Shown here: positions 1-64,000 of the stretch, piece after piece
Numbering within the stretch: the first letter of the stretch is position 1
Layout of the letters: every line of letters starts with the position of its first letter
DNA from: Gammaproteobacteria bacterium
GTDB taxonomy: Bacteria; Pseudomonadota; Gammaproteobacteria; SZUA-229
Direction of reading: 5' to 3'
Length of the DNA: 64,000 nt
Assembly (NCBI GenBank): GCA_026195895.1
Contig: JAPHRO010000052.1
Span: 62,001-126,000 of the forward strand
Program-made: the position numbers and the translations under genes
The notes under the pieces: generated by a model
Told to the model about the DNA's origin: nothing
The model's database searches: none
What the model saw: the letters and a program-made list of their open reading frames with translations, nothing else

Positions 1-162
1 ATTCATATTAGGAGTGGACATAACAATGTCTAATTCCTCGACACATATATTTGTATATTATATGGCAGTAGATAAAGCGAAAAGGCTATTTAAATAAATA
101 GTTGTTAAATTAGACATAGTTAGCCTAATTTCTAGAGGCAAATATAAGACGATACAACTCAA

Positions 163-906
163 ATGATACTAGAAAACCTATTTCGCTTTCTGATCCTGCC
201 TTCAAATCTTATTATTATTTTCCTGCTAGCAGGAATATGCCTTGCATCGACTCAGCGATTCAAAAAATTCTCAAAAGCTTCATACTTGGTCACCCTTTTC
301 CTTTTTCTTGTAATTGGGTCTGGCCCTGTATCGTCTTATTTGATGAAGGAATTAGAGTATCAATATCCAAAATTAGGCCTAGAGATAGATCGCCAAGATA
401 TTAACGATATAGTGATACTTGCAGGCTATGCGGAACGAAAAGATGAGCTACCTGACAGTGCCAAAATAAACCAAGCTTCCAGTTTTCGAATAATAGAAGC
501 AGCAGGAATATTTCATGCGTTGCCAGAGAGTCGACAAATCTGGATATCGGGTAGCGGAGATGTGCCAGAGCTGATGAAAACAGTTCTGGTAAATATCGGA
601 ATACCTGAGGAGAATATATTTACCGAGAAGGGTTCGGCGGATACCTTGATAAGTGCTAAAAATATGTCGACACATCTGCAACAAAAGCCTTTTTTCCTGG
701 TTACCTCGGCAGGGCACATGCCTCGAGCCGTAGATGCTTTTAAAAAATACCAACTTAACCCGATACCAGCTCCTACTCATTTCCTGAGCAGGAGAAATAT
801 TCTAGAAACAGTCTATTGGCCCACTCCCGAGCATTTAATGCTAGTGGATAAAGCGATTTATGAGTATTTTGCGACTCTGAAGGATTTGATATATCCAGAA
901 GGATAA
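163..906 (+). CDS. YdcF/ElyC/SanA family (DUF218) membrane protein
   Basis: This 247-residue protein has two N-terminal hydrophobic segments (about residues 9-29 and 38-58) followed by a DUF218-type domain. The visible family landmarks are a hydrophobic strand ending in ILAGYAERKDE, a following RIIEA helix, an ISGSGD turn and a late SAGHMPRA motif. Members of the YdcF/ElyC/SanA family are inner-membrane proteins linked to envelope and polysaccharide metabolism, but their reaction is poorly defined. Its place beside an exopolysaccharide locus agrees with an envelope role. It has no close same-strand partner, so it is probably transcribed alone. The family call is good; the function is open. 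Confidence 0.8.
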   Translation: MILENLFRFLILPSNLIIIFLLAGICLASTQRFKKFSKASYLVTLFLFLVIGSGPVSSYLMKELEYQYPKLGLEIDRQDINDIVILAGYAERKDELPDSAKINQASSFRIIEAAGIFHALPESRQIWISGSGDVPELMKTVLVNIGIPEENIFTEKGSADTLISAKNMSTHLQQKPFFLVTSAGHMPRAVDAFKKYQLNPIPAPTHFLSRRNILETVYWPTPEHLMLVDKAIYEYFATLKDLIYPEG

Positions 907-1200
907 TTTTCCCAATAATTGTCAGGATTATTTATAGATCCAGTTAGATCGGTAAGTTTAAGCATATTTGGTCAACAAGGAAGGTAGTTATTTCCAGGAT
1001 CCGCGCATGGGTTACAACAATCCCTGGAAATAACATGTCTTTATAACCCGAATGAATGGTTTTTATCATACCAGAATGCTTTAAAATCTGTTTGAACAAC
1101 GATGACACATGCTTGTTTAGTGTCGGATATTTTTACAGTTTGATTTCGAAACCGTATTACTATACTTATAAGTAATTGATTACAGTATAAATTGGTGATA
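907..1200. other. Intergenic region between the YdcF-like and PEP-CTERM genes
   Basis: No convincing coding sequence is visible. The region contains a perfect 12-bp inverted repeat (987-1034, listed separately) and ends in a candidate sigma-54 promoter just before the PEP-CTERM gene. Confidence 0.6.
987..1034. repeat. Perfect 12-bp inverted repeat, 24-nt loop
   Basis: GTTATTTCCAGG at 987-998 is matched exactly by its reverse complement at 1023-1034, with 24 nt between the arms. There is no T-run after it, so it is not a standard intrinsic terminator. It could be an operator for a dimeric regulator, an RNA hairpin, or the remnant of a mobile element. It lies about 170-210 bp upstream of the candidate sigma-54 promoter, the distance range at which enhancer-binding proteins act. 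Confidence 0.6.
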
Positions 1201-1216
1201 TGGAATAACACTTGCT
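1201..1216 (+). promoter_or_regulatory. Candidate sigma-54 (-24/-12) promoter of the PEP-CTERM gene
   Basis: TGG at 1201-1203 and TTGCT at 1212-1216 give the invariant GG-N10-GC spacing of RpoN promoters. The match to the TGGCAC-N5-TTGC consensus is partial in the -24 element. Transcription would begin near position 1227. That would exclude the ATG at 1226 as the translation start and favour the ATG at 1286. PEP-CTERM genes are known targets of the sigma-54-dependent PrsK/PrsR system in some XrtA organisms. Confidence 0.5.
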
Positions 1217-1285
1217 TAAGGGAATATGTATTCTAAATATTATGAATGCATACCAAATGAAGATAAGTCTGGGATAATACTAAAA

Positions 1286-2839
1286 ATGCATAAAAAAAAT
1301 AAAGTCGGGGAATTGAAACCTCTAGGCCTGCTAAGTACTTTTGTTTTCGTTTCTCTACTGATTCCATTTCAAGCACATTCTTCCGACTGGGTCTGCACCG
1401 GTACCAATAGCTGGAGTGACGCACATTGTTGGCTTCCAAATTCTGTACCCGGCAGTGGTGACTCGGCGAATATACTCTCCAGTGGTAGCCAGAATTTGAC
1501 CGTAAATTATACAAATGTGATTAATCCAACTGCAACACTCTCAGATATTTTCATTAACAACACTGGAACCGGCTCAGTAGTCCTTAATCGTTCAAGTAAC
1601 TTATCACTAAATGCAGGCCTAATGGTATTAGGTACCGATGGGAATGTAATTGTAAATCATGGTGTAGGCGACTCCATATTTGATTATGTGCTGATGGCAG
1701 ATCAGACCTCTTCATATTCCGAATACAATCTTAGCGGTACGGGAACCGTGACTGCAAATGTAGGCATCTGGCTAGGTGAAAATGGACACGGGGTAGTCAA
1801 CCAGTCAGGTGGCCAGTTAACAACCGATGAGCTTACCCTGGGAAGTAGCAGCAATGGATATGGAGAATATAATTTATCTGATGGTGTGTTGACCACTGTT
1901 AACGAATATGTCGGTTTTTTTGGTAATGCCAATTTCAATCAGACAGGAGGGCTTCACGTCGTCAATGATTTGCATGTTGGCCGTAAAACAGGCTCGGGAG
2001 TATATACGCTTGATGCTGGAACACTGACCGTAAATAATGCACTAGAGATAGCAACGATTCCTGCCGTGCCAGGTGTAACAACCCAGAATGCTCTGTTTGA
2101 ACAAAACGGCGGTACTACAACAGTAACAAGCGAATACGGGCATATTAGAACCTCTGCTACAGGTATGGCAAATGCGCACTATGATTTAAACGGCGGTACG
2201 GTAAATGCTCCCGTAGTTATCAATAACGATACATTTGAATACTCCGGGGGTACTTTAAATGCGGATATTGAAAACCATGACACGCTAATTATAAATAACT
2301 CAGGCACGCGTACTATTAATGGCGATCTCACAAACGTGGGGCAATCCTATTTCTTCCATACCTTTGCTGCAGGCACACCAGAAGAGCTGACTATTGACAG
2401 AACTGCCAACGGTGTAATTCGACTTGAAGATGGTACCCTTGTTGACGTTCAGGGGAATCTGGTACTTGAAACACATAGCATCTTATCGATAGATCTGGGT
2501 AGTGGTTATTTGTCTAGCGATGCTCAGCCATGGATTGCCGTAACTGGCGATGCCTGGATAGCCGGTTCCTTGGATTTAACGGATCTGTTAGATGGATCTA
2601 GTCTAGTAGAGAACTACTATAGCTGGACACTATTAAACTCTAGTTTCATTGATGGTAAATTTGATGAAATATTGTTTCCCGTTCTTACTGGTTGGGAGTG
2701 GGATGTTAGTTACGGTGCCAATAATATAGCCCTGGAGGCATCTTATATTTCAGGTGTGCCAATTCCTGGTTCGATATGGCTATTTATGAGTGGCCTTTTC
2801 GGTATGATTGCTGTATCTAGGAGAGTTAAAGGACAATAA
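1286..2839 (+). CDS. PEP-CTERM (VPxPGS-type) sorted surface protein with beta-repeat passenger
   Basis: Read from the ATG at 1286, the protein has 517 residues. A basic start and hydrophobic stretch form a signal peptide, probably ending near FQAHSS. The body is rich in Asn, Thr, Gly and Ser, with loosely repeated units of about 35-40 residues of the type GxGVVNQSGGxLT / YxLxxGxLT, as in beta-helix or autotransporter-like passengers. The C-terminus carries VPIPGS, a hydrophobic segment and a final SRRVK cluster, the tripartite PEP-CTERM layout in its VPLPA-like form. Such proteins are cut by an exosortase during export with exopolysaccharide. An upstream in-frame ATG at 1226 would add 20 residues, but its SD-like AAGGGA is only 2 nt away and the sigma-54 candidate argues against it. 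Confidence 0.8.
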   Translation: MHKKNKVGELKPLGLLSTFVFVSLLIPFQAHSSDWVCTGTNSWSDAHCWLPNSVPGSGDSANILSSGSQNLTVNYTNVINPTATLSDIFINNTGTGSVVLNRSSNLSLNAGLMVLGTDGNVIVNHGVGDSIFDYVLMADQTSSYSEYNLSGTGTVTANVGIWLGENGHGVVNQSGGQLTTDELTLGSSSNGYGEYNLSDGVLTTVNEYVGFFGNANFNQTGGLHVVNDLHVGRKTGSGVYTLDAGTLTVNNALEIATIPAVPGVTTQNALFEQNGGTTTVTSEYGHIRTSATGMANAHYDLNGGTVNAPVVINNDTFEYSGGTLNADIENHDTLIINNSGTRTINGDLTNVGQSYFFHTFAAGTPEELTIDRTANGVIRLEDGTLVDVQGNLVLETHSILSIDLGSGYLSSDAQPWIAVTGDAWIAGSLDLTDLLDGSSLVENYYSWTLLNSSFIDGKFDEILFPVLTGWEWDVSYGANNIALEASYISGVPIPGSIWLFMSGLFGMIAVSRRVKGQ

Positions 2840-3379
2840 TATCCATGCATATCATTATGCATGATTATTTAATCGTACAATCAGCAGAAATATAAGAGTT
2901 CTAATTTGCTATTTGACTATCCAAAATAATTATGTGGCAGAAGTCTCACGGAGTCAGTGTCTGCATCTTTTAGAGATATATAGCAGGAGAACTGGCTCAC
3001 TAAAAATTATGTTATCAATCCAATTGCTCCGGTAATTACGAGTTTTTTGGTTTAGCCTGTTATATCCATACCTACATTCAATTCATCACGTGTCGATGTC
3101 ATTTCAGTCGTCAATATTTTCAGGTATAAATCTTTCAAGTATTACATATTCTGGTATTATTACGCCGATAATAGAAAGGACGTTGGGTTGATATTCTGTT
3201 GTTTATTATGCTTTTTATTGTAATACACCTTTGTATCTAGATTGATGTCCTAGTCAATAATTATTCTTAGGCTTTTATTTTTTCCAACATATTGATTTAA
3301 AAACTATTTCTTGTTGCGTGAATCTCAGTAATTTTATTTAAGACTAGCTTTTCAGATTAACCAAAATGTATGGATCAAC
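2840..3379. other. AT-rich intergenic region
   Basis: No supportable gene is seen in these 540 bp on either strand. They hold a weak hairpin just after the PEP-CTERM gene and otherwise only AT-rich sequence that probably includes the promoter of the methyltransferase gene. Confidence 0.55.
2844..2869 (+). terminator. Weak hairpin terminator candidate after the PEP-CTERM gene
   Basis: CATGCAT (2844-2850) and ATGCATG (2857-2863) form a 7-bp stem with a 6-nt loop, followed by ATTATTT. The stem is AT-rich and the T-run is interrupted, so this is only a plausible terminator. Confidence 0.35.
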
Positions 3380-4309
3380 ATGGCTGAAGTATTAAAAGAG
3401 ATCAAATTTCAATGTGCTATTTGCAACACGGAACAAAATACCCGTTCAATTGCTCGTCTTATTGACGGTTATAACGTTGTTCGCTGTGCCAGTTGTGATG
3501 GCTCCTATCTATATAAAATACCTACTGCAGAAGAATTAGAAGAATATTACTCAAAATATTACCTTACTAGAACAAGTGAAGATCCAAGTAAAGCAGTATT
3601 AGTAAAGCTCCACACACCAATAATTGATTATTTACTAAGCAATCTTGATGACAAAATAAATGTGAATATTTTAGATTACGGTTTTGGTGCTGGGTATTTT
3701 TTAAAAGCCGTTGCCGAAAAGAACTTTAACGCATTCGGATTCGATCTTAGCGAGCAAAATCGTATTCAATTGGACGAATATAGCAAAAGCAATAATATCA
3801 ATATAAAACTATTAGGAAATAGCACTAGTGATACCGGTATTCGCTATGACATCATTACACTATTCCAAGTCATAGAGCACTTGAATGATCCGGTAAAAAC
3901 CCTCACTGAGCTTTCCTTGCTCCAAGAAAAAAATGGTATCTTATATATAGAATGCCCGAACAATAGTGCCTATATGTTAAAAATAAAAAATATAATCAAC
4001 AAAATCCTAGGTAGGAAAAAGTTTTACAATAGTCTAAAAATACCAGAGCACATTTTCGGTTTTAACAAAAAATCTATATCTATTTTGCTTGATCGAATTG
4101 GGTATGATGTTGTAGATATAGGTGACTATTACTTATCAGATGGAGTGCATCAGGTAGAAGGTATTTGGTGGTGGCCTCCATTGCTTAAAAATAGAAACTT
4201 TTACAATCCAATTTCGTTTGCTAAATCTATAATGCAATTAGTTGATCGGATATTCTCATTGCTGTTTGGCGCAGGAAGTGGTTTATTTGTTTTAGCCAAA
4301 AAAAGATAA
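3380..4309 (+). CDS. Class I SAM-dependent methyltransferase with N-terminal zinc ribbon
   Basis: This 309-residue protein starts with two CxxC pairs (Cys12/15 and Cys36/39) that probably bind zinc. A Methyltransf_23-type Rossmann domain follows, with motif I ILDYGFGAGYF at about residues 93-103 and the typical IIEHL-like segment FQVIEHLNDP. Zinc-ribbon methyltransferases of this layout are common in sugar-nucleotide and polysaccharide loci, where they methylate sugars or glycan termini. The acceptor cannot be inferred here. The next gene is a glycosyltransferase about 190 bp downstream on the same strand, which supports a glycan role. Confidence 0.82.
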   Translation: MAEVLKEIKFQCAICNTEQNTRSIARLIDGYNVVRCASCDGSYLYKIPTAEELEEYYSKYYLTRTSEDPSKAVLVKLHTPIIDYLLSNLDDKINVNILDYGFGAGYFLKAVAEKNFNAFGFDLSEQNRIQLDEYSKSNNINIKLLGNSTSDTGIRYDIITLFQVIEHLNDPVKTLTELSLLQEKNGILYIECPNNSAYMLKIKNIINKILGRKKFYNSLKIPEHIFGFNKKSISILLDRIGYDVVDIGDYYLSDGVHQVEGIWWWPPLLKNRNFYNPISFAKSIMQLVDRIFSLLFGAGSGLFVLAKKR

Positions 4310-4499
4310 ATACACACGGTTCGTTCACGGGATTTAGATGTTTAAAAACAGGATGTCCTTTTTATTATATTCACAAAAAAAGATTTTATATAAAAACAAG
4401 TAAGTAGTTCACTCGTTAAATATATTTCGGTGAAAGATTATTGGTAATATGTTAAATATTATTCGGGTAACCACATAGATATCTGGAGTAGGTAAATAC

Positions 4500-5648
4500 A
4501 TGAAAAATGAATCAATTTTAGTACTGCTTCAATTTGGTACAAATATAGGATATGCTATAGCGCCTTTAGAGACTACGTTTTACAATATGGCCAAAAGCCT
4601 TGGTTTTGAAGATGTAAATATTCACTTTTCTTATCGTGATACAGAAAAGGGGCATCCTGCTTCATTGCCAGATTCTTTCCAGAATGTTATTGCTTTTGAC
4701 TCTAAAGCAACCAACAATAATGATATAACTAGTTTTTGTAATTATATTAAAAATAATAATATAAAGTATATTTTTGGCTTTGATTTACCAGCAAAAAGAA
4801 AATTTTATAAACCTGTAAGGGAAAGTGGGGTAGAGAAAATAATATCCTATTACGGCGCACCTATGAGCAGCATAAATACAGGACTTAAACTCTTTTTAAA
4901 AAAATTAGAAATGAAATTCAACAGATATGCTCCAGATCATTATGTATTCGAATCTAATGCAATGAGAGAAACAGCCGTTAATGGAAGAGGCGTAGAGGTT
5001 GCAAAAACAAGTGTTGTAAATTTGGGTGTGGATCAAATAAAATATAGCCCCAGCATCGATAATGAGATAGATATATACAAATCATTCTCAATTCCCAATG
5101 ACCGAAAAATAATATTTTATTCGGGTCATATGCAAAAACGAAAAGGTGTACATATACTGATTAAAGCCATAAAAGAATTGGTCAATACCCGAGGCCGAAC
5201 TGATATTCATCTGCTTATTTTTGGTAATAAGGAAGGTGAAACCGAATGGTTAGAAGAAATATATCGTCAAACACAAGCTGAAAATCATATTACTTTTGGC
5301 GGCTATAGAGACGATCTGCATATGATCATGCCTAAGTGCTATATTGGTATAATAGCTTCTAATGGTTGGGATTCATTTCCAAGGTCTGCTATAGAGATGC
5401 AGGCCTGCGGACTACCACTAATAGTATCCCATTTCCAGGGCCTTACTGAAACGATCGAGGCAAATGAGACGGGAATGCTGTTCAGGGTTGGTGATTTTAA
5501 AGACCTGGCGGATAAAATCGAAGTGTTTTTGAATGATCAAAATATTCGATCTTCATTTTCGACTGCAGCAAGAAAAAGGGTAGAGCGCTCTTACACATTA
5601 TCAACTCAGTTGGAAAACCTTGTTAAATCTGTCCGGGAAATATTATAG
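4500..5648 (+). CDS. Glycosyltransferase family 4
   Basis: The 382-residue protein has the GT-B layout of family 4. The C-terminal half begins with a GHMQKRKGVHIL-type motif (about residue 208), which opens the nucleotide-sugar-binding domain. The donor-binding region near residues 288-310 reads SFPRSAIEMQACGLPLI, matching the conserved acidic/EMQACG block of the family. It should transfer a sugar from an NDP-sugar with retention of configuration during glycan assembly at the inner face of the cytoplasmic membrane. GGAG lies upstream of the ATG. It is convergent with the following minus-strand gene. Confidence 0.85.
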   Translation: MKNESILVLLQFGTNIGYAIAPLETTFYNMAKSLGFEDVNIHFSYRDTEKGHPASLPDSFQNVIAFDSKATNNNDITSFCNYIKNNNIKYIFGFDLPAKRKFYKPVRESGVEKIISYYGAPMSSINTGLKLFLKKLEMKFNRYAPDHYVFESNAMRETAVNGRGVEVAKTSVVNLGVDQIKYSPSIDNEIDIYKSFSIPNDRKIIFYSGHMQKRKGVHILIKAIKELVNTRGRTDIHLLIFGNKEGETEWLEEIYRQTQAENHITFGGYRDDLHMIMPKCYIGIIASNGWDSFPRSAIEMQACGLPLIVSHFQGLTETIEANETGMLFRVGDFKDLADKIEVFLNDQNIRSSFSTAARKRVERSYTLSTQLENLVKSVREIL

Positions 5649-5664
5649 TTTATTTCTAAAACAG

Positions 5665-7359
5665 TTAAGTATTATCGCGAAATTCGAGTTGGTAGAATGA
5701 AACTCCACCTATCTTTGTTAGAATTTTGTAATCAAATTCCTCTAATAACGAAATAATTCGTGATCTAGGCCATCCTGCTTTACGTAAATTATCCCAGGGT
5801 CTTACCTCATGGTCTTTTTCGAAAAGTCGAGAAACTATAACTCTGTGACCATTTTTTAGGTGAGATTTAATAAGGGTTGGCAGGTTTTTCATTATTACAC
5901 TATCCTTGTTTGTCTCTAATGCTAGCTCCATTAACATTAATCTTTCATGTTTAGGGAAGCTCTCATCTGTGACCATCCACTGCATGTTATCCCAACCAGT
6001 AAATATTTCCATGTCATTTTCTTGAATCAATGATTTATGTAGTTTGTATTTCTCTTCGATATTCTCAAAAGTGAGTGGTGACATAACATTTAATGAATTC
6101 ATTACTAATAGAAGACATGCAAACGCTGGAAGAACGGCTTGAACTGACTTATGGCTGAAATTATTTAATATTTTGTTATCTTCAGAGTACTCAGTTAGAC
6201 CTAGCATTATCAGGATCATAATCCAAAGAACAGGTAATATCTGGAACCAAAATTGATCTGATGAGTCATTCCAATAAAAATTGAAGACTAAAAACGAAGC
6301 AACCCATATCAGCGAATATTGAATTAACCTAAAATGTCTATTAAGTAATATCGACCAATAAGTTAATAGTAGTAAAAATATGACAAACAATAGTAAAACG
6401 AATGTACCGATTATGATTTTGAAATAATTAGCATTGTATTCGAGTTCTATAGAAAATATATGGCTTTTTAAAACAGTACCTAAACCACCAACATCTACAA
6501 AGTTAACAGGCATATTATAAATAAGTTTACTAATACTAATAAGTACACCCTTGACTGATAGCTCTAACCCATAAAGAACTTCTGTCGGATTTTCTGATTT
6601 TCCTTGATAAGAAAAAAACCATTCATGAAAGCCTAGATTACTTGATGAATAAAAATAAGCGCCTAAATAAAGTGGTAGTAGTATAAGACTAGCAAATGCC
6701 CATACAGTAAAGGTAGGTGCTAACTGATATGATTTATTGTTATTAACAAAACCTAAGTATAAGCCTATAAAAAATAATACAAAGATATTATTTAGAGCAA
6801 TTGCTGTTAGGAATCCCAGGCTGATCCCTATGATGTATAAAGGATAATTACTTTTAGTTCCAGTAGATTGGTAACCAATCCATCTGAGGGAATACAGTAA
6901 AGCCAGCATCAAAAACGGCATTTGAACCATATAATATTCTTCCGTTATAGCCATCGAAAGATAATTACGAGATGAAAACAATAAGGTAATGGCTGCAATT
7001 CTTATTAAAAGAGATTTGACTTTAATTTCTAGAAGAATTGAGTGGAAAATAATTAAAGCTACAACGCAACTAAAACCACTTATAATCTTGAAAACATCCA
7101 TGATTTCAATTTCGATACCAATAGCCCAAAATAAATTGGATGCTAAAATACCAATAGGATCCATAAGCATATGGTTTGGATTGAAAACTATAGAGCCCGA
7201 AACCACATTGGAGGCATAATATAATGCATCCCCGTTAGGCACTACTGTTCGAAATATATATAAATAAAACGCCGCGAATAAAGCTACGATAATTTTTTCG
7301 GCCCAGAAATGTTTGCTTGATTCATTGTCCTGGTCAAATATACGGCTTATTGTAACCAT
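5665..7359 (-). CDS. Polytopic membrane protein, possible GT-C type glycosyltransferase
   Basis: This 564-residue protein has roughly ten or more hydrophobic segments, then a soluble C-terminal region of about 130 residues. The first extracytoplasmic loop contains VPNGDALYYASN and then FNPNHMLMDPIG. An acidic loop of this kind after the first membrane segment recalls lipid-phosphosugar-dependent GT-C enzymes, but no family signature is decisive. It lies among glycosyltransferases and lipid-carrier genes, diverging from GtrB by 181 bp. I infer a glycan-related membrane role. The exact family is not recognised; it could also be a ligase or polymerase-like protein. Confidence 0.6.
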   Translation of the reverse strand: MVTISRIFDQDNESSKHFWAEKIIVALFAAFYLYIFRTVVPNGDALYYASNVVSGSIVFNPNHMLMDPIGILASNLFWAIGIEIEIMDVFKIISGFSCVVALIIFHSILLEIKVKSLLIRIAAITLLFSSRNYLSMAITEEYYMVQMPFLMLALLYSLRWIGYQSTGTKSNYPLYIIGISLGFLTAIALNNIFVLFFIGLYLGFVNNNKSYQLAPTFTVWAFASLILLPLYLGAYFYSSSNLGFHEWFFSYQGKSENPTEVLYGLELSVKGVLISISKLIYNMPVNFVDVGGLGTVLKSHIFSIELEYNANYFKIIIGTFVLLLFVIFLLLLTYWSILLNRHFRLIQYSLIWVASFLVFNFYWNDSSDQFWFQILPVLWIMILIMLGLTEYSEDNKILNNFSHKSVQAVLPAFACLLLVMNSLNVMSPLTFENIEEKYKLHKSLIQENDMEIFTGWDNMQWMVTDESFPKHERLMLMELALETNKDSVIMKNLPTLIKSHLKNGHRVIVSRLFEKDHEVRPWDNLRKAGWPRSRIISLLEEFDYKILTKIGGVSFYQLEFRDNT

Positions 7360-7540
7360 TAAAATAATTCCTTTAGTACTTCGTCAGTAATTTGAGGGGA
7401 AGGGTATAATCCTTTAAATAACAATAACTTATATAGGATACAGTGGTCAACAAAAGATACATATCTATAAAAAAATATATATCTGTCCATTTATTTTTTC
7501 ATTCACTATAATATCAAAAATAAATAAATATAGTAAAACT

Positions 7541-8488
7541 ATGACTATAAAAAAAAGCCTTATTACCTGTGTAGTTCCTGCGTTTAATGAAGCCCAGAAC
7601 ATCAAGGGATTTCTTCAAGATCTCTCGTCTTTTATGGCCACCAAAAAATACCCTTATGAAATAGTGGTGATCGATGATGGTAGTGATGATAATACCATTG
7701 AGCAAGTGTTGCAGTGTATAGATGATTTACCCTTAAGACTAATAACATTTTCGCGTAATTTTGGCAAAGAAGCTGCTTTAACTGCAGGAATTAACGTTGC
7801 ACAAGGTGATGCTGTAATTTTAATTGACGCAGACTACCAGCACCCAATTAACGTAATTGATGATTTTATTGCTAAATGGGAAGAAGGCTATAACATGGTC
7901 TATGGGGTGCGTAGTAATCGAAAAGACGAAACCCTGTTTAAACGAAAAAGTGCGGAGTTATTTTACCATCTTTTGAAAAAAATGGTGGGAATTGAAATTC
8001 CACGTAATGCAGGAGATTTCAGGTTGCTTGATAAACGTGTCATAGAGGCAATTAGAATGCTGCCAGAGCGTACACGGTTTATGAAAGGCATGTATGCCTG
8101 GGTGGGTTATAAATCAGTACCTGTATTGTTCAACGTCGAGGAAAGACATGGAGGACAAACAGGGTGGGGCTTTAATAAGCTGGCTAATTTGGCTCTGACA
8201 GGCGTTACTGCATTTACAGATCTTCCGCTTCGAGTAGCAGGAATTACCGGATTAATAATTTCATTCATATCATTTCTTTATGGAATGTTCATTATTCTGG
8301 ATACTCTTTTGTTTGGTAATCCAACACCTGGTTTTGCAACCACTATAGTAATAATTACGTTTTTAGGTGGAATTCAATTATTATCATTGGGTGTGCTAGG
8401 GGAGTATATAGCCGGAATATTCAGGGAAGTTAAACAGCGTCCAAACTATATTATTGATAAACAATATGGAAATGATGAACCTAGTTAA
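7541..8488 (+). CDS. GtrB/DPM1-like polyprenyl-phosphate glycosyltransferase (GT2)
   Basis: The 315-residue protein has a GT2 domain with the opening VVPAFNEAQNI, the nucleotide-binding VIDDGSDDN (about residues 43-51), the SRNFGKEAALTAG block and the metal-binding DADYQHP (about 98-104). Two C-terminal membrane segments (about 229-255 and 265-290) anchor it. These features are those of GtrB/ArnC/DPM1-like enzymes that move a sugar from an NDP-sugar to undecaprenyl phosphate on the cytoplasmic side. The next gene encodes a GtrA-like flippase candidate, the usual partner. This is the first gene of a three-gene operon. Confidence 0.88.
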   Translation: MTIKKSLITCVVPAFNEAQNIKGFLQDLSSFMATKKYPYEIVVIDDGSDDNTIEQVLQCIDDLPLRLITFSRNFGKEAALTAGINVAQGDAVILIDADYQHPINVIDDFIAKWEEGYNMVYGVRSNRKDETLFKRKSAELFYHLLKKMVGIEIPRNAGDFRLLDKRVIEAIRMLPERTRFMKGMYAWVGYKSVPVLFNVEERHGGQTGWGFNKLANLALTGVTAFTDLPLRVAGITGLIISFISFLYGMFIILDTLLFGNPTPGFATTIVIITFLGGIQLLSLGVLGEYIAGIFREVKQRPNYIIDKQYGNDEPS

Positions 8489-8873
8489 ATACAGAAGTAT
8501 TATTAGTCCACAAATATTAAAATTTATTATAGTAGGTGCAACCGCTGCTATTACACACTTTATCTCTGTTTATATTCTAGTTATAAGTACAGGTTTATTG
8601 CCTATAATTGCTAATATTTTTGCATTTTGCATAGCATTCGGTGTTAGTTATTACGGTCATAGCCTGTGGACATTCTCACATAAAAAACATGAACACAAAA
8701 AAGCGGTTATTCGGTTTTTTACCGTTGCAGTGTTTAGCTTTCTTATTAACGAAGGTGGATACTATATTTTACTAGAGTTTACAAGTATCCATTACCTATT
8801 GTCTTTGCTCATAGTCTTGATTATTGTGCCTGTGATAACCTTTATATTAAGCAAATACTGGGCCTTTAGCTAA
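8466..8873 (+). CDS. GtrA-like membrane protein
   Basis: About 135 residues with four predicted membrane helices, including FIIVGATAAITHFISVYIL and a final VPVITFILSKYWAFS, which is the classical GtrA ending. GtrA proteins are proposed to flip polyprenyl-phosphate-linked sugars across the inner membrane. The reading frame overlaps the end of the GtrB gene, implying translational coupling. A TTG at 8454 is also in frame; I prefer ATG 8466, though ATG 8472 and 8475 are possible and no SD is decisive. Confidence 0.85.
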   Translation: MEMMNLVKYRSIISPQILKFIIVGATAAITHFISVYILVISTGLLPIIANIFAFCIAFGVSYYGHSLWTFSHKKHEHKKAVIRFFTVAVFSFLINEGGYYILLEFTSIHYLLSLLIVLIIVPVITFILSKYWAFS

Positions 8874-8888
8874 TTATACAAAGTTCAA

Positions 8889-9707
8889 ATGAAACGACTT
8901 ATACTATGTGCAGATGACTTTGGATATAATGACAATGTTTCATTAGCAATATTGGATCTGCTCGATCGTAAGAGGCTCTCAGCAACTAGTTGCATGACTG
9001 ATTTCCCCGCCTGGGAAAAATACAGTAGCCATCTCAAGGCAATTGGTGATCAATGTGATGTTGGGCTGCATTTTAATTTGACAGACAACTTTCCAGAAAG
9101 TGTCATAAAGCATGAGCCTTATGATTCGCTTTATGGGATCATGATTAATTGCCTAATAGGTAATATCGATAGAAAATATATAGAATCAGAATTCTGTCGG
9201 CAACTAGAAAAATTTACAGATTTCTATGGAAAATTGCCTGACTATATTGACGGCCACCAGCATGTCCATCAATTCCCTATTATTCAATCTGTAGTAGTTG
9301 ATCAAATAGAGCGAATATATAAAAATCGTCCATACCCATATCTTCGAGTAACAACACCCATAATAAACAAAAATATAGATCCTGTTAAATCATTCGTGAT
9401 TTCTGCTTATGGGGCAGGTGCACTTAAGAAAAAACTAACTCTGAGAAAAATAAACTTTAACCACGCTTTTGCAGGAATTTACAAGTTTGACAAATTTCCT
9501 GACTACCGAAATTATATTGACTCCTGGATGGCATCTCTTTCTGATTTGACCATTATGATGTGTCATCCTGGCTTACCAGGAAAAGATCCTCAAAATGACC
9601 CAATTTATAGAAGTAGGTGCCATGAATATGAAGTACTAAAAAGTCAGGAATTCCTGGACATATGCAATAAATATCACATTACAATTTCACGCTTTCATCA
9701 GAACTGA
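8889..9707 (+). CDS. YdjC/ChbG-family carbohydrate deacetylase
   Basis: This 272-residue protein begins with LILCADDFGYND, the metal-binding Asp-Asp motif of the YdjC/ChbG family. The histidine motifs are in GLHFNLTD and DGHQHVHQFP, and a late MMCHPG completes the active site. Family members remove N-acetyl groups from sugars (chitobiose in ChbG, hopanoid-linked sugar in HpnK). It follows the GtrA gene by 15 nt, so it probably deacetylates a lipid-linked or released amino sugar made by this operon. Its 3' end overlaps the convergent MBOAT gene by 10 bp. Confidence 0.87.
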   Translation: MKRLILCADDFGYNDNVSLAILDLLDRKRLSATSCMTDFPAWEKYSSHLKAIGDQCDVGLHFNLTDNFPESVIKHEPYDSLYGIMINCLIGNIDRKYIESEFCRQLEKFTDFYGKLPDYIDGHQHVHQFPIIQSVVVDQIERIYKNRPYPYLRVTTPIINKNIDPVKSFVISAYGAGALKKKLTLRKINFNHAFAGIYKFDKFPDYRNYIDSWMASLSDLTIMMCHPGLPGKDPQNDPIYRSRCHEYEVLKSQEFLDICNKYHITISRFHQN

Positions 9708-11119
9708 AAATATATAAATACCTGGTTAGTAATTGGTGGGAAAACCCACAACATAATTGCAAAATATAAATATAATCCAGTTCGAACTATCCAGTGCGAA
9801 TTTACGATTTTAAGTAGATCACCGGATTTTTCGATCCAGTATTCCAACGCAATCAGTGGGCCAACAAAAAACATCAACATGCCAGCTGAATAGTAAACGA
9901 ATTCATTAAGCTGATAATCAGTCAAAACAACCACAAACATTTCCCAGGCCTGCGACATCGAATCAGCCCGAAATAATAACCAGCTAATGCAGATGAGATG
10001 GAAGAAAAGGATCATGCGAAAAACTTTTCCTATACGATGATGCATTAATGCACGAGGCAAATCACCTTGTTTAAACTCGAATACTCGATAAACTATTAAT
10101 AACAAGCCGTGGTAAAAACCCCAGACGATAAACGTCCAATTAGCACCATGCCATAGTCCACCAAGTAGCATAGTTAGCATCAAGTTTCGCAGCGTCAATA
10201 AATTACCGCCTCGATTACCTCCTAATGTTATATAGAGATAATCACGTAGCCATGATGAAAGGCTGATATGCCATCGTTGCCAAAAGTCACTAGGGCTAAC
10301 AGCAAAATAGGGCATTTTAAAATTCCAAGACAAGTTGAATCCCATCCACTTCGCTATGCCCTGGGCAATTGATGAGTAACCTGAAAAATCTCCATAAATT
10401 TGGAAAGCAAATGCGTATATGCCTATTAAAATTTCGGGACCTGTCAAATCTGATACTGGCCTAGAAAATACGTTATTAACTATCGGCGCCATATTGTCGG
10501 CAATAACTACTTTTTTAAACATCCCTATCATCACATGATAAAGTCCTTCTACAAAATTTTCCTTCAGTTTGGGCCGATGTTCTAATATTTGAGGTAATAA
10601 TTTATATGAACGCTCAATTGGTCCTGCCACCAATTGAGGAAAGAAAGAAACATAAAGTGCAAAATCTAAAAATTGATGGGTTGGTGTGGTTCTACCCCGA
10701 TATACATCTATCGTATAACTCATGGTTTGAAAGGTATAAAATGAAATGCCTACTGGCAGTACAATATTTAATACAGGCATGGATACAGGCATTCCAACCG
10801 ATAACAGTAGATCCGCCATTTCGCTGGAAAAAAAATTGTAATATTTGAAAAAACCTAGCATGCCTAAATTGGCACAGATAGATACCATAAGTAGGCGTTT
10901 TTTACGTTTTTGAATATCAGTTTGATATATTCCTGTTGCAACAAAATAATCGATAACAGTTGAAGCAAAAATCAAAGAGAGATATCTATAATCCCAATAG
11001 CCATAAAAAATGTAGCTAGCCATCAACAATAGTCGATTTTGTCCCTTATGTGGTAGAAGCCTATAAAGAGCTATGACAACTATAAAAAACAACCAGAAAA
11101 TAAAGCTGTTAAATAACAT
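9698..11119 (-). CDS. MBOAT-family O-acyltransferase (AlgI-like)
   Basis: The 473-residue polytopic protein has the MBOAT signature: SDFWQRWHISLSSWLRDYLY in the middle, and GGLWHGANWTFIVWGFYHG with the invariant histidine. AlgI-like proteins carry acetyl (or other acyl) groups across the inner membrane for O-acylation of exopolysaccharides. The gene immediately downstream of its SGNH partner, in the same direction with a 45-nt gap, matches the AlgI plus AlgJ/AlgX-like arrangement. The length is normal for the family. Confidence 0.9.
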   Translation of the reverse strand: MLFNSFIFWLFFIVVIALYRLLPHKGQNRLLLMASYIFYGYWDYRYLSLIFASTVIDYFVATGIYQTDIQKRKKRLLMVSICANLGMLGFFKYYNFFSSEMADLLLSVGMPVSMPVLNIVLPVGISFYTFQTMSYTIDVYRGRTTPTHQFLDFALYVSFFPQLVAGPIERSYKLLPQILEHRPKLKENFVEGLYHVMIGMFKKVVIADNMAPIVNNVFSRPVSDLTGPEILIGIYAFAFQIYGDFSGYSSIAQGIAKWMGFNLSWNFKMPYFAVSPSDFWQRWHISLSSWLRDYLYITLGGNRGGNLLTLRNLMLTMLLGGLWHGANWTFIVWGFYHGLLLIVYRVFEFKQGDLPRALMHHRIGKVFRMILFFHLICISWLLFRADSMSQAWEMFVVVLTDYQLNEFVYYSAGMLMFFVGPLIALEYWIEKSGDLLKIVNSHWIVRTGLYLYFAIMLWVFPPITNQVFIYFQF

Positions 11120-11164
11120 ATTTTTTCTTACTTTTATTTAGTTATTTTAATATAAATACATGAC

Positions 11165-12136
11165 TTAATACTGACTAGTATTAAATGAGTCTGAGGGTTT
11201 TCTAAAATACTGCTTTATTAAATACGCCATTTGTTGGCTAAATTTCAACCTGCCTTTTTCATTTAGATGTATTGAATCTTTAAACATATCATCAGTAATA
11301 TATCTTGTGTCTCGTAGATCCAGTATAGGAATTTGCATTTTATTCGTTAAGCGTACAAGAACTTCATCAACTTCATATGGTTCTATGACGGGCATTGCTA
11401 TAAGGATAAGCTGTGTACCTTTACTCTGCATTGAAGTAATCATCCGTTCTAAAAGAAGGTACGTATATTTAGATTCTCTTGCATCTCGGGTATTTTCTCG
11501 TGATTCCTCAGTCTGATTAAGCTTCTGAGTGATCATTTTATAGTTTGGTATTAACATATCCAAAATACGATTTCTAATTCGTTCTCGGTTGACATAAACA
11601 TGCGATGTAGCACCGGCTATAAAACGAAGCAATTGCTGGTGATTAGTCAGGCCTGTAACTGACAGATCATCTATGTCGTCGACATCACAGAAAAAGCCGC
11701 CAAGTCGGCTAGGGTTATTGGGATATTGATCGCTCAATATCCCCCAGGCAAATCCTATTACCATGTAAGTCGGCGCCTGTTTTAGTTCGTTAAATCTATT
11801 GTTATATATGCAGTACCAATCCGAAATGGCAGTGCCATCGGGTGTTACTTTTAGTGCATGAACAGGGCTGTTTAAATTTTTATATAAAGTTGATTCTACG
11901 ATTGCGCTGTCAATGGCGTTATTCGTGAGAGAATTGCCAAGAAAAACAATACTGGAGTTTTTCTGGAATTGATCAATTTGACTAACAATTTGAGGAATAG
12001 AGAAAATATGGTCTAAGTTCCCGGAAAGACGATCCTCAAATATCCTTACGCTGAATTCAATCACAATTAGAATAGAGAAAAGCCCTAAAATAACGCGTTT
12101 TTCGAAAATTCCGTTCTTTACAAAAGGTGAATTCAT
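11165..12136 (-). CDS. Membrane-anchored SGNH-hydrolase-like protein, MBOAT partner
   Basis: The 323-residue protein has one N-terminal membrane segment (about residues 14-32), then an SGNH-type fold. The nucleophile block is IVFLGNSLTNNAID (Ser in GNS) and the C-terminal catalytic pair lies in DSIHLNEKG. Periplasmic SGNH domains work with MBOAT proteins to transfer acyl groups to glycans, as AlgJ and AlgX do for alginate. It is the first gene of the minus-strand pair with the MBOAT gene. Whether it transfers or removes acyl groups cannot be told from sequence alone. Confidence 0.78.
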   Translation of the reverse strand: MNSPFVKNGIFEKRVILGLFSILIVIEFSVRIFEDRLSGNLDHIFSIPQIVSQIDQFQKNSSIVFLGNSLTNNAIDSAIVESTLYKNLNSPVHALKVTPDGTAISDWYCIYNNRFNELKQAPTYMVIGFAWGILSDQYPNNPSRLGGFFCDVDDIDDLSVTGLTNHQQLLRFIAGATSHVYVNRERIRNRILDMLIPNYKMITQKLNQTEESRENTRDARESKYTYLLLERMITSMQSKGTQLILIAMPVIEPYEVDEVLVRLTNKMQIPILDLRDTRYITDDMFKDSIHLNEKGRLKFSQQMAYLIKQYFRKPSDSFNTSQY

Positions 12137-12722
12137 ATACTAATCAGAGAGCACAATTAATGTTCTTACGCAAATACATGCAGCTATTGAGTGGTTTAAT
12201 TAGAGCAGACTTAATCTAACAGAACAAGAATTAATACGTGAAGTAACTTAGCGATACCAATATCAGCTTTATTAATGTATTACCCCTCGATTTTCGTTAC
12301 AGGGTATACTCATTCAAATGAGTGATTAATTATGTAAAGAAGCTTCTTATAATACCAGGGATTTCGCAAAACCATGAAATATAAGAAAATGCTTATAATG
12401 CTTTGTGGATTCTCTTGATAGAATGATTCTCTATAATAGCTTCCAATATGTGAAATTGGCGGATATTTAAGGGTAAATCTGATTTAAATGCCACCGCATG
12501 AATATGATTTCTAATCAAAAATTGACTAAAAAATCGATAGGATAAATGCAAATATGCACCCAAGCCACATGGAAGATTGTATCCTACTTGATACTTTATC
12601 AGCCTTAGGCCAGACATGCCTAGCTCTCAACGTTATTAATATAGTCCATGTTAAAGCGTGTACTGTAAACTACCAAAATATGGTACATTTTCAAAAATAT
12701 ACGTTAAATATGGAGACTCAAC
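12137..12722. other. Intergenic region upstream of the main EPS operon
   Basis: This 586-bp divergent region must hold promoters for the SGNH/MBOAT pair and for the large EPS operon. A short palindrome at 12308-12323 is the only clear structure. A 74-codon minus-strand frame (12393-12617) shows no recognisable domain and is probably not a gene. Confidence 0.5.
12308..12323. promoter_or_regulatory. Short palindrome, possible operator
   Basis: ACTCATT and AATGAGT form a perfect 7-bp inverted repeat separated by CA. It lies about 170 bp upstream of the SGNH gene start and about 400 bp before the export gene. A dimeric regulator site is possible; no regulator can be assigned. Confidence 0.3.
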
Positions 12723-13346
12723 GTGATTAGAGCATTTCTTGGTCTTAGCTTTGGCTTTTTACTAAGCGCCTGTTCAAATCAGAGCACTATTGCTCCTACA
12801 GATATGGGCGATACAGACCAAAGTTTTTCGATGACGGTATCAGAGTACCTAATAGGCGTCGATGACCAGCTTGAGGTCAATGTTTGGCGAAATCCTGAAC
12901 TGTCGGTTGCTATGCCTGTCAGGCCTGATGGGAAGATTTCTGTCCCCCTTATAGGTGACATTCAGGCAGGCGGTCGTACCCCAGTAGCGGTAGCCAACGA
13001 AATCCAGAAGGAATTATCGATCTATGTTCGAAATCCTAATGTCACCGTAATCCTTACTGAGCTACGAAATTTCGAGTACATATCGAGAATCCGGGTTACG
13101 GGCGCCGTGCAGACGCCAACTTCTTTCTCGTACCGTCAGGGAATGACGGTGCTGGATGCTGTCCTTGAAGCCGGGGGAGTAACTGAATTTGCCGCACCTA
13201 ATCGTGCCAAACTGTATCGGCAGGGTAAAAAAGAAACCGAGGTATATGACATACAGCTAGGGGGTATATTGAATCAAGGTGAACTATCCACAAATTTCCG
13301 ACTTAAACCTGGCGATATAATTACAGTGCCTGAGCGTTTCTTCTAA
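12723..13346 (+). CDS. XrtA-type polysaccharide export lipoprotein (Wza/EpsE-like)
   Basis: The 207-residue protein starts at a GTG preceded by GGAG with 7-nt spacing. A short signal peptide ends in the lipobox LLSAC (Cys17), so it should be an outer-membrane lipoprotein. The Poly_export domain begins at YLIGVDDQLEVNVWRNPELS with the conserved VRPDGKISVPLIGDI, followed by an SLBB-like region (RVTGAVQTPTSF...MTVLDAVLEAGG). Without a long C-terminal helix it resembles the short export proteins of exosortase-associated loci. It opens an operon that runs to about 24.5 kb. Confidence 0.9.
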   Translation: MIRAFLGLSFGFLLSACSNQSTIAPTDMGDTDQSFSMTVSEYLIGVDDQLEVNVWRNPELSVAMPVRPDGKISVPLIGDIQAGGRTPVAVANEIQKELSIYVRNPNVTVILTELRNFEYISRIRVTGAVQTPTSFSYRQGMTVLDAVLEAGGVTEFAAPNRAKLYRQGKKETEVYDIQLGGILNQGELSTNFRLKPGDIITVPERFF

Positions 13347-13368
13347 TTTCCACCTTAAAGGCAGATAC

Positions 13369-14910
13369 ATGGAGTCAAAATCTAAGTTCAATTTAGAACT
13401 GTTCTTACAGGAACTCATATTCCATAGGAACTTTATCGTCATTGTTTTTGCGATATTGACAGCAACAATAATTCTTATTGGTTCAAATTGGCCAAAACAG
13501 TATTCATCATCAACTTCGATTTTTGTTGAAGAAGAAAACATACTGGGCCCATTAATGCAAGGAGCAGCTGTTCAAACAGAAGTAATAGATAGGGCTGCTA
13601 TTGCTCGTGAGATCATATTTGGACACAATATAATGTTCCAGCTTCTGGAACAGGAGGGTTTAATAGAAGAGAACCCTGACCCTGCTATTCAGGAAAGATT
13701 AATGAATAATATCAAGGATCGACTAGATATTTCTAATGTTCGAAATAATCTCATCCGAATCAATTTTAAAGATAATGAGGCGGAACGAGCCTTTCGAATT
13801 ACAAGAACCATAGCCGAGTTATTTATTGAGGAGAGCCTCGCTGATAAAGCACACCAAAGTACTGAAGCATTTCAGTTTATCGATAAGCAAGCTCGTGAAT
13901 ATAAGGAAAAGCTGCAGAATGCAGAAGAAGAGCTTAAAAAGTTTCGGTCTGAGAACGTAGATGCTCAACCAGGCATGGCAGGAAGTATTGCGCAAAGAAG
14001 ATCTCAACTTCAGATCCGTAAAGAACAAATTAGCCAGGAACTCAAAGAAGCGAGAATACGAAAGTCATCACTTGAACAACAATTGTCCGGGGAAGCCCAA
14101 GCATCGTCAGCGTTTTCACGATCAGAACAAAATAAAGCGCGGATCGCTGAATTACAGGCACAGCTTGATACCTTACGCCTAAGCTACCACGAAACCTATC
14201 CTGATATTTTCCATATTAAGACACAGATACAGGATTTGCGTAATTCTATAAAGCAGTCAGAAAAAATGGCTGCGGAATCAGGTGCTGATTCTAACAATGC
14301 TATTATTGATGAACGTGTATTGAATAATCCTGTTTATCAGCAACTTCAACGTGAACTGTACGACACAAATACCAATATTGAGACGCTAAACGCGCGCTTG
14401 GAGCACACAAACACAGCTATTCAAGAACAGCTTGAAAGGGCTCGTAAAGTAGAAGAGTTCGAAGCCCGTCTTCAAGAGCTAACTCGAGATTATGAAGTAA
14501 ATAATGAAAGCTATACAGATTTAATGAGGCGCCGCGAACAGGCCCGAGTATCCATGAATCTTGACATAGAAAGGAAAGGTTTATCATTACGTATCGATGA
14601 ACCAGCAAATCTTCCCCATAGCCCAAGTGGTATTAGATTTCTACATTTCCTATTGGGCGGGCCTATAGTAGGTTTATTAGTTCCACTCAGTATTGTCTTT
14701 CTGTTGGTACAACTAAATTTTCGTATAAAATCAGGATCACAGATATATGATAATTTGGGAATACCCGTATTGGGTGCTACGCCGCATTTGTTGACGCGTT
14801 CGGAATCGCGTAAAGAGTTACTCGGTATAGTTGCTATCTCACTTCTCTTTTTGGGTACCCTTGCATTTATTATTACAATGGGCATGCTTCGCATGCAAGG
14901 TAAGGTCTAA
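13369..14910 (+). CDS. XrtA-associated polysaccharide chain-length determinant (Wzz-like)
   Basis: This 513-residue protein has a first membrane segment at about residues 20-43, a Wzz domain after it, a long periplasmic coiled-coil region (about 160-400, rich in Glu, Gln and Arg) and C-terminal membrane segments at about 423-446 and 480-502. This is the layout of the large polysaccharide co-polymerases of exosortase-A loci. It should set chain length and contact the cytoplasmic ATPase encoded 2 nt downstream. Its length is typical of the EpsF-like group. Confidence 0.88.
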   Translation: MESKSKFNLELFLQELIFHRNFIVIVFAILTATIILIGSNWPKQYSSSTSIFVEEENILGPLMQGAAVQTEVIDRAAIAREIIFGHNIMFQLLEQEGLIEENPDPAIQERLMNNIKDRLDISNVRNNLIRINFKDNEAERAFRITRTIAELFIEESLADKAHQSTEAFQFIDKQAREYKEKLQNAEEELKKFRSENVDAQPGMAGSIAQRRSQLQIRKEQISQELKEARIRKSSLEQQLSGEAQASSAFSRSEQNKARIAELQAQLDTLRLSYHETYPDIFHIKTQIQDLRNSIKQSEKMAAESGADSNNAIIDERVLNNPVYQQLQRELYDTNTNIETLNARLEHTNTAIQEQLERARKVEEFEARLQELTRDYEVNNESYTDLMRRREQARVSMNLDIERKGLSLRIDEPANLPHSPSGIRFLHFLLGGPIVGLLVPLSIVFLLVQLNFRIKSGSQIYDNLGIPVLGATPHLLTRSESRKELLGIVAISLLFLGTLAFIITMGMLRMQGKV

Positions 14911-14912
14911 TT

Positions 14913-15761
14913 ATGAGCAAAATACAGGAAGCCCTTGATAAAATAAAAGCATCTAAAAATGCAGAAGAATTCGACCTTTCAAAACAAACTGGTTTGCCTC
15001 AAGAAAGAATAGGTTCAAAAGCTGATATCAAGTTATCTGAAACAGCAGTGTTCAATCAAATTACTCATATGTATCAGCCTGAAGAGCTGTCACCTGATGA
15101 AAAAGATCGATTAAAAATAATTAGTACCTCAATGAATGATCGCAAGATATTCAATGCATTCAGAGACTTAAGAACGACGATCAGCCAACGCATCGAGGAA
15201 AAAGCCAGTCCCGTTATAATGGTGACGTCCTGCACAAGTCAAGGAGGTAGCAGTTTTGTAGCTCAAAACCTCGCCGTTGCTGTGGCGATGGATGAATCCA
15301 AAACATCGCTGCTTGTTGACTGTAACCTAAATGCTCCCAAATTCTCTGAGCTTATAATCTCAGAAAATATAGTCGGTTTAAAAGACTATCTAAAAGAAGA
15401 AAATCGCTCTGTTGATGAGATCATTCATCCTACTGGAATTCCTAGATTACGCGTAATACCCGCCGGGGTGCTTGATATTCCAATGACCGAATATTTTACA
15501 AATATAAGATTGCGAAAATTATTCGAAGATATTCGTGAACGCTATTCTCATCGCTATATCATCGTAGATGCCCCACCTATTGAAGAAAATGCAGATACTA
15601 GAATACTGGCCCAAATTTGTGATTATGCAATTCTCGTCGTGCCTTACTCCAAGGTGACGGAGAAACAGGTGCTAACTAGTGCGCGAGCAATCGGCAAAGA
15701 AAAACTACTAGGTACAGTTTTTAATAACCAACCCAGAACTCCCAAATTATCCTGGCGTTAA
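14913..15761 (+). CDS. BY-kinase-like ATPase of the XrtA locus with degenerate P-loop
   Basis: The 282-residue protein has the MinD/CpsD-like fold of bacterial tyrosine kinases and starts with the characteristic MSKIQEALDKIKAS. The P-loop region reads VTSCTSQGGSSFVAQNLA (about residues 105-122), so the usual GK(S/T) lysine is replaced by serine. The Walker A' aspartate remains in LLVDCN, and the Walker B-like VDAPP is intact. The C-terminus (QPRTPKLSWR) has no tyrosine cluster. By position and fold it is the partner of the chain-length protein. The missing lysine and tyrosines suggest a regulatory pseudokinase or an unusual ATPase. Confidence 0.83.
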   Translation: MSKIQEALDKIKASKNAEEFDLSKQTGLPQERIGSKADIKLSETAVFNQITHMYQPEELSPDEKDRLKIISTSMNDRKIFNAFRDLRTTISQRIEEKASPVIMVTSCTSQGGSSFVAQNLAVAVAMDESKTSLLVDCNLNAPKFSELIISENIVGLKDYLKEENRSVDEIIHPTGIPRLRVIPAGVLDIPMTEYFTNIRLRKLFEDIRERYSHRYIIVDAPPIEENADTRILAQICDYAILVVPYSKVTEKQVLTSARAIGKEKLLGTVFNNQPRTPKLSWR

Positions 15762-15785
15762 TGAATGTATTAGATACATATTCAA

Positions 15786-17093
15786 ATGACTACGTTAGCA
15801 AATTATTTTCTGAATCGCTCAGGCTGGGTAATACTGTTTATAGGATTTATGGTGAGTAATAGCTGTTTAGGTGCGCGAATGGATTCATCTTATGGTCTTG
15901 AAACTGAATATACGGATAATGCCTCACTGCTGTCTTCTGATGAAGAAGAAGATACCAGGATGTCTGCACTCGCTGGATTTTCATATCTTGAAAATACTTC
16001 CAAGCTACGAGCAGATATTAGTACATTGCTAGAATACAATGATTATTATCATGACACTTTTACGGACGAGGCGTGGGCTTATCTTAGTGCTGATGTAACC
16101 TGGACAATCAGACCTTCCAGTTTTTTCTGGAGACTGGAAGATTATTTTTCGCAAACAAAACGAGATGTGCTAGAGTCGGAAAATCCCGATAATCTCATTA
16201 ACACGAACGCTTTCTCAACAGGTCCTGATCTGTTATTTCGCCTTGCGCCAGCTAATCATTTATCTGTAGGTTCCCGCTTCTCTGAGTATCGTTTTGAAGA
16301 GACAGCTTCAGACAGTCAAAGAGAGTCTGTAAATACGGCCTGGCTATATGAATTCTCATCAACAACAGAACTGTCAATAAACTTCGAATACCAAAATGCT
16401 GAGTTCGACGAAGATGTAAATTTAAATTTTCACCGCCAGGACCTGTTTTTTCGATTTAACACACAATACTCCAGATCGCATTTTCAATTGGATCTTGGAC
16501 GATCATATATTGACCGGGATGCATATGACAATGTTAATGGTTTTCTAGCTCGTTTATTGTGGCTAAACCAGTTTCGCCAGCAATCCTTCTTTCAATTGAA
16601 TATAGTTGCGCAATACACCGATAGTGCGCTTGATTTATTAAATGTAGGTATATCAGGTCAGGAACTCGATTTGGTCGGGCAACAAATTAGTGATGACATT
16701 TTCTATGATCAACGAGTTGAAGCAACATATAGTTTTGGTTCCGGAGGATCTACATACTCTATACAGGCCCAATACAGAGATGAAGACTATGAAATTGCCT
16801 CCCTGGATAGACGAAGCTATGCACTGGGATTAAATCATAGCTATAATTATTCGTTAAATCTTACTTTTACAACAGATATTTGGTATCGCAAAACAGACAT
16901 TATAGATCTTGACCAAATTGACAAACAAATTACTGGTGGGCTATCTGCCACTTATCGTTTAAACCGTGATTACACCCTGCAGTTTGCATATAATCGTAAT
17001 AGCCAGAACAGTAATATATCGACTTCAGAATTTGATGAGAATCGACTTCTCATCAGTTTCTATTATGGTAGATACCCAGGATCATATAGGTAG
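15786..17093 (+). CDS. XrtA-associated outer-membrane beta-barrel protein
   Basis: The 435-residue protein has an N-terminal signal segment ending near NSCLGA. Alternating polar and aromatic beta-strands run throughout, e.g. ELSINFEYQNAEFDED and YTLQFAYNRNSQNS. It ends RLLISFYYGRYPGSYR rather than in an aromatic residue. This pattern, and its place between the BY-kinase-like and ExeA-like genes, match the TIGR03016-type outer-membrane proteins of PEP-CTERM loci. Its molecular role is unproven; export or anchoring of the polymer at the outer membrane is the usual proposal. Confidence 0.8.
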   Translation: MTTLANYFLNRSGWVILFIGFMVSNSCLGARMDSSYGLETEYTDNASLLSSDEEEDTRMSALAGFSYLENTSKLRADISTLLEYNDYYHDTFTDEAWAYLSADVTWTIRPSSFFWRLEDYFSQTKRDVLESENPDNLINTNAFSTGPDLLFRLAPANHLSVGSRFSEYRFEETASDSQRESVNTAWLYEFSSTTELSINFEYQNAEFDEDVNLNFHRQDLFFRFNTQYSRSHFQLDLGRSYIDRDAYDNVNGFLARLLWLNQFRQQSFFQLNIVAQYTDSALDLLNVGISGQELDLVGQQISDDIFYDQRVEATYSFGSGGSTYSIQAQYRDEDYEIASLDRRSYALGLNHSYNYSLNLTFTTDIWYRKTDIIDLDQIDKQITGGLSATYRLNRDYTLQFAYNRNSQNSNISTSEFDENRLLISFYYGRYPGSYR

Positions 17094-17101
17094 GAATCGA
17101 C

Positions 17102-18235
17102 ATGTATTATGAAACATTTGGACTGACGGAACCCCCTTTTCAGTTAACACCAGATTCGCGCTACCTGTTTTTGAGTAAGGTGCATAAGCGAGCTAAAGCC
17201 TACATGGATTATGCTGTATGGAAAAGAGATGGTTTTATTGTATTGACGGGTGAGATAGGTGCTGGAAAAACCACATTAATCAACAAACTTCTATCAGAAA
17301 TTGGTGAAGATGTAGAAATTGTTCGGATCTTCCAAACACAGCTAAACGAAATTGAGTTTCTTCAGGCAATGTTATTCGAACTTGGCGTTAGTAATTCAGA
17401 AATACATGGTCAGGGCAAAGTTGAACTTCTACATAGACTCAATCATTTTCTTATCGATACATATTCCAAGGGTCGACATGTTGTTTTGATCGTCGATGAA
17501 GGGCAGAATCTATCAACTAAAGTACTCGAAGAAATTCGCATGCTATCCGGACTTGAATTGGACAAAGAAAAATTGCTCAATATTATTCTGGTAGGGCAAC
17601 CAGAAATGAATCATATTCTTGACCAACCTAATATGGCACAACTTGTACAGCGCATTCGCCTAAGATTCCACCTGGGCCCCTTAAAAGCTGAAGAAACCAT
17701 TGAATTTATCAAGCATCGCCTAAAGATAGCCGGCGCTAAAAAACCTGAAAAAATATTTAAAGAAGATACATTTACCACAATTCAGGAAGCGACTGGAGGA
17801 ATTCCTAGAAAACTAAACGTTCTATGCGATACGGCACTAGTTTGTGCCTTTGCAGATAATAAAACTACTGTTGATATGGAGGCCATACAAGATGCCTTGT
17901 CAGAATTACAATGGGATAAATATGGAGATGCAAAAAAAGACAAAGCCTACATAGAACATCAGATAGCGCCTAGTCAGGCCTATGTACAGAAAATACCTCT
18001 GACTTCTAGCCAGAACGGTTCAGGAGTTCAGTTTACGGCCGATAACCAACAATGGAAAGATATGTTTTCTTCCATGCTCAAGATTATGGGTGATGTTACA
18101 AATCGCATGCATGCAATAGATAAAAAACTAGAAAAAATGGAAGATAAACTGGAGCAAATAAAAGAATCAAACCCAACTAACAAAATTGCTCAACTATCTG
18201 CTAAACGTAATAAAAATCGTCAGGGCGATTCTTAA
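17102..18235 (+). CDS. XrtA-associated ExeA-like AAA ATPase
   Basis: The 377-residue protein begins MYYETFGLTEPPFQLTPD, the hallmark of ExeA/GspA-type ATPases. Walker A is GEIGAGKT (residues 50-57), Walker B is in VVLIVDEGQNL, and an arginine-rich RIRLRFHLGPL follows. The last 90 residues contain a charged coiled coil (KKLEKMEDKLEQIKES). It corresponds to the TIGR03015-type ATPase found in most exosortase-A EPS operons. It probably energises assembly or gating of the export apparatus. Its stop overlaps the next start by one base (TAATG). Confidence 0.87.
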   Translation: MYYETFGLTEPPFQLTPDSRYLFLSKVHKRAKAYMDYAVWKRDGFIVLTGEIGAGKTTLINKLLSEIGEDVEIVRIFQTQLNEIEFLQAMLFELGVSNSEIHGQGKVELLHRLNHFLIDTYSKGRHVVLIVDEGQNLSTKVLEEIRMLSGLELDKEKLLNIILVGQPEMNHILDQPNMAQLVQRIRLRFHLGPLKAEETIEFIKHRLKIAGAKKPEKIFKEDTFTTIQEATGGIPRKLNVLCDTALVCAFADNKTTVDMEAIQDALSELQWDKYGDAKKDKAYIEHQIAPSQAYVQKIPLTSSQNGSGVQFTADNQQWKDMFSSMLKIMGDVTNRMHAIDKKLEKMEDKLEQIKESNPTNKIAQLSAKRNKNRQGDS

Positions 18236-19119
18236 TGAACAATGCTCTAACAGTAGATGTAGAAGATTATTTTCATGTTGCAGCCTTCGCTGATAATATT
18301 TCGCCATCTACATGGGATAAGTATCAACTACGTGTTGAAAATAATACTACTCGATTATTGGATTTATTTGATCAGTTTGATACCAAGGTCACTTTCTTTA
18401 CACTTGGTTGGGTTGCAGAGAGAAAACCAGAGCTGGTGATAGAAATTGCCCGCCGAGGACATGAAGTAGCCTGCCATGGATACAGCCACCAATTAATATA
18501 CAAACAAGATCAACAAATATTTTATGATGAAACAAAGCGCGCTAAGGACATCCTGGAAGACATTACAAATTCTAAAATTCAGGGGTACAGAGCAGCAAGT
18601 TATTCCATAACCAAACAATCATTATGGGCACTAGATGTTCTTTGTGATCTTGGCTTTGTGTATGATTCCAGCATCGTGCCGGTACATCATGATCTGTATG
18701 GAATTCCAGATATGCCGCGTGCACCTCATATTCTTACTGCACCAAATGGTAAAGAACTGATTGAATTTCCACCATCTACATTATCTTTACCTGGCATGAA
18801 TCTACCAGTAGCCGGTGGCGGTTACTTTAGATTGTATCCCTATTGGTTTAGCAAGGCCGCACTGAAATGGATCAATCATAGAGACAATATGCCCTTCATT
18901 TTCTATTTGCACCCTTGGGAAGTGGACCCAGGTCAGCCCCGTATGCAGGGAAAATGGTTTTCTCGATTTCGTCATTATAATAATCTATCTAAATGCTATA
19001 GTCGGCTTGAGAAGCTTTTACAAGATTTCAATTTCACAACAGCAAGAAACGTCTTGGTTGACCAGAAACTTATCGGGACAATACATGCTGGCCATGACCC
19101 TGCAATGGCGACTTCCTGA
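18235..19119 (+). CDS. XrtA-associated polysaccharide deacetylase (NodB-like)
   Basis: The 294-residue protein begins NALTVDVEDYFHV, the first metal-binding motif of the exosortase-A-associated deacetylase group. TFFTLGWVAE and HEVACHGYSHQ (the HxxxH zinc motif) follow. RAASYSI and FYLHPWEVDP supply the later active-site motifs. It should remove N-acetyl groups from the polymer or its precursor. There is no signal peptide, so it acts either in the cytoplasm or by an unusual route. It is coupled to the upstream ATPase gene. Confidence 0.88.
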   Translation: MNNALTVDVEDYFHVAAFADNISPSTWDKYQLRVENNTTRLLDLFDQFDTKVTFFTLGWVAERKPELVIEIARRGHEVACHGYSHQLIYKQDQQIFYDETKRAKDILEDITNSKIQGYRAASYSITKQSLWALDVLCDLGFVYDSSIVPVHHDLYGIPDMPRAPHILTAPNGKELIEFPPSTLSLPGMNLPVAGGGYFRLYPYWFSKAALKWINHRDNMPFIFYLHPWEVDPGQPRMQGKWFSRFRHYNNLSKCYSRLEKLLQDFNFTTARNVLVDQKLIGTIHAGHDPAMATS

Positions 19120-19147
19120 GTTCAGAAAAATACTGGAATAAAAAGCG

Positions 19148-21145
19148 ATGTGCGGAATTGCAGGAATAATTAATTTAACTAAACAGGTGAAGATCGATCA
19201 GGATTTGCTGCTCGCTATGGTGCATCAATTGCATCATCGAGGCCCTGACGGCCACGGCTGCATAATAGACAACTATGTAGGTTTGGGACATGCTCGATTA
19301 AGCATCATTGATCTGGAAGGCGGTCAGCAACCCATCCATAACGAAGATAAATCTATCTGGGTTGTGTTTAATGGCGAGATATTTAATTTCATTGAGTTAA
19401 CTCAGGAACTTAAAAAAGCCGGTCATGAGTTTTATACACATTCTGACACCGAAGTTATTGTCCATTTATATGAACAATATGGCGATGATTTCGTCAATCA
19501 TCTTAACGGTCAGTTTGCTATTGCTTTATGGGATTCCAACCGTCAACGATTATTACTGGTCAGAGATCGACCCGGTATTCATCCACTGTTTTATTCAGTC
19601 GTAAACAATCAACTATATTTCGGTTCCGAAGTTAAGGCTATTTTACGCGGTACGGGTAAATCACCAACACTAAATAGGCTAGCGCTCGACGAACTGATGA
19701 CCTTCTGGTCACCTATTGCTCCGCATACAGTTTTTGATGGAGTTGAATCACTTGAACCAGGCAATTTGCTGGTAATAGAGCAGGGAAAAATAACGAAACG
19801 CGCATATTGGGAATGGAACTATCCCACTGATCATCAGTATCGGCAAGGCAGTGAAACAGATCTGGCTGATGAACTGCGATCCTTATTGGTTGATGCCACC
19901 CAGATTCGATTACGCTCCGATGTGCCAGTAGGTGCTTATCTTTCTGGTGGTCTGGATTCATCAGCTCTGGTATCCATGATTCATCATCATAGCGACGCTC
20001 CTTTGCGCACATTCTCTATCGCCTTCGAAGATGAAGGACTTGATGAGAGCCCTTATCAAAAACAGATGATTGAGCACGTCAAAACTGACCATAGCCGTAT
20101 TGTCTGTAAACGTACTGATATTGCCGAACAATTCGAAAAAACTATTTGGCATACGGAATCGCCTATACTGCGCACGGCGCCAGTACCTATGGGAATATTA
20201 TCCTCACTGGTGAGAGAACAGAATTACAAGGTTGTATTAACCGGTGAAGGCTCCGACGAGGTGCTTGGTGGTTATGATATTTTCAAAGAAACCAAAATCA
20301 GACAATTCTGGGCAAAAAATCCAGAATCGGTATTTCGCCCACTAATGTTGAAACGTTTATACCCTTATCTGGAAATGGGCCAGGGTAAAGCACAAATATT
20401 TTTCCAGAATTTCTTTGGCACAGCGCTTGATCAACCTGAAATCCCCTGGTTCTCACACTTACCGCGTTGGGATACTACTTCACGCTGTAAAGATTTTTTC
20501 TCTGCTGATATGAAAGCTCAAATGCTAAAGGACGTCATATCACGATTCGAACCGACACTTCCTTCTGCACTTAAACAATGGCATTATTTTAATCGCGCTC
20601 AATATATTGAGGCTAAATCACTGATGGCTGGATATTTATTATCATCCCAGGGAGACAGAATGCTAATGATGAATTCCGTTGAGGGACGTTTCCCGTTCCT
20701 TGATCATCGGGTTATCGAATTCGCCAACAGTCTGGATCCACGCCTAAAAATGAAAGTGTTAAACGAAAAACACCTACTCAAACAGGCGATGAAGAAATAT
20801 GTTCCAGACAGTATAATTAACCGCTATAAGCAACCTTACCGTGCACCTGACATACCGAGCTTTTTCACTTCCAGTCCTCCCGAATACATAGAGGAATTAC
20901 TCAGTGAATCGGCGATTAAATCTGCCGGGTATTTTGATGAAAAACGGGTAGGGTTGTTGATGAAAAAAATTAAACGTGGGCTAGCCATTGGCTATAAAGA
21001 TAATATGGCTTTTGTCGGTATCCTGTCAACGCAGCTCTGGCATCAACAATTTATTAAAGATTTTCATAAAAACATCACCCAGCGCGAAAATGAAATGAAT
21101 AAAATATCAAACCAAAATTCTATGGGGGCTATCCATGTCAGTTGA
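19148..21145 (+). CDS. XrtA-associated asparagine-synthase-like amidotransferase
   Basis: The 665-residue protein starts MCGIAGI, leaving Cys2 as the class II glutaminase nucleophile. LSIIDLEGGQQPI and the FNGEI block confirm the glutaminase domain. The synthetase half carries the PP-loop SGGLDSS at about residue 266 and LTGEGSDEVLGGYD. It should take ammonia from glutamine and form an amide on an adenylated carboxylate. In exosortase-A loci such proteins (TIGR03108 type) presumably amidate a sugar acid or build an acyl-amino group. Its end overlaps the ACP gene by 11 nt. Confidence 0.88.
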   Translation: MCGIAGIINLTKQVKIDQDLLLAMVHQLHHRGPDGHGCIIDNYVGLGHARLSIIDLEGGQQPIHNEDKSIWVVFNGEIFNFIELTQELKKAGHEFYTHSDTEVIVHLYEQYGDDFVNHLNGQFAIALWDSNRQRLLLVRDRPGIHPLFYSVVNNQLYFGSEVKAILRGTGKSPTLNRLALDELMTFWSPIAPHTVFDGVESLEPGNLLVIEQGKITKRAYWEWNYPTDHQYRQGSETDLADELRSLLVDATQIRLRSDVPVGAYLSGGLDSSALVSMIHHHSDAPLRTFSIAFEDEGLDESPYQKQMIEHVKTDHSRIVCKRTDIAEQFEKTIWHTESPILRTAPVPMGILSSLVREQNYKVVLTGEGSDEVLGGYDIFKETKIRQFWAKNPESVFRPLMLKRLYPYLEMGQGKAQIFFQNFFGTALDQPEIPWFSHLPRWDTTSRCKDFFSADMKAQMLKDVISRFEPTLPSALKQWHYFNRAQYIEAKSLMAGYLLSSQGDRMLMMNSVEGRFPFLDHRVIEFANSLDPRLKMKVLNEKHLLKQAMKKYVPDSIINRYKQPYRAPDIPSFFTSSPPEYIEELLSESAIKSAGYFDEKRVGLLMKKIKRGLAIGYKDNMAFVGILSTQLWHQQFIKDFHKNITQRENEMNKISNQNSMGAIHVS

Positions 21146-21386
21146 ACAACAAATTCGTGACTATATTCTAGAAAATTACTTATTCACGGATGATCAGTCT
21201 GCACTGATCAACGGTGATTCTTTCCTTGAAAAGGGCATACTGGATTCAACAGGAATACTGGAAGTCATTTACTTTATTGAAGATGAATTCGGCGTAAAAG
21301 TTGAAGATGAAGAAATGATCCCTGAGAACCTGGATTCGGTAGATAACATCGTTGCATTTATTGGTCGAAAAAACGCAGCTGCCTGA
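21135..21386 (+). CDS. Acyl carrier protein
   Basis: This acidic 83-residue protein has the phosphopantetheine attachment site in GILDSTGILEV, with Ser38 as the carrier residue. The helices after it (VIYFIEDEFGVKVEDEEM) are typical of PCP/ACP folds. It overlaps the amidotransferase gene and is 5 nt from the acyl-CoA/ACP ligase gene. The three products probably load an acyl or amino-acyl group and pass it to an acceptor in the glycan pathway. Confidence 0.9.
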   Translation: MSVEQQIRDYILENYLFTDDQSALINGDSFLEKGILDSTGILEVIYFIEDEFGVKVEDEEMIPENLDSVDNIVAFIGRKNAAA

Positions 21387-21391
21387 TCTAA

Positions 21392-22912
21392 ATGAAAAAT
21401 ACTCTTGTTCAACTACTTTATGACTCAGTGCAACGCGTCCCTGAAAAAGATGCTGTTGTACATGGAGAAAATCATCTGAGTTATCAAGCTTTGTGGGAAA
21501 AAGCCTGTGGTATTGCTCATTACCTAATAAATCATGGCTTGAAACCTGGTGACCGAGTTGCCTTACTCCTCGACAATTCACCCGAATATATTGCTGCATA
21601 CTACGGCGTTCTTATGACAAGTGGCGCTGTCATAGGATTGAATACCGCCGCTAAATCTCGCGATTTAGCTAACTGGATTGAACATAGTCAATCAGCTTTT
21701 GTTTTTGCTAATTCCAAACACCCTGAACTTAAGAAAGTTTTAAAGTTGATAAAACAACAAAACATAAATCTTTTGCTTATCGGATCAACAGAAATAGATC
21801 TTAAATCAGATAAATGGACTGATATAAAAGAACAGCCAACACTCCCTGATACAACAATGGAATTTGATCCGAAAAATCAACTAGCATCAATTATTTATAC
21901 CTCAGGCACTACCGGGCACCCCAAAGGAGTAATGCTGAGCCATTCTAATTTATACCATAATATTAAATCTATTCTGACCTACCTTGAGCTCAATGAAAAT
22001 GACAGCATAGTAAATGTGCTACCTTTTTATTATTCCTATGGCAACTCAGTTCTGCATATACACTTAGCCGTAGGCGCCACTCTGATTCTTGAGAATAGCA
22101 TGCTGTATCCTCAGAAAGTAGTTTCGCTAATGGCCGACAAAAAGGTTACTGGGTTTTCTGGCGTGCCTTCAACATTTAATCTGTTATTAAGCAGAACCAG
22201 GCTTGGTGGATTTGACCTATCTTCTATCCGTTATATGACTCAAGCGGGTGGGCCTATGGCGCCAGCGAATATTGAACGGCTTAAAAATGAACTTCCAAAT
22301 GTCCAATTTTATGTTATGTATGGCCAGACGGAAGCCAGTGCAAGGCTAAGTTATTTGCCACCGAACAAATTGACAACAAAACTTGGCTCAATAGGAATCG
22401 CCATACCTGGAGTCGAACTTGAGGTTATGGACTCTACACATAGTCCAGCCGATCCAAATGTTACTGGTGAAATATATGCCCGTGGAGAAAATATCATGCT
22501 TGGCTATTGGAAAGATCCCGAAGCCACACAACAGGTGATGCATAATAACTGGCTAAAGACCGGTGATTTAGCCTACAAAGATGAAGATAATTACCTGTAT
22601 ATAGTTGGACGCTCATCTGAGATGATAAAAAGTGGAGCCCATCGCATTAGTCCAAAAGATATTGAAGAAGTGATTCTTGAACTAGATGGAATAGAAGAAA
22701 CTGCTGTAGTAGGCATAACCGACGATTTGCTTGGTCAGGCAATTAAGGCTGTTATCGTCAAATCGCCCGAATCTAATTTAGACAAAATGCAAGTCATGCG
22801 TCATTGCAAGACTAACCTGGCTAATTACAAACTACCAAAACAAATTGAATTTACTGATGAAATTCCTCGAACCGCTTCAGGTAAAGTTCGTCGTTTCATG
22901 TTACAAGAATAA
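21392..22912 (+). CDS. AMP-forming acyl-CoA/acyl-ACP ligase, XrtA type
   Basis: The 506-residue ANL-superfamily enzyme has the AMP-binding loop IIYTSGTTGHPKGV (about residues 167-180), YMQTE-like VMYGQTEA, the LKTGDLAYKDED hinge region with the GRSSEMIKSGAHRIS core, and the C-terminal catalytic lysine in RTASGKVRR. It activates a carboxylic acid as acyl-AMP and passes it to a thiol. The adjacent ACP is the natural acceptor, though CoA is possible. Exosortase-A loci commonly encode such a ligase (TIGR03098 type). The substrate is unknown. Confidence 0.87.
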   Translation: MKNTLVQLLYDSVQRVPEKDAVVHGENHLSYQALWEKACGIAHYLINHGLKPGDRVALLLDNSPEYIAAYYGVLMTSGAVIGLNTAAKSRDLANWIEHSQSAFVFANSKHPELKKVLKLIKQQNINLLLIGSTEIDLKSDKWTDIKEQPTLPDTTMEFDPKNQLASIIYTSGTTGHPKGVMLSHSNLYHNIKSILTYLELNENDSIVNVLPFYYSYGNSVLHIHLAVGATLILENSMLYPQKVVSLMADKKVTGFSGVPSTFNLLLSRTRLGGFDLSSIRYMTQAGGPMAPANIERLKNELPNVQFYVMYGQTEASARLSYLPPNKLTTKLGSIGIAIPGVELEVMDSTHSPADPNVTGEIYARGENIMLGYWKDPEATQQVMHNNWLKTGDLAYKDEDNYLYIVGRSSEMIKSGAHRISPKDIEEVILELDGIEETAVVGITDDLLGQAIKAVIVKSPESNLDKMQVMRHCKTNLANYKLPKQIEFTDEIPRTASGKVRRFMLQE

Positions 22913-22925
22913 ACTGGAGAAAAGC

Positions 22926-23915
22926 ATGACATCACAAAAACTATCATCGCAAGTACTTGAAATGGATTTGGATGCAGAAGTTATTAAAATTTCACAACGT
23001 CTACGTGAAATATTAAGAAGTGATTTAAATCGACGTGGATTGGTAATCGCTATGTCGGGCGGCATTGATAGCTCGGTTAGTGCTGCCTTAGCCGTAAAAG
23101 CACTCGGTCCTAAAAAAGTTTTTGGCTTGCTATTACCAGAACAAGACTCCTCATCCAATAGTCTTAAACGAGGTAAACAACTAGCAGAGCATCTAGGCAT
23201 TGAATATTTAGTTCACGATATTGCACCGACACTTGACGCTATTGGTTGTTACCAGTGGCGCGACGAAGCAATAAAAGCTACTTTTCCTGAATATGGAGAG
23301 GGCTGGAAAAATAAAATTGTCATTACTGGCGGTATCGAAGGACAAATCAATCATTTCAAATTAGTCGTTCAGCCCCCTAATGGCGAAATTAAGGAAAAAA
23401 GATTAGGCCTTAAAGAATATCTTCAAATAGTCGCAGCAACAAATTATAAACAACGTATAAGAAAAACAGTTGAATACTTCCATGCGGATCGTTTGAATTA
23501 TGCTGTAGTTGGTACTCCAAACCGACTAGAATATGATCAGGGTTTTTTTGTGAAAAATGGTGATGGTTCTGCCGACGTGAAACCCATTAGTCATTTGTAT
23601 AAGTCTCAAGTCTATGCATTATCGAAACACCTAGGTTTACCCGATGATATTTGTAGCGCAATCCCTACTACCGATACATATAGCCTGCAACAGGGACAGG
23701 ATGAATTCTATTTTGCATTGCCTTATCAGCAAATGGATGTAGCTCTATGGGCACTTAACCATAAAATACCCGCCAGCGAACTTGCAGATTTTCTAGGAAG
23801 CACTGAAGAACAGGCACAGTGGGTTTATAATGACATTGAAGCAAAACGGAAAGCCACATACTATATGCATGCGGCACCAATATTGGTGGAGGCTGTGTCT
23901 GAGATAAAAATCTAA
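22926..23915 (+). CDS. NAD-synthase-like N-type PP-loop amide ligase
   Basis: From ATG 22926 (GGAG 7 nt upstream) the protein has 329 residues. It has the N-type pyrophosphatase loop VIAMSGGIDSSVSAALA and a NadE-like core with GTPNRLEYDQGFFVKNGDG and ADVKPISHLYKSQVYAL. It lacks the glutaminase domain of long NadE enzymes. A housekeeping NAD synthase is possible, but its place inside an EPS operon beside a glutamine amidotransferase, ACP and acyl ligase favours a specialised amide-forming role. An in-frame upstream extension exists but would overlap the ligase gene. Confidence 0.8.
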   Translation: MTSQKLSSQVLEMDLDAEVIKISQRLREILRSDLNRRGLVIAMSGGIDSSVSAALAVKALGPKKVFGLLLPEQDSSSNSLKRGKQLAEHLGIEYLVHDIAPTLDAIGCYQWRDEAIKATFPEYGEGWKNKIVITGGIEGQINHFKLVVQPPNGEIKEKRLGLKEYLQIVAATNYKQRIRKTVEYFHADRLNYAVVGTPNRLEYDQGFFVKNGDGSADVKPISHLYKSQVYALSKHLGLPDDICSAIPTTDTYSLQQGQDEFYFALPYQQMDVALWALNHKIPASELADFLGSTEEQAQWVYNDIEAKRKATYYMHAAPILVEAVSEIKI

Positions 23916-23930
23916 AGTTAACATACTTAA

Positions 23931-24497
23931 GTGCTAATAAAACAAATTCATCGTATTGGCTGGATAATTCGTTATCTTTTGGCTAGAGTTATTGCTAGGA
24001 AAATTAGCCGTGTTCGTTTAAAACGTATACGCCCAAAAAAATTACTGGTTATTTGCTATGGGAATATATATCGCAGTCCTTTTGTCGCCAAATATTTATC
24101 TGATCAACTCAGGTCAGATCCAACATATAAAATCAAATCAGCTGGATTTATACAAAAGAAAGAACGTAAATCGATGCCCGAATATGTAGAAATGGCAAAA
24201 AATTATGGCGTTGATTTATCAGAGCATTTATCTACTATTGTGAATCAGTCATTATTTGACTGGGCTGATGCAATTATCATTATGGATGGAAAGAATTATA
24301 AATTGTCTCTATTGCTGGATATATCAGTTAGCAATAAACTGATCTGGTTGGGTGCTTTAAGCGATGAGATATCGATAGAAATTCTGGATCCTTATTCTAG
24401 GAGCCATGAAGAGCAACAACAAATAATTTCCCAAATGCTAAGATCAAGTGATGCTCTTATACAAAACTTAAAATCAGAAAATTCTTTATCGAAATAG
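23931..24497 (+). CDS. Low-molecular-weight protein-tyrosine phosphatase (Wzb-like)
   Basis: The 188-residue product from a GTG start has the catalytic CX5R loop in VICYGNIYRSP (Cys42, Arg48) and the general-acid loop ILDPYSR near residue 154. These are the marks of LMW-PTPs such as Wzb, which dephosphorylate BY-kinases. A basic, partly hydrophobic N-terminal extension of about 35 residues precedes the domain and may contact the membrane. The gene closes the EPS operon. This is notable because the operon's kinase-like protein lacks an intact P-loop and tyrosine tail. Its 3' end overlaps the convergent ATP-grasp gene by 12 bp. Confidence 0.86.
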   Translation: MLIKQIHRIGWIIRYLLARVIARKISRVRLKRIRPKKLLVICYGNIYRSPFVAKYLSDQLRSDPTYKIKSAGFIQKKERKSMPEYVEMAKNYGVDLSEHLSTIVNQSLFDWADAIIIMDGKNYKLSLLLDISVSNKLIWLGALSDEISIEILDPYSRSHEEQQQIISQMLRSSDALIQNLKSENSLSK

Positions 24498-25679
24498 TTT
24501 TATTAACCATTGATATGATTCGTAGAGCCATGGTTTTAAATCGGATACACGTAATACTTCATAATGAAGATTTTTCTCCCATAATTTCAGAAACTTCAAA
24601 AAATATAGCAGTTTTGAATCTGCTCCTTCTGGAAGTTGCTGGCGTTTAGTGTCTTTTATAAGTCTTATTAATAACGCATCGACATCTCCCCAGAGCCATC
24701 TTGTTTTCACACCTATTTGATAATCTTTTATACTTTCAATGAAATCACGATCAAGGGTTCTTGCAAGAATCATCGGAAAATCCACACCGGAATCAATAGC
24801 AAGTTGCAAGGACCCCCAAAATCTACCATTTATTTCCATCAATTTAGGCCTGCCATCTTTTTCATCCATTTTATATTCCACCATGGCTACTCCCTGCCAC
24901 TGTAAAGAACTAAGTAACTTAGTAGAAAACTCATAGGCGCAGGGATCTAGTTCGACACTTTTACTTAACACACTAACGCCTCCGGAAGGAGGTTTCTCTC
25001 GTATTCTTTGGTGACTGAAGGCAGCTACTGGCTGGCCTTTATTAAAACACATGAAAATACCTAATCCTGGGCCAGTAATACGCTCTTGTAAGATAATTGG
25101 GAATATTTCATCTTGATAACATTGAAGTTGCTGGTGTAAATCACGTTCATCAGCAGCATAGGTTACCGAGGTCAAAATCCAACCAGAATCAGTTAAAATT
25201 CTTGACCGGGACGGCTTTATAACCAAGGGGTAGCCGAGGTCAATATTTCGAATGGTATCCAAGTCACCCACGCTATTGATGATAATAGATTTTGGAACAT
25301 CAAGCTGAAGTGATTTGGCTAAGTTTATAATGTCGGCTTTATTTGCAGCTTTATCTATAATTTCATAATCAGCACAGGGCACCTTACAATATTTTTCAAA
25401 TTCTGATTTTTCTCTGCTAATAGGGATTGTAGTGATGTCAGTAACCGGAAATATAGCATCGACATTATTTTCTTGTGTGAATTTCAATAGAAAATTTATA
25501 AATTCGTTTGGTTGTGAAATAGGGTCTGGGTAACAGCATTGACTAGAAGCATATTTAGAATATCCTGCCAAAGATCTGTTTTTATGGTGACCCACAACTA
25601 CTTTATGACCAGCTTTTCCAAGAGAACGGGTTATAGCTAATCCTGGGCGCGTATTCCCATCTGTTACAAGAACTTTCAT
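24486..25679 (-). CDS. ATP-grasp ligase (carboxylate-amine ligase type)
   Basis: The 397-residue protein begins MKVLVTDGNTRPGLAITRSL, a Rossmann-like preATP-grasp domain. The ATP-grasp core contains YPLVIKPSRSR and MVEYKMDEKDGRPKLMEINGRFWGS, with the metal-binding Glu and Asn. It should couple a carboxylate to an amine through an acyl phosphate. In polysaccharide loci such enzymes may attach amino acids to sugars or lipids. It ends a four-gene minus-strand operon (FemAB-like, DegT-like, deacetylase, ATP-grasp) with gaps of 2-9 nt. Confidence 0.85.
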   Translation of the reverse strand: MKVLVTDGNTRPGLAITRSLGKAGHKVVVGHHKNRSLAGYSKYASSQCCYPDPISQPNEFINFLLKFTQENNVDAIFPVTDITTIPISREKSEFEKYCKVPCADYEIIDKAANKADIINLAKSLQLDVPKSIIINSVGDLDTIRNIDLGYPLVIKPSRSRILTDSGWILTSVTYAADERDLHQQLQCYQDEIFPIILQERITGPGLGIFMCFNKGQPVAAFSHQRIREKPPSGGVSVLSKSVELDPCAYEFSTKLLSSLQWQGVAMVEYKMDEKDGRPKLMEINGRFWGSLQLAIDSGVDFPMILARTLDRDFIESIKDYQIGVKTRWLWGDVDALLIRLIKDTKRQQLPEGADSKLLYFLKFLKLWEKNLHYEVLRVSDLKPWLYESYQWLIKLFR

Positions 25680-25688
25680 CTATTTGTC

Positions 25689-26735
25689 TTAATAAATTCC
25701 GAGTAATATCATCATGAACATAGGTTTGTTTCGAGCCTTTGTCTCATGGATGTTTATTCTTTTAATATCGAATTGGTTGTCATTGACTGTAACATGGCCC
25801 GGATTTGTGCCAAATCCCATAACATAACCTACGTCCTTTGCAATATTATGTACCTCTAAGTTAGAGTTTCCGTTTGGATAGGCAATCGCTAATGGGGTGT
25901 CAGTATCTTTATTTATTGTGTTTAGTTTGTCGCGAGATTCTACAAGTTCCTTGCGAATTTCTTCCTTAGAAAGCCGGGTCAATATTTTATGTGAACACGC
26001 ATGAGAGCCAAATGAAATATTATGCTTTTTCATATCATCTATTTGCTGCAAATTTAAATATAAATCAATATCGTTTGGGGAATTATCTAAAGAGTCGACT
26101 GATATAATTTTGTTATATATCTGATTTACTTGAGTATAAGATTCAGACTTTAGTTTACTAACATAATTTATTATTATTTGGCGCTTTTCATGATTATCTT
26201 TTACTACACCTATGGATTTTAACTGGAGCTTAGAAAGTAAAGTCCTAGCCTCTTCAGTTTTTGTATTGCTGAGATTAAATATAGCGCGAGCCAATTTTTC
26301 CTGCCAGAAAAGCTCGTGGGTATCGATATAATCTGCTGGCAAAAATATTGTTGCTGGTAAATCGTGCTTTTTTATCACAGGCAAGGCGTAGATATAATTA
26401 TCAACCCATCCATCATCAAAGGTAATCAAACATTGGGTATTTTTATTAAAATTATTATTTACTAAATTACTATTAAATTGGTTTATATTTATAACATCGA
26501 AATACCTATTTAAATATTCTAGCTGGCGACTAAAAGTATTTGGCTGAACTATTATTGCATCATTAGAAAATGAAGTATTGATAAGCTCTTTTGGTAGTAT
26601 TCTATGATACATTAAAACGATTGTTTTATTATTAAATTTATATTTTTTTAATAGATGTAGAATACCACTATAAAAAAGTATGTAGGCAAATATATTTTTA
26701 ATGAAGTATTTAATTAGATTAATAATCCGTTTCAT
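25689..26735 (-). CDS. Polysaccharide deacetylase (NodB domain)
   Basis: The 348-residue protein has an N-terminal hydrophobic stretch and TIVLMYHRILP, followed by CLITFDDGWVDNY, the Asp-Asp motif of NodB deacetylases. SFGSHACSHKILTRLS carries the zinc-binding His pair, and IAYPNG comes later. It is the second deacetylase of the region besides the XrtA-type one. It is only 2 nt from the DegT-like gene and probably modifies the same glycan. The membrane-near N-terminus suggests an envelope location. Confidence 0.85.
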   Translation of the reverse strand: MKRIINLIKYFIKNIFAYILFYSGILHLLKKYKFNNKTIVLMYHRILPKELINTSFSNDAIIVQPNTFSRQLEYLNRYFDVININQFNSNLVNNNFNKNTQCLITFDDGWVDNYIYALPVIKKHDLPATIFLPADYIDTHELFWQEKLARAIFNLSNTKTEEARTLLSKLQLKSIGVVKDNHEKRQIIINYVSKLKSESYTQVNQIYNKIISVDSLDNSPNDIDLYLNLQQIDDMKKHNISFGSHACSHKILTRLSKEEIRKELVESRDKLNTINKDTDTPLAIAYPNGNSNLEVHNIAKDVGYVMGFGTNPGHVTVNDNQFDIKRINIHETKARNKPMFMMILLGIY

Positions 26736-26737
26736 TA

Positions 26738-27964
26738 CTAAGTCTTAGGATCAAAATTTTTATAAAATATTTCTTTAATTGTAGAAATATCATTATTATT
26801 CATATAGGACATTGTCGGTAAAGTTAAAATATGACGAGCTATGTATTTTCCTTGTATGCATTCCCCGCTATTTATGGCAGCATATTTTTTTACTTCGTCA
26901 AGATCTGCAATTGATTGTGGATAAGAAGTTGTGGCGCCGATACCCGCGCTATTTAATTCTCTTAATAATTTCTCTCTAATTATTGAACTATTAATCAGTA
27001 ATGGAATACGCAGCCACACTGGCGTAGAGTCTGGAAGAGGCTCTATGAATGTAACACCGCTTAGTGGAGAAAGTGCGTTAATAATCATCTCTGCATTTTC
27101 GCGTCTTTTACTCGTTATTAAATCTACTCTCTTGAAGGCCCTGTAAGCTATTGAAGCTAAATGTGAGCTGTATTGGCTGAATAGATAATTAGTTGTATAG
27201 ATAGTTTTACCAAGCCCTAATGAAGGGGTGTTTGCAGGTAACCAATAAAGCCGGGGATGTAGCAGTAGGCTATAAATTATAAGTTTAAGACCCTCAGCTA
27301 ATTTTTGTTTAAATCCCGGATAAGGTAATTCACTGATTTCAGAAGAAATTAATTCTGCAAGATAATCATTATTAGTAACTATGATTCCTCCCTGTATAGA
27401 AGTAATATTTTTCCCCTTATCAAGACTGAATAATCCGATATCCCCATATGTCCCGATATAGCGTTCGCCGAGTTTTGCATTCATTGACTGTGCGGCATCA
27501 TCAATTAGCGTTATTTTTTGCTGCCTGGCTAAGATTTCCAATGACTTAACATCATTGGGAATTCCGAATAAATTGGCAGTAGTAATGGCTAACACCTTAC
27601 TGTAATCAATATTTTTTAAATCATCAAAATTATAGTTAAGCGTCACAGGATCAATATCACATATCCTGACCTTCAATCCAGCTAATTCAGCTGCAGCAGG
27701 CACAGAATAACAAGTGTAAGAAGGTAAAATAATTTCACAACGATTTGCGTCTTCATTTTCGTCTTTCAATATTCTGAATAACATAGCCATCGCTGCCCGA
27801 CCGGACGACATAAAGAAACAATGTTTTACAGCGAATTTATTACATATTGCCTGTTGGAAACTATGAATTTTGCTTTTTCTGGTCATAATTTCGAGTGACC
27901 AAGCTAGGAGATCAGTTATTTTGATTGGTGTACCAGAGGGGGCTATATAGCGAAACTTAGGCAT
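26738..27964 (-). CDS. DegT/DnrJ/EryC1/StrS-family PLP aminotransferase
   Basis: The 408-residue protein shows the fold-type I layout: HCFFMSSGRAAMAMLF for phosphate binding, VLAITTANLFGIPNDV, the LIDDAAQSMNA aspartate that contacts the pyridine nitrogen, and SLDKGKNITSIQGG with the likely PLP lysine. DegT-family enzymes make amino sugars from keto sugars for polysaccharides. The spacing in the lysine motif differs from the common SFxxxKxxxxGEGG, so substrate choice may be unusual. It is in a tight operon with FemAB-like and ATP-grasp genes. Confidence 0.85.
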   Translation of the reverse strand: MPKFRYIAPSGTPIKITDLLAWSLEIMTRKSKIHSFQQAICNKFAVKHCFFMSSGRAAMAMLFRILKDENEDANRCEIILPSYTCYSVPAAAELAGLKVRICDIDPVTLNYNFDDLKNIDYSKVLAITTANLFGIPNDVKSLEILARQQKITLIDDAAQSMNAKLGERYIGTYGDIGLFSLDKGKNITSIQGGIIVTNNDYLAELISSEISELPYPGFKQKLAEGLKLIIYSLLLHPRLYWLPANTPSLGLGKTIYTTNYLFSQYSSHLASIAYRAFKRVDLITSKRRENAEMIINALSPLSGVTFIEPLPDSTPVWLRIPLLINSSIIREKLLRELNSAGIGATTSYPQSIADLDEVKKYAAINSGECIQGKYIARHILTLPTMSYMNNNDISTIKEIFYKNFDPKT

Positions 27965-27970
27965 AAAATA

Positions 27971-29032
27971 TCAAGGTATACTTTTAGCTAGGATAGGGCC
28001 TACTATAGTAGTAAAACGCAAAGGCATTTTGGTCCACATATTTATTGCTAACTGGTATTTTGGATTGTTAACATTTAACTGTGGAATATCGTGAGATTTA
28101 TTCAAAATATATTGCCAATGCAATTGTTTAGAATAGGCATTCCATTTTTTTTTAAATGCTTCGGCGCCACCTTCAGCACTTGAACGGCCAAGATGGTATT
28201 GTAAACAGCCATTTTCACAAGCATCTTTGATCATTTCCCAATATAGTGCGTAGTTAGGCTGTATTTTTCGATACTGTGGCAAGGCTCCCGCCCACATTCC
28301 TTCGACGGTATCTTTATAATAACCATTAAAGGCTGTTGCTATCGGTTTATCGTTTTGATATGCAACAAAAATTTTAACCTCATTAGGAAATGAATTGAGA
28401 ATGTCTAAAAAATATGACTTTTTATATATAGGAGTACCTAAATATTTCCAGCTTTCCGCCATCAAATTATAGAAAATATCGAGCAACTCGTGCGCTCCCT
28501 GTTTTACGTGAACTCCCTCTTTATAAACACGCCTGATATTTGTTCGGTGTTTCGATTTAAATGCCGCCCAGATTACATCTGGATCAGGGTCCAGATCCAG
28601 GCTCATACTGATTTTATTTAGGGATGTTGGCAGTGCTTCTGTTAATGGGTAAAGGGAGCGTATCTCAAGATAGTCTGCATCACATTTTTTGACCAAATCT
28701 TTTGCTTCATCAAGTATCAACTTGGAAATGTATTCAGAATTGGCACATAGGCCACCAAAGTTAACAAAAGGCATGGAAGATAAAATCTTTCCAAAAAGCC
28801 GACTTTTAACAAAAACAATGGGTAGCAACCCTACTAGTTGATTATCCTGTTCAGCTCCAATGTAATAGCAATCATGTTCAAAATTTCTTTCATTTATACC
28901 TTTCCAGCTATAACGCTGGTAAAAGTTACTTTGTGAATGCTTAATTAAATACTGATCCCAATTCAGTGCTTCATTTGCAGAGTAGCATCTAATCCTGGTC
29001 CTTTTGTTGATATCTGTTCCCATATATTGCAA
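27971..29032 (-). CDS. FemAB-like (GNAT-fold) peptidyl/acyl transferase of the XrtA type
   Basis: The 353-residue protein has a tandem-GNAT layout. SNFYQRYSWKGI opens the first domain, and GKILSSMPFVNFGGLCA is characteristic of exosortase-associated FemAB proteins (TIGR03019-like). The second domain has FKSKHRTNIRRVYKEGV and HLGRSSAEGGAEAFKKKW. FemAB proteins transfer amino-acyl groups from tRNA to peptidoglycan; the exosortase-associated ones probably act on another acceptor. It is first in the minus-strand operon, so it defines its promoter side. Confidence 0.83.
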   Translation of the reverse strand: MQYMGTDINKRTRIRCYSANEALNWDQYLIKHSQSNFYQRYSWKGINERNFEHDCYYIGAEQDNQLVGLLPIVFVKSRLFGKILSSMPFVNFGGLCANSEYISKLILDEAKDLVKKCDADYLEIRSLYPLTEALPTSLNKISMSLDLDPDPDVIWAAFKSKHRTNIRRVYKEGVHVKQGAHELLDIFYNLMAESWKYLGTPIYKKSYFLDILNSFPNEVKIFVAYQNDKPIATAFNGYYKDTVEGMWAGALPQYRKIQPNYALYWEMIKDACENGCLQYHLGRSSAEGGAEAFKKKWNAYSKQLHWQYILNKSHDIPQLNVNNPKYQLAINMWTKMPLRFTTIVGPILAKSIP

Positions 29033-29191
29033 TAGTCTGATGAGGTTTTATTTAAATAAATACTATTTTGGGGTTGGCTTTCGCACTGAGTTTACAACTT
29101 GATACTTTAACATACTAAAGTGTCAATATTACCTAATATAAACTACTGCTTTCTATAAAAATTGAATATCCAAAACAATTATATTTTAACT

Positions 29192-29560
29192 TTAGATCGT
29201 TGGGTTGTTGATAATGTAAGAAGTTATATTAGGATCATTTATTTCAATAGTTCCTTGGCTCGGGTTACTGGAGGGCCCATAATAAATAATATACCCACCC
29301 GGATTGCTATATGTAGTACCATCGATATTTGTAGTAGGAGGCGTCCATGAGAGAGTCACCGACATAGTATCGCCATCTATAGTACGAACAATAACATTTG
29401 ATAAGCCACTTTTTATACCGGCGGTATTTACAGCCGCTATGGCGATAAAAAAATTTCCGTCTAGTCCATCACTCACATTACCTCCGGAGCCACCACAGGA
29501 ACCAGCAATTATAGATACGAGAATTACACCAATAGATTTGAATATTGTAGTGAAATGCAT
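29192..29560 (-). CDS. Small lipoprotein with permuted/partial fibronectin-III segments
   Basis: Read from the ATG at 29560, 122 residues remain. MHFTTIFKSIGVILVSIIAGSC is a lipoprotein signal with Cys22. Next comes NFFIAIAAVNTAGIKSGLSNVI, which looks like the last strands of a fibronectin type III domain. VTLSWTPPTTNIDG ... GYIIYYGPSSNPSQGTI follows, the first half of one. The protein ends at SYIINNPTI where a complete domain would continue. It is thus either a circularly permuted unit or a deletion product of a two-domain lipoprotein. The downstream sequence does not restore the missing half. Confidence 0.6.
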   Translation of the reverse strand: MHFTTIFKSIGVILVSIIAGSCGGSGGNVSDGLDGNFFIAIAAVNTAGIKSGLSNVIVRTIDGDTMSVTLSWTPPTTNIDGTTYSNPGGYIIYYGPSSNPSQGTIEINDPNITSYIINNPTI

Positions 29561-29931
29561 ATTATTTGTCCCTCTGTAATATCTATACATACAATACATT
29601 AGCCCTATATTATATAGATGGCCATCCCAGACCCAAATGCATGACAGCAAATTAGCCTATACTAAAATTGTTTAGGCTTGAAATCTATGATTTGCTGTAC
29701 AATAGCAAGTAGATTTGAGTAAAAAAGATATTTTTTTACACATTATTATTATTATCACTTAAATTAGATTTATTTACCAATAAAGCCCCATATTCACCGC
29801 CAAAAAAAAGCCCTTATAGAAAGGGCTTAAGTATTAATAGGATGAATCCGGTAAAAAGCATAACACTTGTGTTGAATTGAAAATATCTATGGACTAGTTG
29901 TTTCTGATAAAATTTGAATATCAAGCTTAAT
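29561..29931. other. Intergenic region between the two Fn3 lipoprotein genes
   Basis: No gene is visible. A strong minus-strand terminator (29802-29828) closes the upstream lipoprotein gene, so the two lipoprotein genes are separate transcription units. Confidence 0.6.
29802..29828 (-). terminator. Rho-independent terminator, minus strand
   Basis: AAGCCCTT (29808-29815) and AAGGGCTT (29821-29828) form an 8-bp stem with a 5-nt loop. On the minus strand the stem is followed by eight T residues (29802-29809, partly shared with the stem). It sits about 100 nt after the Fn3 lipoprotein gene that ends at 29932. Confidence 0.85.
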
Positions 29932-30372
29932 TCAGCTAGAGATAAATCTGTTCACGATATTCGAATAGTTGCTTTCTGCTGAGTTACTTTTAATAGCGGT
30001 TATAGCAAAATAATAAGTCGTATTGTTATTTAGATTCTCTACGACATACTCTGCTAGACCGGGATTATTGACGGTGATAGTGCTGTTTAGCGTATTAGAG
30101 GATGTTCCGTAGTAAATTTTATAGCCACTTAGATCCGTCAAGTTACTACCGTCAGTATTTTCTGTTGGTGGTAACCAGCTTAGTGTCACCACACCATCTC
30201 CGGAACTGGTTGTATTCACAACATTTGCTCCGTTATTGCTATTACCTGATGAACCATCCCCAGCAGCATTTGATAAGGGTGTAGGAAACGGTTCAGTTGA
30301 TCCACTACAAGCAGTCAAAAGCGCATAAACCAGTCCAATTGAGATACTGCGATATAGTATGTTAGAAAACAT
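29932..30372 (-). CDS. Fibronectin-III domain lipoprotein
   Basis: From ATG 30372 (AAGG about 9 nt upstream) the product is 146 residues. The signal ends in LLTAC (Cys20), giving a lipoprotein. A Gly/Asn/Ser linker leads to one full fibronectin type III domain: VTLSWLPPTENTDGSNL, GYKIYYGTSSN, and YVVENLNNNTTYYFAITAIKSNSAES. Fn3 lipoproteins of this type are frequent near exosortase loci and may bind the polymer. It is a complete counterpart of the partial protein at 29192-29560. Confidence 0.75.
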   Translation of the reverse strand: MFSNILYRSISIGLVYALLTACSGSTEPFPTPLSNAAGDGSSGNSNNGANVVNTTSSGDGVVTLSWLPPTENTDGSNLTDLSGYKIYYGTSSNTLNSTITVNNPGLAEYVVENLNNNTTYYFAITAIKSNSAESNYSNIVNRFISS

Positions 30373-30623
30373 GACTTTAACCCTTAGAGCTTCTAAGCTC
30401 GACATTAGCATGTGGAAAATAGCTTTTATTATTTCAGTACCTATTGGCACCTTGTTTTTATCAATTAGACTTAATATTTCAAGTTGTATGAATTATAGGA
30501 TTTTCGGGGAAAAGAATTGTGGGGTAGTTCATATTTTCCCACCCATTTGGGTGAGAGCCATAATTATGTGATTCAGTTAACAATCGCTTTTAAAAGGCAT
30601 AGAAATGTGAATTGGCTCACAGT

Positions 30624-31381
30624 TTATACGGATTCCATTTTATTGAAATTTTGACTAAATGGCAGACCATATCGTTTTTCTATCTCACTAAAGTCGATGA
30701 TAGTTTCAATATCTGGAACCGACTGCTTTGTAGCAAATAATATCGTATTGCTAGCATCTACTCGAATCGCATAGACACAGTAGTTGAAGACAGAAATTAG
30801 ATAATCCAGGCCTGGATACTTTCTGTAGTCGCAGCCTAACAAGTTGATGCATAAACAACCTTGATTTTGCAGCATTTTATACAGCAGGGAATAATTCTCG
30901 CTGATATCAACGCTGATATCTTTTTCATTTGTAGTTATAAAAAGATCCACTATTATTAAATCAAATGATTCTGTGGTATTCCTCGATTTTTCCAAATAAT
31001 CTAAAACAGAAGTTTGGTGAATTTTAAAACGTGGTCCGACATCAGGCAGACTAAAATACTCTTTTGCTACCTCAAAAACGCTTGACCGCAATTCAATTGC
31101 ATCGACGATGACCTCAGCGAGGTAATACAACGTATATTAGCTACAGATCCTGCACCCAAACCCAGAATAAGCGTTTTTCCAGGCTGCATCCAACTGAGTG
31201 GTGCCAGCATCGCCTGGGTATATTTATGAATAAGAAATACAGGATTAAATAGAAACATCCCTGATTGTTGCGTTCGGCTTGCAATATGCAAACATCTCGA
31301 GCACTTGTGATATTCGACAACCTCTATTGGGCCATATTCATCGCGACCTGAGTAGACAAGTTGGCCACCATATTTTTTCAT
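30624..31381 (-). pseudogene. Frameshifted spermidine-synthase-like methyltransferase
   Basis: Two overlapping minus-strand frames together spell one protein. The upstream frame (31381 down to about 31130) ends in TLILGLGAGSVAN, the SAM-binding loop. The downstream frame (31130 to 30624) resumes with VIVDAIELRSSVFEVAKEYFSLP, the next Rossmann strand with its acidic residue, then SFDLIIVDLF. The break lies near 31125-31150, between the SAM loop and the second strand. No slippery heptamer is obvious, so a real disabling mutation or a sequence error is more likely than programmed frameshifting. The start abuts the csiV stop codon. Spermidine-synthase-like proteins without spermidine function are also common. 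Confidence 0.75.
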
Positions 31382-32143
31382 TTATAATGTTTTATAAGTC
31401 TTTTCAGAAGAGTCTATATCAGAATCTGTTTTAATTTTAAATGGCATGGCCAATACAATAATTCCTCCAAGAGGATGATCAATGTAGTGAACTTCTCGAC
31501 TTCTCATTCTTCTTTCAAAATTAAGTTTATAGTCAGAAAACTTATTGATTTCATCTGTGGACAGATTTGTATACGTAAGCACCATCTGGTTACTGATTGG
31601 TTTATGAAGTATTAGATCTGTTCGCAGATGAAGATAACGGCTCATTATCAGGGTTATTTCTCCAACAATATACGAAGAGACCGAAACAGATGAATCGAGC
31701 TGTTGTTTATCTTCTTCAATAGCTGCCTGTTGTGTAGAATTAACTGCTGTCTCTGATGCATCTTTAATTGCCTCGTCTATAACCCGAGAATCAATAGATA
31801 CAGGGAACGCATTATTATTGTCCAAACCCGTTTGTTTCCATTTTTTATGAACGAGAACGTTGTAGTCGGGATGTTCATTTAATTTTCTGGCATATTCTGC
31901 TAACCGTGATTCAGATAGCTTCATATTTTCAAATAAATATTTTTCTCTGTTTTGCTGTTCATTGCTCAATTCTGTATCAATGGGAGCCTCTATTGCATTA
32001 TCCATTTTCTCTTGCCATTTTTCAGAATTCTTATAAAACTCTGTTGTATCTTCAAATATAATTATTTCAACCTCATAGCCGACTTCGTTGGCAAATGCCA
32101 AAGACGATAAGAACAGCATAATCAATATACTTAAACCTTTCAT
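31382..32143 (-). CDS. csiV: CsiV-like cell-shape/peptidoglycan-binding protein
   Basis: The 253-residue protein has a signal peptide (MKGLSILIMLFLSSLAFA) and begins its mature part with VGYEVEIIIFEDT, the family opening. The C-terminal HYIDHPLGGIIVLAMP block is also typical of CsiV proteins. In Vibrio, CsiV is a periplasmic peptidoglycan-binding protein that activates PBP1a through LpoA, and its gene lies next to mfd. Here the start overlaps the mfd stop by one base (TAATG), so it is co-transcribed with mfd. Confidence 0.82.
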   Translation of the reverse strand: MKGLSILIMLFLSSLAFANEVGYEVEIIIFEDTTEFYKNSEKWQEKMDNAIEAPIDTELSNEQQNREKYLFENMKLSESRLAEYARKLNEHPDYNVLVHKKWKQTGLDNNNAFPVSIDSRVIDEAIKDASETAVNSTQQAAIEEDKQQLDSSVSVSSYIVGEITLIMSRYLHLRTDLILHKPISNQMVLTYTNLSTDEINKFSDYKLNFERRMRSREVHYIDHPLGGIIVLAMPFKIKTDSDIDSSEKTYKTL

Positions 32144-35100
32144 TAAGCGGCCTCCTTAAAAGCTAATTGTAACAAAGCATTCTCAATAACTTCGATACGC
32201 TTGTCACACGAATCGATTTCCTGGAAAATAATAAGAGTATCTTTTCCGTTAAACTTATAGGTGTCCGGTTTTGTCTGGATAAGCATAATTAGCTTTGCCG
32301 GGTCAATATTTGCTTTTTCATCAAATACAATTCTTACCAGGTCTGATGTCGCATTAATTTTTTCAACGCCAATATCTAGCGTTGCTAACTTAAGTGATGT
32401 CACAGAAAACAAATTTTTAGCTGCATCCGGAAGTAAACCAAAACGGTCAATTAGCTCTACCCGAATTTCTTTTAATTCATCCAAGGTCGATGCATTTGAA
32501 ATTCGCTTATACAAAATGAGTCGTGTATGAATATCATATATATAGTCATCTGGCAAAAGAGCAGGTAGTCCTAAATCAATTTCTGTACCCTGATGTAGCG
32601 GCTTATCAAGATCAGGAATTTTTCCTTCTTTAATAGCTTTTACAGCACGATCCAGCATTTCTGTATAGAGACTAAATCCAATTTCCTGTATCTGGCCACT
32701 TTGCTCATCACCTAATAATTCCCCGGCTCCTCGAATCTCCAGATCATGCGTTGCCAGGGTAAAACCAACACCCAAATCCTCCAGTGACTCGATTGCTTCC
32801 AGGCGCTTTACCGCATCTTTGGTCATTACCGCAGCAGGTGGTGTAATCAGGTAAGCATAGGCGCGATGGTGAGAACGGCCCACGCGACCTCTAATTTGAT
32901 GTAGCTGCGCTAATCCCAGTTTATCCGCACGATTTATTATAATCGTATTGGCAGTAGGTACATCAATCCCGCTTTCGATAATTGTGGTGCTTACCAGTAT
33001 ATTAAACCGTTGATGATAAAAATCGAGCATGACCTGTTCAAGCTCTCGTTCCCGCATTTGACCATGAGCAAATTCTACTCGTGCTTCCGGGATTAATTCT
33101 TCGATTTGTTTGCATATCTTCTCTATTGTTTTAACTTCATTGTGCAGCACATATACCTGACCACCACGTTTTATTTCACGCAAACAAGCTTCCTGTATTT
33201 GATTGTCATTCCATTCAGAAATAAAGGTCTTTATAGCATGCCGCTGGGTGGGTGGTGAGGCAATAATAGATAAATCGCGCAATCCAGACAATGACATATT
33301 TAAAGTTCGAGGGATTGGGGTAGCAGTAAGTGTCAGGATATCAACTTCTGCCCTTAAGTTTTTGAACTGCTCTTTATGTTTTACTCCAAAACGGTGTTCT
33401 TCATCAATAATTAACAAACCTAAATTTTTAAAACTAATATCTGTTTGAAGGAGTTTGTGAGTTCCGATTACGATATCAACTGTACCGTCTGCCATACCCC
33501 GGGTTGCTTCTTCCTGTTGTTTTTTATTTTTGAATCGCGACAAACCTTCTATTTTAAGCGGCCAATCTGCAAATCGATCTTTAAAATTCTGATAATGTTG
33601 CTGCGCGAGCAGGGTAGTGGGAACAAGAATCGCAACTTGCTTACCTGCGTTTGCAGCGATAAATGCGGCCCGCATAGCCACTTCAGTTTTTCCGAATCCA
33701 ACATCGCCACAGACAACTCGATCCATGGCCATAGGTGCTGACAGATCTTCAATAACATCATCAATAGCTTTTTGTTGATCTTCCGTTTCCTCAAAGGGAA
33801 ATGCTGCAGCAAACGTTGCGTATTCATCCATATTAATATGATACGCATAACCTGCTTTGGCTGCACGCCGTGCATGGATGTCCAGTATTTCAGCCGCTAC
33901 ATCCTGTACTTTTTCAGCCGCTTTACGTTTAATCTTTTGCCAGACTTCACCACCGAGTTTATGCTGCGGTGCATGATCAGCATCCGCACCCGTATAGCGA
34001 CTAATCAGATGTAACGAGGAAACGGGCACATAAAGCTTGTCTCCACCCGCGTATTCTATGGTTAAAAATTCCGATTCAAAATCGCCAACATTCAGTTTCT
34101 GCAAGCCCAAATACCGACCAACGCCATGATCTTCATGCACTACAGGTGCATCGATATGCAGATCACTTAAATTGCCAATGATCGCTTCTGCATCTCGGGT
34201 TCGCTTACGACGACGTCGCCGTTGCTGGGCTCGTTCTCCATATATCTGTGGCTCGCTGATGATGCACAATTCAGGCTCTAGTAGTTTTAAGCCTCGCTCA
34301 AGGGGAGCCACCGTAATACCTACTACTTCATCACTATTAATAAATTGCTGCCAGCTTTCAAACGTGCGCGGATAAATTTTCTTATCGTGCAATAGATCAA
34401 GTAATGTTTCTCTTCGGCCTGTGGATTCAGCAACAAATAAAGTGCGTCCTTTATACGCTCTTAGATGTTCAAGCAGTGCAAAAACAGGTTGTTGAGCTCG
34501 AGGCTGAATCAACACTTCAGGCGGTGATGAAAAGCCAAGATTGCTAATCGCCTCACCCGGCTGACCTTTAAAAGCCTGTGTACTAACAATTGCATGTTGA
34601 TTCAATTTTTCACGCAGGGCATCAGGAGTTAAATATAGCTGTGCAGGTGAAAGAATAGGGCGCTCAATATCATATCGGCGCTGTTCATATCGATGTTCCA
34701 GATCCTGCCAATACAATTGAATTTGGTCAGCTAAATCATGATTTAAAAAGAACAGGGTATTGGCGGGTAAATAATCAAAGAGCGTTTCTACATGATCAAA
34801 GAACAACGGCAAATAATATTCAATTCCTGCGGGGATGATATTTTGACTGACATCGTTATAAATTTTACTTTTGGTTGGGTCGCCTTCCAGGAACTCTCTA
34901 TAGCGACTTCGAAACTGGCTTATAGATTCCTTATTGAATGGAAACTCTCGGGCTGGCAAAACTTCAATCGACTCAATAGTATCCAGCGAACGTTGAGTTT
35001 CAGGATCGAAACGCCGGATGGAATCAATATCATCATCAAACAGGTCAATCCTGAAAGGCAGATCATGCCCAGACGGAAATATGTCAATAATTGATCCACG

Positions 35101-35613
35101 GATTGCAAACTCACCATGCTCCATGACCTGATTGACGCAGGCATAACCGCTCATTTCCAGATTATGCCTGAAATCTTCAATATTAAGCTGCTGACCGTTT
35201 TTCAGGATTAATACCTGATGCTGAATATAGGATTTCGGGCTTAGGCGCTGCAACAAAGTTGCTACCGGCAAAATTAATATTTGGCCCGGGCTGATATTCG
35301 GTAAATTGTAAAGCGTGGTTAAACGTTCAGAAATAATGTCCTGATGGGGAGAAAAAATATCATAGGGCAGGGTTTCCCAATCTGGAAAATGTAATATTTC
35401 TGCTGCCTGACCATAAAAAAAACGGATTTCATGCTCAAGCAACTGTGCCTGTTGAATATCATTTGTAACCACAACGACTGGGGTAGGTCGCTGTTTGGCC
35501 AAAGTAACAATGCTTAATGCATGTCCGCAGCCATATAATTGCCCCCAGTTAGATATCATGGACAGCTCACCTGATCCAGGTGGCAGTAGAGTCGAAGCTA
35601 AATTTAATGACAT
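32143..35613 (-). CDS. mfd: Transcription-repair coupling factor Mfd
   Basis: The 1156-residue protein is full length. The N-terminal UvrB-like part (about residues 1-350) includes HFPDWETLPYDIFSPHQDIISERL. An RNA-polymerase-interacting domain (about 480-550) contains PVVHEDHGVGRYLGL. The RecG-like translocase has GDVGFGKTEVAMRAAF (Walker A), IIDEEHRFGV (DEEH box) and LTATPIPRTL. The C-terminal TRCF domain has HQGTEIDLGLPALLPDDYI. Mfd removes stalled RNA polymerase at DNA lesions and recruits UvrA. It is the first gene of mfd-csiV-(speE-like). Confidence 0.97.
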   Translation of the reverse strand: MSLNLASTLLPPGSGELSMISNWGQLYGCGHALSIVTLAKQRPTPVVVVTNDIQQAQLLEHEIRFFYGQAAEILHFPDWETLPYDIFSPHQDIISERLTTLYNLPNISPGQILILPVATLLQRLSPKSYIQHQVLILKNGQQLNIEDFRHNLEMSGYACVNQVMEHGEFAIRGSIIDIFPSGHDLPFRIDLFDDDIDSIRRFDPETQRSLDTIESIEVLPAREFPFNKESISQFRSRYREFLEGDPTKSKIYNDVSQNIIPAGIEYYLPLFFDHVETLFDYLPANTLFFLNHDLADQIQLYWQDLEHRYEQRRYDIERPILSPAQLYLTPDALREKLNQHAIVSTQAFKGQPGEAISNLGFSSPPEVLIQPRAQQPVFALLEHLRAYKGRTLFVAESTGRRETLLDLLHDKKIYPRTFESWQQFINSDEVVGITVAPLERGLKLLEPELCIISEPQIYGERAQQRRRRRKRTRDAEAIIGNLSDLHIDAPVVHEDHGVGRYLGLQKLNVGDFESEFLTIEYAGGDKLYVPVSSLHLISRYTGADADHAPQHKLGGEVWQKIKRKAAEKVQDVAAEILDIHARRAAKAGYAYHINMDEYATFAAAFPFEETEDQQKAIDDVIEDLSAPMAMDRVVCGDVGFGKTEVAMRAAFIAANAGKQVAILVPTTLLAQQHYQNFKDRFADWPLKIEGLSRFKNKKQQEEATRGMADGTVDIVIGTHKLLQTDISFKNLGLLIIDEEHRFGVKHKEQFKNLRAEVDILTLTATPIPRTLNMSLSGLRDLSIIASPPTQRHAIKTFISEWNDNQIQEACLREIKRGGQVYVLHNEVKTIEKICKQIEELIPEARVEFAHGQMRERELEQVMLDFYHQRFNILVSTTIIESGIDVPTANTIIINRADKLGLAQLHQIRGRVGRSHHRAYAYLITPPAAVMTKDAVKRLEAIESLEDLGVGFTLATHDLEIRGAGELLGDEQSGQIQEIGFSLYTEMLDRAVKAIKEGKIPDLDKPLHQGTEIDLGLPALLPDDYIYDIHTRLILYKRISNASTLDELKEIRVELIDRFGLLPDAAKNLFSVTSLKLATLDIGVEKINATSDLVRIVFDEKANIDPAKLIMLIQTKPDTYKFNGKDTLIIFQEIDSCDKRIEVIENALLQLAFKEAA

Positions 35614-36240
35614 TGAATAATTAATATTTAATTTAATTTCAAGAATAATACTATAAATACAGTAGGTTACTTATTGTAATTAAAGTAATATATGAGTATT
35701 GTGACATTTGATGAGTAAGTATGAAGCATCAGTTCAGGGTATTTTATCAGAAACACCTAAATCGAAAAGATATTAAGATCCACATCTAGACCTGGATAAC
35801 CTGTTATCTATCCCCTGAGTGAACGATCAGATACAGGGCCAAAGTTCCATAAAAACTAGTAACTTACTGATATTATAAAGAAAATATAAAATCTATTATT
35901 TCATAATAGTTTTATCAAATCGATCAATTTATATTCATTAACTATAATCGTACTGCGCCTGTTACCGTCTCCTCACAAGCGAAGATGATAACTAAGCAGA
36001 GTCATAAATTAGCATTATTCGTATTTATCGATGATAATAGAAATATTCTTCGTATAAACTGTATATTTCGTATATTTCGTATTACTCGAAGATAACCACA
36101 GTATTTACCGAATTTACGTGTGTGTAGCAAGTAAGCTAAATTCAATTCCAAATTTATAAACTTATGGTTAATTATGTACCCTGCTGAAATCATTTATTCA
36201 CTGCAGAGCCTATTCAGCCTGAACTGTTGGGTGACATAAG
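35614..36240. other. AT-rich intergenic region upstream of mfd
   Basis: No supportable gene is seen in these 627 bp. A 9-bp motif (GTATATTTC) is repeated in tandem at 36061-36078. The promoter of mfd should lie near 35620-35700 on the minus strand, but no clear -35/-10 pair stands out. Confidence 0.5.
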
Positions 36241-36495
36241 ATGGTAGTCAAACACTGTATTTATTTTATACAGGAGTTTCTTGCCGCCACTCAAGCCATT
36301 GATCCTTCAATTATCAAAAAACAGTGTAAGAAGAATGGTAAATTTTATGAATTTATGAGCAGATCCCATCGCAACCGGGATAAAATCCCATCTACACGCT
36401 TTCTTCCTTTTTGCCTATCCGAAGATGAATCGGAAGCTCGTATTATTAAAACTATTTCAAAGCAACTGTCTCCCCAGACCGATACGGCTTGCTAA
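36241..36495 (+). CDS. Small hypothetical protein, doubtful
   Basis: This frame gives 84 residues with no recognised domain. It is basic in the middle (KKQCKKNGKFYEFMSRSHRNRDK) and acidic near the end. No convincing SD precedes the ATG. It stands alone between mfd and the antiporter operon. It may be a real short gene or a chance frame. Confidence 0.3.
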   Translation: MVVKHCIYFIQEFLAATQAIDPSIIKKQCKKNGKFYEFMSRSHRNRDKIPSTRFLPFCLSEDESEARIIKTISKQLSPQTDTAC

Positions 36496-36650
36496 GAGAC
36501 AGAATTTCCAAGACACTTAAAGCTGAATACCCATGTGGACAACTCTAATTAATATTGAACAATCGAAGTCAACGATGGATGTCCCTTGTTTATATTATAA
36601 AGTTCATCCGGACATAATTTCATTGTACGCTCTCAGATAGCAGGCTAGTA

Positions 36651-37121
36651 ATGAAACACACTATCTTTCTATCTTTATCTTTAGCCGTATTCTGGTTGCT
36701 TAACTCGGGCCACAACACCGCCCTCATGCTGTCACTTGGTGCGATCTCTATCGTCCTGGTTCTATACATAGCGCACCGAATGGATGTAATCGATCACGAA
36801 TCTCAACCCTTGCATCTCACCTTAAAACTTCCCGGTTTCTATGTCTGGCTTATCAAAGAAATTATTCTCGCCAATTTTCTGGTTGTAAAACATATCTGGC
36901 TTGGCAATAAAACTATTTCCCCCGCTATGATGACCATTAAAGCCAGTCAAAAGACGGATATTGGAAAAGTTATTTACGCAAATTCTATTACGATGACGCC
37001 AGGTACGGTTACTGTAAATCTGAAGGGAGATCAATTTTTGGTACACGCACTGGTAACAGAATCGATTGAGGACCTGGTGACCGGTGAAATGGACCGCCGA
37101 GTTACCAGGCTGGAAAACTAA
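36651..37121 (+). CDS. mrpE: Mrp-type cation/proton antiporter subunit E
   Basis: The 156-residue protein has two or three N-terminal hydrophobic segments. The MnhE signature follows: PGFYVWLIKEIILANFLVVKHIW, then ANSITMTPGTVTVNLKGDQFLVHAL. Subunit E is a small membrane component needed for full Mrp activity. It is the first gene of an operon running to 44125. Its stop overlaps the start of the F subunit gene by one base (TAATG). Confidence 0.92.
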   Translation: MKHTIFLSLSLAVFWLLNSGHNTALMLSLGAISIVLVLYIAHRMDVIDHESQPLHLTLKLPGFYVWLIKEIILANFLVVKHIWLGNKTISPAMMTIKASQKTDIGKVIYANSITMTPGTVTVNLKGDQFLVHALVTESIEDLVTGEMDRRVTRLEN

Positions 37122-37396
37122 TGCTAATAGCAGCAACCATAGCCATTCTTGTTGTCATGATTATGGCAATCGTTCGAGGGATCATGGGGCCTACGCTCTA
37201 TGACCGCATACTTGCCGTTAACATGTTTGGTACCAAGACCGTTCTGCTTATTTCACTGTTAGGTTTTGTAATGGGACGGCCTGAGTTTCTGGATATTGCT
37301 ATCGTGTACGCTCTGATTAATTTTATCAGTGTGATTGGCGTATTACATTATTCTGACGCTTCCATATTTAAGCGCAGCGATCAGCAGAAAAAATAA
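37121..37396 (+). CDS. mrpF: Mrp-type antiporter subunit F
   Basis: This 91-residue protein has three membrane helices and the MrpF core VRGIMGPTLYDRILAVNMFGTKTVLLI, with the family's conserved GPT-x2-DR. EFLDIAIVYALINFI is also typical. It is coupled to subunit E and lies 16 nt before subunit G. Confidence 0.92.
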   Translation: MLIAATIAILVVMIMAIVRGIMGPTLYDRILAVNMFGTKTVLLISLLGFVMGRPEFLDIAIVYALINFISVIGVLHYSDASIFKRSDQQKK

Positions 37397-37412
37397 TGAA
37401 AAAGAATTCATA

Positions 37413-37754
37413 ATGGATACTTTGATGAATATAAGCAGTGTACTGCTTTTACTAATAGGCAGTTTTTTGTGCATATCGGGAGGGGTGGGTATTTTGCGCT
37501 TCCCTGATTTTTATACTCGAATGCATGCGGTAGGAGTGACCGAGACTTTAGCCACTGCGATGATTTTAATCGGGCTAATGCTGCAAAATCCAGATGGACT
37601 TGTGGTAGTGAAACTGATGATAATTTTGCTGATGACCTTATTCATCAGTCCGACGGCAAGCCACGCATTGGCCAGCGCCGCAGTACATAACAACCTCATG
37701 CCAGAGCTTGATAACAAAGAAGATAATAAGAAGGTGAAGTCATCGAATCCCTGA
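37413..37754 (+). CDS. mrpG: Mrp-type antiporter subunit G
   Basis: From ATG 37413 the protein has 113 residues. It contains GGVGILRFPDFYTRMHAVGVTETLATAMILIGL, the PhaG/MnhG signature. The remaining PTASHALASAA segment is also conserved. A longer in-frame extension upstream overlaps mrpF and lacks family similarity, so I use the internal ATG. Confidence 0.9.
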   Translation: MDTLMNISSVLLLLIGSFLCISGGVGILRFPDFYTRMHAVGVTETLATAMILIGLMLQNPDGLVVVKLMIILLMTLFISPTASHALASAAVHNNLMPELDNKEDNKKVKSSNP

Positions 37755-37768
37755 TTGATATCGTCTTA

Positions 37769-38755
37769 TTGGCTTTTCTGGTAGCTATTGCTATTGCCAT
37801 TGTCAGGATGAAAGACCTGTTTGCGGTCATTATGCTGTCAGGCATTTACGGTCTGTTATCCGCTAGTTTTTTCGTCTCTATGGATGCTGTAGATGTGGCT
37901 TTTACAGAAGCATCTGTGGGGGCGGGTATCTCCACTTTACTCATGCTGGTGGCGATTACCATGACAGGACGTACAGAGAACCCCTCACGCCATAAACCTC
38001 TATTGGCTCTAGCTGTGGTTATTGTCACGGGTAGCCTGTTGATCTATGGCACACTGGATATGCCGTACTTTGGTTCTGCACAAGCTCCTATTCATCAACA
38101 TGTAGCACCACGATATATTAATGACTCCATGCAGGAAGTAGGCGTACCCAATATCGTAACGTCTGTACTCGCAAGTTATAGAGCGTTCGATACTTTTGGC
38201 GAGGTGGTGGTCATCTTTACTGCGGGCATGGGGGTATTGGCACTTTTATCGGCGGTACGTCGTCCCCGTGATGTTGCAGAGATCGATTCATTCAATAAAT
38301 CAATGTATGAAGAGCATTTGATTCTGCGCATTGTAGCCAAAATGCTTATTCCTTTTATTTTGTTATTTGCACTTTATGTTCAGTTTCATGGCGATTATGG
38401 GCCTGGCGGTGGTTTTCAGGCAGGGGTGATTTTTGCCGCAGCCATTATTCTGTATGCCATGTTGTTCGGTATGAACACTGCACGTCGAGTAATTAATCAG
38501 TCCTTTATTCAGTTATTTGCCGCTATCGGTGTCCTGCTCTACGGCAGTGTGGGCGTTATTTCCCTATTGAACGGCAAAAATTTTCTCGATTACAGTATCT
38601 TATCTGCTGATCCGATAGCAGGCCAACATCTGGGCATACTGCTGATCGAACTGGGTGTGGGCTTCACCGTTGCATCGGTAATGGTCATCATCTTTTTCAA
38701 CTTTGCGGGCCGCAGAAACAATCAGCAGAATAAAGAGAATAATGACTCATGTTAA
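37769..38755 (+). CDS. Fused DUF4040 (MbhD) - MbhE - MnhB subunit
   Basis: The 328-residue product has three parts. Residues 1-70 are the DUF4040/MbhD unit (MKDLFAVIMLSGIYGLLSA ... DAVDVAFTEASVGAGISTLLML). Residues about 75-165 match the MbhE-like segment (AFDTFGEVVVIFTAGMG). From about 185 comes MnhB (FALYVQFHGDYGPGGGFQAGVI). In standard Mrp systems the first two parts are the C-terminus of MrpA. Here they are fused to B instead. The TTG at 37769 lies inside the conserved first helix, so the true start is probably a few codons upstream at a non-ATG codon. Confidence 0.88.
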   Translation: MAFLVAIAIAIVRMKDLFAVIMLSGIYGLLSASFFVSMDAVDVAFTEASVGAGISTLLMLVAITMTGRTENPSRHKPLLALAVVIVTGSLLIYGTLDMPYFGSAQAPIHQHVAPRYINDSMQEVGVPNIVTSVLASYRAFDTFGEVVVIFTAGMGVLALLSAVRRPRDVAEIDSFNKSMYEEHLILRIVAKMLIPFILLFALYVQFHGDYGPGGGFQAGVIFAAAIILYAMLFGMNTARRVINQSFIQLFAAIGVLLYGSVGVISLLNGKNFLDYSILSADPIAGQHLGILLIELGVGFTVASVMVIIFFNFAGRRNNQQNKENNDSC

Positions 38756-39102
38756 TGGGACTCTATAATTACTGGATTGTAGTGGTGCTGATGATGGTTG
38801 GATTTTACATCGTTATCGCCCATGGCAATCTGATCAAAAAAATTGTTGGACTGTCTATTTTCCAGACCTCAGTTTTTATCTTTTATATCAGCATGGCTAA
38901 GGTCGAAGGTGGCACCGCCCCCATTTTGGCTGAAGGGATAAGACAATATTCGAACCCCTTACCGCATGTCTTAATTCTCACCGCCATTGTAGTTGGTATT
39001 GCCACCACCGCTTTGGGGCTTGCGCTGGCGGTGCGCATTAAAGAAGCCTATGGAAGTATCGAAGAAGAAGATATACAAAAAAAGGATAATCTGGATTGTT
39101 AG
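38749..39102 (+). CDS. mrpC: Mrp-type antiporter subunit C (NuoK-like)
   Basis: The 117-residue protein has three helices and the NuoK/MnhC motif GNLIKKIVGLSIFQTSVFIFYISM, followed by NPLPHVLILTAIVVGIATTALGLAL, the conserved family end. Its ATG overlaps the end of the B fusion, and its stop overlaps the start of the D subunit, so translation is coupled. Confidence 0.93.
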   Translation: MLMGLYNYWIVVVLMMVGFYIVIAHGNLIKKIVGLSIFQTSVFIFYISMAKVEGGTAPILAEGIRQYSNPLPHVLILTAIVVGIATTALGLALAVRIKEAYGSIEEEDIQKKDNLDC

Positions 39103-40574
39103 CGCATTTGCCGATTTTACAGGTTATTGTGCCGCTCATGGCGGCACCTTTGTGCCTGTTTCTAACACGATCACGCCTGGTTTGGCTGTTCACTCTAATA
39201 GCGAGTGGACTGGCCTTTCTAATCAGCAGCCTTTTGCTGCAGCAGGTGATGGTATCGGGCACGATTATTTACGAACTGGGTGGCTGGGATGCGCCCTGGG
39301 GTATTGAATATCGCATCGATCAGCTCAATGCATTTCTGTTACTGATTATTTCGGCGGTCAGTACGATTGTGCTTTTGGCTGCTCATACCAGTATAAAACA
39401 GGAAATACCGGCAGACCGGCACACACTTTTTTATATTTTATACCTGTTATCCCTGGCTGGCATGCTCGGCATCGTCGCCACAGGTGACGCTTTTAATGTG
39501 TTTGTTTTCCTCGAGATATCCTCTCTGTCAGCCTATGCCCTGATTGCACTGGGTAAAGACAGACGCGCGCTCTGGGCTTCTTATCAATATTTAATTATGG
39601 GTACCATTGGTGCCACTTTTATTTTGATCGGTATCGGCATGATGTACCAGATGACCGGCACCCTGAATATGGACGATCTCTCTAAACGTCTGCCAGAAGT
39701 GGCACATACGCGTACTGTATTTACTGCTTTTGCCTTTGTTATCGTTGGAGTCTGTCTGAAACTGGCACTGTTTCCACTTCATCTCTGGCTGCCTAATGCC
39801 TATGCTTATGCTCCCTCGATAGTGACGGCTTTTTTTGCGGCGACGGCAACAAAAGTCGCCGTCTATTTGCTTATTCGTTTCACCTTCTCGGTATTTGGTC
39901 TTTCCTTTTCTTTTACCGCCTTACCTTTGCAGATGCTGTTCGTGGTATTGGGATTGCTGGGAATATTTGCGGCCTCAATTGCCGCTATCTATCAAAAAAA
40001 TGTTAAACATCTGTTTGCCTACTCAAGCGTCGCGCAAATTGGCTACATGATCGTTGGTTTCAGCGTGAGTACCACCACCGGTTTAATGGCGACCTTATTG
40101 CATTTGTTTAATCATGCTTTGATGAAAAGTGCGCTGTTTTTAGCACTGGCTGCAGTGGTGTATCGTATTGGCAGTGTTCAATTGAGTCAGTTTCATGGCT
40201 TAGGTCGTCAAATGCCCTTTACTATGGCGGCGATTGTAATAGGCGGTTTAAGCTTAATCGGTGTGCCACTGACCGTTGGTTTTGTCAGCAAGTGGTATCT
40301 GGCTCTTGCTACTCTTGAAAATGGCTGGTGGCCTGTTACTGCTCTCATCCTGTTAGGCTCGTTATTAGCCATTGTTTATGTATGGCGTATTGTCGAAGTG
40401 GCTTATTTCAAACCACCGATAGCCGGTAGAGAAAGCATTAAAGAAGCGCCGCTGTCATTTCTGATTCCGATCTGGACACTGGTCATAGCTAACATTTATT
40501 TCGGCATAGATACTCGCCTTAGCGTGCAAGTGGCACAGGCGGCTTCCCAGAGTTTGTTTGGGGTGAGTCCATGA
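39096..40574 (+). CDS. mrpD: Mrp-type antiporter subunit D (NuoN/M-like)
   Basis: The 492-residue polytopic protein has the proton-conducting antiporter core: NVFVFLEISSLSAYALIALG with the helix-5 glutamate, LKLALFPLHLWLPNAYAYAPS with the helix-7 lysine, and YSSVAQIGYMIVGFS. These residues line the proton path in complex I and Mrp. It starts at TTG 39096 with AAGGA 9 nt upstream, inside the end of subunit C. The following gene overlaps by 4 nt. Confidence 0.9.
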   Translation: MLAHLPILQVIVPLMAAPLCLFLTRSRLVWLFTLIASGLAFLISSLLLQQVMVSGTIIYELGGWDAPWGIEYRIDQLNAFLLLIISAVSTIVLLAAHTSIKQEIPADRHTLFYILYLLSLAGMLGIVATGDAFNVFVFLEISSLSAYALIALGKDRRALWASYQYLIMGTIGATFILIGIGMMYQMTGTLNMDDLSKRLPEVAHTRTVFTAFAFVIVGVCLKLALFPLHLWLPNAYAYAPSIVTAFFAATATKVAVYLLIRFTFSVFGLSFSFTALPLQMLFVVLGLLGIFAASIAAIYQKNVKHLFAYSSVAQIGYMIVGFSVSTTTGLMATLLHLFNHALMKSALFLALAAVVYRIGSVQLSQFHGLGRQMPFTMAAIVIGGLSLIGVPLTVGFVSKWYLALATLENGWWPVTALILLGSLLAIVYVWRIVEVAYFKPPIAGRESIKEAPLSFLIPIWTLVIANIYFGIDTRLSVQVAQAASQSLFGVSP

Positions 40575-42061
40575 TTTTTTCTCTGGAGACCATGCTACAG
40601 CTCAGCATTATCCTGCCTGTGTTTGCGGTGGTGGGTATTGTGGCGACGGGGCACAAACCTGACCTGCGTGAAGGTGTGACCATAAGTACCAGCCTGGTGC
40701 TGCTCTATTTTGTGATTACGCTTTATCAGGGCATCAAGCAAGGGGAAAGCATCAGCGTCCAATGGTGGGAGATTTTACCGGGTTTACAGTTGAGCTTTAA
40801 TATTGAGCCACTGGGCATGCTTTTCGCTTTAATTGCCAGTTTCCTCTGGCTCATTACAACTGTCTATGCTATCGGTTATATGCGTGGCCATGAGGAAAAG
40901 AATCAAACCCGATTCTATGCCTGTTTTGCCATTGCCATTGGCAGCGTGATGGGCATTGCCTTTGCAGCGAACCTGTTCACTCTGTTTATCTTTTACGAAG
41001 TGCTGACCCTGTCCACTTACCCATTGGTTACGCATGCGGGAACCAGAGAAGCTAAACAGGGTGGGCGAATTTATCTCGGTATATTACTCAGCACTTCAAT
41101 TGCTTTTTTCCTGTTAGCCATCGTCGGTACCTGGTTTGTCGCCGGTACCCTGGATTTTAAACCCGGCGGTGTATTCGATGCTAATGTCAATACGACAGTA
41201 GCGGGTGTGATACTGGTGCTATTTATTTTTGGCATTGGTAAAGCCGCTATTATGCCTTTCCATCGCTGGCTACCCGCTGCCATGGTGGCACCCACTCCAG
41301 TAAGTGCGCTGTTGCATGCTGTCGCCGTGGTAAAAGCCGGTGTATTCACCATATTAAAAGTATGTGTGCTTATTTTTGGTATTGATTTGCTGGCCGTATT
41401 GCCAAGTACACAGTTCATGCTTTATCTGGCAGGTGCCTCTGTATTGCTGGCTTCACTGGTTGCGATGCGACAGGACAATTTAAAAGCAAGGCTGGCATAC
41501 TCAACAGTGAGTCAGCTGGGCTATGTCACCATCGGTGCATTGCTGGCCACTTCATCAGGTGTGATTGGTAGCTCGATGCATATTGGCATGCATGCTTTTG
41601 GTAAAATCACCCTGTTTTTCTGTGCCGGTGCCATCCTGGTCGCGGCACATAAATCTAAAATAAGTGAAATGCGTGGTATTGGCCTGCAGATGCCAATCAC
41701 CATGGCGGCCTTTTTTATTGCCAGTCTCAGTATCATCGGCGTACCTCCCACCGGCGGCACCTGGAGTAAGTGGTTTTTATTAATGGGCAGCATGGAAACC
41801 GGGCAGTGGATAATTATGGCCATACTCATGACTAGCTCTTTACTGAATATTGCCTATCTATTGCCGATACCATTACGTGCTTTTTTCCCTGGTACAAAAA
41901 CGGCCTTTGCTGGAACCGGGATTAAAGAAGCGCCGCTACCTTCATTAATTGCCCTGTGTATTACTACGCTGGGCTGCGTGATTCTTTTTGTTTATCCACA
42001 ACCCTTATATGAACTCGCTACGGCTATTGTGGCAACACCGGGATTGGCTCATGGACAATGA
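40571..42061 (+). CDS. Second MrpD-like proton-conducting subunit
   Basis: The 496-residue protein is a paralogue of its neighbour with LFIFYEVLTLSTYPLVTH (helix-5 Glu), GKAAIMPFHRWLPAAMVAPTPVSALLHAVAVVKAGVF (helix-7 Lys) and YSTVSQLGYVTIGAL. The HRWLPAAMVAPTPVSALLHA block is closer to NuoL/NuoM-type subunits. Together with the first D subunit and the later one, the operon has three such channels. It probably substitutes for the NuoL-like part of the missing MrpA. Confidence 0.88.
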   Translation: MIFSLETMLQLSIILPVFAVVGIVATGHKPDLREGVTISTSLVLLYFVITLYQGIKQGESISVQWWEILPGLQLSFNIEPLGMLFALIASFLWLITTVYAIGYMRGHEEKNQTRFYACFAIAIGSVMGIAFAANLFTLFIFYEVLTLSTYPLVTHAGTREAKQGGRIYLGILLSTSIAFFLLAIVGTWFVAGTLDFKPGGVFDANVNTTVAGVILVLFIFGIGKAAIMPFHRWLPAAMVAPTPVSALLHAVAVVKAGVFTILKVCVLIFGIDLLAVLPSTQFMLYLAGASVLLASLVAMRQDNLKARLAYSTVSQLGYVTIGALLATSSGVIGSSMHIGMHAFGKITLFFCAGAILVAAHKSKISEMRGIGLQMPITMAAFFIASLSIIGVPPTGGTWSKWFLLMGSMETGQWIIMAILMTSSLLNIAYLLPIPLRAFFPGTKTAFAGTGIKEAPLPSLIALCITTLGCVILFVYPQPLYELATAIVATPGLAHGQ

Positions 42062-42189
42062 GAAAAAAGTTTTTTTTGATACATCCAAAAAGTTAAAACG
42101 TAATATGTATTCCTCTATGGATATTACACCCTTTGGATACCATCGCCATGATTGAAGATGATCCTGAAAAAGTCGGTAGGAGTGATGTT

Positions 42190-42444
42190 ATGGGCGGAGA
42201 TAAAGAGAAACATTGGCTTGTCAGACCGGAGACCGTGCGTTGGCTTTGGCGCGGAGGCCTGGTGATGCTGGCGTCCCTGGTCCTGGCAGATCTTTTTGTT
42301 CATGCTCACCCTTACTTCAAAATTGACGGCACCTTTGGCTTTTATTCATGGTACGGACTCCTGGTCTGCGCCGCTATGGTAATTTTCGCGAAGGCGCTAG
42401 GCATTTTTTTGAAGCGCAAGGATACTTATTATGACGATGAGTGA
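42190..42444 (+). CDS. Small two-helix membrane protein of the antiporter operon
   Basis: The best start is ATG 42190, with GGAG 7 nt upstream, giving 84 residues. The frame is open upstream to a TTG at 42133 and an ATG at 42148, but neither has a good SD. Two hydrophobic segments (GGLVMLASLVLADLFV and YSWYGLLVCAAMVIFAKALGIFL) are followed by a charged KRKDTYYDDE tail. I do not recognise a named family. It overlaps the next antiporter gene by 14 nt, so it is probably an accessory subunit. Confidence 0.72.
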   Translation: MGGDKEKHWLVRPETVRWLWRGGLVMLASLVLADLFVHAHPYFKIDGTFGFYSWYGLLVCAAMVIFAKALGIFLKRKDTYYDDE

Positions 42445-44125
42445 CTTCCCGCCAGGCCTTGTCCTGATCCTTGGTGCTTTTTTGCTCCCGGTTGTGGCAC
42501 GAAATATACGTTCCATGCTAATCCTGGGTCTACCTCTGCTGACACTTGGGCTGATATGGAGCGTGCCAGATGGGTCCTTCGCCATCTTACCTTTTCTGGA
42601 CTACCAGCTGGTTTTTGTACGCAGTGATTTGCTAAGCCGTCTCTTTGCCACCGTTTTTTCCATTATGACATTTGCCGGAGGTCTGTACGCGCTTAAGCAG
42701 AAGCGGTTGCTGGAGCTGGTTGCAGTCTATGTCTACGCCGGCAGCGCGGTTGGCGTTGTCTTCGCAGGAGACATGATTAGCCTGTTTATATTCTGGGAAA
42801 TCATGGCTCTGGCCTCCACGGTAGTGCTGCTCTCTGCAGACGGCAGCTTCTCTTACCGGGTATCAATGCGCTATTTCCTGGTTCACGCTTTAGGCGGCGT
42901 ACTGTTAATGGTGGGGATATTGGCACATATTCATGAATCTGGGTCTACTGCATTCACCGCTATGCAACCCGATTCGTTTGGCACTATCCTGATCCTCGCG
43001 GGTTTCCTTATTAACGCTGCTGCACCACCCTTGTCGGCATGGCTATCAGATGCCTACCCTGAAGCCTCCTACACTGGCACCGTATTCCTTTCTGCATTCA
43101 CCACCAAGGCAGCAGTGTACGCGCTACTGCGTGGCTTTCCTGGTGCCGAGATTCTTATCTTCATCGGCATATTCATGATTTTTTACGGGATTATCTACGC
43201 GTTACTAGAAAACGACATGCGCCGCATTCTCGCTTACAGTATTGTAAATCAAGTAGGTTTTATGGTGACCGGTATCGGAATTGGCACTGAAATGGCTCAG
43301 AACGGTGTTGCCGCTCACGCCTTTACGCACATCATCTATAAGGCTCTGCTGCTGATGTCCGCGGGGTCAGTGCTTTACATGACCGGCAAGCGTAAGTGCA
43401 CTGATCTTGGCGGACTATTCCAGAGTATGCCGATCACCACCGCTTGCGGCATTATTGGCGCTCTTTCGATCTCGTCATTTCCATTGACCTCTGGTTTTAT
43501 TAGCAAGTCGATGATCAGTCAGTCAGCCGCAGATGAGAGCCTGATTATCGTCTGGTTCATGCTGCTGGCGGCATCAGCCGGCGTATTTCTTCATGCCGGC
43601 ATCAAATTCCCCTGGTTTGTTTTTTTCCAGAAGGACTCAGGCTTACGTCCGCCGGATCCGCCCTGGAATATGAAACTGGCAATGATCCTTTTTGCTGGGC
43701 TGTGTATCGGTTTAGGCATATGGCCGGAATACCTGTACAACCTGCTACCCCATCCTGTCGCTTACGAACCTTACACCGTGCCACACGTGGTTAACATGCT
43801 GCAGCTCCTTATGTTCTCGGGATTTGCCTTTTTCCTCTTGTTGCCTTTGATGCGCCGAACGCTAACCATTAGCCTGGACTTCGACTGGTTGTATCGCCGA
43901 GTCTTGCCCAAAGCTTTGCACAGGGTGTTTAGCCTTATATGGACAACAGACCGTAATTTACGTCAGGGTTTTACTGTAAGACTGGATCGGGGCCTGGCTT
44001 TTCTTTCTCGAAGACACGAGGGCGTCAGCGGCTTACTTTCACGCACATACCCTGTTGGCAGTATGGTTATGTGGGTTTCAGTGATCCTTGCGGCCTATTT
44101 ATTTCTTAGTTTCATCACACATTAA
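42431..44125 (+). CDS. Third NuoL/M/N-like antiporter subunit
   Basis: The 564-residue protein has LFIFWEIMALASTVVLLSADGS (helix-5 Glu), AAPPLSAWLSDAYPEASYTGTVFLSAFTTKAAVYAL (helix-7/8 block) and YSIVNQVGFMVTGIG. The helix-7 position is PPLSAWL rather than the FPLHLWL of the first D subunit. The C-terminal 100 residues are an extended, partly amphipathic arm (DFDWLYRRVLPKALHR), as in NuoL-like subunits. It is the last gene of the operon and is visibly more GC-rich than the first genes. Confidence 0.87.
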   Translation: MTMSDFPPGLVLILGAFLLPVVARNIRSMLILGLPLLTLGLIWSVPDGSFAILPFLDYQLVFVRSDLLSRLFATVFSIMTFAGGLYALKQKRLLELVAVYVYAGSAVGVVFAGDMISLFIFWEIMALASTVVLLSADGSFSYRVSMRYFLVHALGGVLLMVGILAHIHESGSTAFTAMQPDSFGTILILAGFLINAAAPPLSAWLSDAYPEASYTGTVFLSAFTTKAAVYALLRGFPGAEILIFIGIFMIFYGIIYALLENDMRRILAYSIVNQVGFMVTGIGIGTEMAQNGVAAHAFTHIIYKALLLMSAGSVLYMTGKRKCTDLGGLFQSMPITTACGIIGALSISSFPLTSGFISKSMISQSAADESLIIVWFMLLAASAGVFLHAGIKFPWFVFFQKDSGLRPPDPPWNMKLAMILFAGLCIGLGIWPEYLYNLLPHPVAYEPYTVPHVVNMLQLLMFSGFAFFLLLPLMRRTLTISLDFDWLYRRVLPKALHRVFSLIWTTDRNLRQGFTVRLDRGLAFLSRRHEGVSGLLSRTYPVGSMVMWVSVILAAYLFLSFITH

Positions 44126-44162
44126 AACTGCGCTGCGCTTCGTTTGCGCCTCACAGTTTTAA
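44122..44162. terminator. Symmetrical hairpin at the end of the antiporter operon
   Basis: TTAAAACTG (44122-44130) and CAGTTTTAA (44154-44162) form a perfect 9-bp outer stem that includes the stop codon. A GCGC/GCGC inner stem (44135-44138, 44146-44149) continues after a 4/4 internal loop, with a 7-nt apex. A run of four Ts lies in the distal arm. It is plausibly a bidirectional terminator. Confidence 0.55.
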
Positions 44163-44332
44163 CTTTGAGACTGAAGAAACAAATAATAAAACTGCTCGAT
44201 ATTTATTTTAAAAACAAACGCGGCTTCAAGTTGCTAGTGCAACTCAGTAGTTGTGCATAAAAAGTCAAAGCCGAGATGTAAAAATGATGTGCCTTTATAA
44301 AGTTTTTCTACAGCCTCGTTAGGTGATCGGAA

Positions 44333-44734
44333 TTGTCCGCAGAATCATTTTACCGACTGGCCGCAGACGTACTCCTCGTTTCGCACGCGCTGTTTGCTGC
44401 CTTTCTAGTACTGGGTGTGGTGGCAATCTATCTAGGTCGTTGGCTATCCTGGGCGTGGGTACTGAACTTCTGGTTCCGTTTGTCGCATTTGGCAGCAATT
44501 GCGATCGTGGTGTTTCAATCGTGGGTCGGTACTATTTGTCCGCTCACCGTTTGGGAAATGCGATTGCGCGAACTTTCGGGGGGTGAGAGATACGAGGGGA
44601 CTTTCATTCAGCACTGGGTTCAGACTATCCTCTATTACGAAGCACCCGAATGGGTGTTCTTTGTCGTTTACACGCTGTTTGGTGGTTTAATTGTCGCAAG
44701 CTGGTTCATTGTGCCTCCCAGGCGTCATGAGTAG
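44333..44734 (+). CDS. DUF2784-family membrane protein
   Basis: This 133-residue protein has four hydrophobic segments. Family landmarks are SHALFAAFLVLGVVAIYLG, WVGTICPLTVWEMRLRELSGG, and the final TLFGGLIVASWFIVPPRR. The TTG start has AGGTGA 6 nt upstream. DUF2784 proteins are small integral membrane proteins of unknown function. The gene stands alone between two hairpin-forming stretches. Confidence 0.78.
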   Translation: MSAESFYRLAADVLLVSHALFAAFLVLGVVAIYLGRWLSWAWVLNFWFRLSHLAAIAIVVFQSWVGTICPLTVWEMRLRELSGGERYEGTFIQHWVQTILYYEAPEWVFFVVYTLFGGLIVASWFIVPPRRHE

Positions 44735-44752
44735 GCAGCATCAACTCATACG

Positions 44753-44785
44753 CTCCAGTTGACGGCGTTCCTGGAGTCAACTGAG
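44753..44785. repeat. Nested inverted repeats between two small membrane-protein genes
   Basis: CAGTTGAC (44756-44763) pairs exactly with GTCAACTG (44776-44783), and the stem extends two more pairs around a bulged C. CTCCAG (44753-44758) can instead pair with CTGGAG (44771-44776). The two hairpins are mutually exclusive, as in attenuators, but no ligand or leader peptide is seen. Confidence 0.5.
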
Positions 44786-44836
44786 CCAGGTCGTTAAACA
44801 CAAACCAGAAATCATTTTTTAACAAGAGGAAAAAAC

Positions 44837-45085
44837 ATGGTTACTATTTCACAATTAACTGAGTTGTTAGGATGGGCATCAGTAATCAATGTCGGCTATC
44901 TTTTTCTAGCCACCATAATTCTTATGTTTATGAGAGGAACAGTATCTTCTATTCATATCAAGATGTTTAATATGGACGAAAAGGAATTAAACTCAAAGTA
45001 TTTTGATTTTTTGAGCATTTATAAAATTGTGACATTAGTTTTTATGGTTGCACCATATATTGCTTTAAAAATTATGGGCCAGTAA
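44837..45085 (+). CDS. DUF6868-like small membrane protein
   Basis: The 82-residue protein opens MVTISQLTELLGWASVINVGYLFLATIILMF and closes YKIVTLVFMVAPYIALKIM, giving two membrane helices separated by a polar stretch with MDEKELNSKYFDFLSIYK. This matches the DUF6868 family as I remember it; no function is known. AGAGG lies upstream of the ATG. Confidence 0.72.
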   Translation: MVTISQLTELLGWASVINVGYLFLATIILMFMRGTVSSIHIKMFNMDEKELNSKYFDFLSIYKIVTLVFMVAPYIALKIMGQ

Positions 45086-45229
45086 ATGCTTAACAAGGCA
45101 CTGCTTTAATTGATTAAATACATTTAACTCCAGGTTACCTTTATCAATTAATTGTTGTTCATGGTACTTAACAAAGGCGCGGAAAAGTCGATTTTTATTG
45201 ATGTGCTAGTCGTGTTTTGCGAAGTAACT

Positions 45230-46048
45230 TCAATCGTCTCGTGTATCACGTACCAGCAGTTGTTTTAACTCCCGGATCTCGGTACGTAATAACTGTACCT
45301 CTTCATGCAAATCAGTCTCAAGCGTTTCTTGTGTCTGATGTATGGCCTGTACTGTTTCCTGATGCTCTGCTTCACTGTAACTTTGCATGGCGCTAACGAT
45401 AATGGCGATAAACAGGTTAAGCATGGTAAAAGTAGCGATAAGAATGAAGGGAACAAAAAAGGCCCAGGCGTAGGGGAAGGTTTCCATCACTGGACGAACG
45501 ATGCCCATGGACCAACTCTCCAGAGTCATAATTTGGAACAGGGTATAGAATGAATTGCCAAGAGTGCCAAACCATTCTGGATAGGATGCACCGAAAAGAT
45601 TGGTGGCAATGACTGCGAACACGTAATAAAAGATCAACAACATCAGGCCGATAGAGCCCAGGCCAGGAATGGCTGCCAATAGTGCTCCCACTACACGACG
45701 CATGGATGGCACCATTGTCAGCAGGCGTAAAACTCGCAGCACTCGCAAGGCACGTAATACAGCAAAGGGACCAGAGGCTGGAATCAGGGCAATAGTCACC
45801 ACAGTAAAATCAAACAGACTCCAGGGGTCTTTCCAGAAAGAGGAGCGATGAATATAAACTCGTAGGGTAATCTCTATCACGAATACTGCGAGTATCACTT
45901 GATCGAGAGCCTTGATGGTAGACCCAGCCAGATCCATTATCGTGGGCGATGTCTCCATCCCCAGTAACACTGCATTGATTAATATAAGGGCAACAATTCC
46001 ATTCTGTATGTGTGGGTGCTCAATGAAAGCCCGCAATTGAGTACGCAT
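45230..46048 (-). CDS. NavBac-type voltage-gated sodium channel
   Basis: The product is about 272 residues from ATG 46048. It has six membrane helices. S4 is in FAVLRALRVLRVLRLLTMVPSMRRVV with spaced arginines, and the pore loop reads TLESWSMG, the selectivity motif of bacterial sodium channels. A C-terminal coiled coil (ETLETDLHEEVQLLRTEIRELKQLL) should drive tetramer formation. A longer start (46135) overlaps the upstream gene and lacks homologous sequence. It fits the sodium-related neighbourhood. Confidence 0.9.
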   Translation of the reverse strand: MRTQLRAFIEHPHIQNGIVALILINAVLLGMETSPTIMDLAGSTIKALDQVILAVFVIEITLRVYIHRSSFWKDPWSLFDFTVVTIALIPASGPFAVLRALRVLRVLRLLTMVPSMRRVVGALLAAIPGLGSIGLMLLIFYYVFAVIATNLFGASYPEWFGTLGNSFYTLFQIMTLESWSMGIVRPVMETFPYAWAFFVPFILIATFTMLNLFIAIIVSAMQSYSEAEHQETVQAIHQTQETLETDLHEEVQLLRTEIRELKQLLVRDTRDD

Positions 46049-46065
46049 TAGTATGTTTAGCTCAG

Positions 46066-46785
46066 TTACTTCGCGTGCGGTGAAACCAGCATCTCTTCCA
46101 ATGACAACGCTGTCATGCCATGAATCGTTCGCCATAAATAATAGAATATAAACATCATCATCAGCATGGAGGGGATAGCAATCACGGGATAGCTCAACAG
46201 GGTCATTTGTCCGAGTTCTTCATTAAAAGCAGCGCTACCCGTGGGGCTAGTCACGATCCATTTGGCAAGGATGTAGTTCATTAAAGACGAAAAGAAAAAA
46301 GTTGCACTTAGCAGGTAGGTGGCTTTGAGCAGGCGAGTTTCAAATACAGCACTATTGCCAAACTCTTCCAGTTTTTGCTGAATCCTGTCGACATCAATAA
46401 TGGCTGGATTATAGAGCAGGGTTCTAATCAGCGGATAACGGGTGCGTGTGGAAATCAGCACAGCTATCCCGATCAGTCCAGGGATGGCAGCTTCCTTAAT
46501 CGCCAGCCATTTAGAATCAAGCTGCAGCAAGCCAATGCCTCCAGTTAGCACAACACTAATCAAGCCGAGCAGTGCAATCATATTGAATTTATTGTATTTG
46601 AATAGTTCAAATAGCCCCCAGCTGATGGGAAAAGCCAGTGCCAGCAGCAGCGCGGTAGTTGCACCCAGGGCATCATCACTACTGAGTTTCATCAGGATAA
46701 TTGAAGGCACGATGATACTTATCAGCAGGTCAACCAGTGGGCGCGATTTATAGTTAGATGATTTGTCTGAACCGGTATTTGTCAT
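46066..46785 (-). CDS. VC0807-family membrane protein
   Basis: The 239-residue protein has about six hydrophobic segments. The conserved features are PLVDLLISIIVPSIILMKLS at the start, FPISWGLFELFKYNKFNMIALLGLISVVLTGGIGLLQLD, and SATFFFSSLMNYILAKWIV. These match the VC0807 family, which has no assigned function. The end is 17 nt from the sodium-channel start, so the two genes are probably co-transcribed. Confidence 0.75.
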   Translation of the reverse strand: MTNTGSDKSSNYKSRPLVDLLISIIVPSIILMKLSSDDALGATTALLLALAFPISWGLFELFKYNKFNMIALLGLISVVLTGGIGLLQLDSKWLAIKEAAIPGLIGIAVLISTRTRYPLIRTLLYNPAIIDVDRIQQKLEEFGNSAVFETRLLKATYLLSATFFFSSLMNYILAKWIVTSPTGSAAFNEELGQMTLLSYPVIAIPSMLMMMFIFYYLWRTIHGMTALSLEEMLVSPHAK

Positions 46786-46965
46786 GGGATAACTGGATGC
46801 TCCATAGTAGGGGGGATTCTAACTGGACAAGCTGGCGCATATCTAGACACGCATGTTAAACAGGCTTGGCAGACATTAATATTCGAATATATCTGCTCTA
46901 TTGATCGTAATTTACGAATTGCAGATTATATTATTTTGTATCTAGTAGCACGACCAAATTCAGCA

Positions 46966-48165
46966 TTATCTGACTTCATCCGGCTGCGAATCCAGAGCCA
47001 GGTAATCGATACTAATACGTTCTCCGGCAACTGGTCGAAACATATTGTCAGCAAAGCTAATATGATCTGGATGTTCACGATAGCTGTCAATAACTGCCGG
47101 ATGACAGAAACGTACCAGCCAGGTGTAGCGGAAACTGGCATCCTGTTTTACCGCTTCACCTGTAAACACTTTTCGCACACCGGGAATGGCAGAAAGGATA
47201 CGTTTGCCCTTGGATATCATAGATTTTGTGCCGTGATTATCCAGTCCGTCAATATTATAGATGATGAGGTGTTCTACCGGATTCCAGGCTTCACATTGAG
47301 CCAGTATTTCAGCCGCACGGCCCGCGCTACCCCATAAGTGTATACATCGTTCGGTTTCTTCTGCAATAACCCTTCGAGTGTTTTCGAGCAGTGTTGTATA
47401 ACCGCCGTTGTTTGCACTGTTGATATTATTCTTTATCTGTTTCGCCGCGGCATCCGAAAGAGCTGTGTAATAGTTAATTTTGGCGACGCCATTTGCGATT
47501 AGCTGGCGGAACTGGTCATCGCTTAGTCCGGTACCGCCGTGGATCACTAAAGGGATACCCAGCGCATCATTGATTTGCTTTAGACGTTGAAAATCCAGCC
47601 TGGGCTTACCTTTCATACGCCCGTGTACGGTGCCGATGGAAACGGCGAGAAAATCAACGCCTGTTTGTTCGACATATGCAGTGGATTCTTCCAGTGAGGT
47701 ATAAGCTACATCGCCTGGGTGGCGTTCAGCATCTTCGCCTTCAACACCGGGCACGTAACCGAGCTCGCCTTCAACTGGCACGCCGCAGGCATGGGCCATG
47801 TCGACCACGGATTTAGTAATGTGAGTGTTTTCAGTAAAACCCACTGCTGAAGCATCCACCATCACGCCGTTACAGCCGGTATTTATTGCCTGTACCGCTG
47901 AAGCCAGGCTAGCCCCATGATCCAGGTGGATAGCCACAGGTACGGTTGCTCGTCTGGCAGCCGTCTCCACCGCAGGCATTATTAACTCAAAATCAAAATA
48001 TTCAAAGTGAGACTCTGCCAGGCTCAGGATCACTGGGGCGTGGGAGCGTTCTGCTGCATCTATAATGCCCTGCAGGAAATCCAGGCTGACCAGATCGAAG
48101 GCACCCACTGCATAACCGTGGTCATAGGCGTGTTGAAGCATATCTTTCATATTAACTAATGGCAT
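46966..48165 (-). CDS. Class II fructose-bisphosphate aldolase fused to a Dabb domain
   Basis: The 399-residue protein joins two domains. Residues 1-285 are a class II aldolase: VAIHLDHGAS with a zinc histidine, EGELGYVPGVEGED, SIGTVHGRMKGKPRLDF, and VIHGGTGLSDDQFRQLI. Residues about 300-395 are a Dabb (stress-responsive A/B barrel) domain with IIYNIDGLD, FTGEAVKQDASFRYTWLVRFCHPAVIDSYREHPDHISFAD. The aldolase should cleave a ketose 1-phosphate, with fructose 1,6-bisphosphate or a related sugar as candidate substrate. Dabb domains often bind small hydrophobic or reactive molecules. The gene is divergent from nhaR. Confidence 0.85.
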   Translation of the reverse strand: MPLVNMKDMLQHAYDHGYAVGAFDLVSLDFLQGIIDAAERSHAPVILSLAESHFEYFDFELIMPAVETAARRATVPVAIHLDHGASLASAVQAINTGCNGVMVDASAVGFTENTHITKSVVDMAHACGVPVEGELGYVPGVEGEDAERHPGDVAYTSLEESTAYVEQTGVDFLAVSIGTVHGRMKGKPRLDFQRLKQINDALGIPLVIHGGTGLSDDQFRQLIANGVAKINYYTALSDAAAKQIKNNINSANNGGYTTLLENTRRVIAEETERCIHLWGSAGRAAEILAQCEAWNPVEHLIIYNIDGLDNHGTKSMISKGKRILSAIPGVRKVFTGEAVKQDASFRYTWLVRFCHPAVIDSYREHPDHISFADNMFRPVAGERISIDYLALDSQPDEVR

Positions 48166-48421
48166 GGTAACTACTCATATTTATGCTGTTAATCGGCTAT
48201 CACAACAGTGTCAGGTAGTGATTGATCCAGCCCACTACCTGCATATCTCCGAGTGTGACCTCTGCAAAATTCCTGGCCCGTCAAACCAGTCAAGGACAAT
48301 CGGAATCACGCTCAGTCAGCCGGCTTAAATTGTTCTTTCTGATGTTTCAGTTTTGCTGAAAATCAAAAATAGATTAAGCCTATTTAACATTAAGAAAAAG
48401 TCGATTATTATTATTGTATTG

Positions 48422-48436
48422 TTCGTATTTAACGAA
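48422..48436. promoter_or_regulatory. LysR-type palindrome upstream of nhaR
   Basis: TTCGT-ATTTA-ACGAA is a 5-5-5 palindrome of the T-N11-A form favoured by LysR-type regulators. It ends 14 nt before the nhaR ATG and lies in the region shared with the divergent aldolase gene. Autoregulation by NhaR is a reasonable inference. Confidence 0.55.
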
Positions 48437-48450
48437 ATAAGTGTACAGCC

Positions 48451-49401
48451 ATGATTAACTATAAACACCTTCACTATTTCTGGGTGGTAGCAAAAGAAGG
48501 GGGCATTGTCCGCGCTAGCGAGCGTTTACATCTGACTCCCCAGACCATCAGTGGCCAGCTCAGTCTACTGGAAGAAAATCTGGGCGAAGCACTGTTTAAT
48601 CGTGTGGGACGTAATCTGGAATTGACAGAAACTGGGCGATTGGCATTGAGCTATGCCGATGAAATTTTCTCCCTTGCGGGTGAGCTGGAAGAAGTTGTCC
48701 GCAATCTACCGGATGGCAGGCCGCTAGTATTCAAGGTTGGTGTGGCCGATGCGGTTCCCAAGTCCATCGCATATCGACTGCTAGCACCAGCGCTACAATT
48801 GCCGGAACCAGTGCATATAGTATGTCGTGAAAACAATATTGACTCTTTGTTAGGCGAACTGGCACTGCACCAGATTGATCTGGTGATTGCGGATGGTCCT
48901 ATACCCTCGACAATTAATGTGCGTGGCTACAATCACCAACTGGGTGAATGCGGCATCAGTTTTTTTGCTGAGCCTGAGCTGGCCAGCACATTAAGTAAGA
49001 ATTTTCCGCAGAGTCTTAACGGTGCGCCCCTGTTGATACCGAGTGATATCAATGTGGTGCAAAGTCGGCTACTGCAATGGTTCGACAAGCTTCGTATCCA
49101 CCCACGTATCGTTGGTGAATTTGATGACAGTGCATTGATGAAAGCTTTTGGCCAGGCAGGCACCGGCATCTTTATTGCACCTACGCCGATTGCCGCAGAG
49201 GTAGAAAAACAGTATGGGGTTGTCGTCATTGGACAGACAGAGGAGGTCCGCGAGCAATTCTATGCCATTTCTGTAGAACGCAAGATTTCTCACCCAGCCG
49301 TAGCTGCTATCACAGAAACAGCTCGAGAGTGGCTGTTTCGGCAGACTCCACTGCCATCCCAACAAAAAAGAAGCAGAAAAAAACATGCGTCAGGAAAATA
49401 A
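48451..49401 (+). CDS. nhaR: NhaR-like LysR-family regulator
   Basis: The 316-residue protein begins MINYKHLHYFWVVAKEGGIVRASERLHLTPQTISGQL, the LysR HTH as found in NhaR. The effector domain includes VGVADAVPKSIAYRLL and GECGISFFAEPELA, also NhaR-like. NhaR activates sodium/proton antiporter genes when sodium rises. A cation/proton antiporter gene lies about 225 bp downstream on the same strand, with a candidate microprotein between them. This supports the call. Confidence 0.88.
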   Translation: MINYKHLHYFWVVAKEGGIVRASERLHLTPQTISGQLSLLEENLGEALFNRVGRNLELTETGRLALSYADEIFSLAGELEEVVRNLPDGRPLVFKVGVADAVPKSIAYRLLAPALQLPEPVHIVCRENNIDSLLGELALHQIDLVIADGPIPSTINVRGYNHQLGECGISFFAEPELASTLSKNFPQSLNGAPLLIPSDINVVQSRLLQWFDKLRIHPRIVGEFDDSALMKAFGQAGTGIFIAPTPIAAEVEKQYGVVVIGQTEEVREQFYAISVERKISHPAVAAITETAREWLFRQTPLPSQQKRSRKKHASGK

Positions 49402-49472
49402 TCTGCCAACAAGCTCGATGGAAAAAGCTGTTTTTCACGCACCATGGGAGAAGTCATTCGACAAAATAATTT

Positions 49473-49598
49473 ATGCATCAACAAACCACCAGTGGTTTGC
49501 TGTTGATGGCTGCAGCTGTACTCACCTTGATACTGACAGGTGTGGCAGGATTCATTTGGCTCTACCTGGTGAGTAAACCACTCGCGATCAGGAGTTAG
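49473..49598 (+). CDS. Candidate 41-residue single-helix membrane microprotein
   Basis: An ATG at 49473, just after an in-frame TAA, opens a 41-residue frame: a polar MHQQTTSG start, one long hydrophobic segment (LLLMAAAVLTLILTGVAGFIWLYL) and a basic end (SKPLAIRS). This is the shape of a small transporter-associated membrane protein. It lies between nhaR and the antiporter gene, 28 nt before the latter. No good SD sequence is close to the ATG, so expression is uncertain. Confidence 0.45.
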   Translation: MHQQTTSGLLLMAAAVLTLILTGVAGFIWLYLVSKPLAIRS

Positions 49599-49626
49599 AC
49601 ATAAGGCGTCAGGCACGGGAGTAATC

Positions 49627-50871
49627 ATGGAAACCCACGAATTTTTTCTTACCCTGCTGATTATCCTGTTAACGGCACGGGTATTTGCCGAATTGATGAC
49701 GCGCATGCAAGCGCCATCAGTTATCGGTGAGCTGTTCGCGGGAGTCATTCTGGGGCCCAGTTTACTTGGCTGGATAGAGCCTTATGAAGCCATTAAGTTG
49801 ATGGCGGAAATAGGCATTATCCTGCTGCTGTTCGAAGTGGGTTTGGGAACGGATGTCAAACGCCTGGTACATACCGGCGTCAAATCACTCGTGGTTGCCA
49901 TGATCGGCTTTATATTTCCGCTTATATTGGGCTTCGCACTGGGTTACTGGGTGTTTGGTCTGTCCCTGCTGGTATCGCTGTTCATTGGCGGCACACTTAC
50001 CGCCACCAGCATCGGGATTACAGTGAGGGTATTGTCCGATCTCAAACGTCAGCAGGCGCCTGAGGGACAGATTGTCCTGGGAGCGGCCGTACTGGATGAT
50101 GTCATGGGCGTGGTGTTGCTGGCGCTACTCTATGAGTTTTCTATCGGTGGTGGGGTAAGTCTGCTCAATACCAGCAAGGTGCTGATTTTCGTGGGGGCAT
50201 TTTTTGTGCTTGCTCCCGTGGCGGCCAAGCTGATTTCTTTGGTAATTCGGCACTTCGATGCGACCAGTGAAATCCCAGGTCTGATCCCGACTAGCATCGT
50301 GTCTCTGGTACTGTTCTTTGCCTGGCTGGCCCATGTTTTAGGAGCGCCGGAATTACTGGGTGGTTTTGCTGCGGGTCTTGCGCTATCGAGACGTTTCTTT
50401 CTGCCTCTGGGCATTGCTTTGCATGCTGATGAGAAGTTCGCGCATCGCATTGAAGACCAGATGAAACCCATCGTGCATTTATTTACACCGATCTTTTTTG
50501 TTTTTGTTGGTCTGTCGCTTAATCTGCACGAGATTGACTGGAGTTCACCCTTTATCTGGGTTTTCTCGTTATCTTTGTTACTGGCCGCTGTAACTGGCAA
50601 GCTCATGGGTGCAATTTTTATCAAGGAATCATGGCCTGTACGATGGGTGATCGGGCTAGCGATGATACCTCGGGGTGAAGTTGGGCTTATTTTCGCTGAA
50701 CTAGGCAGGATCAGTGGTATATTCAATAATGAAATCTACGCGGGCATGGTCATTGTTATTGCACTCACTACATTGCTACCGCCTTTTATCATGAAGTGGC
50801 TTTATGGTCAGTATGCTAATCGCCTGCCAGTAACAGGCCATGCAAAAGATCAAGTGGATCAGATGAAATAG
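49627..50871 (+). CDS. CPA2-family cation/proton antiporter
   Basis: The 414-residue protein has about 12-13 membrane helices. APSVIGELFAGVILGPSLLGW and EIGIILLLFEVGLGTD are family openings. GAAVLDDVMGVVLLALL has the Asp-Asp pair used by electrogenic antiporters such as NapA and NhaA. IPRGEVGLIFAELG is also typical. There is no C-terminal TrkA-N domain, unlike KefB/C. It probably exchanges sodium (or potassium) for protons at the inner membrane, under NhaR control. Confidence 0.9.
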   Translation: METHEFFLTLLIILLTARVFAELMTRMQAPSVIGELFAGVILGPSLLGWIEPYEAIKLMAEIGIILLLFEVGLGTDVKRLVHTGVKSLVVAMIGFIFPLILGFALGYWVFGLSLLVSLFIGGTLTATSIGITVRVLSDLKRQQAPEGQIVLGAAVLDDVMGVVLLALLYEFSIGGGVSLLNTSKVLIFVGAFFVLAPVAAKLISLVIRHFDATSEIPGLIPTSIVSLVLFFAWLAHVLGAPELLGGFAAGLALSRRFFLPLGIALHADEKFAHRIEDQMKPIVHLFTPIFFVFVGLSLNLHEIDWSSPFIWVFSLSLLLAAVTGKLMGAIFIKESWPVRWVIGLAMIPRGEVGLIFAELGRISGIFNNEIYAGMVIVIALTTLLPPFIMKWLYGQYANRLPVTGHAKDQVDQMK

Positions 50872-50945
50872 TATTAATTAATAAACGAGAAGCCATTTGT
50901 AGAGAGTGCAACTAATCATGACGCCCGTGTTTAGTAATGTCTTTA

Positions 50946-50971
50946 GCGAAAAGGCAAAATCCTGTTTTCGC
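50946..50971. terminator. Hairpin between convergent antiporter and tetR genes
   Basis: GCGAAAA (50946-50952) pairs with TTTTCGC (50965-50971). GG/CC adds two more pairs around a two-base bulge. It lies between convergent genes (ends at 50871 and 51075). There is no separate T-run beyond the stem, so this is a tentative bidirectional terminator. Confidence 0.4.
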
Positions 50972-51074
50972 ACTTCGTGAAAATCTGGAGCCAGTGGCTA
51001 GTGCTGTAAATTCTTTTTTGATTATTGAAACTACTAATTATTTAGCCGGGAAATTAACACCAGGTTAGGTTGAT

Positions 51075-51713
51075 TTAACCTACAGAATGCAGGCCGATAT
51101 TATCTTCTGAATTATTTTCAGTTACAAGCATGCCTTGCCAGATGCAATCTAGAATCTCGTCAAGCAAATCTGGAAGCGGATCTTTTATAATTTTATCCAG
51201 GCGTAAATTAATCATACGAATTGGGCCGCCATAAATTGCGGAAAAGGCCACTAACACATCACCTTTTCTGATTTCGTTATTATCCATACCCTGTTGAATG
51301 ATCTCGCGGATTGCGACAAAAGGGCTGGAGTTACAAATCGGCGGTTCGTCAGGAAGAAACTCGTTATGTCTGGGCTGAAAAACATAAGAGATAATATTTT
51401 GATGGGTTTCTGTGTAATTAAATAACTGACGAATAATTTCGTTGCAGCGTTCTACAGCCGTGATTTTCTCCTCTTTTGCACAGTCGACAAGGTCCTGAAT
51501 TTCATTTAGCAGGTGGTCGTATAGTGCCCTGGCAATGCCTTCCTTACCCCCAAAGTGATTGTAAATAGAGCCGATGCTGACGTCAGCCTGCTTTTGCACC
51601 TCATGTACTGAAACATTGTGAAAACCATTATTAACGAATAGATCAAGTGCAGCCGTTAAAATACGGCAATCGACCGGTTCTGGTTGCGGTAGCACTTTTT
51701 TTAAATAAGGCAT
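51075..51713 (-). CDS. TetR/AcrR-family regulator of the formaldehyde genes
   Basis: The 212-residue protein has the TetR HTH near the start: ALDLFVNNGFHNVSVHEVQKQADVSIGSIYNHFGGKEGIARALYDHLL. The rest is an all-helical ligand domain. It diverges from the formaldehyde dehydrogenase gene. Two nearly identical 14-bp palindromes lie between them. Repression of both genes, relieved by formaldehyde or an adduct, is the simplest model. Formaldehyde operons in enterobacteria use the unrelated FrmR instead. Confidence 0.88.
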   Translation of the reverse strand: MPYLKKVLPQPEPVDCRILTAALDLFVNNGFHNVSVHEVQKQADVSIGSIYNHFGGKEGIARALYDHLLNEIQDLVDCAKEEKITAVERCNEIIRQLFNYTETHQNIISYVFQPRHNEFLPDEPPICNSSPFVAIREIIQQGMDNNEIRKGDVLVAFSAIYGGPIRMINLRLDKIIKDPLPDLLDEILDCIWQGMLVTENNSEDNIGLHSVG

Positions 51714-51781
51714 ATTTCAAATATCCTTGAACGTATCGGACAAAGTAGTTAGTTGCTCTTTAAAAGCTATACTAGCACAAA

Positions 51782-51795
51782 AATGAATGTTCATT
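51782..51795. promoter_or_regulatory. TetR operator copy 1
   Basis: AATGAATGTTCATT is a 6-2-6 palindrome, 68 bp upstream of the tetR start codon. Its reverse complement differs from operator copy 2 at one position of 14. It is well placed for autoregulation of tetR. Confidence 0.72.
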
Positions 51796-51871
51796 ATTTT
51801 TTTGTACGTACATTAAAATGTTGTTTTTTATAAGGTTTGCCAATAATACATGGAAAGACGATACATTCGCA

Positions 51872-51900
51872 TTGACTGAAATGAACATTCGTTCTATTAT
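51872..51900 (+). promoter_or_regulatory. Sigma-70 promoter of the dehydrogenase gene with TetR operator in the spacer
   Basis: TTGACT (51872-51877) and TATTAT (51895-51900) are separated by exactly 17 bp. The palindrome AATGAACATTCGTT (51880-51893) fills that spacer. A bound TetR dimer would block RNA polymerase directly. The start codon follows 41 bp after the -10 box. Confidence 0.78.
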
Positions 51901-51941
51901 GTCGAACAGAGCAATAATCGTTAACTTAGGAACAAACAACT

Positions 51942-53051
51942 ATGAAAACTAAAGCCGCTGTTGCATGGGAAGCAAAAAAACCACTGTCAATCGAGATGCT
52001 TGATATCGAAGGTCCAAAAGAAGGCGAGGTGTTATTGAAAGTGGTTGCATCGGGTGTTTGCCATACCGATGCTTTTACACTGTCTGGGGATGACCCCGAA
52101 GGTGTGTTCCCGGTGGTACTGGGACATGAAGGCGGTTGTGAAGTGGTTGAATGTGGCCCAGGTGTAAAAGACCTGAAACCGGGTGATCATGTTATTCCTT
52201 TATACATCCCCGAATGCGGTAGCTGCGAATACTGTCATTCTCCAAAAACAAATTTATGCCAGTCAATTGCAGCAACGGTATGGACCGGATTTATGCCTGA
52301 TGGCACACGCCGTTTCTCACAAAACGGTAAATCGATTTATCACTACATGGGCTGCTCAACTTTTTCTGAATATACGGTTGTACCTGAAATTGCACTGGCA
52401 AAAATCAATAAAGCCGCACCGCTGGACAAAGTCTGCCTGCTTGGCTGTGGTGTGACCACCGGTATTGGCGCAGTGTTGAATACGGCAAAAGTTGAGCCCG
52501 GTTCCACGGTTGCGGTCTTTGGTCTCGGTGGGATTGGTCTGTCCTGTATTCAGGGTGCCGTGATGGCAAAAGCCGGGCGTATTATTGCGGTTGATATTAA
52601 TCCTGATAAATGGGAAATAGCTAAAGCACTGGGCGCAACGGATTTTGTAAATCCAAAAGCATTAAATGTTAGTACCACCGAAGCCATTATTGAAATGACC
52701 AATGGGGGTGTGGATTATTCGTTTGAATGTATTGGTAATGTGCACGTGATGCGTGAGGCGCTTGAGTGTACCCACATGGGCTGGGGCGTTTCTACGGTGA
52801 TTGGTGTTGCCGGTGCCGGTCAGGAAATTTCAACACGTCCGTTTAATCTGGTAGTGGGACGTACCTGGAAAGGCAGCGCATTTGGCGGTGTTAAAGGCCG
52901 TACCGAACTACCGGGTTATGTCGATCGTTATATGAACGGCGAAATTGAGCTGGATAAAATGGTGACACATACCATGCCACTGGAGGACATTAACCGGGCA
53001 TTTGATTTAATGCACAGCGGCGAAAGTATTCGCTCAGTCATTATATTTTAG
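51942..53051 (+). CDS. frmA: S-(hydroxymethyl)glutathione dehydrogenase / class III alcohol dehydrogenase
   Basis: The 369-residue protein is a zinc alcohol dehydrogenase of class III. It has the catalytic-zinc segment [25 protein letters not shown], and the structural-zinc [32 protein letters not shown] is the NAD-binding loop, and [14 protein letters not shown] is typical of this class. It oxidises S-hydroxymethylglutathione to S-formylglutathione. The next gene, 35 nt downstream, encodes the hydrolase for that product. A promoter-embedded TetR operator lies upstream. Confidence 0.96.
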
Positions 53052-53086
53052 GCCTGAGTTAAAGGCATGAACTACAGGATAATAAA

Positions 53087-53923
53087 ATGAAGCAAATTGA
53101 ATCAATAAAAGAATTTGGCGGTTGGTTAAACCGTTATCAGCATCCGTCTACCAGTTGTAACTGCAGCATGACTTTTTCTGTTTATCTGCCGCCACAGGCA
53201 GAGACAGAAAAAGTACCGGTAGTGTACTGGTTATCGGGCCTTACCTGCACGGATGACAATGTACGCACCAAGGCTGGCGCGCAACGATATGCCGCGGAAC
53301 TCGGGCTCGCACTGGTGATGCCGGATACCAGCCCACGGGGCGATGATGTAGCGGATGAAGAAGATCGTTATGACCTGGGTAAAGGGGCAGGTTTTTACGT
53401 TAATGCGATTCAGCAACCCTGGGCCAGGCACTACCAGATGTATGATTATGTCACGGCTGAGCTACCGGCATTGATTGAACAAAACTTCCCGGTTTTACCC
53501 GGTGTTAAATCGATTAGTGGCCATTCGATGGGCGGTCACGGCGCACTGATTTGTGCATTAAAAGAAGAGGGCGCTTATCGTTCGGTTTCCGCCTTTGCAC
53601 CGATATGCCATCCGGTGAAAAGCGGCTGGGGCGAGGGCTGTTTCAGTGCCTACCTCGGTGACAACCGTGAGTTGTGGAAGGCTTATGATGCGACTGAACT
53701 GATTAAATCCGGCTGTAAACCAATGCCGGTGCTGATCGATCATGGGCTTGCGGATGAGTTTCTTGAGGAGCAGTTATTTCCCCAGGATCTGGAAGCCGCC
53801 TACAGGGAACGTGGAGCGCCGATAACGCTTCGTATGCACGAGGGTTACGACCATAGTTACCACTTTATCGCAACATTTATTGGTGAGCATCTGGCTTATC
53901 ATGCGAAGGCGCTACGCGGATAA
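53087..53923 (+). CDS. fghA: S-formylglutathione hydrolase
   Basis: The 278-residue esterase-D-like protein has VVYWLSGLTCTDDN (oxyanion region), SGHSMGGHGALICALK with the nucleophilic serine, LIDHGLADEFLEEQ with the aspartate and GYDHSYHFIATFIGEHL with the histidine. It hydrolyses S-formylglutathione to formate and glutathione. It forms an operon with the dehydrogenase gene and completes glutathione-dependent formaldehyde detoxification. Confidence 0.96.
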   Translation: MKQIESIKEFGGWLNRYQHPSTSCNCSMTFSVYLPPQAETEKVPVVYWLSGLTCTDDNVRTKAGAQRYAAELGLALVMPDTSPRGDDVADEEDRYDLGKGAGFYVNAIQQPWARHYQMYDYVTAELPALIEQNFPVLPGVKSISGHSMGGHGALICALKEEGAYRSVSAFAPICHPVKSGWGEGCFSAYLGDNRELWKAYDATELIKSGCKPMPVLIDHGLADEFLEEQLFPQDLEAAYRERGAPITLRMHEGYDHSYHFIATFIGEHLAYHAKALRG

Positions 53924-54001
53924 AAAACGGACTGATTTTGTAAGTGTAAAGAAAACCTGGTTTGCACATTGGATGGTGTCTTTTCGATAGAGGAGTCTGG
54001 T

Positions 54002-54268
54002 ATGGCTGGTGGCTGGTCCCGTGACGGGGCGGTGCAGGATCAAATTGATGCAAGCGTGGAAGAGGCGGTTAGCCGGGTAAGAAGCCGGCTGCCTGCAGGT
54101 GAGAGTCTAACTCAGTGCGAGCTGTGCGAAGCGGAAATTCCCGAGGCGCGGCGCAAAGCGGTGCCCGGTGTACGCCTGTGTGTTAACTGCCAGGCTGAGG
54201 CCGATGAACAGCATGCGGCCTCGGCCAGTTTCAATCGGCGGGCGAATAAGGACAGCCAGTTGAGATAG
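54002..54268 (+). CDS. DksA/TraR-type C4 zinc-finger protein
   Basis: From ATG 54002 (GAGGAG just upstream) the product is 88 residues. An acidic N-terminal helix (AVQDQIDASVEEAVSRVRSRL) is followed by CELC and CVNC, the four-cysteine finger of short TraR/YbiI-like proteins. It lacks the long coiled coil of DksA, so it is more likely a TraR-like or YbiI-like accessory factor for RNA polymerase. A start at 53969 would add 11 residues. Confidence 0.82.
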   Translation: MAGGWSRDGAVQDQIDASVEEAVSRVRSRLPAGESLTQCELCEAEIPEARRKAVPGVRLCVNCQAEADEQHAASASFNRRANKDSQLR

Positions 54269-54426
54269 CCTCGAAGACTTGCCTGTTAGTCGTTGCGTGT
54301 AATCGGTACACTGTAGTGCGTCATCGGTCGCAGATAATCCCCCGCCGCGAGTTCCTGATCTATACCTGTTGTTGATCGCTTTTACGACCTGTTGGCTGGG
54401 AAAATAAGAAGTAAGAGGTAGCAATA

Positions 54427-55779
54427 ATGACCTACGTGCATGAAACAATCGTCGCATTACAGCGCAGCAGCCCGGCTCAGGCCGAGTTCTACCAGGCTGT
54501 AGAGGAAGTGCTGGAATCTCTGCGTGCGGTACTGGAGACCGAGGAGAAATATCGCCGCCACGCCATCATTGAGCGCATTGTCGAGCCCGAGCGCCAGATC
54601 ATGTTCCGCGTGCCGTGGATGGACGATCACGGCAATATCCATGTCAACAAGGGCTATCGAATCGAATTCAATTCCGCGCTGGGGCCTTATAAGGGGGGCT
54701 TGCGCTTTCACCCTGGACTCAATGCCGGCATCGTCAAGTTCCTCGGCTTCGAGCAGATATTCAAAAACGCGCTCACTGGCCTGCCCATCGGCGGGGGCAA
54801 GGGCGGCGCGAATTTCGACCCCAAGGGACGTTCTGATGGCGAGATCATGCGCTTCTGCCAGTCGTTCATGAACGAGATGTATCGGCATCTCGGACCCCAC
54901 ATCGATGTGCCGGCAGGGGACATCGGCGTGGGCGCGCGCGAGATCGGTTATCTGTTCGGTCAGTACAAACGCCTCACGGGCCGCTACGAAGGAGTACTCA
55001 CGGGCAAGAGCCTGTTGTGGGGCGGCTCCCTGGTCCGTAAAGAAGCGACCGGCTACGGTTGTGTCTACTTCGCACAGGAGATGCTCGCGGACAAAGGCCT
55101 TGAGCTCGCGGGGCGCGATTGCCTGGTTTCCGGTGGCGGCAACGTGGCCATCTACGTGATCGAGAAGCTCTATCAATGCGGTGCCCGGCCGATTACCTGT
55201 TCCGATTCCACCGGCACGATCCACGATCCGGACGGCATCAGACTTGAAACGCTCAAGTCCCTCAAGGAGGTGGAAAAGATCGGCCTTGCGGATTATGTGC
55301 AGCGGCATACAGGCGCGCGTTTTATTCCGTTCGAGGACTATCCCGAAGACGGCCATGCGGTATGGCGCATCCCCGGCGAACTGGCATTTCCGTGTGCAAC
55401 GCAGAATGAACTGACCCGGGCGGACGCCGAGGCACTGGTGAACAATGGTTGTATTGCGGTCAGCGAAGGTGCGAACATGCCGAGTACGCCGGATGCCGTC
55501 GATCTGTTACTCGAGGCAAAAATACTTTACGGGCCGGGCAAGGCGGCCAACGCCGGGGGCGTGGCCACCAGCCAGTTCGAGATGGCGCAAAATGCGAGCA
55601 TGCAGTGCTGGACCTTCGAGCAGGTCGATACCCTGCTCAAGGCCATCATGGCGGATGTTTACGCGCGCGCGCGTGATGCCGCACTCAAATACGACGCGCC
55701 CGATAATCTCGTACTTGGCGCCAACGTTGCCGGGTTCATTCGTGTTGCCGATGCGATGATTGAGCAAGGACTGGTGTAG
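54427..55779 (+). CDS. gdhA: NADP-type glutamate dehydrogenase
   Basis: The 450-residue protein has the hexameric GDH layout: KGGLRFHPGLNAGIVKFLGFEQIFKNAL, LPIGGGKGGANFDPKG with the catalytic lysine region, GPHIDVPAGDIGVGAREIG, and the nucleotide domain CLVSGGGNVAIYVIEKL. This size and the WGGSLVRKEATGYG segment fit the bacterial biosynthetic NADP group. It makes glutamate from 2-oxoglutarate and ammonium. AGAGG precedes the ATG. The gene is clearly more GC-rich than the left half of the window. Confidence 0.95.
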   Translation: MTYVHETIVALQRSSPAQAEFYQAVEEVLESLRAVLETEEKYRRHAIIERIVEPERQIMFRVPWMDDHGNIHVNKGYRIEFNSALGPYKGGLRFHPGLNAGIVKFLGFEQIFKNALTGLPIGGGKGGANFDPKGRSDGEIMRFCQSFMNEMYRHLGPHIDVPAGDIGVGAREIGYLFGQYKRLTGRYEGVLTGKSLLWGGSLVRKEATGYGCVYFAQEMLADKGLELAGRDCLVSGGGNVAIYVIEKLYQCGARPITCSDSTGTIHDPDGIRLETLKSLKEVEKIGLADYVQRHTGARFIPFEDYPEDGHAVWRIPGELAFPCATQNELTRADAEALVNNGCIAVSEGANMPSTPDAVDLLLEAKILYGPGKAANAGGVATSQFEMAQNASMQCWTFEQVDTLLKAIMADVYARARDAALKYDAPDNLVLGANVAGFIRVADAMIEQGLV

Positions 55780-55916
55780 GCAGCCAGTATCTGGATAGGC
55801 GCGCCAGACAAGAGGGCAGCAGGGTCGACTACTTAAGAGAGATTCTGCTGGCAAGTGGATTTTCGTCGCGAACGAGGTTCCGCTGAAAAATACGACGCAA
55901 TCAAGAAGGTAGTGTA

Positions 55917-56819
55917 ATGGATCAGATAAGAAACGTCCTCGCGGCAGCGGGTCAGTTCCCGCAAGATGACACGGTGCTGGCGCGCGCCACCGAAATTGCG
56001 CGCGCGCATCGCGCAAGACTCACCATTGTTCATGTCATTGACGATGTCAGCGGATTTGATCTTGCACCTGTGGACACGACTCTAATCCAGCATCAACTAC
56101 GACTCAGCGCCCAGGAAGACCTTAAGGCTGCGATTGCAAGAGTGGAAATCGACGTTACCGAGATCGATATTCGCATTGAGATCGGCTCGCCATCCCTGCG
56201 CCTGATCGAGCTGAGCAATGAAATCAATGCCGATCTGATCGTGGTGCGAGCCCATCACAGTGACTCAATTCTTGAGAAAATCATTGGTTCAACCACCGAT
56301 CGAGTGATTCGCACAAGCCATGTACCGGTGCTGGTGGTCAAACGACCGGTCACGCAGGCTTATCAACGTATCGTGGTGTCCATCGACACATTTGATGACT
56401 CCGCTGTGGTCGCGCCCTTCGTGGCCGCGCTGTTTCCACTGGCGAGGCTGCAGCTGAACCATGTGGTGCAGATCACTACCCAGTTCGAAGTGGCGATGCA
56501 GCGCGCGGGTTCCGGTCAGGCCGGCATTGCGGCCCATCGTGATGCCCTGATCCACAAGGCGAAGGCATTCCTGCGTGATTTATCCCAGAAACTGGCCAAA
56601 CGTCCACTACGAACTGTGGTGCGGGTCGTGGTTGGCGACCCGGCGGCATCTCTGGTGCGAGCGACATGGAGCCCGAAGGTAGACCTGATCGTGCTTGGAC
56701 CCGGCAGCACAGGTCGGATCCGGTGGGCGCTGCTTGGTAGCGTCACACGGCGAGTGCTGCGGGCTGCGACCTGCGACGTTTTAATTTGCCGCACAGCCCA
56801 GCAGGATACAAAGGAATAG
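55917..56819 (+). CDS. Tandem universal stress protein (UspA x2)
   Basis: The 300-residue protein has two UspA domains (about residues 1-142 and 150-300). The second has the nucleotide-binding pattern GPGSTGRIRWALLGSVTRRVL (G-x2-G-x9-GS). The first has RAHHSDSILEKIIGSTTDRV without the first glycines, so only the second may bind ATP. Tandem Usp proteins act in stress survival. AAGG lies before the ATG. It follows gdhA by about 140 bp. Confidence 0.88.
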   Translation: MDQIRNVLAAAGQFPQDDTVLARATEIARAHRARLTIVHVIDDVSGFDLAPVDTTLIQHQLRLSAQEDLKAAIARVEIDVTEIDIRIEIGSPSLRLIELSNEINADLIVVRAHHSDSILEKIIGSTTDRVIRTSHVPVLVVKRPVTQAYQRIVVSIDTFDDSAVVAPFVAALFPLARLQLNHVVQITTQFEVAMQRAGSGQAGIAAHRDALIHKAKAFLRDLSQKLAKRPLRTVVRVVVGDPAASLVRATWSPKVDLIVLGPGSTGRIRWALLGSVTRRVLRAATCDVLICRTAQQDTKE

Positions 56820-57288
56820 CCTGACTCAGGCAGCCAGGCACCATCGTTGCAATCGAGAAATACACCAGCACCCGTCAATATCCGATTTCCTGACCCCCGA
56901 TTTTTCGATTTCTTCAGGTAACCTCCAGTAGCAATTGCACCGGTTCATTCGCCGCATGTTCATTGCCGATACAGTGACCCAAAGGTAATAAGTTACTTTA
57001 GAAAACATAATTAAGTTATTGTATTAATGGAAATTCTCGATTCTAGACAATGAGTTAGTGGTTGTTGTAGAAATTAAGTACTTACTGTGGTCATCCAGAC
57101 CGTGGATGACCAGGAAATTAATTAAATCTGGATTACATTGAATCAAAGACTTATTGATCCATTTACCAGGAAATTTTGTTAATTTTCATTGTCTTTATGA
57201 CATTGTAGCCTCATAAACTAAATTCCAAGAAATTCTGTAAACTTGATAGCCAACTCCAAATAACTGGATTTTTACAATTCTGATTAGT
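56820..57288. other. Intergenic region with hairpin
   Basis: No gene is visible between the convergent usp and lpxR-like genes. The region holds a strong inverted repeat (57088-57112) and a repeated ACCAGGAAATT motif (about 57110 and 57167). Confidence 0.5.
57088..57112. repeat. Perfect 10-bp inverted repeat with 5-nt loop
   Basis: TGGTCATCCA and TGGATGACCA flank GACCG. The hairpin would be stable, but no T-run follows on either strand. It lies between convergent genes. It may be a terminator aided by Rho, or a copy of a dispersed palindromic element. Confidence 0.6.
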
Positions 57289-58275
57289 CTAATATCGCCA
57301 ACCAATTGTTAAGGTACCAAAGCGGGTAATATCGCGTGTTGCTTCATCTGAAATATTGGATTCATAGAGGGCGAAAGTGATCGAAACATTTTCCCATGAG
57401 TAGGCCAAACCTGTGGTCAAACCAATTTGAGATTGATCATAGTCTATCGAGCGACTGTCTCTAAATGTATTTCCATCAATGTATATCGCGTTGAATACGT
57501 ATTCGAACCGCACACCAGCGAAGAGATACCATCCCCCCTCGATAGCGGCAGGGTTAGCTGATCGAGTGTTGATAAGTAAGGGTGTTGCAAAGGTTCTATG
57601 CAAGTCGTCACCAAATCTGAAGAGCATGGCGCTTGCAACATAGCTACTTAATGTCCCCAGGCCTGCATCTCCTAAAACCAGCAGGTCCATTCGATCATCT
57701 GAAGCGCTCCAGCTCCTCCAGAGGCGTGCACGTGACAACTGAAATACAATTTCATCCTGTAACTGAGTGTCCCACCCTTCAGGTTCATTTGCGCCAATCA
57801 GGTCATGAAACCAGGTTTGCGTCGCTTCCGCTCCCGATGAAGGGCCCACAACACCGATAACGGTTCCTACCGAATCAGCATGCGCTTCTTCTACAGCTAT
57901 ATATGTATAGTTAAATAGAAGAGCGCCAGAATATGGAATCTCATTGATAGGCGGGTTTTCGATTGTGATGTCCTCGGGCGTCACCATAGTCTGGCCCACG
58001 CTATACGCTTGAAGACTCGTTTTCACGCTTTCCATGTCCAGGCTCCAACTTAGGGGAGCTGCTAACCAATGGGGCAGGTGGCGTTCGTTTTGATCGCCCA
58101 CTTCAAACCAGGAAAAGTAAATGCCGTTGGTATAGCCATCGTCATTACCCACCAATAAATCATTGTCAATGGTTACGGCGAACCAGTTAGACTCATCAGC
58201 TTTAAGGGGTGCAACAGCTATTCCAAGTAGTGCTAATAGGTAGCATAGTCGATAGAGCATAGGATCAAATCTCAA
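57289..58275 (-). CDS. LpxR-family lipid A deacylase
   Basis: The 328-residue protein has a signal peptide (about 1-26) and starts its barrel with FAVTIDNDLLVGNDDGYTNGIYFSW, where Asn and Asp of NDL and the following Tyr/Thr/Asn match the LpxR calcium and catalytic region. GVVGPSSGAEATQTWFHDLIG supplies the catalytic histidine. It ends GTLTIGWRY, an outer-membrane barrel signature. LpxR removes the 3'-linked acyloxyacyl chain of lipid A. Confidence 0.88.
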   Translation of the reverse strand: MRFDPMLYRLCYLLALLGIAVAPLKADESNWFAVTIDNDLLVGNDDGYTNGIYFSWFEVGDQNERHLPHWLAAPLSWSLDMESVKTSLQAYSVGQTMVTPEDITIENPPINEIPYSGALLFNYTYIAVEEAHADSVGTVIGVVGPSSGAEATQTWFHDLIGANEPEGWDTQLQDEIVFQLSRARLWRSWSASDDRMDLLVLGDAGLGTLSSYVASAMLFRFGDDLHRTFATPLLINTRSANPAAIEGGWYLFAGVRFEYVFNAIYIDGNTFRDSRSIDYDQSQIGLTTGLAYSWENVSITFALYESNISDEATRDITRFGTLTIGWRY

Positions 58276-58388
58276 AGGTCCACTCAGTCTGATACATTAT
58301 TGAGCGCCCTGATAAATGCGGTGAATTGTCGTTAACCATTAAAATAATAAAAGGCGTAGCTTTTAGTTGCTCCATCTGCATGCGCTTA

Positions 58389-59246
58389 TTATGTGTCCCG
58401 TTGGTGCAACATTGCAAAATGGTCTTTAAGCCGGTGCGTTCCATGCTCTGGCGCAAGCATATCAATTGCAGTAACCGTTAAAAAAAACTCGATTGGTCCA
58501 TAGAATTTGCTGTTTGCAAAGATTCTGACCAACTTGAGTATTATTGCGCGTACCCAGTTTGGAATTCGTGTTATCTTTGGTTTCGTCCCAACAACTTCAA
58601 AAGCTATTTTTGCGATTTCGTTATAAGTCAGTGAATCAGGACCGCCGACTTTAATTAGCCGATCTAAACCATCTATCGCATCTACGCAAACTGCAGCAAG
58701 ATCTTCACCATGAATCGGGTTTGTTTTTTGCTCGCCGCTTCCAAAAAGATAGATATTTCCTTTTTGTGCCATAGCATAAAACTCAGACATATCTGAAAAG
58801 AAAGCATTTGGTCGGATGACGCAGTATTCGAGGCCCGATTTTTCTAACTGCGCAACAAATCTTTCCTTAGCATCACAGATCTTTAAATGACGTAGTTTTT
58901 CCCCATTTAATACCGACACATATATAAACTTTCTTACTCCGCTTTCTCGAGCCTCATTTAACAAATTGAGATTGGCCTGGTAGTCGACATCCAAGTAAGT
59001 CATCCCATCTTTTTGACGTGTAATGCCTACCGTTGAAATGACTGTATCAATTCCACTGCAACATCCCTTTATCGTTTCTGGGCTTGTTAATTCTGCCTGG
59101 AATAAGTCATCAACCTCGATACCCAATTGTACCAGTTTGCTGGGTGAGCGTACGATCACACGAAGATCGTAAGTGCTTTGATTTAGTTTTCTAACAATAT
59201 GGCTTCCCAGATATCCAGTTGCTCCCGCCAGCAATATTTTTTTCAT
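58389..59246 (-). CDS. NmrA-like atypical SDR
   Basis: The 285-residue protein begins ILLAGATGYLGSHIVRKL, an NAD(P)-binding glycine motif of atypical short-chain dehydrogenases. DTVISTVGITRQKDG and KFIYVSVLNGEKL follow, and there is no classical YxxxK. NmrA-like proteins act as redox sensors or as reductases in quinone or isoprenoid metabolism. The substrate is unknown. It is upstream of and same-strand as the LpxR gene, with a gap of 113 nt. Confidence 0.82.
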   Translation of the reverse strand: MKKILLAGATGYLGSHIVRKLNQSTYDLRVIVRSPSKLVQLGIEVDDLFQAELTSPETIKGCCSGIDTVISTVGITRQKDGMTYLDVDYQANLNLLNEARESGVRKFIYVSVLNGEKLRHLKICDAKERFVAQLEKSGLEYCVIRPNAFFSDMSEFYAMAQKGNIYLFGSGEQKTNPIHGEDLAAVCVDAIDGLDRLIKVGGPDSLTYNEIAKIAFEVVGTKPKITRIPNWVRAIILKLVRIFANSKFYGPIEFFLTVTAIDMLAPEHGTHRLKDHFAMLHQRDT

Positions 59247-59350
59247 ATCAAAGCCTTCAGAGATACATCACGTTTGAATTAAGAGGCCGAGCGATTAGCG
59301 ACGTTCCCTCCCGCGCATTCTGTGGGTGAACTTGAATAATCTATTAAGCA

Positions 59351-60139
59351 TTATATTTCAATCTCATCACCAGACTGCATGATGTTACATTCGATACCTA
59401 ACTTCTCCACTTCACGCTTGAACAAATGATCGTCTGCTGGGGCGATATTCTTTATCCATAAAAATGGAATGTTATAATGGCAGGGAATAACTTTTTTAGG
59501 TGCTATGAGTTTCACTGCTTCAATTGCATCGGATACATCCATTGTCCACGTACTATCACCCAGTCCACCAATAGGAAGCATCAGTACATCCGGTTTTAAT
59601 CCTGTCCAATCCTTTAGTAAAATCGAATCTCCCAGATTCACAATAGTTTTACCATCCAGTGTGATTTTGAAACCTACAGAACCAAGGCCAGTTCGCTCTC
59701 CTGGTCCAGGTTGCTTTTTTATTTTGAACCACAGGATTGGCACAATGATTGGGCCATGTACGGACTTGACTGCTTCAATTTCCACATCATCTAAAATGAC
59801 AGACTCTCCGATATCTAACGGATGTACATTTTTAAACGGGACCCAGGATGTCAATTCTTTACCGCGAGGATCGACTAGTAGTGTTGTGCCATCTTCGACT
59901 TTTGCTAAATCTTTTCCACATACAACTGGAGCATTGCTAGCTTCCGCTACCCGATCAGATTGCCAGTGATGATCTGGGTCACCATGGGTTATTAAAATGT
60001 GAGTGATACTTTTCCAATCTGATTTTGGAATTAGGCTACTAAAATTAAAAATCCAGAAATATTGCCCCGGGTCAATGGCAATTTTATTCTGACCATTTTC
60101 TATTAAAAATGAATTGTAAAGAAAGTGCCTGATCTTCAT
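59351..60139 (-). CDS. MBL-fold (UlaG-like) metallohydrolase with altered zinc motif
   Basis: The 262-residue protein has the beta-lactamase-like fold. The signature loop reads HILITHGDPDHHWQSD, in which the second histidine of HxHxDH is replaced by Asp. VNLGDSILLKDW and KKVIPCHYNIPF supply the later ligands. The substrate is unknown. The fold and UlaG-like N-terminus (RHFLYNSFLIENGQNKIAIDP) are clear. It is preceded by a stretch without genes (60140-60390). Confidence 0.82.
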   Translation of the reverse strand: MKIRHFLYNSFLIENGQNKIAIDPGQYFWIFNFSSLIPKSDWKSITHILITHGDPDHHWQSDRVAEASNAPVVCGKDLAKVEDGTTLLVDPRGKELTSWVPFKNVHPLDIGESVILDDVEIEAVKSVHGPIIVPILWFKIKKQPGPGERTGLGSVGFKITLDGKTIVNLGDSILLKDWTGLKPDVLMLPIGGLGDSTWTMDVSDAIEAVKLIAPKKVIPCHYNIPFLWIKNIAPADDHLFKREVEKLGIECNIMQSGDEIEI

Positions 60140-60390
60140 ATGTGCCGCGCATGCCTGACAAGCTATATATAAAGTCCCTATTTATCAGTATATCTAATTT
60201 CAGTAACATCTGGTAAGTGGGGTATTAGAGATGGATCAATTGATACCGAAGTTTATAAAATTGCTCATATTAACGCAGTTACAACAGGGCTTATAATTAA
60301 GTATATAGATAATAATAATTTGATGTGTTCTAGCCTTTTTCACTACGCAAAAAAGTGTAGATAAAAACGAAACTGGAATGGAGTACAAAA

Positions 60391-61383
60391 ATGACTCAGA
60401 GATTCACAGTGCAGTGGAAAACCACCGTAATTGCCCTGATTATTGTAACTGCTGCTATCGGTTTTTTATTAAAGTTATTCCAAACTCCAGAACTCCCGCC
60501 AGGCATTGCCTCCGGCAACGGGCGCATTGAGGCCGTCGAGGTTGATATCACAACAAAGTTTGGCGGTCGTCTTGCCTCAGTGCTGGTTAATGAAGGTGAT
60601 AGCGTTGATCTTAATCAGGCGCTTGCGCAGATAGACACCAAGGAACTGGATGCGCAGCTCCGTCGGGCTGAAGCTGAGGTGCGACGCGCTCGGCAGGAAA
60701 AAAACTCAGCAGTAGCTGTGATCGCACAACGCAAGAGCGAGCTTTCTCTTGCAAAAAAAGATCTGGAACGCTCCAAGGGACTGTATGAACACGACAGTAT
60801 CTCCCTCGAGCAGTTGCAGCGGGATGAAACTGCGGTCACCACCGCAGAGGCTGCATTAGCCGTCGCGCATGCCCAGTTCTCCAACACAGAAGCGGCCATT
60901 GAAGCGGCTGTCGCCAATACGGAACTGCTCAAAGTCCAAATAGAAGACAGCATTCTCAAGACCCCCATTTCAGGACGTGTCTTGTACCGCCTGGCCGAAC
61001 CCGGTGAAGTCTTACCTACTGGAGGCAAGGTACTGACGGTGCTTGACCTGACCGACGCCTCCATGACCATCTTCCTGCCGACGCTGCAGGCCGGGCGGTT
61101 GCGCATCGGGGACGAGGCGCGCATCGTACTGGATGCCATGCCCGAATACACCATCCCCGCCAAGGTGTCGTTCGTCTCGCCCGAGGCCCAGTTCACCCCC
61201 AAGGAGGTCGAGACCCGCACCGAGCGCGAAAAACTCATGTTCCGCGTCAAGGTGCGAATTGATCCGGCGCTGCTTGCGAAACACAGTGCCATCATGAAAA
61301 CCGGTGTACCGGGTGTGGCGTACGTGCGACTCGGCACCGACGTCGCCTGGCCCGAGTCGTTGCAGGTGCGGTTGCCGCCATGA
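60391..61383 (+). CDS. HlyD-family membrane fusion protein
   Basis: The 330-residue protein has one membrane helix (about residues 11-29). A split biotinyl-lipoyl domain follows ([39 protein letters not shown] and, after the hairpin, [33 protein letters not shown]). The two are separated by a coiled-coil hairpin (about 85-180). It links an inner-membrane ABC transporter to the outer membrane. The RbbA-like gene starts 4 nt before its end (ATGA overlap), so the two are translated together. GGAG precedes the ATG. Confidence 0.92.
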
Positions 61384-64000
61384 GTACATCAACGGAGATG
61401 ATTGCACACGTGGCCGGCGTGAGTCATCGTTACCGCAAGGTGTGTGCGCTCGATGACGTCACAATCGACATCCCCGCCGGCTGCCGCGTCGGGCTGATCG
61501 GCCCGGACGGCGTCGGCAAGTCGAGCCTTCTCGCGCTTATCAGTGGTGCACGTCGCCTCCAGACCGGCACGGTCGAAGTATTCGGTGGTGATATGCGCAG
61601 CGCTCGCTACCGCAGCACCATCGCACCACGCATCGCCTACATGCCGCAGGGCCTCGGCCGCAACCTGTACGCGACGCTGTCGGTGTTCGATAACGTCGAT
61701 TATTTCGGGCGGCTGTTCGGCCAGGGCCGTGCCGAGCGCGTGCGACGTATCGACGAACTGTTGCAGAGCACCGGCCTCGCACCGTTTCGCGACCGTCCCG
61801 CGGCCAAGCTGTCCGGCGGCATGAAGCAGAAGCTCGGCCTGTGCTGCGCGCTGATCCACGATCCCGATTTACTGATCCTTGACGAACCCACCACCGGTGT
61901 CGATCCGCTGTCTCGCCGCCAGTTCTGGGAGCTGATCGACCGGTTGCGCGCGCGCCGGGAAGGTATGAGCGTGATCGTCGCCACCGCTTATATGGAGGAG
62001 GCCGAGCGCTTCGACTGGCTGGTGGCCATGAATGATGGCCAGGTGCTGGCAACCGGCAGCCCGGCTGAGCTCAAGACGCGCACCGGCGCGGCCAACCTCG
62101 ACACCGCGTTCATCGCACTGCTACCCGAGTCACAGCGCACCGGCCATCGCGCGCTCACCTTTCCACCGCGCGAATTCGAGACCGGCGAAGCGCCGGCCAT
62201 CGAGGCCGAAGGACTCACCATGCGCTTTGGCGACTTCACAGCGGTCGATGCCGCAAGCTTCCGCATCGAGCGCGGCGAGATCTTCGGCTTCCTCGGCTCC
62301 AACGGTTGTGGCAAGACCACCACCATGAAAATGCTCACTGGGCTGCTGCCGCCGAGCGCCGGTACGGCCGAGCTGTTCGGCCAGCCGGTCGACCCGCGCG
62401 ACCTAGCCGTCCGCAGACGAGTCGGCTACATGACCCAGGCGTTCTCGTTGTATTCGGAACTCACCGTGCGCCAGAATCTGGTATTACACGCACGTCTGTT
62501 TCATCTGCTGCCCGAGCAAGTAACGCCACGCACGCATGAACTCATCGAACGCTTTGGGCTCGATGAGCACGCTGACGTCCTGGCTGCATCACTGCCGCTC
62601 GGCATCCGCCAGCGCCTGTCGCTGGCGGTGGCCATGGTGCACAAACCGGAGATGCTGATCCTTGATGAGCCCACCTCGGGTGTCGACCCGGTGGCGCGTG
62701 ATCAATTTTGGGAACTGTTACTGGACATCGCACGCCGCCAGGGCGTAACGATCTTCATCTCCACCCACTTCATGAACGAGGCCGAGCGCTGCGATCGTAT
62801 TTCACTGATGCACGCTGGCAAGGTGCTGGCCAGCGACACGCCTGCAGCACTTAAACAGGAGCGTGGTACCGCGACCCTGGAGGAAACCTTCATCGCCTAC
62901 CTCGAGGAGGCCGCCGGTAAGGAACTGGAAGCGAATCTCCCTGCTCAGCCAATTGTACCGCCAAAGATTGTAGCCACGCGAGGCGGCTTCAGGTGGTTGC
63001 GGTTATTCGGAGTGGCTCGCCGCGAAACCCTGGAGTTGTGGCGCGATCCCATCCGTCTCACCTTCGCACTGTTTGGCTCGGTACTACTCATGGTTCTGTT
63101 GAGTTACGGCATGACTTTTGACGTCGATGAACTGCGTTTCGCTGTCCTGGATCGCGATCAGACACCTGAGAGTCGTGACTATATCCAGAACATCGTCGGT
63201 TCGCGCTATTTCATCCAGCGGTCACCGCTTCACAGCCAGGCGGATCTTGACTGGCGTATGCACAACGGTGAGCTGAGTCTTGCCATCGAGATCCCGTCTG
63301 GTTATGGCCGCGACCTCAGACGCGGCCGTGCGCCGGAGATCGGCATGTGGATCGACGGCGCCATGCCATTTCGTGCCGAGACGATTCGCGGTTATGTACA
63401 GGGTTTGCACTACCAGTATCTCTCTGATCTCGCCACGCGTCACGGTGTGCGCTCACCCACTACCGCTGCCAGCATTGAGGCCCGTTATCGCTATAACCAG
63501 GATTTCGAGAGTTTCAACGCCATGGTGCCAGGTACCATCGCCATCCTGCTGGTACTTATCCCAGCAATGCTGACGGCCCTCGGCGTGGTGCGTGAAAAAG
63601 AATTGGGCTCGATTACTAACCTCTACGTCACGCCCATAACGCGTCTGGAATTTCTACTCGGTAAGCAACTGCCTTATGTGGGTATCAGCATGATTGGCTT
63701 TTTCGGTTTGCTGGTGCTGTCAGTAACCCTGTTCGGTGTGACATTAAAGGGCAGTCTGGCTGCAATTACACTGGGTGCCCTGTTGTATGTCACCGCAACC
63801 AGCGGACTCGGTCTGCTGATGTCGACTTTCACTCGTTCACAAGTGGCGGCTATCTTTGGCACCGCCATTGCGACCATGACACCGGCCTTTGCTTTTTGCG
63901 GACTTAATTCCTCGGTGTCCGCCCTGGAGGGTGGGGCAGCAGTGTTCTCCAAGATTTATCCCACCACGCATTTTCTGGTCATCAGCCAGGGCGTCTTTAG
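61380..64000 (+). CDS. rbbA: RbbA-like ABC-ABC-permease fusion (partial, runs off the window)
   Basis: The frame from ATG 61380 stays open to the window end (873 codons). It has two ATPase domains: [11 protein letters not shown] with [11 protein letters not shown] and [13 protein letters not shown], then [14 protein letters not shown] with the variant signature [11 protein letters not shown] and [13 protein letters not shown]. An ABC2-type permease follows, with [17 protein letters not shown] and [18 protein letters not shown]. This three-part layout is that of RbbA/YbhFSR-type exporters. The partner HlyD gene overlaps upstream. The C-terminus is cut by the window. The gene is notably GC-rich. 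Confidence 0.92.

Follow-up and report, generated by a model that had tools for sequence, protein, structure and literature searches.

A conserved four-gene cassette in an exopolysaccharide operon combines a carrier protein and ligase with AsnB-type and NadE-like enzymes

The cassette and its operon

The window, a stretch of 64,000 nucleotides of gammaproteobacterial DNA, carries an XrtA-type exopolysaccharide (EPS) operon on the forward strand, spanning 12723-24497 with intergenic gaps of -11 to +28 bases (-1 to +28 in its upstream part). The EPS genes come first; four genes for an AsnB-type amidotransferase (AsnB), a carrier protein (ACP), an AMP-forming ligase (LIG) and a NadE-like protein follow, and a low-molecular-weight phosphatase gene comes last (Table 1). 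The AsnB and ACP genes overlap by 11 bases, and the gap from ACP to ligase is 5 bases. A sequence-only reading had placed a tightly coupled four-gene amide cassette inside an EPS operon at 19148-23915, and its positions, strand and families are all confirmed. In the profile search, TIGR03027, TIGR03007 and TIGR03006 score above their cut-offs in this operon; TIGR03018 and TIGR03015 match well but stay below theirs, and the TIGR03016 match is weak. Promoter and terminator scans at the operon ends gave only consensus noise.

The NadE-like reading frame, as called mechanically, opens at a TTG at 22845. Homologous proteins start at about residue 27-32 of this frame, and an ATG at 22926, 13 bases past the ligase stop, is preceded by GGAG; the true start is therefore placed at this ATG, giving a gene of 22926-23915.

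Table 1. Features of the window and of the stand-alone operon in Sinorhizobium meliloti
Feature	Position	Strand	Profile match or remark
Upstream operon part: XrtA-type EPS export protein, chain-length determinant, tyrosine kinase, outer-membrane protein, ATPase, polysaccharide deacetylase	12723..19119	+	TIGR03027, 03007, 03018, 03016, 03015, 03006
AsnB-type glutamine amidotransferase, 665 aa	19148..21145	+	TIGR01536 510.6 bits; PF00733, PF13537
ACP, 83 aa	21135..21386	+	Phosphopantetheine serine is residue 38, in DSTG
AMP-forming acyl/acid ligase, 506 aa, clade A	21392..22912	+	PF00501 277 bits
NadE-like N-type ATP pyrophosphatase, subfamily PRK00876, 329 aa	22926..23915	+	NF002048 494 bits
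Low-molecular-weight protein-tyrosine phosphatase (Wzb-like), final operon gene	23931..24497	+	PF01451 64 bits
FemAB-type XrtA-associated aminoacyl/acyltransferase	27971..29032	-	TIGR03019 312 bits, cut-off 260
Stand-alone cassette operon, S. meliloti 1021 pSymB 1450582-1455388	L180:6001-10807		Near minCDE in annotated strains

A convergent operon on the reverse strand (24486-29032) overlaps the cassette operon by 12 bases and encodes an ATP-grasp protein, a second deacetylase, a DegT-type aminotransferase and the XrtA FemAB protein. In two close relatives (L018, L123), the same deacetylase and ATP-grasp genes come after the cassette. Elsewhere in the window (1226-2839) lies a gene for a protein that looks secreted and has the C-terminus VPIPGSIWLFMSGLFGMIAVSRR, which is similar to a PEP-CTERM tail; the protein has no NCBIfam match. 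A phage origin was rejected, with 0 matches among 50,697 phage records.

Conservation and distribution

The NadE-like protein was used as a query against bacterial and archaeal genomes, yielding 80 loci, and whole-genome searches added more. The window proteins were mapped onto all loci found, and linkage was counted on the 61 loci flanked by 5 kb or more on each side. ACP and ligase genes lie within 8 kb of the NadE-like gene in 60 of these, and all four genes occur together in 54, AsnB being the least constant member; none of 15 control loci around the family's housekeeping NadE carries any of the three partners. The linkage is far beyond chance. Gene order varies, with at least four arrangements (AsnB-ACP-LIG-NadE, AsnB-LIG-ACP-NadE, NadE-AsnB-LIG-ACP and divergent forms), and a linkage that survives reshuffling of order and strand is the pattern expected from a shared pathway. 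The proposal of a four-gene cassette is thus borne out, and its members almost certainly constitute a real functional unit.

The cassette is patchily distributed: PRK00876 scores above cut-off in 6 of 54 genomes of the family and in 13 of 299 of the phylum. Most cassette loci come from Pseudomonadota; loci in Myxococcota, Chloroflexota and other groups are assigned by record titles only and come from metagenome-assembled genomes (MAGs), for which contamination is possible. The archaeal control genome of Methanosarcina acetivorans also has a PRK00876 match above cut-off. In another genome of the same family (G050), a NadE-like remnant with an internal stop (G050:C8:107991-108506; L012, L127) stands without AsnB, ACP or ligase, which indicates that the cassette can be lost.

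In Sinorhizobium meliloti and S. medicae, the four genes form an isolated operon on pSymB-type megaplasmids (Table 1), and the cassette frames of S. meliloti strain 1021 are full-length. Plasmid genes of S. meliloti include asnB, a presumed asparagine synthetase (PMC3082293), which may be the AsnB gene of the pSymB cassette.

The EPS operon around the cassette is of XrtA type, and the sequence-only reading regarded the amidotransferase and ligase as known XrtA companions. If these were ordinary XrtA/PEP-CTERM companions (TIGR03108, TIGR03098), the NadE-like gene would be a chance neighbour. The two systems are alike in having an AMP-ligase, an amidotransferase, often a nearby ACP-like ORF and an EPS setting. 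However, the window AsnB scores 442.7 against TIGR03108 (cut-off 816.9) and the window ligase 372.8 against TIGR03098 (cut-off 592.35), so that both fall below the family thresholds. The PRK00876 gene is absent from ten loci with true TIGR03098 ligases, and no sampled genome carries both families, although chance alone would predict little overlap. Exosortase was found in 2 of 13 cassette genomes, compared with 61 of 299 overall, and is thus not in excess. Membership in the XrtA companion families is ruled out by these cut-offs, loci and counts, and a tie of the cassette to XrtA proves too narrow in view of the missing exosortase excess and the stand-alone operon of S. meliloti. When tested, the reading of XrtA companions beside a chance NadE neighbour was not supported, and it is extremely improbable. 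The XrtA ligase/amidotransferase pair also differs from the cassette in its PLP decarboxylase partner (TIGR03099). The window genome itself has an exosortase A-like match (G000:C28:81286-82065, in a 532-aa frame), which at 184.6 bits stays short of the cut-off of 208 and lies on a contig other than that of the EPS operon.

Catalytic features of the four proteins

The NadE-like protein scores 494.3 bits against NF002048/PRK00876 (curated cut-off 313) and is a member of this subfamily. PRK00876 retains the ATP-site motifs SGGxDS and GTxxxE...GDG (as SGGIDSS and GTPNRxEYDQGFFVKNGDG). Its catalytic loop carries an invariant PTTDT in place of the P[ST]A..L found in the NAD synthases compared. An AlphaFold (AF2) model (mean pLDDT 87) predicts an NAD-synthetase fold with additions, namely a helix at 108-119 and three beta strands at 128-160; in the alignment, this segment (residues about 108-160) is mostly an insertion relative to canonical enzymes, and its helix is conserved. 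The best PDB matches are NAD synthetases, with the Francisella NMN synthetase 3fiu in the top three of one search and at rank 4 of another. The title of 3fiu as an NMN synthetase indicates that acceptor choice varies within the NadE fold. PRK00876 therefore shares fold and ATP-site motifs with NadE and 3fiu but differs from them in its extra helix, three beta strands, PTTDT loop, and ACP and ligase neighbours.

The NadE-like protein might be a genuine NAD or NMN synthase whose role is simply to raise cofactor supply, as its NCBIfam name, NAD(+) synthase, and its top PDB sequence matches (NAD synthetases and 3fiu) would suggest. The genome, however, encodes a separate NAD synthase of 546 aa with an N-terminal amidase-like part (G000:C34:117700). 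A separate NAD synthase is present in 18 of the 19 genomes checked (18 with an intact PRK00876 gene and 1 with a remnant), the exception being a 78% complete assembly. Together with the near-constant linkage of the NadE-like gene to ACP and ligase, the altered catalytic loop and the inserted beta sheet, this makes the cofactor reading improbable; there is some chance that the enzyme still uses NaAD or NaMN. The idea that it is the genome's sole NAD synthase is ruled out by the full-length 546-aa enzyme.

The window AsnB has glutaminase (Cys2) and synthetase (SGGLDSS) domains with both motifs intact, and exceeds the TIGR01536 cut-off of 267, which places it in the glutamine-hydrolysing asparagine synthase family; Cys2 is invariant in 70 of 70 proteins scored. 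The ACP has no Pfam match and falls below every curated carrier family, its best scores being 55.9 bits to NF052616 and 43.1 bits to NF058660. Its phosphopantetheine serine (Ser38, in the DSxG motif) is nonetheless invariant in 91 of 91 relatives. The sequence-only reading would have lost ground had the NadE-like protein been the only NAD synthase or the ACP not been modified by phosphopantetheine. As far as sequence goes, both points fall its way: the second NAD synthase that it asked about exists elsewhere in the genome, and the ACP serine is kept.

Cassette ligases form two clades (support 1.0) around one shared core, with the window ligase in clade A; one locus (L043) holds both. The catalytic lysine is kept in the window ligase; it is present in 53 of the 55 clade A ligases and in all 38 of clade B. 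The clades differ at the position corresponding to GrsA D235, as assigned through the A4 motif: clade A ligases have Ser, Ala, Thr or Cys in 55 of 55 cases and never Asp, while Asp occupies this position in 25 of 38 clade B ligases. The lack of Asp suggests that the clade A acid is probably not an alpha-amino acid. This bears on another explanation, in which free asparagine or glutamine is the product of AsnB and is charged onto ACP by the ligase, to be passed on to the amine of a sugar. AsnB is indeed nearest to true asparagine synthases, Asp at the alpha-amino-binding position is common in clade B, and FemAB and GNAT proteins are neighbours. But the residues of the window's own clade argue against amino acid loading, and the scheme leaves the NadE-like enzyme without a role; its probability is judged to be small.

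Among the 38 clade B loci, 21 have a PrmC/HemK-like methyltransferase with NPPY; none of the 55 clade A loci has one, an association counted without correction for shared ancestry. Known PrmC enzymes act on glutamine, methylating its amide nitrogen, and an amide product would fit with relatives that act on a carboxamide nitrogen. Examples within clade B cassettes are L061:9046-9942 and L068:4828-5880, with about 20 other loci.

A possible amidation pathway and its precedents

The cassette is proposed to work as a self-contained, interchangeable module, which builds a carboxamide-bearing acyl unit on a carrier and passes it to varying downstream pathways, here probably to an EPS amino sugar; this reading is given an even chance. 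The ligase would adenylate a carboxylic acid, probably other than an alpha-amino acid in the window's clade, and load it onto the Ser38-phosphopantetheine of ACP. AsnB would then hydrolyse glutamine and amidate a free carboxylate of the carrier-bound unit or of its precursor. The NadE-like enzyme might adenylate a carboxylate by NAD-synthase chemistry with a changed acceptor, forming a second amide bond or completing the first; the ACP-bound acid is its likeliest substrate, since ACP and ligase are the genes to which its own is most closely linked. Two amide-forming enzymes exceed the need of one carboxamide, and how AsnB and the NadE-like enzyme would divide the labour is a guess.

A neighbouring enzyme would finally take the product. 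In the window, a FemAB-type transferase may add it to an EPS amino group freed by the deacetylase; the FemAB protein of the convergent operon is, by proximity, the most likely candidate for transferring the carrier-bound acyl group. Elsewhere, a GNAT protein, a FabH/FabG/FabA-like set, an NRPS or a thioesterase may collect the product. GNAT proteins adjoin the cassette in 31 loci; NRPS modules lie near it in three loci (L022, L024, L087), and L117 has an adenylation-thioesterase protein. In L083 (2858-10981), genes for FabG-like, ACP, FabA-like, FabG-like and FabH-like proteins stand directly before AsnB, LIG, ACP and NadE, as if a short fatty-acid-like route had been attached to the cassette.

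Glycan genes are recognised in 32 of the 61 complete loci, a lower bound given the few probe families used, and none in the other 29. The suggestion that the cassette installs an acylamido or amidated group on a sugar thus holds as a possibility for loci like the window; sugar attachment applies at most to such loci.

The tasks may also be split, with AsnB amidating a uronic acid of the EPS repeat in the manner of WbpS, and the ligase, ACP and NadE-like protein making a separate acyl decoration. A PGN_1234 mutant lacks glucuronamide (PMC7468200), transposon insertions in Rubrivivax hit wbpS-type genes of the psc1 cluster, which is of XrtA type (PMC3684757), and AsnB is the member most often missing from the cassette. 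Yet AsnB is retained in loci where no glycan genes are recognised, and the stand-alone operon of S. meliloti would be an odd place for a uronic-acid role. The split is therefore rather unlikely, though less so than a role in cofactor supply or amino acid loading.

The preferred reading of a carrier-bound amide module extends, at somewhat less than an even chance, to the whole subfamily: PRK00876 proteins could be NadE-derived amide synthetases, annotated as NAD synthesis enzymes, that act on carrier-protein-bound acids and, with AsnB, ACP and a swappable ligase, form a general amidated-acyl-ACP factory that serves, across several lineages of bacteria, pathways of EPS, NRPS and fatty-acid-like type. 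If so, the label NAD synthase that the subfamily carries in many genomes is wrong, its true activity being amide formation in a carrier-protein pathway, and bacterial polysaccharides as well as small molecules would gain a chemical group through the cassette. The intact operon of S. meliloti makes the cassette testable in a model organism.

The components belong to known families, and their combination is apparently unstudied: the open-access literature searched, which left most subscription papers outside its scope, holds no description of the four-gene cassette or of a NadE-type enzyme recruited beside a carrier protein. By analogy, the nearest functional precedent is OxyD, which supplies the malonamate starter of oxytetracycline (PMC7749508). 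In OxyD/OxyP, likened here by function, an amidotransferase feeds an amidated acyl starter to a carrier protein, as proposed for the cassette; the pair differs in having no NadE-like enzyme and in its polyketide rather than EPS setting (PMC7749508). The nearest glycan precedent is WbpS/PGN_1234, which makes glucuronamide (PMC7468200). The Wbp/Vim pathway is likewise a glycan pathway in which a FemAB-like protein (VimA) partners an AsnB-type amidotransferase, but its amidotransferase acts on a uronic acid, and ACP, ligase and NadE-like enzyme are not reported there (PMC7468200).
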